In this document: positions 1-64,000 of the stretch, one piece after another
Layout of the letters: every line of letters begins with the position of its first letter
How positions within the stretch are numbered: the first letter of the stretch is position 1
Assembly: GCA_951802425.1 (NCBI GenBank)
Contig: OX637798.1
Span: 2,914,001-2,978,000, forward strand
Length of the DNA stretch: 64,000 nucleotides
Reading direction: 5' to 3'
Origin: Clavaria fumosa
Lineage: Eukaryota; Basidiomycota; Agaricomycetes; Agaricales; Clavariaceae
Notes under the pieces: model-generated
The model's database searches: none
What the model was told of the DNA's origin: nothing
The model's input: only the letters and a program-made list of their open reading frames with translations
Position numbers and translations under genes: made by a program

Positions 1-1310
1 TCCTCACGACACTCGCGATCATACCACCATACTCGCATCACCTCCCGCCACCTCACCTTACGCGTACTCACCGCCAAACCCACTATTCGATGCTCAACAC
101 GCTCTTACATGACTCCTGCAGCGACACGTGACTTGCCGCACAGCACACCGGCATTACTCGCGTTACCAGCGTTACTCACGTGACATACCGCCCAAAGACC
201 GCCCAAGGTCACCTGCCTCACCAGCGCCGTCCACGTGACCGCTCGCCTGACCGCGCGACCTTAATGATGAAACGCGCCACCGGCGGTCAAGCTGTGTATC
301 CTTTCAAATTATGTTCTCCCTTCTTCTTCTCAGTCGTCTATAACTGCATTAGCCCTGGACCAAGCCCCTCTGCCCAGTCGTAGTTACACATACGCTTATT
401 TAGTTAGGTCGCGACCCATGACCGGTCACGTCCGCGACCTTACCTATGCTTAGTTTACCCCTCGCGATCTTAGTAGAACACGCGCACGGTCACTCTACGA
501 CTAGTTATACCCCGTACTACTATAGTCTTGTCGCCTGGCGCTCTCTGTACTTTCCCTTTCTCATCATACTCCCTGCACGTACGTATATATAAGGTCTCAC
601 ATGTACTTATGGTACTCTAGACTTGATATTGACGCACATTGGTTTAAGCTTGAGGCTAGTACGCCCTTTGAGCTTGGAACCATCGCAATTGATAGGTCTT
701 GTCTCTCTTGGTGACCACAAGATCGCCAAAACACACTCTACTCTGTTCTAACTCGCCCTCTGCACTCGTATAACTCGCGCAATCTAAGTATTCTTTATTA
801 TTCGTCTTGGTACTGATCTTGGAACCCTACAGGTTCACCCGTCGGTTGGCAAAGTCATCGCCTTCACCGACACATTTCTCAACACCGTTGCGACCACCGC
901 GACCCTTCCAAACATTGTCTATTTCTTTCACCTCGTCTTTTTCCTTCTCTACGCTTCGTCGGTCGACCCCGCGACCTTCTCAGCGTTGTCATTTTCTCCC
1001 ACCTCGTCTATTTCTTTCTTCACGCTTCGTTGGTCGACTTCGCGACCCTCTCAGCGTCACCCATTTCTCCCCTCCTTGTCAATTTCCTCCTTTACGCTTC
1101 ATCTACCAACTTCGTGACCTTCCTAACGATGTCTTCCTCCTTTATACTTGTCTTTCTTCGCTCTTACATCTTCTCAGACGTCTTTGTGACCTTCCAGGAC
1201 CAAGCATTCTCGACTGTGCTCTACAGTTGATTGGTCTTAGCGAGTTTCCAGCATAGGTCACCAACAAGTCGATCTCCGGCACTACTATCAAGACGGGACA
1301 GGCCCTAACA
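1..1310 (+). mobile_element. Remnant LTR of gypsy family X
   Basis: Non-coding sequence that parallels, block by block, the split LTR at 49612-49855, 58766-58882 and 61813-62518. Shared landmarks are the 'agcttgaggct' and 'gcccctttgagcttgg'-like stretches near 650-680, the 'gataggtcttgtctc' stretch near 690, and the CT-rich 3' third. It ends at 1303-1310 with CCCTAACA, the same end as the copy at 62511-62518. The first ~180 bases align poorly and may be diverged LTR or flank. No gene is seen; open frames here are chance reading of CT-rich DNA. Confidence 0.65.
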
Positions 1311-1315
1311 GGATG

Positions 1316-1771
1316 TAGTGAATGGCATGGGTAACCCACAGGTAAATTTGACTGTACCCATACCCGCACCTGACAGTACCCTTACCCATGGGTATGGGTC
1401 CACTAAACTGCCAGGTACAGGTACGGGTTTGTACTTCTAACTACACTATGCACAAATACAATGGTGTCCCACCCATCTGCCATCTCCTCCTCATCTCCTT
1501 CAACTTCAGCCAGTACTGTGACACCCATAACATCATTGTCCTTCACTAGACCTAACTTACTCCACATTCCAATGCAAATCGCTGCCCAAGTTGACTGAGC
1601 TGACAGCCAAATCTAGACATGCGACAATACAATCCATGCTTGACTGGCTACCCATGTACCCCTATGAAGGGTACGGGTTTTGGAAGGGTCCAGAATCTGT
1701 TACCCATACCTGCACCTAGCCGTACCCATGAAGAAAACCCATGTGGGTACCAATACCCATGCAATTCACTA
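1316..1771. mobile_element. hAT-like MITE
   Basis: Terminal inverted repeats begin TAGTGAATGGCATGGGTA on the left and TAGTGAATTGCATGGGTA on the reverse complement of the right, one mismatch in 18. Subterminal copies of a GGGTACGGGT-like motif lie inside both ends. The flanks ACAGGATG (1308-1315) and CTAGGATG (1772-1779) form an imperfect 8-bp target duplication, as hAT elements make. No coding capacity. It sits at the junction between the family X LTR and gypsy A. Confidence 0.6.
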
Positions 1772-1788
1772 CTAGGATGTGGCCAATC

Positions 1789-3134
1789 TCAGACTGCCGC
1801 ACCCTTGGCTGGGTCATGCTCTAGCTGGTTGTGAGAGATCTTCATCCCCAGGAAGATGATCTCACTCTTCTCAAACTCGCATTTACTGAGTTTGAGACAC
1901 AACCCATTCTCTCCAAACTTCCTCAAGACCTGATCCATCCAATACCGGTGTGTTGCCAAATCCTCTGCAAACACAATGACATCATCCATGTATGCTCAGA
2001 CATGCCCTCCTGCAATCTCCTCCCTCAGCACATGGTTCATGAAACGTTGGAAGGTGGCTGGTGCATTCTGCAGTCTGAACCACATGACAGCTGGTTCAAA
2101 GAGTCCACAAGGTGTCAAGAAGGCACAGCAGTGCTGGTGCTCTGGCCAGACCTGCATGGATGGGAAACCTCCCTTTGCATCAATCTTAGAGTAGATTGAT
2201 GCTCCCTTAAGCACATCCACTGTGTCTCAGATGCGGGGGAGGGGGTACTTGTCCTTGATCAGGTGTGCATTCAGCCTCGAGTAGTCAATAATTGGCCGCA
2301 GCTTGTCCTTCTCATGTTTGAAGAAGAAGGGGCTGGCATACAGGGATTTCAAGGGCCGGATTCGTCCAGAAGCAAGCTGCTTGTCCAGCCAACAGTTCAT
2401 CTCTACCATCTCCTCCCTCATCAGTGAGTATAGCTTGGAAGAGAGGTGCTCAGAGTCCTTTTTGAACTCAATCTTAATATCAAAGTCTGGTCGGGAGCCG
2501 GGAAGTTCATCCCACTTCGCTTCACTAAAAACTGAAGGGTAGCAGCTGGGCCAATCAGGGGTAGGGCCACAGTTGGGAAAATGGGTGTCTGGAATACTCG
2601 CAGATGTGAGGGTACTCGTTTTTGGGGGTGCAGGGGCCCAAGGGGATGGGGAACACTGTGGGGGGCAGCAGGTAAGGCTCAGCTCTGCCTTCTTCCAGTC
2701 AATGTCGGGGTTGTGTCGCTTGAGCCAGTCATGCCCAAGGATGACCTTGTGGGTTTGGATCTTCCCTAGCAGGAAGTGGATCCATTCACAATGGTCACCC
2801 ATCATCACCAGCAGCTTGATTCCATACCGGATTTTACCTTCTCTATTCTGTGACCCATCCACATTGTACATCGTGATTGGGTTCAACAGGGGAGATGGTT
2901 CCAGTCCCACTCTTCTTGCCCACTCCAGGTCCATAAAGCAGTTGGTGCATCCTGAGTTGACAAGGGCCTTCGTTGTAGCCCCCTTGCCAGTGCTGAGAGC
3001 CTGCAAGTGCACCTGGATGGCTAGCTCTTGTGGCACACATTTCCCCACTTCTGGCTGCACCATGGTTGGGCACTCTGCCAGCCTCACTTCCTCCTTCACC
3101 TCAGCCCCAATTTGGGTATGTCTCCACTGCAAGA
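1789..3134 (-). pseudogene. Gypsy A protease and reverse transcriptase remnant
   Basis: One reverse-strand frame runs through an aspartic protease and the N-terminal two thirds of reverse transcriptase. The protease catalytic triplet reads NSG (in ALVNSGCTN) where DSG is expected, so the active-site Asp is lost. The RT part shows DKLRPIIDYSRLN, YSKIDAKGGF, the fingers/palm region and the catalytic AYMDDVIVF box. Two in-frame TGA codons interrupt it, one before DTVDVLKGAS and one just before AYMDD. Gypsy B has Arg at the second, which fits CGA-to-TGA mutation. The frame stops at the boundary with the MITE, so RNase H and integrase are absent. The copy is dead. Confidence 0.8.
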
Positions 3135-3136
3135 TA

Positions 3137-3505
3137 AGATACACTGCATCCATAGTCCACCATACCCACGTGATTTAGCATAACAAAACAGTAAATTTGA
3201 ATAGGATATTTATTTTGGTCCTTTTTGGCATTTTAAAAACCATAGAAACCCTCTAAATTACCTTTTGTGTCAATTCATGGTTTCACATTTTCAATTTCCA
3301 TTCAAACAAAATAGTAGATATGAAAATAAAGTTAACACCTCCTAGTGGACATTGAATTGGATTGCCGAAATGCAACTGACCTTGAGAAAGAAAACTTACT
3401 GTAATGCAGATAATTAATATGAACTTGAATCTCTGCTCCAGCAATGTGGCAGTCACACCAACATCGCATCACGTGGGTATGGTGGACTATGGATGCGGTG
3501 TATCT
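3137..3505. mobile_element. TA-flanked MITE (Tc1/mariner-like)
   Basis: Inverted repeats of about 37 bp, starting AGATACACTGCATCCATAG on the left and AGATACACCGCATCCATAG on the reverse complement of the right, flank an AT-rich core with no coding capacity. TA dinucleotides at 3135-3136 and 3506-3507 are the likely target duplication. It interrupts gypsy A between gag and protease. Confidence 0.7.
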
Positions 3506-3509
3506 TAGT

Positions 3510-4273
3510 ATATCAGGGTATACTTGCAGCAGGCACAGGGATGGAAAGGGGGCTGGCACAGTCCTTCTCCCCAGCAGGAGCCCTCCTCTCTCTCTTGTAC
3601 AGCTCCAGGCAGGCTTGAAGCTGCACAATCTCTTTCTCATATTCCTCCACCATTTGGGGGGCACATGGTACTGCACATGTTTGGGCCCTTGGGACCTGCA
3701 GACACATATCGGGCAGGGGGCAGAATCAGACAGCATGGCCAGTCTGGTGGCATTGGAAACAACGCCTCTCATCAGCAGGGGCCCATAGATTCTCTCCACC
3801 AACCTCCTACTCAGGTTCAACTCCAGCCAATGGACTAGGATTCCTGAGTCCTTCTCTACACTCATCTCTGCTTGACAGACCAGTGTCTCGAACCTCACAA
3901 AGAACTCCAGTGCTGTCATGGCACCCTGTTTCAACCCAGCAATATCTGCAAGGGCAGTTGCACAGTCATTCGGGTCATTGAACACTCACTTCATTTCCTC
4001 CACAAACTCTGCCCAGGTTCTGGCCTTGCCACTACCCAGGATCTCTTCCACCTTCATATTTGCCCACTCTGCAGTGAATCCTTCTCCAGTAATTTTGCTC
4101 AGAGCAAAAAGGACCTTCACCAGGTCCACAGCATAGGTAGTCAGGTTCACCATAAACAGGAGGTGAAGGGATTGGAGGAATGTATGGAAGTTCCTTTTCT
4201 GCCCATCAAAGGGGGCAACAGCTAGGTCCAGCATTCTATAGCACTGTAAAATAAAGTTCCAGGCCTTGTGCAC
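3510..4273 (-). pseudogene. Gypsy A gag remnant
   Basis: One reverse-strand frame begins MHKAWNFILQ and includes the capsid-like stretch TWAEFVEEMK, an in-frame TGA, then FNDPNDCATALADIAGLKQG, resembling the retrotransposon gag capsid region that packages the RNA in the virus-like particle. The TGA stands where the family probably had Arg (CGA). The frame is lost further on, and the downstream MITE cuts the end. The same ILGSG/TWAEFVEE stretch forms the start of the fused gypsy B protein, which confirms the family assignment. Not functional as it stands. Confidence 0.65.
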
Positions 4274-4812
4274 TCAGGATTTCTTCGATCTCTTTGCAGT
4301 CCTGTCCTCTTAGGCTGCTCTTCTATGTACTTATGCACCTATAGAACTCTTATTCTATGAAACTATTGCTAGTGTGGGGCCCAAATGGTGTCCCAGGTGG
4401 TTGCTCCACAACTCCTAATGAGTTGCCCATGTGCCCTTCTGACAATGGTCACAGAGCAAGGGCCCTGTCCACTGGACCAGGAAACTACTAGAAAGACTAT
4501 GTAGAGGGCCTTTCCTTGCCCTGTACACAACACAATTCACTGGGAGGGGTATGGTGGCTGTAAAATAAAGTTCCAGGCCTTGGGCACTTGGTATCACTTG
4601 GGGAGGGTCACAGTAGACTTCCTCCAGGTCTGGTCATGTGTATCTACACACAGTAAAAATTTCGCGTGGTTCTGTTACACACTGCAGGCAGGGTAAAGAA
4701 GAAGAGGATGATAGGGGCTGAGCTGTGACAATGTGTCACAGTTTGAGATTAAGGGTCCAGGCTAGCCAGGTTAAGACACAGGGCTAGGGCGGACAGGCAG
4801 ATCTTAGTATTA

Positions 4813-5012
4813 TATCAGACTGGGTCTCACACAACTTAAGGGTAAGGTCATGACAACAATACTAAGATAAGGGGAAAAGAGTACAAAAAAGGAAAAGGTG
4901 AAGTACTTATAGCAAACACTTTGGCACTTGCTGGCGCTTGTGACCTTCCAACAACCCTCCCCAGTTTCTCCACAACTCCTCTTTGGGATGGCTTATGTAA
5001 GCAATCCTAACA
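4813..5012 (-). repeat. 5' LTR of gypsy A
   Basis: On the reverse strand it starts TGTTAGGATTGC, as the gypsy B LTRs start TGTTAGGATCGC, and it ends at the position equivalent to the end of the gypsy B LTR (TCTGATA). It is ~200 bp against 291 bp in B; about 90 bp are missing after the shared GGAAGGTCAC block. Confidence 0.7.
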
Positions 5013-5811
5013 AGCCACCATCAAAACTAACAGAAAAGGAAGGTGCTGCCCATGGGTACTATAGTGTGCAATCTATTCCATATGCAACAAACACTGTTCC
5101 ATCAGTGCTGCCTTGCCCAAAACAGGTACTGACAGCATCAGGCAGGCTGCTTGATGTGTCGAACTCAGTAGCACCATCCTTGTCATCCCATAGGGCAGCT
5201 ATTGAGGCCAAGCAAGCTGAAGAAGTGGCTCGGCAACACCATATGAAAGTGATGATGTATATGTTTAGTTTACATTTTTCTCCTGAAAGCTGGGGCCTGA
5301 GCCTGAGCCAAGCCCAGGCTGGGCCCAAGCCTTCTACAAAGGCTCGGCTCACCACCACTGTAAGCCTGAGCCGGGGCATTCGAGCCAGGCCGGGCCCTGC
5401 ACAGCACTAAAGCTGACAACAGGCGAAGTGATGCTGATGTACAAAGAATGAAAACTACACCTCATGAAGAGACATATTATCATATATTTTGATCAAGATT
5501 ACATCCAGGTCAGAAGATAATGATAGATACAGCTGGTCACTGCAGGAACGGAAAGAAGGCCAAAACAAAACAAAAAAAAGGAAAAACAAAAAAACAAAAA
5601 TTAACCGAGAGACAACACCGCTGAGATGCACGAGGGGAGGCATTCTGCATTGACGACTATCATGAGCGAGTAGCAATAGATACAAAGAAAACAAGAAAAG
5701 GGTAAAGGTGGGGAGAGGCTGAATGGCTGAATGGCGAAAAAAATAATAGATTATGCACTATTACAAGGTGAGCACTTGAATCAAAGCCGCGAAATGAGAG
5801 GGTGGGGGCGT
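5013..5811. other. Intergenic; no gene recognised
   Basis: 5013-5410 has an open frame rich in Ala and Ser with no recognisable domain, followed by a GC-rich stretch of short imperfect repeats of a 'cctgagcc/ggctcgg' kind near 5290-5400 that looks like a worn MITE. 5450-5811 is A-rich and probably 3' flank of the G-alpha pseudogene on the reverse strand. Confidence 0.35.
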
Positions 5812-7541
5812 TTACATTAGTTCTGCGTGGCGCAGATGGTCTCGCAGTATGATCTCTTCGACTGAGGGAGAGTGGGCGGTTGGTCAGTCACAAGCTCGCT
5901 GAAAAGAGGGTGCGGATGGGGAGGGGAGACCAGAGGAGGCTTACCAGTGCCCAGGGTGACCGCCGTGGATTCCGTATCCTGTGCGCACAGATACCATCAA
6001 CGCAGAATGGGCGAAACGAAGGCCAATACGAACGATGACTGAAGTAAGGTGAAAGAAGAAGGGGCGTGGCTCGGGGGAGTGTTTCCGTTGTATTTCCCTG
6101 AAGTGCTGCTGGAAGTCTTGAGAAGGCAACAATCAGACAAAAAAGAAAGAAGTGGAACGAAATGGGATAGAACAAAACGAACACTTGGTCGCAGTAGGCA
6201 GGTCGTTCTTCCGATCGCCAAAGCTGGGCACGCTGTCCCTGATGCGGACGCCGCGGCGAAGCTTCGAGTCGAGGATCATCTGCGTTTGCGCGAGCCACTT
6301 GCATGCGCACACCACCTGCCACAGCAGGTAGTTGTCCTCGAGCCGGTTCACGCGCCGATCCTCCACGAGCTTCCCGTCGAAGCATGAGATGGGCGCAAGG
6401 AAGATGATCGCGTTCATGTCGTCGAAGGAGGAGTACCATGCTGCGCGCTGGCGCACTGCGAAGATGTGGGGGGGAGTTGGTCAGCCGGCCTGGACACCCT
6501 CGGGTACAAGTGGTACGCGCGGATGACCGGGGCCCGCCCACATCGTACATGAGCCATTCCTGGCCAACCCTTTGACCTGTTTCGATTCAACGGAGGGGCG
6601 GTCAGGACGAAGGAAGCTTTCAAAGGGAGGGGGGAGGGGAAATAAAGAGAATGGAACGCACCGTGGTCAAACACGAATTTGCACTCCTGCTCGCCAAGCG
6701 TGCGCAGACGGGCTCGAATGACATCTGCGTCCGTCGGCTGGTAGTGGCGCGTGGCGGCTCGCTCGACGTCGTTCAGGAAGCTGCGCAGGGGCAAAGCGGG
6801 TCAGCACGCAGCACAGCAACGAAAGAGCAATAATAACAATAATGAAGCAATAGTCCTGACCACCAGGTCGATACGCACAATTCTGGGGTCTCCTCAAGCC
6901 TGACGCTCCGCTTGGCCACAGCGGACCACAACATAGGGTCCTCCCATATCGCCTTCATGTCGTCCGCGCACGACGCAATGACTTCCGTGATGTCGTTCAG
7001 CTCCGTGCCCCAACCACGCCTCGCGACGGGGGTCGGCTGCTGCGCCTCTCCCGCAGCAGCGGCCACAGCGGTGGGCGGCCCGCCCACAGCCGAAGCGGTC
7101 CAGTGCGGTCTTCCACCCGTTGCGTGAGTTGATCGAGAACTCGTGCCGCTGCTGCACGCAGAACGCCGGGGCTCGTGTCCGTGTCGTCGAACGGCGCGGC
7201 GGTCGTGGTGGAGGTGGAGTGCACCTCGCTCACCGCTCGAATGCGCCGCAGCGGCTCGAGGAGGAGCTTCAGGAGACGGTGTTTTTCGGTGAAATGCTGC
7301 TGCTGCAGGTGGTGTGGTTGCAGCGAGGCCGGTGGGGCGGCAGCTATGGTGGCGGAGGAAAAGGGGGCGCCTGTAGTGGTGGGCGGGGGAGAGGGCGTGG
7401 AGGTTTCGGAGCGCCGGGCCATTTCGTCGGAGAGGAGGTCGAGTACGGTGTTGAAATTGCGGACGAGGTTGAGCTGGATGACGGCGCGCCATGAGGCGCG
7501 TTCTTCCTGCTATTCACGGCGGGCGTAGGCGAGCTGGAAGT
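5812..7541 (-). pseudogene. Degenerate G-protein alpha subunit
   Basis: Reverse-strand multi-exon gene for a heterotrimeric G-protein alpha subunit of the divergent basidiomycete type, a membrane-associated GTPase that relays receptor signals. Exons read as about 6879-7541, 6662-6780, 6517-6576, 6183-6455, 6034-6116, 5945-5978 and 5812-5861; the GT-AG introns between them keep frame. Visible parts are the helical-domain segment ending FLNDVERAATRHYQPTDADV, switch II DVGGPR (usual DVGGQR), FDDMNAIIFLAPISCFD, VNRLEDNYLLWQ, SFGDRKNDLPTATK, and the C-terminus TAVTLGTVEEIILRDHLRHA. MIL runs directly into DSKLRR: about eight residues with the NKxD guanine-specificity motif are gone in frame. The first visible exon has a TAG stop (RRE*QEERASW) and needs frame changes near 6990-7150. 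No P-loop exon was found upstream. The late exons are too well kept for a very old relic. Confidence 0.8.
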
Positions 7542-8117
7542 CTGATGCGTGGTGGGGGTTCCACAAGCATTGGCGGTAGGATCAACGAGCGTCAGAATGG
7601 GATCACCGAGCGTCAAGAGATGGATGGCGCATTTTTGAGGGTGGCGGATTTACCTGGTATTAATGATGACATCATCCATGATGAGTTAGTTACATGACCA
7701 ATTTCTCAATCACACACAGAATAAGCGGCTTTAGACTCTCTCACAGAAGGAGTGAATGATCAAATATCTCCTCTCCCATTGTGCATTGTCCAATGGCTCA
7801 CTCAAGTTAGCTAAGCCGAGCCGAAAAAAGCCGAGCCATGGCAACACTAAGGAGGAGGAACGAGTCTTTCGCATTCGATCGAGATTCGATGAGTCAGAGA
7901 TCTCCTTTGAACTAGCGATGACATCATCGTTGATTCGTCGGGTCACACAACCTTGCACCACGATGAGTTATATATGAAAGTTCTTTCTAATCTCAGACTG
8001 GCTAATCTCAGCCTAGAATGAGCTCAAGATCGGTCATCTCGATAGCCATCCATCGACATTGTAGTGTACCTTCTGAGCTGTCCTTTCGTCGACTCGTTTT
8101 GGAAGCTTATTTATTCA
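7542..8117. other. Intergenic between G-alpha and exchanger fragments
   Basis: Contains a short repeated 'caacgagcgtcaga' motif near 7580-7610 that recurs at about 9260-9280 beside the second G-alpha fragment, so the two flanks are duplicates. No further gene seen. An earlier exchanger exon may hide in 8018-8117 but I cannot support one. Confidence 0.35.
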
Positions 8118-8850
8118 TTCCCTTCTCTGAAGCGATCAACTTCTTCAACAGGCACGCCTGCGGCCAACAGAACGAGGAGCTGCCGCATTCATACCAGATG
8201 ACACTCTTCTGGGCTGGTCTGCGCGGCGCCGTCGGTGTCACTCTGGCTGTAGGCTTCAAAGGGCCCAACGCGCAGACGCTCCGAACGACCGTGCTCATCG
8301 TCGTCGTGCTCAATGTCATCCTCTTTGGGGGGACGTCGGCACGGATGCTCGAGATCCTCGGAATCCGCATGGGGTCGAGGACGAGGACGTGTCCAACAGC
8401 GAGGAGGAGGACGGCGATGAGTGGAATCACCGAAGCACGCGCCTAAGCGGACTTGGACGATGGCGGCTCTACTTTGATGACGAGCTGCGTATCTGATGCA
8501 TAGGAGACAGATGTTCCCACGCGGCGACCCTGCACGCACTACGCGACGTACAACCGTCAGCACGGGACGCGCAGATGCTAAACCCAGGCGTACTGTCCTC
8601 TGCCGCGTCATCGGAGTCATACAAGTCGGACAGAGAGGAGGTACTGCCGATGGCGCCGACGACGTCCGCTGGTGGTGGTAGTCGCAGTCGTGGGAACGGC
8701 GAGGAGGGCCAGGGGCGGACGGCGGATGGGGAACTCGTTGGGGGTGGGGATGGCCGGTGGTTCCAGACGCTTAAGGAGCGGTATCTGCTGCCCATCTTCT
8801 CGAACGCGACGGCAAGCCAGACATTCCACGCGCGTAAGGTGCGGCGGACT
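8118..8850 (+). pseudogene. Na+/H+ exchanger C-terminal fragment
   Basis: Encodes the last part of a CPA1-type sodium/proton antiporter, which swaps Na+ for H+ across plasma or endosomal membranes. The segment EAINFFNRHACGQQNEELPH is followed by the conserved membrane stretch LFWAGLRGAVGVTLAVGFKG, then TTVLIVVVLNVILFGGT, the last helix. After GIRM a one-base loss shifts the frame; in the other frame an acidic tail (EDEDVSNSEEEDGDEW) continues to about 8489. A later exon (8577-8850) gives the C-terminal signature WFQTLKERYLLPIFSNATAS. The transport domain upstream, with its Asp pair, is missing. The fragment runs directly into an antisense G-alpha fragment. Confidence 0.75.
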
Positions 8851-9214
8851 GCGTCAGGCTTTGCGGCTGCTGCTCGAATTCGCAGCAGCGGTACAAGACG
8901 CAGCTTCAGGAGACACTGTTTTTGAGCGAAGTGTTGCTGCTGCTGCTGCTGCTGGGGTTGGTATAGTTGTACCGAGGCGCGCCGGGAGACGCCGCTCTCG
9001 CTGGCGGCGGCAGAGGAAGGGTGACTCTGACGCTGGGCAGGCGGAGGTCGGCCGGGGAGAGACCGTAGGGGCTTCGGAGAGCCGAGCCATTTCGTCGGAG
9101 AGGATCTCGAGAGAGGTGTTGTGTTGACGTTGCGGTTGAGATTGAGCTGGATGACGGTGCGCCACGAGTCGCGTGCCTCATGCCATTCGCGGCGGGCGTA
9201 GGTAATTTCCAAGT
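8851..9214 (-). pseudogene. Second G-alpha fragment
   Basis: Reverse-strand copy of the G-alpha segment seen at the start of the pseudogene at 5812-7541. After an acceptor-like CAG at 9215-9217 it reads ITYARREWHEARDSW, RTVIQLNLNRNVNT, then ILSDEMARLSEAPTVSPRPT, and in another frame QCLLKLRLVPLLRIR. Only the helical-domain entry is present; the Ras-like GTPase core is absent. It lies between two exchanger fragments, so the locus was duplicated and then broken. Confidence 0.7.
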
Positions 9215-9516
9215 CTGCGGTGTGTGCGTGTGATGGAGGTTCCATGAGAGATAGCATTGGAATCAACGAGCGTCAGAGGTGGAATCAGCGAGCATCAAGG
9301 GATGAGCGGCTCACTTTTGACGATGCTAGATTTGCCTGGTACACGTCGTCTAATCAGCAGTAGGGTTGAAGATGATGGAAGTGTGGGGAGAGAGGAAGGG
9401 GGGAAAAAATTATGCACCGCTTTCAGGAGGACGTTTGTGGGGTGCCCCCCACATCTCAGCTCCTCCTCCTGGCGAATCTGCCTGCCGATCTTGTCGCTAA
9501 ATTGACGAGCGTTGGG

Positions 9517-9624
9517 GGGACGGGGAGCTCGAACGGCCAGTGGTTCCAGGCGCTTGACAAACGGTACATGCTGCCCATCGTCTCGAAGGCGACGGCGAGC
9601 TGGACGTTTTATGTAAGTGAGGGG
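9517..9624 (+). pseudogene. Na+/H+ exchanger tail fragment, second copy
   Basis: Reads SSNGQWFQALDKRYMLPIVS then KATASWTFYV, matching the WFQTLKERYLLPIFSNATAS tail of the fragment at 8577-8850. Nothing of the membrane domain precedes it. It is the third piece of the broken exchanger/G-alpha duplication and lies ~180 bp before the NLR start codon. Confidence 0.6.
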
Positions 9625-9800
9625 CGGCAGCGGATGTCGGGGCGGGGGACGTGGTTCGGGGACACGCTGGGGAGGACGCGAGGGTAGATTCTCATGCTTT
9701 CCTTGTTTGGGAGGTCAGCGTCACATGACACCGGCCATCGATAAGCATCGTCGCCGCGCCGCAGACTTGCATCTTTTCGTCGACACTACTAGTATCAATC

Positions 9801-12800
9801 ATGCGCAAAGCTGTTGACACCACCCTGGCGAAGCTAAAGTCGTCTACAGGACCTCAGTCTCTTGCCTTCATTAGCCTCCAGAATGCTCTTGCACTTCTCA
9901 AGGAGGTTGCGGGGAAGTCGGGTGTACCAGGATTACAGGAAGGTATCAAAGGATTAGTGGTTCTCCTCGATGCTATTCAAGTGTGTGAAACATCTCATTT
10001 ACCGTCTCGTCGCATTGCTCGCTAACCATCCACACAGAAAACCTCACAGAATAACAGTGACTTGGAATCACTCGACCGTCGCGTTCGAGACTTGCATATC
10101 ATGCTGCAAGAGGCATCTGATAGCGGGACCCTGACTACAGGAATGACTGACCGTATCAACCGCTTGTCTGAGTGAGTCACTATCTCCCCAGTGTAATATT
10201 TTGTCAATCTCAGTCTCGAATGGCAGATCATGGAAGTCTGTCGGTGAACAGGCACAGCGTATGATCATGCGTAACCACTTGAAACGTTTCTTCACTCGCG
10301 ACCGTGATACTGTTGAGATTACGGGCCTCATCTCTGCTATCAATGACTCAATACATCAATTTCTGGTAAGTAAATGGCCTGTACTTTTCAGAGATGATGA
10401 TTGAGCTGCGGCTACCCCAAGGTTCAAAGTACACTTGCCATTGAGTCCGCCCTTGGAGTAAGTTCATGAGCCATAAATTGGCATAGTTGTGCAGATGTGA
10501 CTGACTAATTGCTAGGAACATGCTGCCCGAGCTGAGGAACATGCTGCTCGAGCTGAGGCTAGCCTTCAGGTTTGTCTCTTCCTGTTAGTGTCCTTATCTT
10601 GTTCATCATATGGTTAATTTATCAGGAAATCAAGACAAGGCTCGATAACTACAGTATGGTTTATTCATTATTTGATTTAGTGCTTTACTTATGTTTGGTC
10701 CGCAGCTGGTCTCAATCTGCCTCATGCCACCACTGCTGGCTTCAGTTGCAACAATAAGCTAGTCCCATGTCTTGATGGTACTCGGGAACAGATTCTTAAT
10801 GAGCTATATCAATGGATTGGTCATGACATCGAAGATCTCTCCCAGGAGGGCACACTCACATCCTCTGACCATTTATGTGTCATGAGGACTCGGAAGATAT
10901 TTTGGATCAATGGTGTAGCTGGGAGTGGGAAGACTACAATTGCTTACACTGCTGCAGAGTACTGTGAGGACAAAGGAGTGCTTGCTGCAAGCTTCTTCTG
11001 CTCCAGGGATAATGCTGATTGCAGCAACCTTAATTTGGTTTTCACCACCATTGCACATCAATTAGGACAGTTTTGTCCAGAGTTCAAGGCTGGTCTTGCA
11101 GAAGTGGTCAGGTTAAATCCTGATGTTGTCTATTCCAATGTCTCCTATCAGTTGAAAAGGATGATTGTCAAACCATTGCTTGCTGTGAGGAATAAATTTC
11201 CTCAAGGTTTAGTGGTGATTGATGCTTTAGATGAATGCAAGGATGACAATTCCACATCCACCATTCTGGCATCTTTGTCTCAACACATTGAAAAGTTGTC
11301 CCCATTGCAATTCCTTATCACCAGTAGACCAATTCTCCAGATCACTGGAGCTTTTCAACATCCACATCTCATCAATACAACTAGGCCATTGATTCTTCAT
11401 GAAGTCAAGTTGGATGTCATTAAAAGTGATATCCAGTGCTATCTGAAATGGCACCTTGGTGCTATCAAGCAGAAATATCACATTCCTGGTACCTGGCCAT
11501 CTTCAAGAGATGTTGAAGACTTGACCAATATGTCTTCAGGCCTGTTTATATTTGCTGCTACTGCAGCAAGGTTTATTGATGCTGCTGATCCCAGAGGGCA
11601 ATTGAAGATACTTTTGGACAAAAAGTCTGTTACTGGCTTCTCTCCTCTGCAGCATCTGGATCAGTTGTACTCCCAAGTGCTCAACACTGCATTCCCAGAT
11701 ATTTCTGATCACCTTGGATCCAAATTGCAATTGATTCTAGGTGCCATTGTCACCCTTCAGGATCCCCTCCCATCAGATCAATTAGAGGATCTGCTTGAAT
11801 GTGATGTTCTTGGTTATCTTCAGCAGTTACAGTCAATCATCACCCTTCCAAATGATGGTGTTGGAGTTATTAGATTGATTCACCCATCATTCTTTGATTT
11901 CATTGGGGATCCTACCAGATGCCATGATGAGCAGTTTAGAATCAATCTTGAAGAGCAGCACACCATCATGGCAGAGAAATGCCTGACCATGATGAAAAGG
12001 CTGCAGAAGGATATTTGTGGCATAAGAGATCCCACCAAATTCAATCATGAGGTTCCAGATCTCCCAGAGATGATATCCAATCACATCTCATGCAGCCTGC
12101 AGTATGCATGTAGATATTGGGGTGTGCATGTTTGCAGTGGCAAGCTTTCAAGTGATGTGTTGAAGCTCTTAGAGGATTTCTGCTCAAATCATTTACTACA
12201 CTGGATAGAGGTCTGCAGCCTTCTTGGGCATCTGAGAAATGCATTACAAATGTTGGCATCTGTGCATGCCTGTCTTGCAGTAAGTGCATATCCCTGTCAG
12301 TGGAGGTTGGCAAAACTAACATGTAATCCTTTCTGCAGATCAAGAAGGATGTGCATGTGACAGTCTCAGCACTGTTATATGATGGTCAAAGATTGATTCA
12401 AGAGTTCTTTCCAGCCATCAGTGTATCTGCGTTGCAGGTGTATTTTTCAGCTTTGCCCTTCACCCCAACTGGCACTGAAATATACAATTCCCATCATAAG
12501 AAGTTGGAAGGTGTGGTGATGGTGCAAGGGTCATTACCAAAACAATGGAGTGCATGTATACAAGTCATAGAGGGCCATTCTGAGTGTGTCACATCAGTAT
12601 TATTCTCTCCAGATGGCACAAGGATAGTTTCAGGGTCTGAGGACAAGACAGTGAGAGTGTGGGATGCAGTCACTGGTGCTCATCTACAAACACTTGAGGG
12701 CCATTCTGATGACATCAGATCAGTGTCATTCTCTCCAGATGGCACAAGGATAGTTTCAGGGTCTTTTGACAAGACAGTGAGAGTGTGGGATGCAGTCACT

Positions 12801-14811
12801 GGTGCTCATCTGCAGACACTTGAGGGCCATTGTCACATCAGTGTCATTCTCTCCCAATGGCACAAGGATAGTTTCAGGGTCTTCTGATGGGACAGTGAGA
12901 GTGTGGGATACAGTCACTGGTGCTCATCTGCAGACACTTGAAGGCCATTCTGATTGGGTCACATCAGTGTCATTCTCTCCAGATGGCACAAGGATAGTTT
13001 CAGGGTCTGATGACAAGACAGTGAGAGTGTGGGATACAGTCACTGGTGCTCATTTGCAGACACTTGAGGGCCATTCTCATTGGGTCAGATCAGTGTCATT
13101 CTCTCCAGATGGCACAAGGATAGTTTCAGGGTCTGATGACAAGACAGTGAGAGTGTGGGATACAGTCACTGGTGCTCATCTGCAGACACTTGAGGGCCAT
13201 TCTAATTGGATCCACTCAGTGTCATTCTCTCCAGATGGCAGAAGGATAGTTTCAGGGTCTTTTGACAAGACAGTGAGAGTGTGGGATACAGTCACTGGTG
13301 ATCATTTGCAGACACTTGAGGGCCATTCTAATTGGGTCATGTCAGTGTCATTCTCTCCAGATGGCAGAAGGATAGTTTCAGGGTCTTTTGACAAGACAGT
13401 GAGAGTGTGGGATGCAGTCACTGGTGCTCATCTGCAGACACTTGAGGGCCATTCTGATAGAGTCACATCAGTGTCATTTTCTCCAGATGGCACAAAGATA
13501 GTTTCAGGGTCTTTTGACAAGACAGTGAGAGTGTGGGATGCAGTCACTGGTGCTCATCTGCAGACACTTGAGGGCCATTCTGATTGGGTCATGTCAGTGT
13601 CATTTTCTCCAGATGGCACAAGGATTGTGTCAGGGTCTGGGGACAAGACAGTGAGAGTGTGGGATACAGTCACTGGTGCTCATCTGCAGACACTTGAGGG
13701 CCATTCTAATTGGGTCCAATCAGTGTCATTCTCTTCAGATGGCACCAGGATTGTTTCAGGGTCTAATGACCAGACAGTGAGAGTGTGGGATACAGTCACT
13801 GGTGCTCATCTGCAGACACTTGAGGGCCATTCTAATTGGGTCACATCAGTGTCATTCTCTTCAGATGGCACCAGGATTGTTTCAGGGTCTAATGACCAGA
13901 CAGTGAGAGTGTGGGATACAGTCACTGGTGCTCATCTGCAGACACTTGAGGGCCATTCTAATTGGGTCACATCAGTGTCATTCTCTTCAGATGGCACAAG
14001 GATAGTTTCAGGGTCTAATGACAGGGCAGTGAGAGTGTGGGATACAGTCACTGGTGCTCATCTACAAACACTTGAGGGCCATTCTAATGTTGTCAGATCA
14101 GTGTCATTCTCTTCAGATGGCACAAGGATTGTTTCAGCTGATGCCAAGACAGTGAGAATATGGGATACAGTCACTGGTGCTCATCTGCAGACACTTGAGG
14201 GCCATTCTAATTGGGTCACATCAGTGTCATTCTCTTCAGATGGCACCAGGATTGTTTCAGGGTCTAATGACCAGACAGTGAGAGTGTGGGATACAGTCAC
14301 TGGTGCTCATCTGCAGACACTTGAGGGCCATTCTAATTGGGTCACATCAGTGTCATTCTCTTCAGATGGCACAAGGATAGTTTCAGGGTCTAATGACAGG
14401 GCAGTGAGAGTGTGGGATACAGTCACTGGTGCTCATCTACAAACACTTGAGGGCCATTCTAATGTTGTCAGATCAGTGTCATTCTCTTCAGATGGCACAA
14501 GGATTGTTTCAGCTGATGCCAAGACAGTGAGAATATGGGATGCAGGAACTGGAGTCCTTCACATCATTCACAGTGATTCAAACTGGGGGAGGTCATGGCC
14601 ATACCTCATCAGTAATGGATGGATATCCACTTCTTTCACAAGGCATAAGCTTTGTTGGATTCCTGTGACTTATCGTGACATATATGCATCTACTATTGAT
14701 CAAGTGGCAGTGGTCACACCCCAGAATTCCATCATTTCCCTCCAATTCATGGCCTTGCATTCTTACCTCCATACACAGTTCCAAATGCCTCTGCCTTCAT
14801 ATCATTCTTAG
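9801..14811 (+). CDS. NACHT-WD40 NLR-like receptor (NLR 1), frameshifted
   Basis: Fungal STAND/NLR receptor of the NACHT-WD40 type, a family linked to non-self recognition and incompatibility cell death. Exons: 9801-9980, 10038-10171, 10227-10365, 10422-10457, 10516-10569, 10626-10653, 10706-12279 and 12339-14811; all junctions are GT-AG and keep frame. The start follows 'atcaatcATG'. The N-terminal ~200 residues are helical and include an EHAARAE coiled-coil repeat; no known effector domain was recognised. NACHT: Walker A GVAGSGKTT, Walker B LVVIDALDEC, ITSRP sensor, then a winged-helix-like region ending RLIHPSFFDF. Then 16 WD40 repeats of ~42 residues and a C-terminal tail of ~80 residues (SWPYLISNGWI). 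In the third WD40 repeat, at 12831/12832, eight bases are missing relative to its neighbours, which shifts the frame. Unless this is an assembly error the protein would end early, leaving the ORF 12790-14811 separate. Confidence 0.85.
12573..14580 (+). repeat. WD40-coding tandem array of NLR 1 (16 units)
   Basis: Sixteen 126-bp units of the form GHSxxVxSVSFSxDGTRIVS plus GSxDKTVRVWDxVTGAHLQ. Differences cluster at the two residues after GHS, at the residue after V, and at the residue before DKT. Units 11-13 and 14-16 are a duplicated block of three; units 13 and 16 share an odd SADAKTVRIWD ending, one residue shorter. Unit 3 has the 8-bp deletion. Confidence 0.95.
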
Positions 14812-15370
14812 CTCTTGTCCTTGGGATCCCCCACCAAGCACAGGCCCAGGGGTGTGAAGATGGTGAAATGAGGAAAAAAATGACTTGAATCAAAATGTGT
14901 ACTTAAATCTTAGTGAGAGGATTTGCATAACAGCTTCAGTCATTTCTTTTGTATGTCAGAGGTCCGAATACTAAAAAGTGCTGCCAAAGTGCTGCAGGAA
15001 GCCTTGTGCCATTGGTTTCAAGTCCATAAACACAGTGCTTCCCAGTATCAAATATGTAGCCCCCAGAGATTTCCTGACACAGTTATTTTTTTATGCAACA
15101 CATTTAGGCAAGAAGATATACAGGTATTGTTAAAAGCCATGCCCCAATGGGTTGAAGCAAGAATGTTATGATAGTGTAGAAATAACTAAAGTGATCCGTA
15201 TTAGCTCAGTCGTAGTAAAGACTGTCAGTAGTAGTACCTAAAGTGATCTGTATTCTACTCTAATTGATCAGAAGATGTGAAATGCAGAATAGAATGCAGG
15301 TTACTCACAGCTCAGTCACGAGGTCTTGATTTATTATGAGTTCTTGATTTATTATGAGTTCTTGATTTAT
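14812..15370. other. NLR 1 3' flank; no gene seen
   Basis: 14812-14905 is the 3' flank shared with NLR 2 (40330-40454). Beyond it I see no convincing gene. A short direct repeat 'ctaaagtgatc.gtatt' occurs near 15187 and 15240, and three ~18-bp tandem copies of 'ttgatttattatgagttc' occupy 15330-15370, just before the inverted-repeat element begins. Confidence 0.4.
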
Positions 15371-15407
15371 CAAGAATTCATTCATCAACCCCAGAAAAGG
15401 GCCCATT

Positions 15408-15469
15408 TTTCATTCATTCATTCATTCATTCATTCATTCATTCATTCATTCATTCATTCATTCATTCAT
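15408..15469. repeat. (ATTC)n microsatellite
   Basis: About 14 perfect copies of a 4-bp CATT/ATTC unit just inside the left end of copy A. Copy B has only a short interrupted version at the same place (18077-18100), so the expansion is recent. Confidence 0.95.
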
Positions 15470-15839
15470 CTTTTTGAGTGCATATAGAGAAAACTTTTTC
15501 AGTTTATTAGCTAAAATTTTGAAAATATTATGCAATGTAGGATACAATGGGACACATGATATATCTCAAAACCACATTGATATGTTCATGCATTCACTCA
15601 CAATTTAGGACACAATGTATGAAAAAAGAGAAATTCTTGCAAAAAATTCTCTGAATTCAATTTAATTGTAAAAATCCTGAAAATATTCATGAAGGTAGCC
15701 CATCATGATAGCAATTTTGAAAATACCGGGTTTTTATTAAATCCCACTAGTTCTTCCAGGAATAATATTTTGGTGTAATAAAGAGAATCGTTTTTAAATA
15801 TTCATAGAAAATATTACAAATTGTAAAAATATTCTGGTA

Positions 15840-17185
15840 AGCTTGCCCACATTGGTAAATGGTTCTTAAATTATCTCAACTCATCAGATGCTCTAGTTAT
15901 GGAAGATTCACTCTTTCAGACCAGCTGGCTTCACTGACTCTGTCATCATATAAGTGTGGGAACCTAAATTGCCATCTAAAGTAGTTCTGACTCAAATCTG
16001 GTCACATTCCTTAAATATTTGGAGGGCATGTAGCTGCTAGTAAAGGTTCTATACTGTAATATTTTCATGATTTTACAAGCCCAGTTGATTGAGCAAGGAC
16101 CACTTTAAATTGTGAGAAACTATTATGTCAGCACAGTGCAAATCATGCATCTTTTCTCTCATGCTGTGCAGTGTGGCAAAGTCCTGCCTTTTTGGGATAC
16201 AAATGTTTCACTCATATCTCAACAGCCACTGGATGGAATCCCACAACATTTGGACAGTACATAGACAATCATCAGGTTGTTTTATACTAATATTTTTGGG
16301 ATTTTATCGAATGTACTGTGAGTGTGAGGGCAGTTGAAATTCGATTGCACCCAATCTGCATTTTAATTTTCAAAGTCAGAGAGTGCTAAATGTCATAGCT
16401 CCATAACCACATAATAGAATTATGTGAAAATTTGTAGGTAGATAGGAACATATAAGCAGGCCCTACAATAATATTTTCAAGATTTTATCACATGAATTAC
16501 AGGTGTGGGAGCCAATCCGCGTCATGCCAATTTTAAACTCCGACATTCTGGAAAGTCGCACTCAGGCACTTCTATGGCCATATCTCTGCAACCAGTTGAT
16601 GGATTCTCACCAGATTTTGATAGTAGGTGGATATGTATGAGTAGTGTATACATTAATATTTAGAAGAATTTAGCTCATTTACTGGAGGTGCAAGAAAACA
16701 AAAATGTTATGTTTCACTCAAAATTACTTTTGTGGCAGCATTGAAGTTTGCAATTCAGAGTTAGTAGGCATATTACCCATGATCCTGAAGCAGATCTTTT
16801 GTTAATTCCAACATGACAAACTGCTTGTAATTTCATGAAGAAATAAGTGAGATACAGTAGTTTTAAAACTTTTGTACCATGAAATGATTATTTTTTATCT
16901 CAGAGATACCAGACATATTATACATCATTCTAAAGTGTGTTTCACGCCGAATTGAACACCACAAACCATGTGTGATTTGATGAAGAAATGAATGAGTTAT
17001 GGCTAAAACAAAAAATGTAACCTCAATGTGGATGTGCTACACTTTGCAGTGACTGCCAATCCATGGTGTTTTTTTATCTCAGAGTTAGGAAGCATATTAT
17101 ACATCATTCTAAAGAAAATTTGATGTTAAATCCAACATCACAAACTACTTGTGATTTCATGAAGAAATGAGTGAGATACTAATGA
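15840..17185. repeat. Diverged subterminal repeat arrays of copy A
   Basis: Two kinds of worn tandem repeat. The first (about 15840-16700, unit roughly 180-190 bp) repeats a pattern 'tatctc..aac....gat.gaat', 'aatattttcatgattttatc', 'gtgtgag'. The second (about 16740-17185, unit roughly 150-165 bp) repeats 'atctcagagtta', 'ggcatattatacat.attct', 'gatttcatgaagaaatgagt'. The same arrays lie in copy B at about 18480-19350 and 19350-19980. No coding sequence. Confidence 0.6.
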
Positions 17186-17189
17186 CATA

Positions 17190-17686
17190 GTTGCATCTTC
17201 TCAAATTGTTTGTTCTAATTGTGCTTATAAAGAACCTGAACAGGAACATATACTTGGCTATGTGATATTACTAGCTGAATCCACCCAGAGTAGTCAATCA
17301 ACATCCCAGTGGATAAATACAGTAACTTGGGTCATGATGTTGCAAAATCCTGTCCAGAGTGCATGTGTGAGATGAACAAAATCATATATCACAATGAACC
17401 ACCCAAGTTATTAATGCTAGAATATCCTGAAAGCAGCATAGAAACCAATCCAAGAATCAAATATGATACTGATGGAGGTGAAGTTTATTGCAATCTTAAG
17501 GGGATTGTTTATCTTGGAAGCTTTCATTTCACATCTAGATTGATTGAGAGTGATGGAACAATTTGGTACCATGGTGGAAGGACAACTGGAGCACTATGTG
17601 AACCAGATGGAAATGTTGGATTGATTTCAAAAGGGCAGCTAAGGTCTTGCAGAGCACTGGTTATGGCAGTGTATGCACAGGATTGA
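17190..17686 (+). pseudogene. Fragment of the Helitron protease-like tail
   Basis: Near-duplicate of 27338-27834: it carries the zinc-like pair CPECMCEMNKI, the PPKLLMLEYPESS stretch and the His-box region YLGSFHFTSRLIESDGTIWY, ending at the same MAVYAQD. The Cys box (NYSCAYDSLL) of the full copy is absent because of the internal deletion, and a small insertion before NLGHDVAKS breaks the upstream frame. It cannot encode a complete protease. Confidence 0.75.
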
Positions 17687-18037
17687 GTTAGAATTTTTGG
17701 GAAGATACATTGTTCTGATGGTTTCTGAAGGCCTCTAAAATATGCAATTATCAAAAGAAAAAAAATGAAAAGAAAAAGGAAATGTACAAAAGAGCTCATT
17801 CATGCCACACTTGTGATGGCCCATTCCCCCCAAGTCTTGCAGAGAAAGGGCACTGGTTATGGCAGTGTATGCACAAGATTGAGTTAGAATTTTTGGGAAG
17901 ATACATTGTTCTGAGGTTTCTGAAGGCCTCTAAAATATGCAATTATCAAAAGAAAGAAGATGAAATGAAAAAGGAAATGTACAAAAGTACAAAAGAACTC
18001 ATTCATGCCACACTTGTGATGGCCCACTCCGCCAAGT

Positions 18038-18091
18038 CAAGACTCGTTCTTATCAACCCCAGAAAAGGGCCCATCTTTCATTCATTGATTC
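18038..18091 (+). repeat. Left terminal inverted repeat of copy B
   Basis: Begins CAAGACTCGTTCTTATCAAC and continues through AGAAAAGGGCCCATCTTTC. It pairs with 27974-28026. Confidence 0.8.
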
Positions 18092-18479
18092 ATTGATTCA
18101 TCTTTTTTGAGTGCATATAGAGAAAACTTTTTCAGTTTATTAGCTAAAATTTTGAAAATATTAGGCAATGTAGGAGACAATGAGACACATGATATATCTC
18201 AAAACTGCATTGATATGTCCATGCATTCACTCACAATTTAGGAAACATTGTGTGAAAAATGAGAAATTCTTGCAAAAAATTCTCTGAATTCAATCTAATT
18301 GTAAAAATCCTGAAAATATTCATGAAGGTAGCCCATCATGATAGCATTTTTTAAAATTCTGGGTTTTTATTAAATCCCACTAGTTCTTCCAGAAATAATA
18401 TTTTAGTGTAATAAAGAGAATCGTTTTTAGATATTCATAGAAAATAATACAAATTGTGAAAATATTCTGGTAAGCTTGC

Positions 18480-19980
18480 CCACATTGTTAAATGGTTCTA
18501 AAATTATCTCAACTCATCAGATGCTCTAGTTATGGAAGATTCACTCTTTCAGACCAGCTGGCTTCACTGACTCTGTCATCATATAAGTGTGGGAACCTAA
18601 ATTGCCATCTAAAGTAGTTCTGACTCAAATCTGGTCACATTCCTTAAATATTTGGAGGGCATGTAGCTGCTAGTAAAGGTTCTATACTGTAATATTTTCA
18701 TGATTTTACAAGCCCAGTTGATTGAGCAAGGACCACTTTAAATTGTGAGAAACTATTATGTCAGCACAGTGCAAATCATGCATCTTTTCTCTCATGCTGT
18801 GCAGTGTGGCAAAGTCCTGCCTTTTTGGGATACAAATGTTTCACTCATATCTCAACAGCCACTGGATGGAATCCCACAACATTTGGACAGTACATAGACA
18901 ATCATCAGGTTGTTTTATACTAATATTTTTGGGATTTTATCGAATGTACTGTGAGTGTGAGGGCAGTTGAAATTCGATTGCACCCAATCTGCATTTTAAT
19001 TTTCAAAGTCAGAGAGTGCTAAATGTCATAGCTCCATAACCACATAATAGAATTATGTGAAAATTTGTAGGTAGATAGGAACATATGAGCAGGCCCTACA
19101 ATAATATTTTCAAGATTTTATCACATGAATTACAGGTGTGGGAGCCAATCTGTCATCATTTAAGTGTGGGAACCTAAATTGCCATCTAAAGTAGTTCTGG
19201 TCACATTCCTTAAATAGTTAGAGGGCATGTAGCTGCTAGTAAAATTTCTATACTGTAATATTTTCATGATTTTACAAGCCCAGTTGATTGAGCAAGGGCC
19301 ACTTTAAATTGTGAGAAACTATTATGTCAGCACAGTGCAAACCATGGGAGGTTTTTATCTCAGAGTTAGCAGGCATATTATACATAACTCTGAAGCATAT
19401 TTCATGCTAAATCCAATGCCAGAAACTATTTGTGATTTCATAAAGAAATGAGTGAGGTATAATGGTTTTAACACCTCCCTACTGCCAAATCATGGGATTT
19501 TTTTAGCTCAGAGATACCAATCATATTACACATCATTCCAGAGTGCTTTTTACGCGCAATCGAACGCAACAAACTGCATGTAATCTAGTCAAGAAATGAG
19601 TGAGCTATGGCCAAAATAAAAAGAATTGACCTCAAAGCGGCTGTGCTCCACCTTGCGATGACTGCCAATCCATGGTATTCCTTATCTCACAATTAGCATG
19701 CATATTATACATGATTCTGAAGCTTATTTTATGCTGAATCCAACACTGCAAACCACTTGTGATTTCATGAAGAAATGAGTGAGATATAGTAGTTTTAACA
19801 CTTCCATGCTGTGAAAACATGGTATTTTGTATCTCAGAGATACCAGGCATATTATACACTATTCTAAAGCGTTTTTTACGCCAAATTCAATGCGATAAAC
19901 CGCATGCCATTTGATCAAGAAATGAACAAGTTATGGCCAAAACAAAACAAAAAAAGTGACCTGAAAGCGGCTGTGTTCCA
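18480..19980. repeat. Diverged subterminal repeat arrays of copy B
   Basis: Same two unit types as in copy A. 18480-19140 duplicates 15840-16523 nearly exactly, then 19152-19345 repeats 18560-18760 a second time, then the second unit type runs to about 19980. Position just upstream of the leader exons suggests promoter or replication-end function, but that is inference. Confidence 0.6.
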
Positions 19981-20004
19981 ATCATCTTTTGATCTTCAAC
20001 CACC

Positions 20005-21728
20005 ATGTTGGCTCTGACTCTCTTGACTCTCCTGCTACTGTCTACATCTCCTGTTGCTTCAACACTACCTCAGACTGCTCCTATACAGGTTTAGACCCTC
20101 TTCTATCCATTACACCTGCTAACTGGTCTGTGTCAGCCTTGGATCTGTGGGCCTGATAATGCTGCTCTGTACACTCTTGGAATGGGATTAGCTGGTGTGA
20201 AGACATTTATTGAGGGTGTGAGAGACTCTTGGGTCCTGGTTGAAGGTATGTATTTGTGTCATTCCTTTCCATTCCCACTTTTTGACCACTTTTTGTCTTT
20301 GCAATTGGGCGCTTTTTTTGGCCTTTTTGAGCAGAAAATACTTGTTTGCTTGGCTCAAACACATCTGCTGAGGGTTTGGGAGACTCATGGGTCCTTGTTG
20401 AAGGCATGTATTTGTGTCATTCCCTTCCATTCCCTCTTTTTGACCACTTTTTGTCTTTGCAATTGGGTGCTTTTTTGGCCTTTTTGAGCAGAAAATCCTT
20501 GTTTTCTTGGCTCAAACCCATCTGTTGAGGGTTTGAGAGACTCCTGGGCTCAGGCTGAAGGTGTGTCCATTGTGTTATCTTCCTCTGTCTCACATTTCTG
20601 ACATATAATATTCTGGCAGAAACTTGTTCTCCTTTTCATTTGAGCACAAAAGATATGGCTTCTGAAGGACAAAAAGGTGCAGTTTCTACATTAATTTCAG
20701 ATCAGGATTTCACTCTGTGTTGTTTAGGTTGTTTCTGGAATGTGCCCCAGGGTTTTTGGGTGTGTTATCCTGTCCCTGCTTCTGCACCCCAGGGTTTGTG
20801 GGTGTGTGTGCCCTTGGATTATTTGTCATGTGACATTGAGCCCCAGCATCATATGATGACTTATTATTTTCCTGGTGATATGCCACAGAATTGGATGTCT
20901 TATGCACACTGTCCTGTTTATGAGGACAACAAACCAAGAAAAATGTTATATAGCCACAGTGGTCTAGGAAGCTTAGTCAAATTTGACTTATTTTGGTACT
21001 ATCATGTCTCCAGAAAGTGTCAGTTGATCAAACTGCTGTTGCAAAGAAGTCTGTTGAGGAAACATGATTTTCTCTATCTTGTTCACAAATTGCTGATTGG
21101 ATTTTACATGACACAAAAAAGGGGCTCTAAGCCTCTCTGTAAGCCATCTACAATGCATTTTTCACAGTCTGGTTTGTCATTTCAAAACAAGTATAACTTT
21201 TGTTACATTGGTGGAGGATTGTCTGATTTCAGCTACCAAGAACTTGAATCATATTTGACAGAAAAAGGCACTCATACAATCAGTTCTGCTTACAGATTTA
21301 AGGACATTCTAATTTCCAAACTGAATAGTATCCACATGACTAAAGATACTGTATTATGTAAAATTCCTATTCACTTGATGGTAACCAAATTGACCAAATT
21401 AGAGCTCAGAAAGATAACAGACTGCCATGGAATATACTGTCATTCAAAAATGAGGCATTCAGGAATACAGAGGATGCTGGCTGACCACATGTGCTTTAGC
21501 TGTCAAGATCACATTACAATTTTTGAGAAAGTTACCAATACACAACAGAAGAAAGCTGTCAATATGAAAGCAGTGAAGAAATATCAGGCCAAGAAAGGTC
21601 AAAGATATAAAATGGCTAATCTGGTGGCAGCCAAAACATATCAGGATACACAAAGAGACAATGCAAGATGGTTGCAGCAAGAAAATATCAGGATACACAA
21701 GGAGACAAATTCAAGATGGCTCATCTGA
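20005..21728 (+). CDS. Leader exons and N-terminal part of the Helitron protein
   Basis: Spliced reading: exons 20005-20088, 20137-20245, 20335-20403, 20492-20560 and 20620 onward. Introns are GT-AG except the third (20404-20491), which would be GC-AG. The start MLALTLLTLLLLSTSPVAS looks like a signal peptide after a good 'accaccATG' context. Three similar segments follow (GVRDSWVLVE, GLGDSWVLVE, GLRDSWAQAE), two on 69-nt exons that are copies of each other. The last exon carries LVTKLTKLELRKITDCH-like SAP-type and CFSCQDHI zinc-like parts, then ~19-residue units containing KYQ (VKKYQAKKG, AKTYQDTQR). The frame breaks near 21660 and continues as the large gene at 21668. I do not recognise the leader protein; it may be a captured host exon set. 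Confidence 0.55.
20200..20560 (+). repeat. Tandem exon-intron repeat
   Basis: A ~157-bp unit of exon plus intron is repeated (exon tail 20200-20245 with intron to 20334, exon 20335-20403 with intron to 20491, exon 20492-20560). Exons 3 and 4 are both 69 nt with the same splice phase, so each unit adds 23 residues without changing frame. Confidence 0.75.
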
Positions 21729-24700
21729 TAGCAGCCAAAAAATATCAGGCTACACAAGGAGAAGCACATAATATGGTCAATCTGCTATCTGTTAAAAGGT
21801 ACCAGAGCAAGAATGCAGAAAGGTACAGATTGTCCAACTTGGAAGCTGTTCATAAATATCAAAATTCAAAAAGATTGCCCACATTTCCTCCCTCTATTCC
21901 AACATCTGAACTACAGTACAAGATTATATCTGGTGCTTGTGAACAGATGTCCCCCAGTAACTTTTCTGAATCTGGATGTGCAGTTTGTGGAAGACTCACC
22001 ATGTGCATAAACTTGCTGAACCTTTCAAAACTGAAGCTGGACTTAACTATCTTGACACAGCCAAGAGTTACACAGAAGGAACATTTAGCCTCCAGTGATG
22101 CAATCCAGGGTATAGAAGGTCCTATATTGGAGGAAGGTCTTGACAAAATTTGCAAAACATGCCATGCATCACTTGTTAAAGGAAAAATTCCCAAAATGGC
22201 ACTGGCCAATGGCAAATGGATAGGCAAAGTTCCAAAGGAATTAGCAGACTTGTCATTCACAGAGCAGCTCATGGTCTCTTGTGTTCGTCATAATCGTTGT
22301 ATTATCAAAGTCTCTTCTGGTATGCATAAAATGAAAGCAAATGCAATTTCCTTTGCTAATCCCATACCAAAAGTATATGATGTTTTACCACCACCAATGG
22401 AGGAATTGGATGAAGTCTTGGCATTTATCTATACAGGACCTTGTCAACCAACCAAAGCAGATTTGGAAAGGACTCCACTTTTAGTTAGGAAGGACAAAGT
22501 GAGATCTGCCTTGGAGTGGCTTAAACTCAATCATCCTGACTATTATGACCTAGAAATTTCTCTGAGAAATCTTGACAAATATCCTGATAATGGACCTCCA
22601 GTTGTGATTGAGTATCATGAGTCATTTACAAACAAGGCTCCTGAAGCAACAGCCACTTATGACAATGAATTGGAGGGTGGTACTGAAACAGGAAAATGCC
22701 CCTTTGTTGTTCATGGACTTACAGGGGAAGAGTATGGTAACAAAACAGCCAAGGCTTTGAAAGCCATTGCACTTAGGCATTTGACTAGCAACAAAGGTAT
22801 ACTTGCAATTGGACATAAAGAACAACCAGATTCTATTTATGGAAATCCACAGCTATTTCCTCAAATGATGCCTTGGCTGTTTCCATATGGGCTTGGTGGG
22901 ATTGGAAATGCATTACAAGAAGGTCATATATCAGATATTGCACACAAAAGACATTTGCTCCTGTACCATGACAAAAGGTTCCAGAAGGACCCATATTTTC
23001 CTTTGATTGCTTTCAACCATGAACAAATAAAGCAAGGCACAACTGGTGGTTATCTTCTTGCAGAGAAATCAAAGTTTGAAGATATTTCTAAACAGCTTAT
23101 GGAAGTTGACTTGCATACACTTGACAGACTCATAAAGAAGATGAAAGATGGTGAAAAATTCATGCCTGAAACAGATGAAGAGAAAAACTGCTTCCAGCTG
23201 ATTAAAGATTTGGACCATGCTGGTGGATGTGTTAATGGATCAATTACCAGCAAAAAGTACATGTGCAATGAGATTTGGGCACTGACTTCATTCTTGGGTG
23301 CACCTTCATGGTTTATCACATTTGCACCAGCAGACAATAAGCATCCAATATCATTGTACTTTGCTGACAAAGAAGAAACATTTAGTCCTGACTTGAGAGA
23401 TTATGGTGAGAGATACAGGTTGATAGCTCAGAATCCAGTAGCTGGAGCCAGGTTCTTCCATTTGATGTGTGAAATGTTTATCAAGCATGTACTTGGTGTT
23501 GGCACAGATCATCCTGGCATTTATGGTGAAACAGGTGGCTTTTATGGCACAGTTGAGCAACAAGGTAGACTTACATTACATTTGCATTTACCTTTGTGGA
23601 TCAGAGGTTCACTGTCACCACAGGAGATCAGAGAAAAAATTATGGATCCTAACTCAGACTTTCAGAGAAAATTGGTTGAGTATCTTGAAAGTGTGCATGT
23701 TGGTGAATTTTTGACAGGAAGCATGGAAGAAGTTGAGGCTCAGATTGAGTCTAATAAGTGTGACAGAAACTATAAAGACCCTGTGCAGACTCTTCCTGAG
23801 GCTCCTCCTCCTCTGTGTAAGACTCCTGGTGATAACTGTGAGCAATGCAGTGACCTTAAAGACTGGTGGTCCCAATTTAAGTATACAGTAGATGATATCA
23901 TCTTTAAATCAAATGTTCACAACTGCAGAAGAAATCAAACAACTGGAGAGAAGTCAAATAAAAAGGACAAACCTACCTGCATCAATAAACAAGGAAACTG
24001 TAAAGCCAGATTTCCCAGGGAAGTGTTTAAGCAGACAGAGGTTGACCCTAAGACTGGAGCATTGAATATTAAAAAGGGTGAACCATGGATCAATACTTTG
24101 CCACCAGTTGTCACATATCTGCTCAGATGCAATACAGATGTCACAAGTCTTCTCTCTGGAACAGCAATTAAGGCTGCAATAGCATATGTATCAGATTATG
24201 TAACCAAGCCTGGCCTGAAAACATACAGCATATTCAATACAATCCAAAGTGTATTCAAGCGAAATTCTGTGATGCCGGGAGGTTCACTTAGTCGCAAAGA
24301 GAAGGCAAGAAAACTGGTCATTCAAATTATCAATAGTCTGACAGCAAAGATGGAGATTGGTGGACCAATGTCTTCACTATATCTACTTGGGAATCCTGAC
24401 CACTATACCAGTCACAACTTTGTCCCTTTATATTGGAAAAATTATGTCAGAGAGGTCATGAAGTCCTGGAAACCACTTGAAGACATGGATGTGGACCAAT
24501 CAGATAAAGTGCTAGTGCATAAAAGTAAGGACCAAACAACCTATGCGGGCTATTCATCAGTACATGACTACATATATAGTCCAGAAGTGCACAGTGACAA
24601 AACACTTTATGAATGGACACAAATGGCCAAAAAAATTAAGAGACCATTTAAACAAGTAAAGGTCAGCAATTCTGATGCTGAAAATGGTGCTCAAGTGGAA

Positions 24701-27013
24701 ACAGCCTTGATGCAAAAGCTGACACTGTCAGAACCACAAAATGACTGTGACTATGATGACTTTGCTAGTAATGTCTCTGTTTCTGTTTCTGATTTTGATT
24801 TTGATAACAATCATTTCCACAGTGATCATAATGATGATGTTGTAGAAACTAACCCAGGTCAACAATTTCTTAGGGAGCATCCACTTTATGAAACACATAT
24901 CATTCAATACAACTCCAGAAAGGATGTCACTGTTCCTAACTTTGTGGGTGGATCACTGCCAAGAAGGGACTTTGGGGACAGAGAGTACTACTGCATTACC
25001 ATGCTGACTTTGTTTAAGCCTTGGAGAAGTGGCAAAGATTTGAAAAATGAAATTGACACATGGGATGAGACATTTACAAATCATAGCTTTACTACACATC
25101 AACTCAAACTCATGGATAATTTCAATATCAGATATGAGTGCAATGATGCCAGAGATGACTTTTCCACTCAGTTAAAGAAGGGCACAGAGTTGGGAGGCAT
25201 TTTTCCATCATGGTTGACCACCACTGCTGTTGAAAATATTGATGAAAATATTGATGAAAGTAACTGTGGTGATGACTTTGGCAATGGTGAGGGTGATAAT
25301 GATGAAGACCATGGTATCAATAAGTATACAACACCTGGACAACATGGATTGGCACTGCAAGCTGAAATGAAAGCAGCAGAGAGTAGTGTTAGAGGTGCAG
25401 GATGGCTTGATGACAGCCCAGATGGACCATGTGAAATTTGTGTTGACCCAATCCAGCCTGAAGTTGTACAATCAAGCCATGCTTGGAAGACAGCAGTGCA
25501 GGAACAGAGACAGAAGGTCCTTGAAGACAGAAGCAAGCATCACAGCTTAGGTGATTTTGCTCAGCTACCTCCTGTTGGTGGTGCATCTCTATATAGTGGT
25601 GGTGTAGGAACACAACCTGACTCTGGACTAAGACCACATCTCCAGGAATCTGCAATTGGAAAGGCTTTGTGGCATCAAGTAACTACAGTTGTCATCTTGA
25701 GAGAGAACATGAGACAAAAGACACAGACTCCAGAAGATAAGGCATTAAGAACTGCATCGGTTAATATGAGATATGGTGCCTGTATGCCTGAAGACATTAA
25801 ATTTTTGAGATCAAGGATTGCTGGAATACAGGCTGGGCAGCCCAAAGTATCATCAAAGTACTTCAGGAATGTGGCAATAATATGTGGAATTCATACCCAA
25901 AAAGACATGATTAATCAGCTTGGATGTCAAAGATTTGCAGATGAAACAGGCCAAAAGCTCACCAATTTTTACTCCACTGATAGATGGGCTCACGATTCTG
26001 ATCAAGTCAACAGAAGAAAAGGAAAGGCAAAGTCATCTTCCAGACTTGGACATACTTCCAATGACATTAACTTTGATGATGATCAGCTGGAAATCTGGAA
26101 AGTCTGCCCTGGAGCAACTGAGCATTTTCCAGGCAAGTTATCTCTTTGCATAGGCATGCCTATAATGATTAGAAATAATGATGCTACTGAACTTTGCATC
26201 ACAAAGGGCCAGGAAGGATTTGTAGCTGGTTGGCAATCAACAGTGGGTCCACATGGCAAGCAAGTGCTTGACACTCTATTTATCAAGCTAGATAATCCCC
26301 CTTTGACTGTCAATATCTCTGGATTACCTGAAAATGTGGTTCCAATTGTGAAAAGCAAGAAAACCATTCAATGCACTTTTCCAAGTGACTTGAGAGCATC
26401 TATTGAGAGACAACAAGTCTGGGCACTTCCAAACTTTGCAATGACTGCCCATGCTTCTCAAGGAAAGACCAGACCATACAATGTTGTCCATCTGAACAGT
26501 TGCAGCAATCATATGGCATATTACACTGCATTGTCTCACAGTGCTAGTGCAGGAGGTACCATAATCATACAAGGGTTTGACCCTAGAGTGATTACAAAAG
26601 GTTGCTCTGGCTATCTCAGACAGGAATTTAGAGAACTAGAACTTCTTGAGGAGATTACCAGACTCAGGTATGAAGAAAGGCTTCCCGAGAATATTCAGGG
26701 TAGCACAAGAAGTGCAATTCTTCAGTTGTTTCAACAGTGTAATGGTGCAGACTATGTTCCAGCCAAAATGGATGGGCTACTCAGATGGTCAGCTAAGGAT
26801 CCCCTTGTATTAGACTCAGCAATAGATAGTCCATGGCAGATCATAGACAAGCACAAAGGCAGCGCTGGATTACCTTTGAGGAAGGACAACACATCATATG
26901 TACCTGCAAAAGGTAGTCAGGCCTTGAAGAGACAAAAATGCATGCTTTTGATGATGTTGATGATGATTCAACTTCTAAAAAGCAAAAGATATCTGCTTCA
27001 TCATCTGCTATAA
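21668..27013 (+). CDS. Helitron Rep/helicase-like protein lacking Walker motifs
   Basis: A 1781-codon open frame. In order: more KYQ units (AAKKYQATQG, VKRYQSKNA); a Cys-rich DUF6570-like region (CKTCHASLVKGKIPKMALAN, PELADLSF-like KELADLSFTEQLM); the Helitron N-domain (MMPWLFPYGLGG); the HUH nuclease motif LTLHLHLPLW near 23561-23600; the paired Tyr motif AYVSDYVTK near 24180-24210; then the PIF1-type helicase C-half with GDFAQLPPVGGASLYSG (25547 on), VVILRENMRQKTQTPED and TAHASQGKT (about 26440-26470). In this family the segment between HAWKTAVQEQRQ and GDFAQLPP carries Walker A (GxGKS), motif Ia and the IDEVSM Walker B box. Here EDRSKHHSLGDFAQ joins the two sides directly, so roughly 180 or more residues are deleted in frame. 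The frame is otherwise open. Unwinding should be impossible, so trans help would be needed. Confidence 0.85.
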   Translation: MVAARKYQDTQGDKFKMAHLIAAKKYQATQGEAHNMVNLLSVKRYQSKNAERYRLSNLEAVHKYQNSKRLPTFPPSIPTSELQYKIISGACEQMSPSNFSESGCAVCGRLTMCINLLNLSKLKLDLTILTQPRVTQKEHLASSDAIQGIEGPILEEGLDKICKTCHASLVKGKIPKMALANGKWIGKVPKELADLSFTEQLMVSCVRHNRCIIKVSSGMHKMKANAISFANPIPKVYDVLPPPMEELDEVLAFIYTGPCQPTKADLERTPLLVRKDKVRSALEWLKLNHPDYYDLEISLRNLDKYPDNGPPVVIEYHESFTNKAPEATATYDNELEGGTETGKCPFVVHGLTGEEYGNKTAKALKAIALRHLTSNKGILAIGHKEQPDSIYGNPQLFPQMMPWLFPYGLGGIGNALQEGHISDIAHKRHLLLYHDKRFQKDPYFPLIAFNHEQIKQGTTGGYLLAEKSKFEDISKQLMEVDLHTLDRLIKKMKDGEKFMPETDEEKNCFQLIKDLDHAGGCVNGSITSKKYMCNEIWALTSFLGAPSWFITFAPADNKHPISLYFADKEETFSPDLRDYGERYRLIAQNPVAGARFFHLMCEMFIKHVLGVGTDHPGIYGETGGFYGTVEQQGRLTLHLHLPLWIRGSLSPQEIREKIMDPNSDFQRKLVEYLESVHVGEFLTGSMEEVEAQIESNKCDRNYKDPVQTLPEAPPPLCKTPGDNCEQCSDLKDWWSQFKYTVDDIIFKSNVHNCRRNQTTGEKSNKKDKPTCINKQGNCKARFPREVFKQTEVDPKTGALNIKKGEPWINTLPPVVTYLLRCNTDVTSLLSGTAIKAAIAYVSDYVTKPGLKTYSIFNTIQSVFKRNSVMPGGSLSRKEKARKLVIQIINSLTAKMEIGGPMSSLYLLGNPDHYTSHNFVPLYWKNYVREVMKSWKPLEDMDVDQSDKVLVHKSKDQTTYAGYSSVHDYIYSPEVHSDKTLYEWTQMAKKIKRPFKQVKVSNSDAENGAQVETALMQKLTLSEPQNDCDYDDFASNVSVSVSDFDFDNNHFHSDHNDDVVETNPGQQFLREHPLYETHIIQYNSRKDVTVPNFVGGSLPRRDFGDREYYCITMLTLFKPWRSGKDLKNEIDTWDETFTNHSFTTHQLKLMDNFNIRYECNDARDDFSTQLKKGTELGGIFPSWLTTTAVENIDENIDESNCGDDFGNGEGDNDEDHGINKYTTPGQHGLALQAEMKAAESSVRGAGWLDDSPDGPCEICVDPIQPEVVQSSHAWKTAVQEQRQKVLEDRSKHHSLGDFAQLPPVGGASLYSGGVGTQPDSGLRPHLQESAIGKALWHQVTTVVILRENMRQKTQTPEDKALRTASVNMRYGACMPEDIKFLRSRIAGIQAGQPKVSSKYFRNVAIICGIHTQKDMINQLGCQRFADETGQKLTNFYSTDRWAHDSDQVNRRKGKAKSSSRLGHTSNDINFDDDQLEIWKVCPGATEHFPGKLSLCIGMPIMIRNNDATELCITKGQEGFVAGWQSTVGPHGKQVLDTLFIKLDNPPLTVNISGLPENVVPIVKSKKTIQCTFPSDLRASIERQQVWALPNFAMTAHASQGKTRPYNVVHLNSCSNHMAYYTALSHSASAGGTIIIQGFDPRVITKGCSGYLRQEFRELELLEEITRLRYEERLPENIQGSTRSAILQLFQQCNGADYVPAKMDGLLRWSAKDPLVLDSAIDSPWQIIDKHKGSAGLPLRKDNTSYVPAKGSQALKRQKCMLLMMLMMIQLLKSKRYLLHHLL

Positions 27014-27834
27014 ATAATATTGAAGGGCCAACTGGGCTTATTTGGGATGGAGATAACTATAGCTGTGCATATGACTCACTCCTTGTGATTTTATATCATA
27101 TTTGGACTAAGGATCCTAAAGCCTGGTCAAGACACTTTGGAAACTTTGGCAATCAATACCTTACTGCTCTGGAGAGAGGATTCAAACAGCATCTGGAGTG
27201 TTCAGTGTCTCTTGAAAGAGTCAGGGATGATATTAGATTTGCACTTCATTCTGCAGATCCAATAGCTTATCCCACAGGCCCCAGAGGTGCAAGTGTAGGC
27301 AGATTGGCCTTTGACATGCTCAAAACTAATGATGTTGTTGCATCTTCTCAAATTGTTTGTTCTAATTGCACTTATAAAGAACCTGAACAGGAACATATAC
27401 TTGGCTATGTGATATCACCAGCTGAATCCACCCAGAGCAGTCAATCAACATCTCAGTGGATAAATAACTTGGGTCATGATGTTGCAAAATCCTGTCCAGA
27501 GTGCATGTGTGAGATGAACAAAATCATATGTCACAATGAACCACCCAAGTTATTAATGCTAGAATATCCTGAAAGCAGCATAGAAACCAATCCAAGAATC
27601 AAATATGATACTGATGGAGGTGAAGTTTATCTCAATCTTAAGGGGATTGTTTATCTTGGAAGCTTTCATTTCACATCTAGATTGATTGAGAGTGATGGAA
27701 CAATTTGGTACCATGATGGAAGAACAACTGGAGCATTATGTGAACCAGATGGAAATGTTGGATTGATGTCAAATGGGCAGCTGAGGTCTTGCAGAGGAAG
27801 AGCACTGGTTATGGCAGTGTATGCACAGGATTGA
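26938..27834 (+). CDS. Protease-like C-terminal domain of the Helitron protein
   Basis: 298 codons overlapping the end of the helicase frame by 76 bp. The sequence around AAAAA at 26935-26939 suggests a one-base slip that split one original protein. It shows a Cys box WDGDNYSCAYDSLLVILYHI, four Cys in CSNCTY and CPECMCEM that could hold zinc, and a His box YLGSFHFTSRLIESDGTIWY followed by HDG. Cys box first, zinc-like fingers between, and HF...WYxxDG last resemble a ubiquitin-specific protease fold; Helitrons of other lineages carry OTU or other Cys proteases, so a protease role is reasonable but inferred. Ends MAVYAQD. Confidence 0.65.
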   Translation: MHAFDDVDDDSTSKKQKISASSSAINNIEGPTGLIWDGDNYSCAYDSLLVILYHIWTKDPKAWSRHFGNFGNQYLTALERGFKQHLECSVSLERVRDDIRFALHSADPIAYPTGPRGASVGRLAFDMLKTNDVVASSQIVCSNCTYKEPEQEHILGYVISPAESTQSSQSTSQWINNLGHDVAKSCPECMCEMNKIICHNEPPKLLMLEYPESSIETNPRIKYDTDGGEVYLNLKGIVYLGSFHFTSRLIESDGTIWYHDGRTTGALCEPDGNVGLMSNGQLRSCRGRALVMAVYAQD

Positions 27835-27973
27835 GTTAGAATTTTTGGGAAGATACATTGTTCTGATGGCCTCTAAAACATGCAATTATGAAAAGAATGA
27901 AAAAGAAATGAAAAAGGAAATGTACAAAAGAACTTGTTCATGCCACACTTGTGATGGCCCACTCCCCCCAAGT

Positions 27974-28026
27974 GAATCAATGAATGAAGATGGGCCCTTT
28001 TCTGGGGTTGATAAGAATGAGTCTTG
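27974..28026 (-). repeat. Right terminal inverted repeat of copy B
   Basis: Its reverse complement begins CAAGACTCATTCTTATCAAC and continues through AGAAAAGGGCCCATCTTC, one substitution and one indel from the left repeat. Confidence 0.8.
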
Positions 28027-28296
28027 ATAAATCAAGTCGTTTAGTATTAAAAGGAATATACCTATGAGCGAACACTGGGTAAGCTACGGTGTTCAGTTAG
28101 TTGGTAGGTAGATAAAATGAATGTAAATGAGTGTCTCGTACCTCTCAAGCGACACGAGTCGTTGAGAGGGCGTGGTGACTACGCTACAGGACTATATAAT
28201 GAAAGGGAACCGAAGAGAAGGCGATGTTAGACTAATAAGTGGTGAAGGGGAGAATGTTTAAGTGCGGAAGCGAACAAGAAAAGAGAGGATGGGCCA
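28027..28296. other. Spacer; no gene seen
   Basis: Contains an imperfect hairpin GAACAC...GTGTTC near 28079-28103 and another with arms around 'cctctcaagcgac' and 'gtcgttgagagg' (28141-28169). It could be LTR or 3' leader of the copia relic that follows on the reverse strand, but no second LTR copy is present to prove it. Confidence 0.3.
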
Positions 28297-29339
28297 TTAT
28301 GCAAGGCGCAGTAATGGGCAGTGGTTTGAACTTCCAACACTCAGCTCCCTTTTCACATGGTCAACTGCAGCCCTGGAATTTCCCATCATGATCATGTCAT
28401 TGGTAGAAACCAGTACATGGACAGCTTCATCCCCTTTTGTCCGGATGAAAACCAATTGGTTGAGCTTTGACACATTGAATCCCAGTTGTGTGAATATGCG
28501 TGCCATGCGCTCGTACCACCTCCTCCCTGCTTGTTTCAGACCGCAGAGGCCTTTTCGCAGGCGGCAAACCTTTCCTACTTCCTTATCGCCCAGTGCTCCG
28601 CTCAGTGGCTCCATGTAGACCTCGTCTTCGAGGTTGGCGTTCAGGTAAGCGCTCACGACGTCTATCTGGTTGATTTCCCAGTTCCGTTGGGCAGCCAGAG
28701 TCAGCAATAGCCTTATTGATCCAATTTTTGCAGCCACGGCAAAAGTTTCATCGTAGTTTACACCCTTTGTTTGACGATGTCCACCGGCAACGACTCATGC
28801 CTTGTACTTGACGACCTTGCTGTTCAGTCCAAGCTTTACCTTGAAAACATATCCACAAGGAATTACTGGTTTGTTGGTTGGACGGTTGACAATGTCCCAG
28901 GTGTGTAGGCGCTTTAGGACGTCGAGTTCGGCCTGATAGGCCTGTTTCCACTGATTTGCGTTGGGGCCAGCTAGTGCCTGAGCAAGGGTGCGAGGCTCGC
29001 TGCCGATTGCACCTGCGTATAGGGCGATCAAGGGTACATCACCAGTGTATTCTAGAGCGTTATTCGCATCGCTGACGTTGGCTCTTTCTGGGGGGTAGCC
29101 AGCGAGGGTCCTGTAGTATCCCTGCTGTGGGCATGCCAGATCAACGTGTCGGGACTCTCGTCTCGGTTGAATACAACCTTGTGCTCGATCCTGACCTGCC
29201 TTTTGTCAGGAAAGTAAATGTGGTACCCGGTGCTTGCACCAGACCCTGGTAGCAGCATGTATGGATTGGTTCTCATTACCATTTTCCAGTATTGTATGTA
29301 TTCCTCTGATTTAGAACACCTAGAATGATATATGGCCAA
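28297..29339 (-). pseudogene. Ty1/copia pol fragment
   Basis: Reverse-strand relic in several frames. From the 5' side: an integrase-RT linker (YHIYFPDKRQVRIEHKVVFN), the RT entry with ANQWKQAYQAELDVLKRLHT and WDIVNRPTNKPVIPCGYVFK, then RLLLTLAAQRNWEINQIDVV, SAYLNANLEDEVYMEP, CRLRKGLCGLKQAGRRWYE. This order and the QxDVxxAYLN and GLKQ boxes are diagnostic for copia reverse transcriptase. The catalytic box reads VSTNDMIMMGN instead of YVDDM, so it is inactive, and RNase H and gag are missing. Confidence 0.85.
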
Positions 29340-30081
29340 TTGTAATCACAAGGTAGCCACTCTACTTGTCCCATACATTAGCACCTCTGTTCACTGGCTG
29401 ATTGCATGGTACATTGACTGCTCTAATTGTCCCATACATTGGCATCTCTGATTGACTGGCTGGCTGCATGATACATTAAGTCTTCTAATTATGCCATGCA
29501 TTGACCCCTCTGATTCAATGGCTAATACATGGCCATCTCTAGTTGTATGATACATTGACTGCTCTAGTCAAATAGCCAATATATTGACTGCTCTAATTGT
29601 CCCATACATTGGCATCTCTGGTTGACTGACTCATTGTATGATACATTAAGTCTTCTAATCATACCATGCATTGACTCTTCTGATTCAATGGCTAATACAT
29701 GGCCACCTCTAGTTGTATGATATATTGACCACTCTAGTCAAATAGCCAATATATTAACTGCTCTAATTGTCCCATACATGAACACCTCTGATTCACTGGC
29801 TGATTGCATGATACATTGACTGCTCTAATTGTCCCATACATTGGCATCTCTGGTTGACTGACTCATTGTATGACACATTAAGTCTTCTAATCATACCATG
29901 CATTGACTTTTCTGATTCAATGGCTAATAGATGGCCACCTCTAGTTGTATGATATATTGACCACTCTAGTATTTGACAAATAGCCAATATATTGACTGCT
30001 CTGATTGTCCCATACATGAACACCTCTGATCCACTGGCTGATTGCATGATACATTGACTGCTCAAATTGTTCCATACATTG
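29340..30081. repeat. Complex AT-rich minisatellite
   Basis: Higher-order repeat made of variants of 'attgactgctctaattgtc', 'ccatacattggcatctctg', 'gattcaatggctaatacatgg' and 'ctctagttgtatgatacatt'. The 'ctaattgtcccatacattgg' landmark recurs near 29423, 29591 and 29825, giving long periods of about 170 and 230 bp built from shorter sub-units. No coding potential. Confidence 0.85.
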
Positions 30082-30182
30082 GCACACTCAGCCAGTCAGC
30101 CAGAATAAGAATGCCAGTCAAACATTGGCAAACAAAATATGCTAAAAACAAAGACCACAACTTGAAATTGAGCAGCCCTGTG
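30082..30182. repeat. Outer left arm of the foldback element
   Basis: Begins GCACACTCAGCCAGTCAGCC and is the reverse complement, with a few mismatches, of 35172-35269. It ends in CTGTG (30178-30182), which is repeated at 33804-33808 on the far side of gypsy B. This is the part of the palindrome cut off by the gypsy B insertion. Confidence 0.8.
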
Positions 30183-30473
30183 TGTTAGGATCGCTTATGT
30201 AAGCCATCCCAAAGTGCAGTTGTGGAGAAACTGGGGAGGGTTGTTGGAAGGTCACATGACCTGTGGCTGGGTTGGATTATGTAATCATGTAAGATCACAT
30301 GACCTGGGGCCTGGGCGCATCACGTGATTCGAGGGTCCGAGCGTGGGAACGCCGACAAGTGCCGAAGCATTCGCTATAAGTACTTTCGCTTTTCCTTTTT
30401 TGTACTCTTTTCCCCTTATCTTAGTATTGTCGTCATGACCTTACGCTTAAGTTGTGTGAGACCCAGTCTGATA
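30183..30473 (+). repeat. 5' LTR of gypsy B
   Basis: 291 bp starting TGTTAGGATCGCTTATG, with TATAAG at about 30374 as a possible promoter element, ending TCTGATA. Matches 33513-33803. Confidence 0.75.
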
Positions 30474-31044
30474 TAATACTAAGATCCGCCTGTCCGCCCT
30501 AGCCCCATGTCCTAACCCGGCTAGCCTGGACCCTTAATTTCAAACTGTGACATGTTGTCACAGCTCAGCCCCTATCATCCTCTTCTCCTTTACCCTGCCC
30601 GCGGTGTGTAACAGAACCATGCGAAATTTTTACTGTGTGTAGATACACGTGACCAGACCAGGAGGAAGTCAACTGTGACCCTCCCCAAGTGATACCGAGT
30701 GCCCAAGGCCCGGAACTTTGTTTTACAGCTACGTACCAGTGAATCGTGTAGTGTACAGGGCAAGGAAAGGCCCCTACATAGTCTTTCTGTAGTTTCCTGG
30801 TCCAGTGGACAGGGCCCTTGCTCTGTGACCATTGTCAGAAGGGCGCACGGGCAACTCATTAGGAGTTGTGGAGCGACCACCTGGGACACCATTTGGGCCC
30901 CACGTTAACAAAAGTTTCATAGAATAAGAGTTCTATAGGTACATAAGTACACAGAAGAGCAGCCTAAGAGGACAGGACTGTTAAGAGATTGAAGAAATCC
31001 TGAGTGCTCAAGGCCTGGAACTTTATTTACAGCATCCAGGGCCT

Positions 31045-33501
31045 GTGATGGCAGACCATGTCGCCCCGCCTGTAGCCCAACCTATGAGGCTTGACCTATC
31101 TGTTGCGGAAGAGATCCTGGGTAGTGGCGAGGCCGGAACCTGGGCAGAGTTTGTGGAGGAGATTGCAGGAGGACATGTGAGGGCCTATGTGGATGATGTC
31201 ATTGTGTTTGCAGAGGACTTGGCTACACACCGGTACTGGATGGATCGGGTCTTGAGGAAGTTTGGAGAGAATGGGTTGTGTCTCAAACTCAGTAAATGCG
31301 AGTTTGAGAAGAGTGAGATCATCTTCCTGGGGATGAAGATCTCCCACAACAGACTAGAGCATGATCCGGCCAAGGGTGTGGCAGTCCGAGATTGGCCACG
31401 TCCTAAGAATGTGAAGGATGTCCAGAGGTTCAATGGGATGCTGAACTACCTCCGCCGGCACATCCCGAATCTTTCTGCCCGGGCAAAGCCACTCTTCCAG
31501 CTGACTGGGAATGTTCCATGGAAATGGGAGGAGGAGGAGGAAGCGGCCTTCCGAGATCTCCGCCAGGCACTCGTATCAGCCCCGGTCTTGGCTCTGCCTC
31601 AGGACAAAGGGAGATGGAAGGTAGAGACAGATGCAAGCAACCTGGCAACTGGTGGAGTGCTCTCGCAGCAGCAGACGGATGGAACCTGGAGAGTTGTTGA
31701 CTATATCTCCAAGGCCCTCACTGCAGCTGAGAAGAACTACGATGTGTACGACAAGGAGTTCTTGGCTGTGATTCGGGCACTTCGCGAGTGGCGAGCATAC
31801 CTCATTGGAGCAGAGGAGACGATCGAGATCTGGACGGACCATGCAAACCTCCAGTACTTCCGGAAGCCCCAGAAGTTGAAGCCGAGGCAGGTTCGTTGGG
31901 TTGGAGAGCTCCAGTGCTTTGACTTTGAGATAAAGTATCGCACTGGCAAGTCGAACACAAAGGCAGATGCACTCTCCCGGAGACCGGACTATGGAGAGAT
32001 GGTGGAGGAGGATGCACCAGTGCAGGTTTTCCCGGAAACGGAAGTCCGTGTGTCATTCACATCGGAAATGGAGACGCTACTCCAGAAAAATAGCGCGGTA
32101 CACATACAGAAGCCGGAGGAGCTTGATGATGAGTGGACACGAGATCGTGCTGGACTCTGGCGAAAGGGGATAGTCACCTGGGTCCCCCTAGGAGCTCGTG
32201 AGGCCGTTCTCGAGTTTGAGCATGACCTCCCCGCTGCTGGACACCCTGGGCCCCGGAAGTTGAGAGCAGCACTAGTGAAGTGTTATTGGTGGCCAGACAT
32301 GGTAAAAGATGCAGATCGGTATGCCCAGGGGTGTGAGACATGCCAGCAGACGAAGCCTGACCGTACCAAGCGTGCTGCCCCACTGCACCCCCATCTGGTG
32401 CCTGATGGTCCCTGGTCGGTGATCTCATGGGACATAGTCGGTCCCCTCCCTCTCTCCCGTGGACATAATGCCATCCTTGTTATTGTCGACAAATTCACGA
32501 AACGGACACTGCTCGAAGCGATCGGGCTTGACCTCACAGGACTTGGAGCGGCGCGTCTCCTCCGGGATCGAGTGTTTCGTGACCATGGAGTCCCTCACAA
32601 GGTTGTGAGTGACCGGGGGTCCCAGTTCGTGTCCCGCTTCATGAAGGAGTTCTACTCCATGATCCGGGTAAAGGCAAATCCAAGTACTGCCTTTCATCCG
32701 CAGACTGATGGACAGACGGAACGGGCGAACCAGGAGATGGAGATCTATCTCTGGGCTTACGTGGACCATCTCCAGGATGACTGGGCTGAATGGTTGTCCA
32801 CTGCGGAGTTTGCTCTTAATAATCGTGAGCACTCAGCAACAGGACAGACACCTTTCTTCCTCGATTATGGACGACACCCATGGAATGGGGGGCTCCGGCC
32901 ACCTTCTGAGGTGAACCTGGCGGCAGACGAGTGGATGGCTAAGCTCACGGAGTCCCGAAGAGCAGCCAAGGAGGCAATGGAGAAAGCAGTGGCAGTGATG
33001 AAGAAGAGCTACGATAAGGGGAAACGCCCAAGTCGGGAGTACTCTGAGGGAGATCTGGTCTGGCTGGATACTAGAAACTTGAAGATGGACTGGCCCTGTA
33101 AAAAGCTTGACAACAAGAGAGCAGGCCCCTTTGCAGTTGAGGAGAAGGTGGGACCTGCTGGGTATCGCCTCAAGCTCCCTCGGGCCTGGCGCATCCATCG
33201 GCTCTTCAATGAGTTGCTGTTGACACCATACCACCCCCCTTCCTTCCCTTCCCAGAACCTGCCTCCCCCTCCGCCCCCTACAATTGATGATGACCACCTG
33301 GAGTATGATGTGGAGGCGATCCTTGATGTTAAGAAGGTGGGGCATGGAGTGAGATACCTGGTGAAGTGGTTGGGATACCCTGTAGAGGAGAACACTTGGG
33401 AGCCACGACGGAACCTCACCAATGTGGCACTGCTTCTCTGGGACTTCTTCCTTGCTCACCCTGACAAGGCCAAGCTAGCTGGTCGGGATGCCCAGCCTTA
33501 A
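31045..33501 (+). CDS. Gypsy B fused gag-pol polyprotein
   Basis: 818 codons, fully open. Residues ~1-35 are a gag remnant (EEILGSGEAGTWAEFVEE) joined in frame to the middle of reverse transcriptase (IAGGHVRAYVDDVIVFAED). Most of gag, all of the protease and the N-half of RT are absent relative to gypsy A, probably deleted at a 'gaggagat' microhomology. Then: RT thumb and RNase H (VETDASNLATGGVLSQQ, YDVYDKEFLAVIRAL), the integrase zinc finger (HPGPRKLRAALVKCYWWPD, CETCQQTK), integrase catalytic D-D-E (SWDIVGPL, VVSDRGSQF, QTDGQTERANQE), and a C-terminal chromodomain (YDVEAILDVKKVGHGVRYLV, KWLGYP, NTWEPRRNL) that would steer insertion to marked chromatin. It keeps integration parts but cannot replicate alone. 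Confidence 0.9.
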   Translation: MMADHVAPPVAQPMRLDLSVAEEILGSGEAGTWAEFVEEIAGGHVRAYVDDVIVFAEDLATHRYWMDRVLRKFGENGLCLKLSKCEFEKSEIIFLGMKISHNRLEHDPAKGVAVRDWPRPKNVKDVQRFNGMLNYLRRHIPNLSARAKPLFQLTGNVPWKWEEEEEAAFRDLRQALVSAPVLALPQDKGRWKVETDASNLATGGVLSQQQTDGTWRVVDYISKALTAAEKNYDVYDKEFLAVIRALREWRAYLIGAEETIEIWTDHANLQYFRKPQKLKPRQVRWVGELQCFDFEIKYRTGKSNTKADALSRRPDYGEMVEEDAPVQVFPETEVRVSFTSEMETLLQKNSAVHIQKPEELDDEWTRDRAGLWRKGIVTWVPLGAREAVLEFEHDLPAAGHPGPRKLRAALVKCYWWPDMVKDADRYAQGCETCQQTKPDRTKRAAPLHPHLVPDGPWSVISWDIVGPLPLSRGHNAILVIVDKFTKRTLLEAIGLDLTGLGAARLLRDRVFRDHGVPHKVVSDRGSQFVSRFMKEFYSMIRVKANPSTAFHPQTDGQTERANQEMEIYLWAYVDHLQDDWAEWLSTAEFALNNREHSATGQTPFFLDYGRHPWNGGLRPPSEVNLAADEWMAKLTESRRAAKEAMEKAVAVMKKSYDKGKRPSREYSEGDLVWLDTRNLKMDWPCKKLDNKRAGPFAVEEKVGPAGYRLKLPRAWRIHRLFNELLLTPYHPPSFPSQNLPPPPPPTIDDDHLEYDVEAILDVKKVGHGVRYLVKWLGYPVEENTWEPRRNLTNVALLLWDFFLAHPDKAKLAGRDAQP

Positions 33502-33512
33502 GAGGGGGGTGA

Positions 33513-33803
33513 TGTTAGGATCGCTTATGTAAGCCATCCCAAAGTGCAGTTGTGGAGAAACTGGGGAGGGTTGTTGGAAGGTCACATGACCTGTGGCTGG
33601 GTTGGATTATGTAATCATGTAAGATCACATGACCTGGGGCCTGGGCGCATCACGTGATTCGAGGGTCCGAGCGTGGGAACGCCGGCAAGTGCCGAAGCGT
33701 TCGCTATAAGTACTTTTGCTTTTCCTTTTTTGTACTCTTTTCCCCTTATCTTAGTATTGTCGTCATGACCTTACGCTTAAGTTGTGTGAGACCCAGTCTG
33801 ATA
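33513..33803 (+). repeat. 3' LTR of gypsy B
   Basis: Directly follows the polypurine tract and matches 30183-30473. It is followed immediately by the CTGTG target duplication and the foldback arm. Confidence 0.8.
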
Positions 33804-35269
33804 CTGTGCCTGGTCCCTCAGGCACAAGTTACCAATCAGGCATAGCTGCCTTTGGTAAGCTGCTATGAGCATGGAAAAATTTTTGCACAGCTTGCAAAAT
33901 ATGACTTTTTATACACCAAAAAATCAGCAAAAATCAGGGGATTCCAAATCTGGACACCCCACATTTGTATCTGCCTTGGTTCAGTGTCAATTTGCAAAAT
34001 ACACAGAAACTAATCATTTTCCCACAATTCTGCAGTATCCTAGCTTGAAAATTGATAGCTAGAAGATACACACACTACCTGTGGACATATGGGGAGGGTG
34101 TAAATTAGTTTAACAACCCACCCACCATCTCTGTCACCTCCCTGGAATCTATTACTAGGAATTAGGGTGTTATTGGCCTGGGAGCATGGCTATTTGTAAT
34201 ATTGAAAATTCCAGCCATCAGACTACACCTTATGACATCTAATACAATCATACAAAAGCCCATAATTTTTGGTGCAGAATTACAGATTCCCCATGTCTAT
34301 TTTCCCAGATTTCTCGAAATCTCTCCCCAGACAGTCCCCCTTGTCAAATCACATATTCTTGTTGTCTGATAGCTGACAAGGTATGCATGAATACATGTTC
34401 AAAGTTTGGTGAAGTTAGGCCAAGTTCTCAAGAAGATAGCTCAGAATGTCTCTTTTGGAGGACAGTCTAAAGTGAAGGCAACAACACAGGCAAGGATAAG
34501 CAACACCTTGACTGTCTTCAAAAACACACATTCTGAGCTATCTTCCTGAGAACTTGGCCTAACTTCACCAAACTTTGAACATGTATTCATGCATACCTTG
34601 TCAGCTATCAGACAACAAGAATATGTGATTTGACAAGGGGGACTGTCTGGGGAGAGATTTCGAGAAATCTGGGAAAATAGACATGGGGAATCTGTAATTC
34701 TGCACCAAAAATTATGGGCTTTTGTATGATTGTATTAGATGTCATAAGGTGTAGTCTGATGGCTGGAATTTTCAATATTACAAATAGCCATGCTCCCAGG
34801 CCAATAACACCCTAATTCCTAGTAATAGATTCCAGGGAGGTGACAGAGATGGTGGGTGGGTTGTTAAACTAATTCACACCCTCCCCATATGTCCACAGGT
34901 AGTGTGTGTATCTTCTAGCTATCAATTTTCAAGCTAGGATACTGCAGAATTGTGGGAAAATGATTAGTTTCTGTGTATTTTGCAAATTGACACTGAACCA
35001 AGGCAGATACAAATGTGGGGTGTCCAGATTTGGAATCCCCTGATTTTTGCTGATTTTTTGGTGTATAAAAAGTCATATTTTGCAAGCTGTGCAAAAATTT
35101 TCCCATGGTCATAGCAGCTTACCAAAGGCAGCTATGCCTGATTGGTAACTTGTGCCTGAGGGACCAGGCACAGGGCTGCTCAATTTCAAGTTTTTGTTTT
35201 TGTTTTTAGCATATTTTGTTTGCCATTGTTTGACTGGCATTCCTATTCTGGCTGACTGGCTGAGTGTGC
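33804..35269. repeat. Foldback element: long inverted repeat
   Basis: Arms 33804-34467 and 34510-35171 are reverse complements with only a few mismatches, separated by a 42-base loop (34468-34509). The right arm continues to 35269, where it pairs with 30082-30177 beyond gypsy B, giving arms of about 760 bp in the uninterrupted element. The mirrored 65-residue open frames in each arm are by-products. No transposase. A transcript across it would fold into long double-stranded RNA. Confidence 0.9.
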
Positions 35270-35563
35270 AGGGCAGGCCTGAAAAGGGACATGTATTGTA
35301 ATATATTGCATGGCTATTGTCCACTTTGGGACAAGCACATCACAGTTGTCACAGCAGCTGTATTGTCATGTCTTGCAATACACTTACAGTCATCTCTTGC
35401 AATAGCTATTGATTGTAATTACAATACTCTATTGCAAGGAATTCACATCATTGACTGAAATAAGTGCACAATGGTTGAGAATCTTAATATATCAAATATC
35501 AGAGCCAAACAATATATTGGAGATGATGATATGAGGGGTTTCAATATATCAAATATCAGAACC
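35270..35563. other. Spacer upstream of NLR 2; no gene
   Basis: AT-rich. It holds a direct repeat of about 28 bases, 'atatatcaaatatcagagcc' near 35487 and 'atatatcaaatatcagaacc' near 35545, the second copy ending at the point where NLR homology begins. Confidence 0.5.
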
Positions 35564-38500
35564 TAACAATATGTCTTCAGGCCTATTCATATTTGCTGCT
35601 ACTGCAGCAAGGTTCATTGATGCTGCTGATCCCAGAGGGCAATTGAAGATACTTTTGAACACAAAGTCTGCTACTGGCTTCTCCCCTCTGCAGTGTCTGG
35701 ATCAGTTGTACTCTCAAGTGCTCAACACTGCATTTCCAGATATTTCTGATGACCTTGGAGCCAAATTGCAATTGTCACCCTTCAGGATCCTCTCCCTTCA
35801 GATCAATTGGAGGATCCGGTTGAATGTGATGTTCTTGGTTATCTTCAGCAGTTACAGGCAATCATCACCCTTCCAAATGATGGTGTTGGAGCTATTAGAT
35901 TGATCCACCCATCATTTTTTGACTTCATTGTGGATTCTACCAGATGCCATGATGAGCAGTTTAGAATCAATCTTGAAGAGCAGCACACCATCATGGCAGA
36001 GAAATGCTTGACCATGATGAAAAGGCTAAAGAAGGATATTTGTGGCATAAGAGATCCCACCAAATTCAATCATGAGGTTCCAGAACTCCCAGAGATGATA
36101 TCCAATCACATCTCATGCAGCCTGCAGTATGCATCTAGATATTGGGGTGTGCATGTTTGCAGTGGCAAGCTTTCGAGTGATGTGTTGAAGCTTCTAGAGG
36201 ATTTCTGCTCAAATCATTTATTACACTGGATAGAAGTCTGCAGCCTTCTTGGGCATCTGAGAAATGCATTGCAAATGTTGGCATCTGTGCATGCCTGTCT
36301 TGCAGTAAGTGCATATCCTTGTCAGTTAAAGTTGTCAAAACTAACATGCAATCCTTTCTGCAGATCAGGAAAGATGTGCATATAACAGTCTCAGCACTGT
36401 TATATGATGGTCAAAGATTGATTCAAGAGTTCTTTCCAGCCATCAGTGTATCTGCCTTGCAGGTGTATTTTACAGCTTTGCCCTTCACCCCAACTGGCCC
36501 TGAATTATACAATACCTATCATAAGCAGATGGAGGGTGCAGTGATAGTGCAAGGGGCATTACCAAAAGAATGGAGTGCATGTATACAGGTCATAGAGGGC
36601 CATTCTGGTTATGTCACCTCAGTGTCATTGTCTCCAGATGGCACAAGGATAATTTCAGGGTCTTATGACAAGACAGTGAAAGTATGGGATGCAGTCACTG
36701 GTGCTCATCTGCAGACACTTGAGGGCCATTCTGATTTGGTCATGTCAGTGTCATTGTCTCCAGATGGCACAAGGATAATTTCAGGGTCTGATGACAAGAC
36801 AGTGAGAGTATGGGATGCAGTCACTGGTGCTCATCTGCAGACACTTGAGGGCCATTCTGGTTGGGTCAGATCAGTGTCATTCTCTTCAGATGGCACAAGG
36901 ATAGTTTCAGGGTCTGATGACAAGACAGTGAGAGTGTGGGATACAGTCACTGGTGCTCATCTGCAGACACTTGAGGGCCATTCTGGTTGGGTCAGATCAG
37001 TGTCATTCTCTTCAGATGGCACAAGGATAATTTCAGGGTCTGATGACAAGACAGTGAGAGTATGGGATACAGTCACTGGTGCTCATCTACAGACACTTGA
37101 GGGCCATTCTGGTTGGGTCATGTCAGTGTCATTCTCTTCAGATGGCACAAGGATTGTTTCAGGGTCTGAAGACAAGACAGTGAGAGTGTGGGATACAGTC
37201 ACTGGTGCTCATCTGCAGACACTTGAGGGCCATTCTGAGTGTGTCAGATCAGTGTCATTTTCTCCAGATGGCACAAGGATAGTTTCAGGGTCTCATGACA
37301 AGACAGTGAGAGTGTGGGATACAGTCACTGGTGCTCATCTGCAGACACTTGAGGGCCATTCTCAGCAGGTCAGATCAGTGTCATTCTCTCCAGATGGCAC
37401 AAGGATTGTTGCAGGGTCTCATGACAAGACAGTGAGAGTGTGGGATGCAGTCACTGGTGCTCATCTGCAGACAATTGAGGGCCATTCTGATTGGGTCATG
37501 TCAGTGTCATTCTCACCAGATGGCACAAGGACAGTTTCAGGGTCTGATGACAAGACAGTGAGGGTGTGGGATACAGTCACTGGTGCTCATCTGCAGACAT
37601 TTGAGGGCCATTCTGAGTGTGTCAGATCAGTGTCATTCTCTCCAGATGGCACAAGGATAGTTTCAGGGTCTGATGACAAGACAGTGAGAGTGTGGGATAC
37701 AGTCACTGGTGCTCATCTGCAGACACTTGAGGGCCATTCTGGTTGGGTCAGATCAGTGTCATTCTCTTCAGATGGCACAAGGATAATTTCAGGGTCTGAT
37801 GACAAGACAGTGAGAGTATGGGATGCAGTCACTGGTGCTCATCTACAGACACTTGAGGGCCATTCTGGTTGGGTCAGATCAGTGTCATTCTCTTCAGATG
37901 GCACAAGGATAATTTCAGGGTCTGATGACAAGACAGTGAGAGTATGGGATGCAGTCACTGGTGCTCATCTACAGACACTTGAGGGCCATTCTGGTTGGGT
38001 CATGTCAGTGTCATTCTCTTCAGATGGCACAAGGATTGTTTCAGGGTCTGATGACAAGACAGTGAGAGTATGGGATGCAGTCACTGGTGCTCATCTACAG
38101 ACACTTGAGGGCCATTCTGGTTGGGTCATGTCAGTGTCATTCTCTTCAGATGGCACAAGGATTGTTTCAGGGTCTGAAGACAAGACAGTGAGAGTGTGGG
38201 ATACAGTCACTGGTGCTCATCTGCAGACACTTGAGGGCCATTCTGAGTGTGTCAGATCAGTGTCATTTTCTCCAGATGGCACAAGGATAGTTTCAGGGTC
38301 TCATGACAAGACAGTGAGAGTGTGGGATACAGTCACTGGTGCTCATCTGCAGACACTTGAGGGCCATTCTCAGCAGGTCAGATCAGTGTCATTCTCTCCA
38401 GATGGCACAAGGATTGTTGCAGGGTCTCATGACAAGACAGTGAGAGTATGGGATGCAGTCACTGGTGCTCATCTACAGACACTTGAGGGCCATTCTGGTT

Positions 38501-40329
38501 GGGTCAGATCAGTGTCATTCTCTCCAGATGGCACAAGGATAGTTTCAGGGTCTGATGACCAGACAGTGAGAGTGTGGGATACAGTCGCTGGTGCTCATCT
38601 ACAGACACTTGAGGGCCATTCTGGTTGGGTCATGTCAGTGTCATTCTCTTCAGATGGCACAAGGATTGTTTCAGGGTCTGAAGACAAGACAGTGAGAGTG
38701 TGGGATGCAGTCACTGGTGCTCATCTGCAGACACTTGAGGGCCATTCTGGTTGGGTCATGTCAGTGTCATTCTCTTCAGATGGCACAAGGATTGTTTCAG
38801 GGTCTGAAGACAAGACAGTGAGAGTGTGGGATACAGTCACTGGTGCTCATCTACAGACACTTGAGGGCCATTCTGGTTGGGTCATGTCAGTGTCATTCTC
38901 TTCAGATGGCACAAGGATTGTTTCAGGGTCTGAAGACAAGACAGTGAGAGTGTGGGATGCAGTCACTGGTGCTCATCTGCAGACAATTGAGGGCCATTCT
39001 GATTGGGTCATGTCAATGTCATTCTCACCAGATGGCACAAGGACAGTTTCAGGGTCTGATGACAAGACAGTGAGGGTGTGGGATACAGTCACTGGTGCTC
39101 ATCTGCAGACATTTGAGGGCCATTCTGAGTGTGTCAGATCAGTGTCATTCTCTCCAGATGGCACAAGGATAGTTTCAGGGTCTGATGACCAGACAGTGAG
39201 AGTGTGGGATACAGTCACTGGTGCTCATCTGCAGACACTTGAGGGCCATTCTGAGTGTGTCAGATCAGTGTCATTTTCTCCAGATGGCACAAGGATAGTT
39301 TCAGGCTCTCATGACAAGACAGTGAGAGTGTGGGATACAGTCACTGGTGCTCATCTGCAGACACTTGAGGGCCATTCTGATTGGGTCAGATCAGTGTCAT
39401 TCTCTTCAGATGGCACAAGGATTGTTTCAGGGTCTGATGACCAGACAGTGAGAGTGTGGGATACAGTTACTGGTGCTCATCTGCAGACATTTGAGGGCCA
39501 TTCTGAGTGTGTCAGATCAGTGTCATTCTCTCCAGATGGCACAAGGATAGTTTCAGGGTCTGATGACAAGACAGTGAGAGTGTGGGATACAGTCACTGGT
39601 GCTCATCTGCAGACACTTGAGGGCCATTCTGAGTGTGTCAGATCAGTGTCATTTTCTCCAGATGGCACAAGGATAGTTTCAGGGTCTCATGACAAGACAG
39701 TGAGAGTGTGGGATACAGTCACTGGTGCTCATCTGCAGACACTTGAGGGCCATTCTCAGCAGGTCAGATCAGTGTCATTCTCTTCAGATGGCACAAGGAT
39801 TGTTTCAGGGTCTGATGACCAGACAGTGAGAGTGTGGGATACAGTTACTGGTGCTCATCTGCAGACATTTGAGGGCCATTCTGAGTGTGTCAGATCAGTG
39901 TCATTCTCTCCAGATGGCACAAGGATAGTTTCAGGGTCTGATGACAAGACAGTGAGAGTGTGGGATACAGTCACTGGTGCTCATCTGCAGACACTTGAGG
40001 GCCATTCTAATTATGTCAGATCAGTGTCATTCTCTTCAGATGGCACAAGGATTGTTTCAGGGTCTCTTGATAGGACAGTGAGAGTATGGGATGCAGGAAG
40101 TGGGGTCCTTCACATCATTCACAGTGATTCAAACTGTGAGAGGTCATGGCCATACCTCATCAATAATGGATGGATATCCACTTCTTTCACAAGGCATAAA
40201 CTTTGTTGGATTCCTGTGACTTATCGTGACATATATGCATCCACTATTGATCAAGTGGCAGGGGTCACACCCCTGAATTCCATCATTTCCCTCCAATTCA
40301 CGGCCTTGCATTCTTACCTCCATACATAG
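35564..40329 (+). pseudogene. 5'-truncated NACHT-WD40 gene (NLR 2)
   Basis: Duplicate of the 3' three quarters of NLR 1. Homology starts abruptly at 'caatatgtcttcagg' (equivalent to ~11527), inside the region after NACHT, so coiled coil, Walker A and Walker B are missing. A 16-bp deletion near 35775 (after GAKLQL) breaks the frame; the downstream frame resumes LECD-like VECDVLGYLQQ and runs to the intron. That intron, 36305-36363, matches NLR 1's (12280-12338). From 36364 an undisturbed frame continues to the stop at 40327, with 28 WD40 repeats and the same C-terminal tail (SWPYLINNGWI). An open frame from 36319 reads through the intron. Homology to NLR 1 ends at 40454, where gypsy X gag begins, so both borders touch transposon DNA. 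It may still give a WD40-only protein. Confidence 0.85.
36598..40125 (+). repeat. WD40-coding tandem array of NLR 2 (28 units)
   Basis: Exactly 28 units of 126 bp without a single indel (first GHS codon at 36598, last unit at 40000). Variation is confined to a few positions: the two residues after GHS (GW, EC, QQ, DW, NY, GY, DL), then R/M/T, S/P before DGTR, D/E/H before D[KQ]TV, A/T in WDxVTG and L/F/I in HLQTxE. Multi-unit blocks recur, for example units 4-7 against 11-15 and units 8-9 against 20-21. Confidence 0.97.
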
Positions 40330-40454
40330 TTCCAAATACCTCTGCCTTCATATCATTCTTAGCTCTTGTCCATGTGATCCCCCACCAAGCACAGGCCCAG
40401 GGGTGTGAAGATGGTGAAATGAAGGATAAAATATGACTTGAATCAAAATGTGTA

Positions 40455-42129
40455 CAAAGCCAGGACTCTTGATGAAGAATTGGCATACCTCATAGAGACC
40501 ACAAACCTTTATGAGCCTTTGGTTAGATTGATGGACAGATTCCACACAAACCCCCAGAATTGGTTGTACAAGAGTCAGCGACAGTATCCAGGAACCACTG
40601 ACCGTGGAATTCCCACTCCCCCTGACCTGGATACCCCCTCGTGACCTCCGAGACAGGTTCAGCCCACTAGAGGACCTCGAGATATGGGCCCACTTTTTCA
40701 GGTCGCGGCACAATCTCTTCAGAATTTTGCGAATCCTGCCATGCCCGATGAGCGACCTGCCATCATCTCCAGGATCCCTATGTACACCGCCCCTCATAGC
40801 AGCTGGCCCACTTGGATGCAGCCAGCCACTACTCCAAGCAGGGTGCTCCCTTGCGACCCTATAGGGACCGAAGCAATGCTTCAACCTGCCCCCCGCCTCG
40901 AGATACCAGTCAAACCTCTCTGTATTCCTCAACCGGAAGCGTGACCAGTACCCCCGATGGAGATGCGACCAGCATCTTGCCCCCCATCTCAGGCTGAAGC
41001 CCCACAGGTCCCTCCAGTCCCTCCTATGCCTCCACACCTCACTGCTGCATTTTGAGATGAGGCGCCTGGTACCCACCACCACCACTACTACTACCAGGCC
41101 CCTCCCTCCGAAGGACCATCAGCCCAAGATGCCTTCGCTCGAGAATCCAAGCTCAATACTAGGTGCCCCGAGCCATTCAATGGTCACAATCGATGCAAGT
41201 GGAAGCCCTTTGTCATGGAATGCCTTATGACTTTCTTTGCGAAACCTGTAACCTTCCAGGGAGACCACAAGAGGGTTACTTTCATGGCCTCTTACCTCAT
41301 GGACACTGCACAGAGCCATTACACCTCCCTCCTTCAATTCAATGCTGAACATCCAGCCCTACACTCCTGGGAAGGATTCATCCACGAGTTTGGAGGAATG
41401 TTTGGAGTGGTTAACACACAGATTGAGGCAGACCAGAACCTCCATATGTTGCAGATGGGCAAAAACGAGCAGTTCTCAAACCATATTATATGCTTTGAGT
41501 CCTTCACCTTCAAGTCCAACTGGAATTCTGCCGCTCTGCAATCTGAACTCTACTGCTCACTGTCCACTCGCATCAAAGAGGCCATGAAAGTCATCCCGCA
41601 ACCTACTACATATCAGGAACTTCGAGATTTGGTGATGCAAATCGATCAGAAGCACTGGGAGTATGAGAGTGAAACCTGCCGAACTCAACTCCATGCCAAC
41701 CCTCCTGCTCCTCATCCCCCTGCTCAACAAGGCGGAAATCGCAACTTCCAAACAACATTGCGACCCTATCCCACTGCTGGCAATAACCCCACAATGCGCC
41801 ATCCAGCTGCAGGAAACCCCGCAACCACACTGCGACCCGTCAATCCACCTCGCCAGCTGAATCCAAATCTGCCCTACATCCCCCTCAGCGATGAGGAATG
41901 AGAATGACGCCATCAGGGAAACCTATGTTTGAGATGTGGGAAGCTGGGACATTATAGCGCAGCATGTCCTGATAGACAAGTAGCACGATGAGCCATATTT
42001 ACGCTTGAGGAAGGAGAGGAAGATTTTCAGGAAGCATACAAAGTAGAGGAAGAAGTGGAAGAGGATGTGGATGACCTGCACGAAGAGTTAAATGAGGAAG
42101 CGACTCAGGAGCTTCTGGGGGAACTCTGA
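40455..42129 (+). pseudogene. Gypsy X gag
   Basis: One frame from 40438 to about 42129 with in-frame TGA codons (40642, 40942, 41054, 41899, 41905, 41989 and at the end). It starts with KARTLDEELAYLIETTNLYE, continues through a Pro-rich linker, and then the capsid-like part FNGHNRCKWKPFVMECLMTF, FMASYLMDTAQSHY, LVMQIDQKHWE. The zinc knuckle CLRCGKLGHYSAAC (C-x2-C-x4-H-x4-C, about 41929-41970) is intact and would bind RNA in the particle. Several of the TGA sites sit where Arg fits, such as after QVAR. The start of gag and the leader are missing. Confidence 0.75.
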
Positions 42130-42209
42130 ATCACGACGAACCAGCCCCCATACTCGCGCAGGCTGCAACTAGCTCCTCCTCTGCTCAGTTTCCTCACAAC
42201 TTTTCTAAT

Positions 42210-45200
42210 ATGCCTATTGCTTCTCAGTCTTCTCAATCTTTCCTCATAAAAACACAAATCCCAGATTTTGGCTCGATTCTTCTCAATACTCTTGTTGACT
42301 GTGGCGCATCAATGAATTTTATCGATTTTACCCTCACGAACACCCATCCGAACCTCCTAATGCCGCTCCCACAACCCCTAACTCTTCAATACTTCGACAG
42401 AAGTTCCTCCAGCTCCAATATCACCCATTATGTCCTCACTAATATGAAATTCCCCAATGATACCATCCAATCCATCAAGTTCCTCGTCACCAAGACCCAT
42501 CCTCTCACCCCTGTGGTTCTAGGACTCGATTGGTTGCAAACTTGGAACCCCAAGATTGATTGGACTAACCTCTCCTTTAGTTTCGGACAGACTGCTTGCT
42601 CCATGACTATTCCGCTCACCCTTCTAGATGTGAAACCCCCAAGTAAACCCCCTCCTGACCTCACAAACTCAACATCAAAAACCACTAAAACCCCATGAGT
42701 TCAATTGGTCAAGGCCACCATGCTTCGCTGCTTGGAGCAACAAGGAGAATTTATAGGTCTCCTATACTTCCAACCTGCGAACAATCCCTACAATGACAAA
42801 TCCATACTCGCGAGTTCCGCGACCACCCAAACCTCTCCCCCAAACCCCAAAGAAATTGTCCCACAGGAGTACCACGAATTTATGGATGTATTTTCCGAAA
42901 CCTTAGCTTGGGAAATACCTCCGCACCACGACTACGACCACTGAATTGAACTTGAGGAAGGCACGACGCCTCCTCACGGGAAGCTGTACAACATGTCAGA
43001 AGTGGAGTTAAAAATGTTGAAAGATTATTTGGATGACATGTTGGACAAAGGTTTCATTCAGCCGTCAAAATCCCCTGCAGGTGCACTGGTACTCTTCGCA
43101 AAGAAGAAAGATGGAGGCCTCCACCTCTGTGTTGACTATCAAGGTCTCAACAAGATCACCCATAAAAACTGCTACCCCATCCCTCGAATTGAGACCCTCA
43201 TTGACCAATTGCACTCAGCCAAAATCTACTCCAAGATTGACCTTCGTGTTGGATATAATAACGTGAGGATAGCTGAAGGAGACGAATGGAAGACTGCCTT
43301 CCACACCCACTACGGTGCGTTTGAGTACCTTGTTATGCCCTTTGGACTCACAAATGCACCTGCGACCTTTCAACATCTCATGAACGATATATTCCATGAC
43401 TTGGTCAACATCAACATAGTCGTCTACCTCAATGACATCTTGATCTACTCGGACAACCTCGAACAACACCACGACCATGTCTGAGAAGTCCTACAATGAC
43501 TATGCAAGGCGAATTTACACACACGACCCAAGAAGTGTGATTTCCACACCACGACAGTTGAATACCTCGGAGTTATAGTATCCCCTGATGGAATCGTGAT
43601 GGACCCTTCAAAGATTCAAGCCATCCTCAGCTGGCCCATACCCACGAAGATTTGCGACCTTCAGAGCTTTTTAAGTTTCGCTAATTTCTACTGGAGATTC
43701 ATTGACAACTATTCAGGCATCATCATTCCAATTACATGACTCCTCTGCAAGGATACGCCATGGAAGTAGAACCCGTGATGTCAACAAATCTTCGAGACTC
43801 TCAAGCAGGCCTTCACTGAAGCTCCCGTCCTCTGGCACTACAACCCCAACCACCCTATTACCCTCAAGTGCGACACTTCCAATTATGCCATCGCGGCCAT
43901 TCTATCCCAGACCAATCCTGTGACCAACGAACTACACCCCATCACCTTTCACGCATGAACGATGATCGCCGCAGAGCTCAATTATGATATATATGACAAA
44001 GAGCTCCTCGCGATCCATGAAGCTTTCAAGCAATGGCAAGCGTACCTTGAGGGTGCAAGATACCAAGTTCAGGTCTTCTCCAACCACAACAACCTGCAAT
44101 ATTTTACCACCACAAAGCAACTCAGCCACCAACAAGCCCGTTGGGCAGAGTATCTTTCTAGTTTTGATTATGTCATTCATTATTGAGCAGGAAAGCTAGG
44201 CACAAAACCAGATGCCCTCACACAATGACCCAACATCTACCCAAAGAAGTCCGACCAACCCGTGACCAATGCACTAAACAACAAGGTCGCAATACTGCCG
44301 GAACTCCTTCGAGCAGCCATCATCCTCAACGAAGAAGCCCTGATTTCGCGAATTCAACATGCCCCCTGCGACTCCTACTTCTCCAAGAAATCACAGGGCA
44401 CTTCACAAGGTCATGACAAGGCATTCTCACTCTCGCCCGATGGCTCATTATTACTTTGAAATGGCAAAATATATGTTCCCAACCACAACTCCCTCCAATT
44501 CAGTATCCTGTGCTCCAACCATGACCACAAACTACGAGGACACCCAGGTATAAGAAAGACAACCCAACTAATAAACAGGTTGTTTTTCTGGCCAGGACTC
44601 TGAAAGGATGTAACTGTCTACATCTGTGGTTGTCACACCTGCACAAGGGCAAAACCCATCTGACACAAACCTTACGGACTCCTCAAGCCCTTGCCCATAG
44701 GCGAGCGACCTTGGTCTTCGATTTCAATGGACCATATCGAAGCCCTCCCTCTCTCCACGACCTTTGACTCGATCCTCATTGTCATCTGCTGACTTACGAA
44801 ACAAGCGATTTTCATCTCTACCAATACTACCAACACTGTGAAAGAATTAGCCCAGCATTTTGTCACCCACATTTTCTCAAAGCATGGGCTACCCACGGAT
44901 ATAGTGTTGGATAGAGGAAAATTATTCATTTCTAAGTTTTGGTCTTCATTATGTCAGGCTCTGGATATTACTTCCAATCTCTCCACAGCCTACCATCCTG
45001 AGACAGACGGACAAACTGAACGGGTCAACCAAATACTCGAGCAATACATCCAAATCTATACGAACTACCAGCAGGATGATTGGGCCTACCAACTTCCACT
45101 TGCTGAGTTCGTATACAATAATACCCCCCATAGCATGACTGGTGTCTCCCCATTCTTCACGAACAAGGGATACCACCCAAGACTCACAATTTCCCTTGAA

Positions 45201-45308
45201 GGGATACCCACACATGAGGCCCACATGGTCGTGCACTATGGACCCAATAGCAGGTTGATATCACCATCTGGACAGATGATTCAAGACTTTCACCCAAAAA
45301 ACAGGTGA
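42210..45308 (+). pseudogene. Gypsy X protease-RT-RNase H-integrase
   Basis: A single frame with no indel. Protease: LVDCGAS in place of [55 protein letters not shown], and the catalytic box [10 protein letters not shown], in which the first Asp of YxDD is Asn. RNase H: KCDTSNYAIAAILSQ, ELNYDIYDKELLAI. Integrase: HPGIRKTTQLINRLFFWPG, CHTCTRAK, then the D-D-E positions in [22 protein letters not shown] and TDGQTERVNQIL. Stops at 42696, 42942, 43482, 43497 and about ten later are TGA, mostly at Arg positions of the family (for example before EVL, LTK, AGKLG); one is TAG where Trp is expected (PWK*NP). Inactive. Confidence 0.85.
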
Positions 45309-45339
45309 TGGGTGATTTTGGAATTAAGGGATATTGAGC

Positions 45340-46050
45340 TGGAGGATATTGAGTGATACAACACACCCATCAATTTGAGTGATATTAAACTGGGGAATAT
45401 TGAGTGATACAATGGCCCCCTTAATTCGAGTGATATTAAGCTGGAGGATATTGAGTGATACAATACACCCCTTGATTTGGGTGATATTAAACTGAAGGAT
45501 ATTGAGTGATACAAAACACCTTCAATTTGAGTGATATTAAGCTGGAGGATATTGAGTGATACAAAACACCTTCAATGTGAGTGATATTGAAGTAAAGGAT
45601 AATGAGTGATACAATACACCTCCTTGATTTGGGTGACATTAAGCTGGAGGATATTGAGTGGTACAACACATCCATCAATTTGAGTGATATTAAACTGGAG
45701 AATATTGAGTGATACAATAGGCCCCCTTAATTTGAGTGATATTAAGTTGGAGGATATTGAGTGATACAATACACCCCTTGATTTGGGTGATATTAAACTG
45801 AAGGATATTGAGTGATACAAAACACCTTCAATTTGAGTGATATTAAGCTGGAGGATATTGAGTGATACAATACACCCCATGAATTTGAGTGATATTAAAC
45901 TGAAGGATATTCAGTGATATAATACACCTTTTAATTTGAGTGATTAAACTGGAGGACTTTGAGTGATACAATACACCCCTCAATCTAAGTGATATTAAAC
46001 TGGAGGATATTGAGTGATACATCTCTCAATGTGAGTGACATTAAGCCACA
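45340..46050. repeat. 50-52-bp minisatellite
   Basis: About 14 units built on 'gatattgagtgatacaa' and 'tttgagtgatattaaactgg'; the 'tgagtgatac' landmark falls at 45350, 45401, 45452, 45503, 45553 and onward. Reads as short ORFs on both strands only because the unit lacks stops. Confidence 0.95.
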
Positions 46051-46067
46051 AAATTTTATTGTCTAGA

Positions 46068-46150
46068 TGGGGACTGTAGTGTAATGGGTAACATAGCAGT
46101 TATGGGTTAAGTCCAATTCCATGAGCACTTGAGTTCAACTCCCATTGAGT
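46068..46150 (+). ncRNA. tRNA-like (possible SINE head)
   Basis: Has a box A-like 'tagtgtaatgggtaacat' and, about 45 bases later, a box B-like 'gagttcaactcccattgag'. Acceptor and T stems do not pair well, so this is not a working tRNA; it could be the promoter head of a tRNA-derived SINE. Support is weak. Confidence 0.25.
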
Positions 46151-46720
46151 GCATAATTTAGAGGCTAAAAAAATACCTGGAGACATAGTTAAAATCACTA
46201 AAAGTATGTAGAAGCCACCTCAAATATCAGGTTAAAATGTGCTTGATAGCAGTGACATTCACCTGGAGAGCAGCAGGTGAATTTGGTCATATATGTGCTG
46301 AAAAATAACCCATTTGATGTACCTGATTATCAACCAATACAGTTTCAAGATATCATCAACAAATTAATTTTGTGCAATTTCTTGCAGAGAAAGATAGTGA
46401 AAAGCACCTCAGATTATGGTTGAGATGACCCAAAAACTATTGTGAAATTAACCCATTAGATCAGCTTAAAATGCACTTATGATATAGTGAAATTCACCAT
46501 TAAAAATCAGCTTAAAAGACACCTGTACTGTAGGAATAATCACCCAGAGAACAGCAGGTGAATTCGGTCATATAAGTGGCGAAAATCACCCATTTCATGT
46601 ACCCAATAAAGATGTGATTATCAACAAGTCCTGGTGATTTTCACCTAGGAAACCATTGCTATTCGCCACTTCTCAGGGTGTTTCATATGGTGATTTTAAC
46701 CAGGTTTTGGTCTTGCAGTG

Positions 46721-47281
46721 GTGACTGATCTCAAGATGCTCCATCAGCACCTACGAGATCAACTCAAGGTTGTGAACGAAGCCTACTCACACTTCACAGA
46801 CAGGAAGAGAGAGATTATGCCGGATTGGAAGGAAGGGACAAAAGTGTGGTTAGATTTGTGAAATGTGAAGACAAAGAGGCTGATGAAGAAGCTGGATTCT
46901 AAATGAGCCAGACCTTTCCCTATACTCGCGAAAGTCTCGACTCATGCCTATCACCTCCAGCTTCCAAAATCAATGCAAGGAATACATGATGTGTTCCACG
47001 TTTTGTTACTAGAGAAGGTCTATGACGATGCCTTCCCCCAACAACAACAGCAACCCCCACCCCCTATCGAAATTGATGGCGAACAACACTACAAAGTCGC
47101 CAACATACTAGATTCTCGAAGGAGGGGTAGGAAAGTGCTTTACCTTGTATGTTGGGAAGGTTACAGACCCAAAGATGACACCTGGGAACCCATTGAATCA
47201 CTTTCCGGCTCAAAGGAACTTCTCGAGGACTTCCACGTGACCTACCCAGAAAAACCTTGTGCAACTTGCACAACTCAATAA
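46721..47281 (+). pseudogene. Gypsy X integrase C-terminus and chromodomain
   Basis: Continuation of pol after the insertion. It shows LKMLHQHLRDQLKVVNEAYS, the GPY/F-like KKLDSK*ARPFP region, FHVLLLEKVYDDAFP, a Gln/Pro tract, and a chromodomain: HYKVANILDSRRRGRKVLYL, VCWEGYRPKDDTWEPIES. Chromodomains of this class bind methylated histone H3 and target heterochromatin. TGA codons occur in LDL*NVKTKR and DSK*ARPFP, both at Arg positions of relatives. Stop at 47279. Confidence 0.8.
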
Positions 47282-47541
47282 TTTTCCTTGCCTCCTTTTC
47301 ATTTTTCTTCACTTTCTCACTTCAGAATCCACAGCAGTATATATATGCAATAAAAATACAACAAGAAAAATTCTATCTACTGGTTGCAAACCTTTTCCTT
47401 CCCCTTTCGCAACCCTTCTGCCCCTTCCCCACCTTCCACACTCGCGATTTTTTCCTCCTCTCCCCCCTTCTCCTTCTCTCCAGCCTCAGGACCCTTCAAC
47501 TCTATGCCCCATTGATCCACCCTCGGAAGATCCACCAACTC

Positions 47542-49495
47542 CTACCATACGCGATGCTGCTCCTGCTCCGCCCACTTCTCTACCCACAACAGGAGCTCTT
47601 GTGGTGATTTCAGCAAGAGGTCTTCGTAGGTGAAGAAGACTGTTTCGAGGCCTTGTCGTCCTCGAAATCGAGCCTCGTGGAGCTTGCCGACCATTGTCGC
47701 GCACCTACTGCGCAATTCTAGAAACAAACCATCAGCCCATTGTCAAGAATACGAAATCTGCGACGACTTACCTTTTTCCTGTTCCCTACTCACTGACAAC
47801 TCCCCCTCCATCTTTTCTACAGTTGCAAACAGTCCTGCAAAATATGGATTAGCCTATTTTATACTCGCAACTGTAGAACTTACTGCATTCCGACTCCTCC
47901 GCCTCTGCCAATCTACGCTGAACCTCCTCTAGTTCAACCTTTTGATCTAGATAAACAGGAAGATCAGCTACAACGTTGCAAGGCGAAATCGGGACTTACC
48001 GACACCTTCCTTCTTTGCCATAGCCATTATCCCCTTTACCTCCTCAAACTTGTTGTGAGTTTTCTCCAGTATTGTTGACCATTCTGTGGGCGAAATTAGC
48101 TCACTTCACACTCGCAAAATTTGGACTTACCCTCCCTCTCCTTCTTCATCTCCCTCAACTCGCGACACGCCTCTCTCAACTTGGCCTCCTGGTCTGAATA
48201 AAGAGAGAAATTGGTTTGTAACATGGTAAAAACCAAACAATTACTTACCTTCCCACTCCCCATGGAGTGCCTCAAACTCCCTCTCCACTCCCTCAGCCCG
48301 CGCCATCAGTTCTGCGACTTCTGCATCCACAATTTTGGATGCTGGCACCTTTGACGATTCTTCTCGCGTCCTCCCCACCTCTTTACCTTTTCCTACAAGA
48401 CTTGCGGCTTCAGTAAAGCTGCAAATCAATAGAGAAATCCTGGGACTCACCTTTTGCGCTCCTCTGCGCTTCCTCCAACTTGCGCCTCACTCCTGCCAAT
48501 TCCACCTCCAATTCCGCCTCCCTTGTGGACTTTGGCATCCACACTATCTTCTGTGTGGGCTCCACAACTTGCTGTTGGAGCGTTGCGAGCTCCCTCTCAA
48601 GGTCAGCTCTTGGGACCAAGGTCCCCGCGACCTTCTCTCCCTCCTCCATCAACTCCCTTGATGATGCCAGCTTTGCGACTCGCCTCCTTGTCGATGGACC
48701 AGGCATTGGCGATCGCGACCTTGTCCTTGCCCATTTTCCATGTCCTGCTCGCGTCGGGGTCCCCGGAATCGGCAGGGTGGAAACTTTCCCCCCACTCGGC
48801 TCGCAACCTTGGGCGTTGCTGTGCCCACCGTTACTGACCCTTCTGCGCACTTCAGCGCCTCATCAATCTTCGTGTCATCCCACCCGTATTCGCTCTTGAC
48901 ACGCCATCGATGGAAGTCTTGGACCCAGGAACACTTCCCGTGGTCCTCCGTGCACTGACGACATTTACTGGCAGTGCTGCGCTCGCACTGCCGGCTCTTC
49001 ACGACACAGTTGTCACAATTCTGCAACCCCAATGATCAGAGACAATGAAGTGGAGTGAAAATTTTTGTTATGCACCTCCTGCTCCATCTCATTCCATTCT
49101 TTATTTTCCCTTACTGATCCGATTTTCTTCCATGCCTTTAATAATTCTGCAGGCAACGGATCTGTTACACCTGCGGAGTTGTCCCCCATCTCACTGGGGT
49201 TTGCAACGCTACCTGCCGCCTCATTCATACCCGTGACATCGCCGCTTGTGCTCACAATGTCACCTCGTGCCTTGTAGGGACCCGCGACCTTACTCTTCTT
49301 CTTTTCGCGCCTCACGACTTCGTCTCAGGAATGCGCACATCGCACCTGTTCAGCCTTTTGATGGGCCAGTGCATCTTCTAGGATCCCCAGGTTGAGGCTG
49401 GGTTCCGCTTCATCATAGATGTGCATTTCGCGCACGACCTTGTTTTTGTCCTTGTTGGTTTTGGGTTTGTGTTCTTTGACGAAGGGAGAGACCAT
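47542..49495 (-). pseudogene. Antisense Cys-rich coiled-coil gene of gypsy X
   Basis: Reverse-strand gene between pol and the 3' LTR, convergent with pol. The start (49495, context 'ccaccATGG') reads MVSPFVKEHKPKTNKDKNK, then an in-frame TGA in CAHS*DEVVRREKKKSKVAG. An intron with donor GTGCAT and acceptor TTGCAG (about 49020-49076) joins EMEQE to NCDNCVVKSRQCERS, followed by CRQCTEDHGKCSWV: seven or so Cys in a zinc-binding pattern, as in fungal DNA-binding clusters. Downstream exons are Glu/Arg-rich coiled coil (LERELATLQQQVVEPTQK, LMARAEGVEREFEALHGE), ending EDLLLKSPQELLLWVEKWAE and HRVW stop. Several more introns are needed between exons and I did not fix each. Function unknown; an antisense accessory protein of the element is the best description. 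Confidence 0.6.
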
Positions 49496-49611
49496 GGTGG
49501 TTAGACTTAGAGAAAAATTTCAGGTGTCGTGACCTGATCAACAAACATCGCACTGACTAATCATCACATGATCTCCACTCTCACAGGGCTCGAGGCTTGA
49601 AGGGGGGGTAA

Positions 49612-49855
49612 TGTCAGGACCCATTCATTTTTCCTTGCTCAAGTCAACTCTACCAACACTTACGAACCTCCCAACAGCCCTCTACAACCTTGCGAGTCAA
49701 ATGCACCACCAACGGTCAGCTGTATATTCCTTTCAAATATGCTCCCCTTTCTCTCCTCAGTCGTCTATAACTACATTGCATATGATCTGAGAATCCCCCG
49801 GTAGTTATAGTTACATACATACTTATTTAACCAGGTCACGACTTGTGACAGGTCA
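49612..49855 (+). repeat. Gypsy X 3' LTR, first part
   Basis: Starts TGTCAGGACCC right after the polypurine tract. It resembles 230-430 of the window start ('cagtcgtctataactgcatt'). Interrupted at GGTCA (49851-49855) by gypsy D. Confidence 0.8.
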
Positions 49856-50080
49856 TGTAAGGCTATAGGCCTTTTCTATTCTTTTATTACGTAATCTACA
49901 TACCATAATAGTCTACTAGCATAGCCGCTTAGGCTATGCTTACATCAGCAGCCCCTAGAGGGCCGCTCGCCTATATATACCGTGTCGCGACTGTACAGAG
50001 AGGGTAGATCCCTCTACATAGAACTACTACACTCAATATACAGTTGAGTCCGGTTCTTTTGAGGGATAGAAAGCTTTACA
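49856..50080 (+). repeat. 5' LTR of gypsy D
   Basis: 225 bp, TGTAAGGCTATAGG to AAAGCTTTACA, with TATATATA near 49971 as a likely TATA box. It contains hairpins such as 'atagccgcttaggctat' and 49999-50015. Confidence 0.92.
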
Positions 50081-50118
50081 ACTTTTTTGAACCTTCAACA
50101 CAACGAGTGTGGTTAGAA

Positions 50119-51983
50119 ATGGGTTACACCCATATAGCTGCACAGAAAAAGCACAACAGGAAGGGAGGAGAAACTCCTCCCTTGGTAGGACCTCTGCGTG
50201 ACACAGGCGTCGCGCAGCCAGAGGGAATAGGACCCTCTGTCGAGCCCAGTGGTGAACCCCCACTAAGGGCTGACATGGCGTCACCAGCCCCTGATGATGG
50301 CGTTAGGTCTGAAATGCTGTCGACACATGGCAATCACCACGAGGAGGGTGCCACAATGTGCAAAGTCACTGGCGAGGCACCATCATTCAAGAAGGCTGGG
50401 CCTTCAAAAGGAAAGGGCAGAGAGCCCTTAGAAACCTGTGAGAGGTGGCCGCGAGAGTGGTTAAGCTCGCAGGCTCCCTCCAATAGTGGAGACGAGCCCA
50501 CAGCGATAGCGCGAGCTAACGCTGTAGCCGAGAGACTCTTGGACATTCAGGTGGAACTCTCCCACCAGGACGAAGAGTTTGAGGCTCTTGTAAGGGCGAT
50601 GAAAAATCGCCAAGCCACTATTCGGCAACAGCTAAGCGAGGAGGCTACCCATGTTAGGCGGGTGTTGGACTTGCTAGATGAGCAGGGAACCGCGCTAGCG
50701 GCTCCCTTACGGTGGCAATGCCGTGATTCGTTGGAACCCAAAGGGGGGCTTGCCCTGCCGAGTCAGGTGCCCTCAGGGGTAGCCCCAGAGGCCAGATGGT
50801 CGGCGCCAGCCGACCACGAGGAAGGGTGGTGAAGGGAGAACCGTGCGGATGGTTCTCGAACCCCTGGCGAACCAGGAATAGAGGGCGGCAGCCCTCGAGA
50901 AACAGCAGGGCTGGAGCCGTGGCTTATGTTGTGCTACCCACAGCTGGGTCAGTGAGAGCCAACGGGCTGGATGGAACTGCCCCAGAAGGAGTGGGAGATT
51001 ACTCGGGAGGTATCCCCAAGTTCTACAAACTACCAGAGCGATGTATTACATCACTACCTTGTGATGATACGAGAAAAAAACTTTGCTATTGCCTGAGGCA
51101 ATAGCTGAGATTAAGGGGATTAAGATCGACCCCCCTGAGCTTTATGATGGATGAGACGACCTTGTCATCTGGGAAAGGTGGCTCGATGGCCTCCTTAATT
51201 ACTTCTACTTCTATAGAGTAGTCGGCCCGCAGTTGGAGCACCAACATGTTATGCTAGCAGGGTCACACTTAAGTGGAATAGCCGCTACTTGGTATATCCA
51301 AGAAGTAACAGGTCTATCCCATGCTCCTCGAAGGTGGACCTTCGAGGAATTGATAACCACTATGTTTAAGTGATTCCTGACTGAGGTAATGGCCCAGAAG
51401 GCAGTGGATGCCTTCTATCAGGTGAAGTTTACAAAGGCGAAGGGCGCCTTGGGATTCTGGAACAAATTGGTCCAGGCGGCAGAGAGAATGCTCACCCCGC
51501 CTGACGCCAGTACGATGAAAAGGCAGTTCCTTAACGGACTGCCTAACGAGATGGTGGAGACCATCTTCAAAACTCGTGTGATTAGCATCAAGTTATCCTC
51601 GGTTGAGGATATTATCGACGCTAGTCACCAAGTGGAAGCGACCCTCCACTACCTCCAGCAGCAGAGGGCAGTGCCTTCAGCAGGAAACCAGGCAGGTCCC
51701 AAAGGAAACCTGCCCACAGGCAGAGTGCCTGTGGGGCAGAGGTTTGTGAGACTGCGGCCGTATCGGCCGCACACAGACCGTAGGCCAGGGGAACCTGTTC
51801 CCCTGCGGATCGACCGCGCACGAGACGAGCATGCCCAAGCTGGAGGGAGCAAACCCCGGCTTGAACCGCCTAAGGTGGTGCCCAAGATTGGGGTACGAGG
51901 CGGAGAGGAGTGGAAAGCTCCTCTAACATGCTATGTGTGCGGGAAAGTAGGGCACTACACGAATGTGTGCCCTCAGTCACAGT
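50119..51983 (+). pseudogene. Gypsy D gag
   Basis: Begins MGYTHIAAQKKHNRKGG after the 5' LTR; an N-terminal charged region with a coiled-coil stretch (ELSHQDEEFEALVRAMKNRQ) runs to a TGA at 50830. After frame changes the capsid-like part reads IKIDPPELYDG*DDLVIWER, LAGSHLSGIAATWYIQEV, FNGL-like FLNGLPNEMVETIFKTRV, ending with a zinc knuckle CYVCGKVGHYTNVC (51930-51971). TGA codons at 51151 and 51373 stand where Arg is expected. Capsid and nucleocapsid of the particle. The zinc knuckle is intact; stops and shifts make the copy inactive. Confidence 0.8.
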
Positions 51984-52006
51984 GAAAGCCAGAGGCTTTT
52001 AGGGGA

Positions 52007-52810
52007 AATGTAAGGAATTACGCCTTACAAGAGGATCCGGGTGAGACAGAGCCCGAGGAACCGCAGGAAACACCTGCGGTTGAAAGCAAGGAACCAGAGG
52101 GTGAAATCCCACTGGAGGAAGTCGTGGAAGACGACTATGCTGGTCGTGGGGACCAGTACGATTCAGACGAGCTCTTCATCCTTGAAGAGCTCAAGGAGGA
52201 GGCGGAAAGCGACCAGGTTGCTGGAATCTGGGAAGTGGAAGAGGATGAAGTCCTCTACGCAACAGAAGTACGCGTCGGCCATGTTGATGACAGGCCGTTT
52301 CGGGCGCACATCTGGAAAGAGCGGATGGGATCGTGCCCAGTAGTGACAAAGGAGGCAAGGCAATGCCTTGCGGCCTACATCACTGTGAACAGTGTAAAAG
52401 CATACATGCTTTTCGATTCGGGAAGTACCCCGGACCTGATGAGCCCAGACTTTGCCTGGGTGATGAAGGTACCGACCTTCCAACTGGATAATCCAGTTCC
52501 TTTCCAACTCAGCTGTATCAGCAGCCGATTGATGATCACACACGGATGCCATGTAGCGGTAGATTTAGGAGGAATACAGGTGGAGGACCAGTATTTTGAT
52601 ATAGTGAACGTTGACCACTATGACATCATAGTCGGAATGGCATTCATGTATGACTGCCGTGTGATACTGGATGTGCACCGACATGCAATCCAGATTGGAG
52701 AAGGGAAGGGGAAAACCCTTCAAGTGATGTCACCCAGTGAGGAGACAGAAGTGTTACACATCCGTATATCGGCTAAGAATGCGCTGAGGAAGGAAGCTCA
52801 AAAGAGCTGA
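52007..52810 (+). pseudogene. Gypsy D aspartic protease region
   Basis: After an acidic linker (VVEDDYAGRGDQYDSDELF) comes a retropepsin-like domain: AYITVNSVKAYMLFDSGSTP with the catalytic DSGS, then VDHYDIIVGMAFMYDCRVIL as the second conserved strand. It would cut the polyprotein. The open part is 52124-52810; a TGA after QSQ (51983) separates it from the zinc knuckle and another TGA (52808) ends it. The catalytic triplet is intact. Confidence 0.8.
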
Positions 52811-54051
52811 CTACACTCAGGCCCCCGGGAAGAGGGTGAGCCCTGGAAGGGGGGAGAGGCTAACGCCTCTGTAAAGATAGACGATGCCTACCTCGAAGGC
52901 AGGCATGAGTACTGGTTTAACCAGTACGCCGAGCTCTTTGGGGGAGTTCCCCCCAGACCGCCGCCGTTTCGGGCGGTGAACCACTGCATACCCTTAATAG
53001 ATGAAAAGCAAGTCTATAATTATTACCTGCCTCGGTGTGCTGAGGCATTCAAGGAACAATTCCTTGAGAAGGTGAACCGTTATATTACTAACGGTTGGTG
53101 GGAAGCAGGAGCAGCATCGCAAGCAGCTCCTATGCTATGCATACCAAAAAGCAGCCGGAACCCGCTGCTATGGACAGTCGTAGACTGTCGGAAATGGAAT
53201 GCGAACACAGTACAGGATATTACCCCGTTGCCTGATCAGGATCAGATCAGACAGGATGTGGCTAGAGCCGCATATAGGTCAAAGATTGACCTATCGGACG
53301 CGTACAAGCAAGTATGCGTAGAACCTGAGGACATGTGGAAGACGGCGTTCGCGATTGTCTTGGGCACCATGTTCTCACAGGTGATGCAGATAGGGGATTG
53401 TAATGCCCCTGCTACCTTCCAGCGCCTGATGACGCACATATTTCGTCATCAGTTGGGAAAGTATGTGCATGTGTACTTAGACGATGTATTCGTCTTCTCC
53501 AAGACCTTGGAGGACCATGAGCATCACTTAAAGATGGTCTTTGAGACCCTCAAAGGTGCGAGCTTTTTCTTGAGCAAGAAGAAGTGCTCATTATACGCGA
53601 AGAGCATAGATTACTTAGGGCATATTATAGATGCCCGAGGAATCCATGTCACAGTGGATAAAATGGATAAATCCATAACTGGAAAACGCTGACAAGCGTT
53701 AACGAGGTGCAGAGGTTCCTCAGATTAGTACAGTACATTGGACAGTTCATGCCCAATCTGTCCACTTATACTGGCCCTTTGGCTAGTCTGTGTAGTGAAA
53801 TGCGAATGTTTCACTGGAGACCACTCCATGACAAGTGCATGGAGATGATTAAGGCATTGGCATGTAAAACACCAATACTACGCCTGGTAGACGCGGCGGT
53901 ACAAGAGCCAACTTGGCTCGTGTGCAACGCCTCGGTGTCAGGCGTAGGGGCCATGTATGGCCAGGGAAAGACATGGGAAACCTGCCATCCGGCGGGGTTT
54001 ATGTCTAAAAGGTTCAGTTTAGTTATAAAACTTGGGACCGGGAGGCCTTAG
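52811..54051 (+). pseudogene. Gypsy D reverse transcriptase
   Basis: Open 52976-53692, then shifted frame 53707-54051. Motifs: KVNRYITNGWWEAGAASQAA, TVVDCRKWNANTVQDITPLP, YRSKIDLSDAYKQVCV, APATFQRLMTHIF, the catalytic VYLDDVFVFSK, and IDYLGHIIDARGIHV. Near 53680 an indel shifts into WKTLTSVNEVQRFLRLVQYI, the thumb and start of RNase H (ASVSGVGAMYGQGKTWET). The YLDD box is intact. Confidence 0.85.
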
Positions 54052-55930
54052 CAATTGTCAAATCGCTACAGAAATGGGAGGATAAACTCCTCAGTAGACA
54101 AATCAACATGGTCACAGACCACGAAGCACTGGGGTTCTTTAAGAACCAAATGCACTTGTCTGGCCGGCAGGCCAGGTGGATGGAATACATGGAGAGGTTT
54201 GACTACTCCATCACTTATATTAAAGGCGAGAGCAACAAAGTTGCGGATGGCCTTTCGCATTACCATATGAGTGATGTGACGGATGAGATTCATCCGGGTC
54301 ACGAGTACATGAAGGTGGATGTTCCCCTTGACCCTGAAGGGGACAAGTTGCCCCGTGGATGCCTGGAGGAGGTGCATGCACTACGAGTACACGCACCTGC
54401 CGCGGACCAGGAGACCGAGCAGGAGCAACCGCCGCCTGTGCCCCAAGCGGACGGGGATGTGAGGGACGAGATGCTCATGCCCTTAAGGCCCCGCATGGAA
54501 GGGGGGGATAGCAGGATGCTGCAAAGCATCCATGATGGCTATGAACAGGATCGCCTGTTCAAAATAATTTTGGAACAACTGGGAAACTACACCGGTTTTA
54601 AGATCAGGGAGGACCTGATCTTCTCCGAGAATAAAAAGGGAGACAAGGTGCTCTGCGTACCTCGTACCCTTCATGAAGGAAAAAGCATCCCTGGAATATT
54701 AATCCAGGAAGCCCATGCGGTCCTAGGACATATGGGGTTGCGGATAATGACAGATTATGTCTGTCGTTACTACTGGTGGCCATCGGTGTCTAAAGACATC
54801 GATAAGTTTTGTACATTGTGCGGTGTGTGCCAGACGAGCAAGACTTCCCTGCAAAAGCCGCAAGGGCTTCTACACACCCTTCCGATCCCCAGGTGGCCCT
54901 GGGAATCAATAGGAATGGACTTTGTAGGTCCATTCCATGTCAAGAGAGGCGGACTACCTCTGGGTGGTGATTTGCCACCTCACTTCACTGGTACATCTAG
55001 TACCAGTTACAGTGTCGGTAACGGCAGCAGAGCTAGCCTGGCTCTTTCTAACCCATGTAGTGAGACTACATGGGCTGCCAGGATCAATTGTGTCTGACCG
55101 TGATCCTAGATTCACCTCTGCCTTTTGGCAGGAAATGCACTGACTACTTGGTGTAAAGCTGCGGATGTCCACAGCTTTCCATCTGCAGACGGATGGAGCA
55201 ATGGAACAGTCGATCCGATCTGTGGTCCAACCGGACCAGATGGATTGGGCGGAGCGAATCCCAATGGTCGAATTTGCCATTAACATGTCAATCAGCGCGT
55301 CGACAGGGTTTGCCCCATTTGAGCTCACCTATGGGTACATGCCCCAGATGATGGCAGAGTTGCCAGACAACCTCTGGGTGGTGCCCAGAGGTGTAAGGAT
55401 GTGCGCGGAGAAAGCCACGCTCAACCTTGCAATGGCGCACGATGCAATTATAGAAAGTCACATCCACCAGACGTTTTATGCTAACCAGCATAGACGGGCA
55501 GAGCACCCATTTAGAGAGGGAGAATTAGTCTACCTCTCAACAGAGAATTTGAATCTCCCTAAAAAGTGAGCTAGAAAGCTCATGCCGAAGTTTATTGGGC
55601 CTTACCCAATATGGTCATGTAGACCGGAATTGTCGACGTACGAGCTGGAGCTCCCCGACTCGCTAAAGTTGAGGAGGATCCACCTGACATTCCATGTCAG
55701 CCAGTTGCAGCGACATGAGCCGAATGACGATGCATTGTTTCCATGTCGTGAAGTGAAAGTCTTCTATGACTTTGGCATGGACCTGAAGGAGGAATGGCTA
55801 GTAGACGCCATTATTGGCCATAGGTGGGAAGGACGCCACCTAGAATGCGAGGTCTGATGGAACCTCGGGGATATGACTTGGGAGCCGTATATGGGAGTCA
55901 AAGAGCTAGCAGCTCTAGACCACTACCTTG
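54020..55930 (+). pseudogene. Gypsy D RNase H end, integrase and chromo-like tail
   Basis: RNase H end: DREALAIVKSLQKWED and MVTDHEALGFFKNQMHLSGR. Integrase zinc finger: HAVLGHMGLRIMTDYVCRYY with CTLCGVC. The catalytic D-D-E falls in WESIGMDFVGPF, SIVSDRDPRF and LQTDGAMEQSIRSV; a frameshift lies between the first two (about 54945) and TGA codons after QEMH (55141) and after LPKK (55567) replace Arg. The tail EEWLVDAIIGHRWEGRHLEC, EV*WNLGDMTWEPYMG, is a chromodomain-like end with one TGA (55855). Confidence 0.82.
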
Positions 55931-56126
55931 AACTACAAGGTGTAGACTCGTGGAGGGCACTACCTAGGTGCCCTCGAGCAGAGTGCGGAGTAGTAAACGC
56001 GATTGAGCCAGACTGCGGGGTTGTTAGCCACAGTGATTAAGTCACATGGTGGCTCCACCGTAAGGTACAAAACCTTAAGAGGGCCTGCCCTCTTTTTCTC
56101 TTTTTCCTCATCAGCCATTTTTTACA

Positions 56127-58237
56127 ATGGATGATCTGATGGGGGAAACCCCATCTCCTCGTGCTACCCATGCTGCCGCTGCTACCGCCGCCGTCCCTGG
56201 CCTCATGCCAGGGAACTCGCTGCCAATGAGCATCGTCGGAATGGCTGGGTTGTCCCAGCCGTCGTTGTCGCAAGGGGAGGAAACTCTCCCCTGGGTCCAG
56301 GATTGCATGATCCATGTGATCACCCATGGATCCCGGTGCCCTCAGTGTATCGGATTCCGTTGCCACATCTTCGAGTCGCTGCTGCACTCAGATGAAGCAT
56401 TTCAACAAACGCTTAAGGAAGTGCAGGAAAGCACTAAGTGTGAGCTTGAGCCGGAGCTTGGGATGATGCAGCGCAAGTTGGATGACTTGCATGAAGAGTA
56501 TGAGAAGGGCAATGCCCTTTGCGCCGGGCACTGGCAAAAGCTTGAAAAAGCTTATGATAGCCTGGATAAGGTCGAGAACAACCTTAGAAAGGTGTGGGAG
56601 AAGATTCTCTCCTTGACTGAAAAGTTGGCAAGCGCCAACGAGGAGCTCGCCGCAGTGCGAACTGCAGCGAAAGGGATCCCTTGGAGCAGGACCCTAAAAG
56701 GGCCCGCACTGCCGTCTCATACGTGGACATAGCGCCGCCTATGGGGGACATGGATGTCCCCATGAATGTTGAGGAGGGGTATCCCCCTCTTCCACCTGCT
56801 GGTATTAGCCAGCAGAACCCCGATGCCTCACTGAGGCATAAATGAACGTTTGCAGAGACGGTGCTTGCGCCTCCGACAAGGGGTTATCCCTTTAATGCTC
56901 CCCACCCGGACAGGGCTCTGGATGGCTATCCCTGGCCATCGGGGATGTCCATCAAGCCCGGTGCATGGGCTGTCGAGTTGAAGATGGTTGAGGAGGTGAT
57001 AGCCCTCAACCAGCAGGCGCATCATGGAGCGCCTGACGGCAGTTACAATATGACTGCCATAATGAAGATGCGATGGACCATTAAGGAGGCCCAGAAGAAC
57101 GCGGCAGCGGGAAAGCTGCCTATGCCAGTTGAGGACTGGCTGTTGAGGAACTGGAGAGTTCCTGCCAGTGTCGAGAAATTGGCAGACCGGGTGGCACACC
57201 ATCTGCAGGGGCAGATGTTGCGAGAGAGCAGAGGGATGGGCGACCCATCCCTGAGGGCAGGACCCTTGGAAGTCGCAGGAGGGGGAGCACCCTCCTATCC
57301 GTCATACCAGACATTGCCGCTGACAGCAGCAAGAGTGGTTGCGCCTCCCATTAGGGAGTTTGTAGAGACCGGGGAGCCATTGCTCCCCCAAGAGCTGTGG
57401 CTCTCCTTTGTAGGGGAGAAGGGGGAAATTCCCCCTATGAATCCGAAAGGTGACAGAGGTGCAGTGTCAGACCTGTGCTGCTGGGCTGCTGACATAAGGA
57501 TGGGCAGGGCGGCCGTCCTTGGGATTGATAAAGATGGGGACTCACCCCTGTCTTTTGCATGCAAGGTGGCCATCTGGCGCACCATAATGGCGTGCGCACC
57601 GTCTTGGGCCCGAATGCAGCGCCCGTTCCTAGCTATGGCTGTAGCCCTCTTTGTGTCAAAGGGGGCATATGTGCAGGCCATCAAAGGGAGAGTCCTCCCT
57701 GTACGACGTTCCAGGCACTGGAACACAAAGATAACGCCAACCGTTGTGCAGACGATCGAGGCATTTGTAGATGCCGGAGTCTCCATTGGGGAAATGGAGC
57801 TCTGGGACAAATTTGTACTCATGTGGGCACACGAGTATGTGCGAAAGGGGAATGCCCCCTTAGACGACAATATCCAGCTAGCGCTGGGTGAACGGGAGAA
57901 GCCTCCTGTACTGCCCCAGACATATGCACTGCTAGAGTGCATAGGGCGCAGGGCACATCTGTGCCATCTTCAGCTGAGCGAGAAGATGGGAGATGAACGG
58001 AGGGGCGATGCGCCCCTGGACGACAGTGGAAGTACATCCATCGTTAAAAACCCCCTAGGGTTACCTATCGGGGGTTTAACAATATCTCAGACAGAGGGTG
58101 CGGGGCCCTCTCAAAAACAAAAGAAAGTGGCTAAGTCATCAGCCACTAAGGCCACGAAGAGGCCTGTTGTGTCGTCGCCCAACTGGAGCGACAACGAGGG
58201 CGAGCCACCATGCGACTATGAGCAGGGCTCAGACTAA
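56127..58237 (+). CDS. Extra ORF of gypsy D, unknown function
   Basis: Sense-strand gene between pol and the 3' LTR, absent from ordinary gypsy elements. Part one (56127-56732) starts MDDLMGETPSPRATHAAA, has a CPQCIGFRCH zinc-like patch and a long coiled coil (LEPELGMMQRKLDDLHEEYE, LSLTEKLASANEELAAVR). A one-base shift near 56670 links it to the frame ERDPLEQDPKRARTAVSYVD, then one TGA (56843) where Arg fits, then the 458-residue part (56861-58237): YPWPSGMSIKPGAW, VAHHLQGQMLRESRG, CCWAADIRMGRAAVLGID, VVQTIEAFVDAGVSIGEMEL, and a Lys/Ser-rich end. I do not recognise a family. Its layout, Cys patch plus coiled coil, resembles the antisense gene of gypsy X, but the sequences do not match by eye. 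Confidence 0.6.
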
Positions 58238-58535
58238 GCGTCCGAGCTCTTTAAAAAATATGCCTACCCCGCAGGACGAGACAGCGGCACTTGGGGCACC
58301 CCCCACCGGGGTGTGCCACTCGTGACACACTGTCCAACTGGGGGCAGGTTGCACAGACCACTGGGTAGGACCCGTCAGCACCAGGCGAAGGCCCCAGGAG
58401 GGGATCGCGCCCGGTGACATGGCGGTAACCCTGCCCAAGGGAATGCGCCCCTTGTAAAATTATCCTATGATCCTGCTCGTCGTCCTGTGCTGCCCGCACA
58501 TTGCCTCTGGTTGGGGCCTCTCCGGAGGGGGAGGG
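58238..58535. other. Gypsy D 3' non-coding region
   Basis: No gene. Hairpins continue (for example 'gcaccccccaccggggtgtgc' near 58297). Ends in the polypurine tract before the 3' LTR. Confidence 0.6.
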
Positions 58536-58760
58536 TGTAAGGCTATAGGCCTTTTCTATTCTTTTATTACATAATCTACATACCATAATAGTCTACTAGC
58601 ATAGCCGCTTAGGCTATGCTTACATCAGTGGCCCCTAGAGGGCCGCTTGCCTATATATACCATGTTGCGACTGTACAGAGAGGGTAGATCCCTCTACATA
58701 GAACTACTACACTCAATATACAGTTGAGTCCGGTTCTTTTGAGGGATAGAAAGCTTTACA
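58536..58760 (+). repeat. 3' LTR of gypsy D
   Basis: 225 bp matching 49856-50080 except for sites such as acgtaa/acataa, gctcgcc/gcttgcc and accgtgtcgcg/accatgttgcg, which are CpG transitions. Followed by GGTCA. Confidence 0.92.
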
Positions 58761-58882
58761 GGTCATCTTCACAACTCATGATAGGTCATCTTCACGACCT
58801 TACCTATGCGTTCCTAACCCCTTGCGACTTTAGTAGAGCATGCGCCTAGTTACTATATGACTAAACATACCCTGTGCTACTA
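58761..58882 (+). repeat. Gypsy X 3' LTR, middle part
   Basis: Continues the LTR after the gypsy D insertion (first five bases are the duplicated GGTCA). 'gaccttacctatgc' and 'tttagtagagcatgcgc' match 440-490 at the window start. Ends at TA (58881-58882), the pogo target. Confidence 0.8.
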
Positions 58883-61810
58883 CAGTCATCCACTGGTCCC
58901 TGAACCAGCACCATTTCTTGAAACAATTTTTTTTAAACACTCATACAACAAACCCATGACCTCATAAATGGTACTAGCTTGGCCTACATAGTCTTGTACA
59001 TACAGGTAAAATTGGATTTGCCAGTTGCATGCTTGGATCTCAAGTGAGATTGAATTTATTGCATAATTTTTGTAAATTTGCATTCTTGGTCACATAATAA
59101 GTTTTGAAAAAAATCATATGTTGAACTGTGATAATACTCTACATGGTCTAATGCAATTTGGACCAAGGAAACACTTCTAAAGAGAGGGAGAGGCCATCTC
59201 TTGCAAAGTGGCTGTTATCATGTCATGTCACACTTTTTATCTGACTCACTGGCACATGCAGCATGACATGGCATGGATCCAGCAATAAAAGTGTAAATCC
59301 TCCTACTCTCTCCAACCTCCAAGAAAACGGTTAGAAAGACGAAATCTCAGAGCAAAAAACATCAAGAAGATTCTGAGCTGCACAAAAAATGGATGCAGAA
59401 GGCTATCGAGTTCTACAATGCAGATCACACCAACCTGACATCTGGAAAGGAGCCACGGTCTGCCCGACAATGCTGCCAAGAGGCCGAAGACCTTTGCTTT
59501 CAAAAAACCAACAAAAAAAAAGGTCAAGCTATCTTATTCCACACTCTTACGACAAGCCAAAGGTGGACACTCTATTCACGAATTCAATACCACAAAACGA
59601 TGGTTGACAGATGCTGAAGAAAAAATGGTATCTGACTACACACTTGAGCTTGCAAGCCACAGTTTCCCATTGAGCCATCAGCGACTCAAAGAACACGTCA
59701 CCGAAATTCTTAGAGCACGAGCAGGCAATAATCAAAGTTTCCCAGAGAGTGAATTGGGCGTAAACTGGACAGCACGATTTGTTGAGCGTCATCCAGAGCT
59801 CCAAATGCATTGGTCGCATGGGCTAGACCACTCACGTGCAAGAGCCGTCAACCCAGCTACAAAAGAAGCCTTTTTCAAGCTCTTCAAAGAGACAGTAGAG
59901 GGAAGTGGGGGAGATGATGTCATTCCACCGGAGCTGATATGGGGAGTTGACGAGACAGGGTTTCAAGAGGGAATCGGAGGCAAAGAAAGAGTTATTGGTC
60001 CTAAATCCAAGTCTGTTCAGCACCAGCAACGTGGCGGAGATCATGAAAATATTACTGTAATTGTTGGGATATGTGGAGATGGTACCAACACCTCACCGAC
60101 TATCATCTTCAAAGGCGAGTGGTTCCAGACGAGCTAGAAGCAAGAAAATCCACTCCATGCTTCGTCAGTACCATTGCTTACATACAAAAACCAAATACTT
60201 ACAGTATTTCAGCCTGGGGTATGCACAGAAAGGGTATGTCAATGGGGAGATTGGTGTTGAATGGATGAAAAAGTTTGAGCGAGCCACATCAGCCAAAGCG
60301 AATGGACGACGACGACTGCTCCTCGCAGATGGACACAACTCACATTACACCCGTGGCTTTCTTGAACATGCTCGAGAACACCGCATTCATGTCATCTGCT
60401 ACCCCTCACACTCAACACACGTGTACCAAGGGCTTGATGTCGTCATATTCAGTGTTCTCAAGCGCCGCTGGTGGGAAGCTCGAGATAAATATGAACGGGA
60501 ACATGGAAGGAAGGTTGACAAGACGTATTTTCTGTCAGTCTATGCCGAAGCCCATACACGAGCACTCACTGCTGAAAACATCAAGGTTGCATTCAAAAAA
60601 ACAGGACTGATCCCATTCAATCCCAATGTCATAACAGAAGAGGCAATGGCACCAAGTCGCGAGTCTTCAAGCAAGGGAGTGCTCCCAGTCAGGCAAGATG
60701 ACTCTATCCAAAGTATTGCTGATGCAATCTGCACCAAATATTCAAGACAGCAAAGTACTGAAGTGCTGCCTGAAAATCAGGACCAAGAACCTCAAATAGA
60801 TCCAGCATTGACAGCATTAGACTCACTCGCATCAAACCCGGCATCATTTATCAAGCTTTCAATCCCAATCTCCCCCTCAAAGCCGCTGACATTCAAGCCA
60901 AACATAATTTCACCTGTGAAACATGAGAGATACAAGGAGCTTCTTGACGAAACACCAAGCACGCACCAGAGCGGCCTCCTTCAAGATGCTCTTCGAGACA
61001 TGAAAGCCTGAGACACTCAACATAAACAGCAGCTGATTGAAATGCAGGCAGTGGTGATCTTGAACACGATTTATGTTGATCAGGTCCAAAAGCGGCTGCA
61101 AGAGCATGAAAAAGTCAAAAATAAGAAGAAATCGAAGCGAATCATGAGCGATGGCTTACCGCATCTTCTGGATGGAGACAAGTTTTTTGAAAGGGTTGTC
61201 CAGCATGAAGAAGCATTAAAAAGAGAAGCCGAAGTGAAAAAAGCAAGGCAGTCACAATGCAGAAGGCATGGCGAGATGCTGGCGGAGTGGAAAAAGGCTG
61301 AGGAAGCACGGAAGGTTTGAAATAAAGAAGTGAAGGAGCAGTGGAGCAGCGCAGTGAAGGAGTGGGAGAGAGAACGTGATGCTGCTAAAGCAGAAAGGCG
61401 AAGAGCCACTGGAAAGAAGCCAGTCCTTAAAGATTATGGTGATGGTGGGTTAGAAAAGGCCATGCCCAGGCCCAGGCTTGAGGATACTGTTGATGATGAT
61501 GAGGAGACTGGCTCAGATTCTGACGATAGTGACACTGAGACTGAATGATTGGACTCCGAAAAAGGGTCGGCATTGCATGGCAGCGTGATGTGACACCTGG
61601 TGCAAGGACTAATATTACGACTGATAACGAGTTTTTTGAGAGATTGGTCCCGATCTTAACCAATTTCAATCTGATTTAGATTAAAATGGGCAGTCATGTG
61701 GCTTAGAGGGTACTAATTTGATAGGTATTACCCGATTTTATTAAACTATAATACACATTTCGTGACACTTGCCTGAAAAATTCACTGGTGCAAGGACCGG
61801 TGGATGACTG
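58883..61810 (+). mobile_element. Pogo/Tigger-type DDE transposon
   Basis: 2928 bp with inverted ends CAGTCATCCACTGGTCC on the left and CAGTCATCCACCGGTCC on the reverse complement of the right (about 25 bp with three mismatches), flanked by TA at 58881-58882 and 61811-61812. Removing the element plus one TA restores the LTR sequence seen at 525-535 (ctactatagt). Contains a DDE_1-type transposase gene with four lesions. Confidence 0.92.
59393..61548 (+). pseudogene. Pogo-type DDE transposase
   Basis: Cut-and-paste transposase with CENP-B-like DNA-binding N-terminus. Starts MQKAIEFYNADHTNLTSGKE, with an N-terminal helix-turn-helix; a one-base slip in A9 (59513-59521) moves to the frame SYSTLLRQAKGGHSIHEFNT then KRWLTDAEEKMVSDY. 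The CENP-B HTH follows (GVNWTARFVERHPELQMHWS). DDE core: IWGVDETGF, a TAG (60135-60137) where Trp is expected in EWFQTS*KQENPLHAS, a 49-bp intron 60164-60212 (GTCAGT...TTTCAG) that joins HAS to LGYAQKGYVNGE, then RRLLLADGHNSHYT and STHVYQGLDVVIFSVLKRRW. Two TGA stops (61009, 61318), both likely old CGA, precede a Lys/Glu-rich coiled coil and an acidic end. All three catalytic Asp positions survive. Confidence 0.88.
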
Positions 61811-62518
61811 TATAGTTCTGTCACCTGGTGACCTCTGTACTTTTCCTTTTTTGTTATACTCTACTGTATGTATGTATATAAGTCTCACATGTACTTCTCG
61901 TATGGTAGACTTGATATTGATGCACTTTGGTTTAAGCTTGAGGCTATTACGCCCTTTGAGCTTGGAACCACCGTGATTGATAGGTCTTGTCTCACTTGGT
62001 GACCTCGACAATACCAAGACCACTCTGCTTATCTCTAAACTCATCCTCTGTGCTTGTACAACTTGTGCGCTCTAAGTATTCTCTTTACTTCGTCTTGATA
62101 CTGATTCTTTGAACCCTATAGGTTCTCCCGTCAGTTGGCAAAGTCATTGCCTTCACCGATATACTTCTCGATACTATTGCAACCACTCGCGACCTTCACG
62201 ACACCATCTGTTTCTCCCACCTTGTCTATTTCTTTTACTATGCTTCATTGGTCAACTTCGCAACCTTCTCAGTGTTATCCATTTCTCCCAACTTGTCTTT
62301 TCCTTTCTCTACACTTGTCTACTGACTTCACAACCTTCCAAGCAACATCTCCCTTCTCTTTACTTGTCTATTTACACCCTTTCAGACATCCTCGCGACCT
62401 TCCGGGACCAAGCATTATCGACTGTGCTCAACAGTTGATTGGTCTTAGTGAGTTTCCAGAACTGGTCACCAACAAGTCGACCTTTGGCATTACTTATGAG
62501 ACAGGACAGGCCCTAACA
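61811..62518 (+). repeat. Gypsy X 3' LTR, last part
   Basis: Resumes after the pogo insertion and matches 530-1310 at the window start in order, including 'gtctcacatgtactt', 'ggtttaagcttgaggct' and the CT-rich third. Ends CCCTAACA (62511-62518). With the other two parts the LTR is about 1067 bp. Confidence 0.85.
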
Positions 62519-62520
62519 CT

Positions 62521-62970
62521 CAGGACAAAGGGAGATGGAAGGTAGAGACAGATGCGAGTAACCTGGCAACTGGTGGAGTGCTCTCACAGCAGCAGACAGA
62601 TGGAACCTGGAGAGTCATGGACTATATCTCCAAGGCCCTCACTGCAGCTGAGAAGAACTACGATGTGTATGACAAGGAGTTCTTGGCTGTGATTCGGGCA
62701 CTTTGTGAGTGGCGGGCATACCTCATTGGAGCAGATGAGACAATTGAAATCTGGATGGACCATGCGAACCTCCAGTACTTCCGGAAGCCCCAGAAGTTGA
62801 AACCGAGGCAGGTCCGTTGGGTTGGAGAGCTCCAGTGCTTTGACTTTGAGATAAAGTATCGCACTGGCAAGTTGAATACGAAGGCAGATGCACTCTCCTG
62901 GAGACCGGACTATGGAGAGATGGTGGAGGAGGATGCACCGGTGCAGGTTTTCCTGGAAACGGAAGTCCGT
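62521..62970 (+). pseudogene. Gypsy C RNase H fragment
   Basis: Reads VETDASNLATGGVLSQQQTD, KALTAAEKNYDVYDKEFLAV, IEIWMDHANLQYFRKPQKLK, QCFDFEIKYRTGKLNTKADA. This is the RNase H and connection domain that degrades the RNA strand during reverse transcription; the DASN and DHANL segments are present. The upstream RT and all of gag lie outside or are lost. The frame runs on into the solo LTR and stops at 63084. Relative to gypsy B the differences are mostly transitions. Confidence 0.82.
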
Positions 62971-63876
62971 TGTAGTAGGCTGTACAGGTGTTGGCTGCAA
63001 ATAGATGTTCGCGGCCGGGTTCTTCAGGGGGTCTTATTGCACAACGGGTATACTAGACAGAACCTTGGAGGATATGGAGGTTGAGTGCAAAAGGTTCAGA
63101 GAGTGAAAATATATGTTGTCCGGAGTATCCGGTATCGGATCCGATAGAGTCCGATGTTTGGATCGAAGGTTCGAGGGGCCGGCGACGACGAAGGCCAGCA
63201 GATCAATAGGTACGACAAAAGGTGAGCTTGCTAAAAATCACAGCACGATGTGGGCGTTCAAAAGCTGGATTTCTGTATAGTCCGAAGTGTGCTTAAGTAC
63301 AGTTCTGTAAGTACAGCAAATTGGAATGTACGGAAATGTCCGGAAAACATATGGAACAGCGCCATGTCGCGTGAAGGGTTACATGAGGGAGTTATATCAC
63401 AAGGGAATTGAGTAGCTCGGAGGAATGAAATGTCCGATGAGTAGCACATGTCCGGACCGCTCGTAAACTGAAGGAAAGTGGGGCTGGTACAGCAAAGGGG
63501 TATTAGGAACAATGGGCAAAGTACTGCAAAGGGTTGGAAACGTTCAAATGATTGAATGGTTGAAAGGGATCACAATATGAAATTTACAGCATGTTATATG
63601 AAATAAAGGAATGGGAATGGAATAATGAGTATGTCGAGCGCTGACCATGCTGGAGTGATGAAATAGAAAGGCGTGGGCGGTGTGTGAGACCTGCGGGCTG
63701 TGATCTTCACGGGGAGTTGGAGACCGGAGAGTCCGATGTCGGATAAGTATCGGTCGTTATCGGATGGTGTCGGATTGTTATCGGATCGTATCGGACGCGA
63801 TTGCTTTGGATCCCGAAATATCCGGATGATCGGTATCTGTCATGTTTCTATGTTCAAACCGCATATTATCCTTACA
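62971..63876. mobile_element. Solo LTR of an unrelated retrotransposon
   Basis: 906 bp from TGTAGTAGGCTG to ATCCTTACA, flanked by the duplicated CCGT (62967-62970, 63877-63880), which restores the gypsy B sequence when one copy is removed. TG...CA ends and no coding sequence mark it as a solo LTR. It carries a cluster of 'tatcgga'/'tccgat' motifs at 63115-63160 and 63730-63840. Confidence 0.85.
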
Positions 63877-64000
63877 CCGTGTGTCATTCACATCGGAAAT
63901 GGAGACACTACTCCAGAAAAATAGCGCAGTACACATACAGAAGCTGGAGGAGCTTGATGACAAGTGGACACGAGATCATGCTGGACTCTGGCAAAAGGGG

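Follow-up and report, generated by a model that had tools for sequence, protein, structure and literature searches.

Element D of Clavaria fumosa belongs to a Ty3/gypsy retrotransposon family saturated with short perfect hairpins

The element and its reading frames

The window analysed here, a 64-kb stretch of Clavaria fumosa contig OX637798.1, contains a hairpin-saturated LTR retrotransposon of the Ty3/gypsy type, element D (positions 49856-58760, 8905 nt), which, like all of its features given below, lies on the plus strand. Searching with a neighbouring gene gave an unnamed protein at 92% as its top hit. Its 225-nt 5' LTR (49856-50080, TGTAA...TTACA) is 97% identical to the 3' LTR (58536-58760). 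As is typical of Ty3/gypsy elements (Metaviridae), the LTRs have TG...CA ends, the target site duplication GGTCA can be read from the sequence on both sides (49851-49855 and 58761-58765), and the domains follow the order RVP_2, RVT_1, Integrase_H2C2. RNase H had no match among the seven ORF pieces of D searched, no exact self-priming match of at least 7 nt was found in the D LTR, and Rfam at gathering thresholds gave no matches across 49000-59600.

The gag-protease frame (50008-52807) is broken in D and has long open stretches in several copies; the RVP_2 protease lies in the D ORF piece at 52124-52807. An in-frame stop TGA followed by CTA (52808-52813) separates this frame from pol, the frame being unchanged across the stop, and the same TGACTA is found at the junction in all 16 sequences compared. 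The pol frame (52811-55990), also broken in D, is open over 1066-1077 aa in three of 11 copies; its D pieces at 52976-53689 and 54108-55094 carry RVT_1 and Integrase_H2C2, respectively. An extra ORF (56041-58234) spans 723-744 aa from stop to stop in six of the 11 copies and is split in D into 56127-56732 and 56861-58237, a single homologue having been found for the second piece (P0121, 57%). A 298-nt noncoding stretch (58238-58535) with a G-rich polypurine run at its end separates the last ORF from the 3' LTR. D is one decayed copy within a multi-copy Ty3/gypsy family.

Hairpin density in the window and in the family

We define a hairpin as a perfect inverted repeat with a stem of at least 7 and a loop of 0-10, unless another stem limit is given. 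All 18 hairpins located in D by the first-pass annotation are exact perfect inverted repeats, two of which extend by one further pair (57232-57252 and 57420-57436), and its impression of a hairpin in nearly every 60-base stretch was fair, stems of at least 6 averaging one per 66 nt. The longest has a stem of 11 and a loop of 2 (51325-51348), another has a stem of 10 and a loop of 4 (52169-52192), and loops are generally short (1-5 nt in 30 of the 37 stems of at least 8 with loops up to 10).

Compared with 20 dinucleotide shuffles, D contains 135 hairpins against a mean of 19.2 for stems of at least 6, 73 against 5.5 (maximum 10) for at least 7, 37 against 1.5 (maximum 3) for at least 8, 18 against 0.2 (maximum 2) for at least 9, and 6 against 0.05 for at least 10. 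Codon-preserving shuffles (100 per ORF piece) give the same picture, with 49 hairpins observed against summed means of 5.2 in six pieces, each of which exceeds its own shuffle maximum. The expectation that random DNA would form far fewer such stems is therefore borne out, since both kinds of shuffle yield about one tenth of D's count or less. Saturation had been claimed for coding regions and LTRs alike; it holds for the six coding pieces, whereas each LTR carries a single hairpin (9 bp, at 49918-49940 and 58598-58620), and the 5' LTR of copy L010 has none. Hairpins are near chance in the 3' noncoding stretch. The hairpin saturation of D is real and far beyond chance.

Within the window, 73 of 121 hairpins fall inside the 8.9 kb of D. 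The neighbouring gypsy elements are, as first noted, free of saturation, with densities near chance: 0.00/kb observed against 0.55 in shuffles for gypsy C, 0.81 against 0.69 for gypsy B and 0.00 against 0.34 for fragment A. Corresponding values are 0.56 and 1.03 for a Helitron, 1.02 and 1.27 for a NACHT-WD40 gene, and 0.50 and 0.47 for positions 60000-64000; the stretch at 45400-49855 exceeds its shuffles (1.35/kb against 0.45).

Outside the window, saturation was present in all ten near full-length copies first compared, the nine other than D having 64-88 hairpins each. Partial members are saturated too, including the most distant, whose DNA is about 80-84% identical to that of D, and the diverged members L029, L036, L038 and L040 are hairpin-dense as well. 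Altogether, D-like DNA holds 1617 hairpins in 188.9 kb (8.6/kb), compared with 98 in 75.4 kb (1.3/kb) of other DNA, this background consisting of flanks and inserts of the loci analysed, L034 and five copia loci rather than a random sample of the genome. Among the 150 scored matches in this genome to an Armillaria reverse transcriptase query, 112 have at least 49% identity. Genome contigs gave three distant loci (29-35%), of which L032 and L033 show no hairpin enrichment, and two scans of viral contigs found no relatives. Saturation is a property of the whole family and was absent from the other elements examined in this genome. One might suppose that purine-rich coding sequence combined with unusual codon use simply yields many hairpins, and mild enrichment does occur elsewhere (9 hairpins against 2.9 in L034, and 16 against 4.9 in L031, the third distant locus). 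However, this explanation is refuted by the two kinds of shuffle and runs against the absence of saturation in other elements, so that its probability is practically nil.

Predicted folding

Folding predictions point the same way. Sense-strand MFED of D is 23.2% in 25 fragments of 350 nt and 23.6% in 44 windows of 200 nt; the latter have a mean z of -3.43, with z below -2 in 82% of them, compared with an MFED of 7.5% and a z of -0.92 in 63 comparison windows elsewhere. The diverged member L029 (S) reaches 17.2%. The folding energy check proposed in the first pass thus places D, at about 23%, well above dinucleotide-shuffled controls, and the RNA copy of the D family is probably folded unusually tightly.

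Mutations in stems

Our least biased test used polarised non-CpG mutations in 25 copies, some whole and some partial, matched for base as well as codon position. Mutations shared between copies fall in stems 21.7 times against 38.7 expected (n=246, p 0.0013), whereas private, single-copy mutations do so 40.8 times against 45.7 (n=293, p 0.25); because relatedness among the copies makes shared mutations non-independent, these p-values are optimistic. At third codon positions the values are 15.7 against 27.2 for shared (n=157) and 18.6 against 23.4 for private mutations (n=132). Private mutations are slightly under expectation in two versions of the test (ratios 0.92 and 0.89), and their direct contrast with shared ones is borderline (Fisher p 0.06-0.08). 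In a symmetric pair test of 28 pairs, 19 have ratios below 1 and nine have ratios above it, while recent full-length copies are near 1. By our arithmetic, about 85% of the non-CpG divergence between D and L010 (231 of 7210 sites) is older than insertion, given that LTR pairs differ at 11 of 2303 sites.

Selection for a folded RNA, one of the causes originally suggested, thereby gains moderate support: shared mutations avoid stems, at third positions too, and private ones do so weakly and not significantly. About 40% fewer stem mutations than expected appear to have persisted in active lineages, as judged mostly at third codon positions, and no significant protection of stems from private mutations is seen after insertion. 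This is moderate evidence that selection maintained the hairpins during the family's active period. Simple comparisons of stems with outside sequence or loops were dropped as evidence of conservation, because perfect stems had been chosen in one of the compared members and loop ends chosen to mismatch, which inflates such comparisons. Covariation between arms speaks against selection: double Watson-Crick changes exist, but clear compensatory covariation is not seen outside CpG, where each of seven comparisons (48-161 stem pairs) has 0 or 1. Family copies decay via CpG deamination, D's private differences being chiefly CpG transitions, and many of the double changes turn G-C into A-T, an outcome equally expected when CpG sites decay in each arm; they were therefore rejected as covariation.

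Origin of the hairpins

The hairpins occupy the same places across copies and are old and common to the family. Insertion of tiny hairpin elements, another proposed cause, is rejected, since the sites are shared and mostly ungapped: at 71 of 81 sites (stem of at least 8), none of 11 copies has a gap that removes three or more pairs. At 52169-52192, 18 nt are missing in L010, L017 and L027, beside GAGCTC repeats, and L036 has a similar gap. This site and three others suggested that hairpins might be deletion hot spots, an idea that was abandoned, as the breakpoint lies in a hairpin for seven of 26 deletions against a random mean of 12.5, a deficit that also speaks against inserted hairpin elements.

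Template switching by the element's own reverse transcriptase was the third suggestion. As an ongoing process it is not supported, given the shared hairpin places, the predominance of CpG transitions among D's private differences, the rarity of double changes, which continuing arm-to-arm conversion would make numerous, and new stem bases being no commoner than random (5.0 of 166 derived shared bases, or 3.0%, land in stems against 4.3% for random mutations). As a past process, in which snap-back or template switching perfected near-palindromes that were then tolerated and are now fading relics, it is possible, though we doubt it. It would account for stems that are Watson-Crick perfect, with short loops and no standing G-U excess, and for the restriction to the D family among the elements examined in this genome; template switching is described as producing perfect RNA hairpin stems in one event (PMC8794818). 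Among shared mutations, those that break stem pairs also outnumber those that create them (14.2 against 5.0), which at the same time weighs against selection. Further, 5' arms in D are purine-rich in 82 hairpins against 33 (stem of at least 6, p 5.6e-6), with a purine fraction of 0.617 compared with 0.513 in dinucleotide and 0.482 in codon shuffles (shuffle values at stems of at least 7), a bias not expected from selection for pairing alone. Yet this excess (about 0.61 against an element background of 0.55) is greater than simple one-arm copying yields. In addition, no multi-base gain by copying of an arm was seen by eye, either at the 21 of 81 sites that vary or are gapped among 11 copies or in the diverged members inspected, and stems have changed more slowly than matched sites while lineages were active.

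The form under selection

Evidence on the strand is mixed. The antisense of D folds as strongly as the sense, with an MFED of about 23% for either, and standing one-mismatch stems have more A-C than G-U in 10 of 11 sequences. Both observations would fit selection on single-stranded DNA or an antisense form, such as minus-strand cDNA, instead of sense RNA. However, shared stem changes lean toward sense G-U (19 against 10 A-C), though not decisively; private ones show no lean (30 against 28). We regard selection on such forms as rather unlikely.

Regarding the origin and function of the hairpins, we infer, with slightly better than even confidence, that the genomic RNA of the D family is folded nearly end to end into short local hairpins as a genome-wide selected RNA structure. 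The selected form would be the sense RNA, both messenger and packaged genome, and tight local folding may protect this RNA against nucleases and the host's silencing machinery and may compact it for particle assembly. One could combine selection with a copying origin, such that the family's reverse transcriptase writes the hairpins and selection then keeps an over-structured RNA because it is silencing-resistant. Purine-rich RNA remnants escaping RNase H would prime plus-strand DNA, which would snap back after a few bases and use the purine-rich 5' arm as the template for a complementary 3' arm. We consider this combination very unlikely; were it true, the element would itself be making the armour of its RNA.

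Likeness to known systems

Selected genome-wide structure has its closest counterpart in the GORS of RNA viruses, which on our best reading D resembles. As published, GORS comprises local stem-loops by the hundred across coding regions, with MFED of about 15% in SARS-CoV-2, 7.5-10.7% in HCV and 23.4%, termed the highest recorded, in one avian coronavirus; paired sites in structured RNA viruses vary less than unpaired ones, and pairings are poorly conserved between related viruses. D likewise has local stem-loops through coding sequence and an MFED of about 23% that is only roughly comparable (shuffling and fragment steps differ); for lower variability at its paired sites the evidence is moderate, with a borderline private-shared contrast and a mixed pair test. 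Unlike these viruses, it is an LTR retrotransposon whose stems are Watson-Crick perfect and share their places across copies.

Three further reports offer partial parallels. Nematomorpha mitochondrial genes also have many perfect inverted repeats within conserved coding sequence, but their palindromes are as long as 284 bp and come and go from one species to another, whereas D is a nuclear retrotransposon with stems mostly of 7-11 bp in shared places (PMC6649704). Template-switch hairpins have perfect stems as in D, but no such event was caught within the D family (PMC8794818). In yeast Ty1 and Ty3 RNA, regions that are stable and highly structured make up as much as 30%, so that Ty3 and D are both Ty3/gypsy elements whose genomic RNA has structured regions, predicted ones in D; yeast Ty3 RNA is described as a mosaic in which structured regions sit among dynamic ones, with saturation by perfect hairpins unmentioned in the section available (PMC11381356). 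Among the matches listed in open full-text literature, seen as titles and starts of abstracts and covering neither subscription journals nor preprints, none describes a hairpin-saturated LTR retrotransposon.

Should the structure indeed be under selection, it would show that a transposon's RNA can be folded along the whole genome as strongly as in the most structured RNA viruses reported, and within protein-coding sequence. The family would then be a natural many-copy system in which dead copies serve as a built-in neutral control, and it could be used to ask whether the folding serves packaging, escape from silencing or the lifetime of the RNA.

Hairpin saturation in D and its family

The hairpin saturation of D, the Ty3/gypsy LTR retrotransposon on the plus strand at 49856-58760 (8905 nt), is a real, strong and family-wide feature. 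All 18 hairpins (perfect inverted repeats) listed as examples in the first-pass annotation proved exact. With loops of 0-10 nt, D has 135, 73, 37, 18 and 6 hairpins with stems of at least 6, 7, 8, 9 and 10 bp, compared with means of 19.2, 5.5, 1.5, 0.2 and 0.05 in 20 dinucleotide shuffles. Codon-preserving shuffles gave the same picture, each of the six ORF pieces exceeding the maximum of 100 at stems of at least 6, 7 and 8 bp. D holds 73 of the 121 hairpins of the window (stem at least 7 bp), and its loops are short, 1-5 nt in 30 of the 37 stems of at least 8 bp with loops up to 10 nt.

Each of nine more near full-length copies, at 90-93% identity to D, carries 64-88 hairpins, and diverged members at other loci are dense too (L029, 82-86%; L038, 84%; L036, 85% in gag; L040, 87%). 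In the loci of this genome from L009 onward, D-like DNA has 1617 hairpins in 188,863 nt and non-D DNA 98 in 75,414 nt; non-D runs of at least 400 nt have 1.26 hairpins/kb versus 0.78/kb shuffled (one shuffle each). Copia elements at five loci have 0.8-1.6/kb. The stretch directly upstream of D (45400-49855), without similarity to it, shows 1.35 hairpins/kb versus 0.45 shuffled.

Within the element, at stems of at least 6 bp in 11 copies, density is 12.9-13.7/kb in LTRs and 10.0-16.1/kb in internal parts, and 3.3/kb versus 4.6 shuffled in the 3' noncoding stretch before the 3' LTR (58238-58535 in D). Since the latter gives 13.4 versus 8.2 at stems of at least 5 bp and 2.7 versus 1.5 at 7 bp or more, it is near chance, not hairpin-free, unlike the rest of the element.

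Architecture, copy number and decay

D has LTRs of 225 nt each, 97% alike, with ends TGTAA...TTACA, and a GGTCA target duplication; its domains are those of protease, RT and integrase. A single reading frame carries gag-protease and pol, which are separated by an in-frame TGA-CTA (52808-52813) conserved in all 16 sequences compared. UGA-CUA is a stop-codon readthrough context, and the site looks like a candidate readthrough signal. The extra ORF (56041-58234) spans 723-744 aa stop to stop in 6 of 11 copies and is broken in D; neither D piece has a Pfam match, and the larger has one homologue, metagenomic and 57% identical, among the 7997 scored candidates, those that share most words with it. 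The LTR of D contains no exact self-priming match, and a primer binding site at 50081-50105 is not obvious.

A 544-nt RT piece has at least 40 matches in the genome (48.8 Mb, 17 contigs), the 40 scored among 176 first-look candidates; with an Armillaria RT protein as query, 112 of 150 scored matches reach at least 49% identity. The L029 relative (3114-7812; G000:C7:130900-140100) is a truncated relative of D in whose locus no 5' LTR turned up. A number of similar RT matches sit near contig ends, which suggests spread with subtelomeres. A NACHT gene near D has a best match of 92% and fungal relatives at 47-49%, including the agaricomycete genera Mycena and Jaapia, so an agaricomycete is the probable host.

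Copies differ mostly by transitions (637 of 712 differences between D and the L010 copy). CpG decay accounts for most changes private to D, scored at sites on which 8 or more of the 9 other copies agree: it affects 144 of 618 CpG cytosines over the four CpG contexts, with a peak in ACG (38 of 101), whereas no non-CpG context exceeds 3.4%. This decay suggests that the host methylates cytosines of the family. Comparing the two LTRs within each of 11 copies gives 11 differences at 2303 non-CpG sites; by our own arithmetic, the non-CpG differences that separate D from the L010 copy therefore mostly predate insertion.

Proposed selection on stems and origin of the hairpins

Our first comparisons pointed to strong stem conservation; these were biased, as stems picked as perfect in one member hide that member's mutations. 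Two-sided pair ratios were about 1 for recent full-length copies and mostly 0.6-0.9 for diverged pairs; of the 28 pairs, 19 fell below 1 and 9 above, the latter including three that involve the L029 relative. Bias was least in a test of non-CpG mutations polarised by L029, L036, L038 and L040, which scored whether they hit stems that stand in copies with the ancestral base; its p-values assume independent mutations. In eleven copies, private (single-copy) mutations in stems numbered 36.0 versus 32.4 expected (n=210), and those shared by several copies 14.2 versus 26.0 (n=166). For 25 whole or partial ingroup copies the values were 40.8 versus 44.5 (n=293) and 21.7 versus 37.6 (n=246, p 0.0023), with a borderline contrast between the two classes (Fisher p 0.06-0.08). 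Selection for folded RNA, proposed in the first-pass annotation, has moderate support: matched on codon position and base, shared mutations avoid stems (21.7 versus 38.7, p 0.0013), whereas private ones do not significantly (40.8 versus 45.7, p 0.25). At third positions, the same matching gives 18.6 versus 23.4 (private, n=132) and 15.7 versus 27.2 (shared, n=157). With moderate strength, these results indicate that purifying selection probably acted on stems while lineages were active.

The hairpins are older than the divergence of the family members compared. Gain by copying one arm onto the other, sought among copies and diverged members, found no backing: no block copying was seen by eye at the 21 sites inspected of 81 scanned, nor in the diverged members inspected, and derived bases in stems are no commoner than random. 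Stem losses exceed gains even among shared mutations, as the 14.2 in stems of the eleven copies compare with 5.0 derived bases in stems.

RNA strand and folding

Stem mutations leave G-U, A-C, other and Watson-Crick pairs in 19, 10, 8 and 2 cases when shared and in 30, 28, 15 and 5 when private. The shared ones lean to sense RNA, too weakly to rely on; against this, A-C outnumbers G-U among the standing stems with one mismatch in 10 of 11 sequences, and sense and antisense fold equally well. The 5' arms of D are richer in purines than the element's own composition (more purines in 82 hairpins, fewer in 33; stem at least 6 bp). The direction is the same in the other four sequences tested at this stem length, although at 8 bp or more not in L027, and opposite in the 42 hairpins of window positions 1-49855 (8 versus 28). 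This bias is uninformative on strand, because in a perfect hairpin the arm met first has one and the same sequence on either strand.

In 200-nt windows, MFED is 23.6% sense and 24.9% antisense for D and 17.2% and 19.9% for the L029 relative, while windows outside D in this stretch give 7.5% and 8.6%; 350-nt fragments of D give 23.2% and 23.1%. For genome-wide ordered RNA structure of coronaviruses, values quoted in PMC7642675 include 15% for SARS-CoV-2 and 23.4% as the highest recorded, with shuffling and fragments that differ from ours. The hairpins of the D family are most likely a selected RNA structure along the retrotransposon genome, a reading in which function and origin are inferred.
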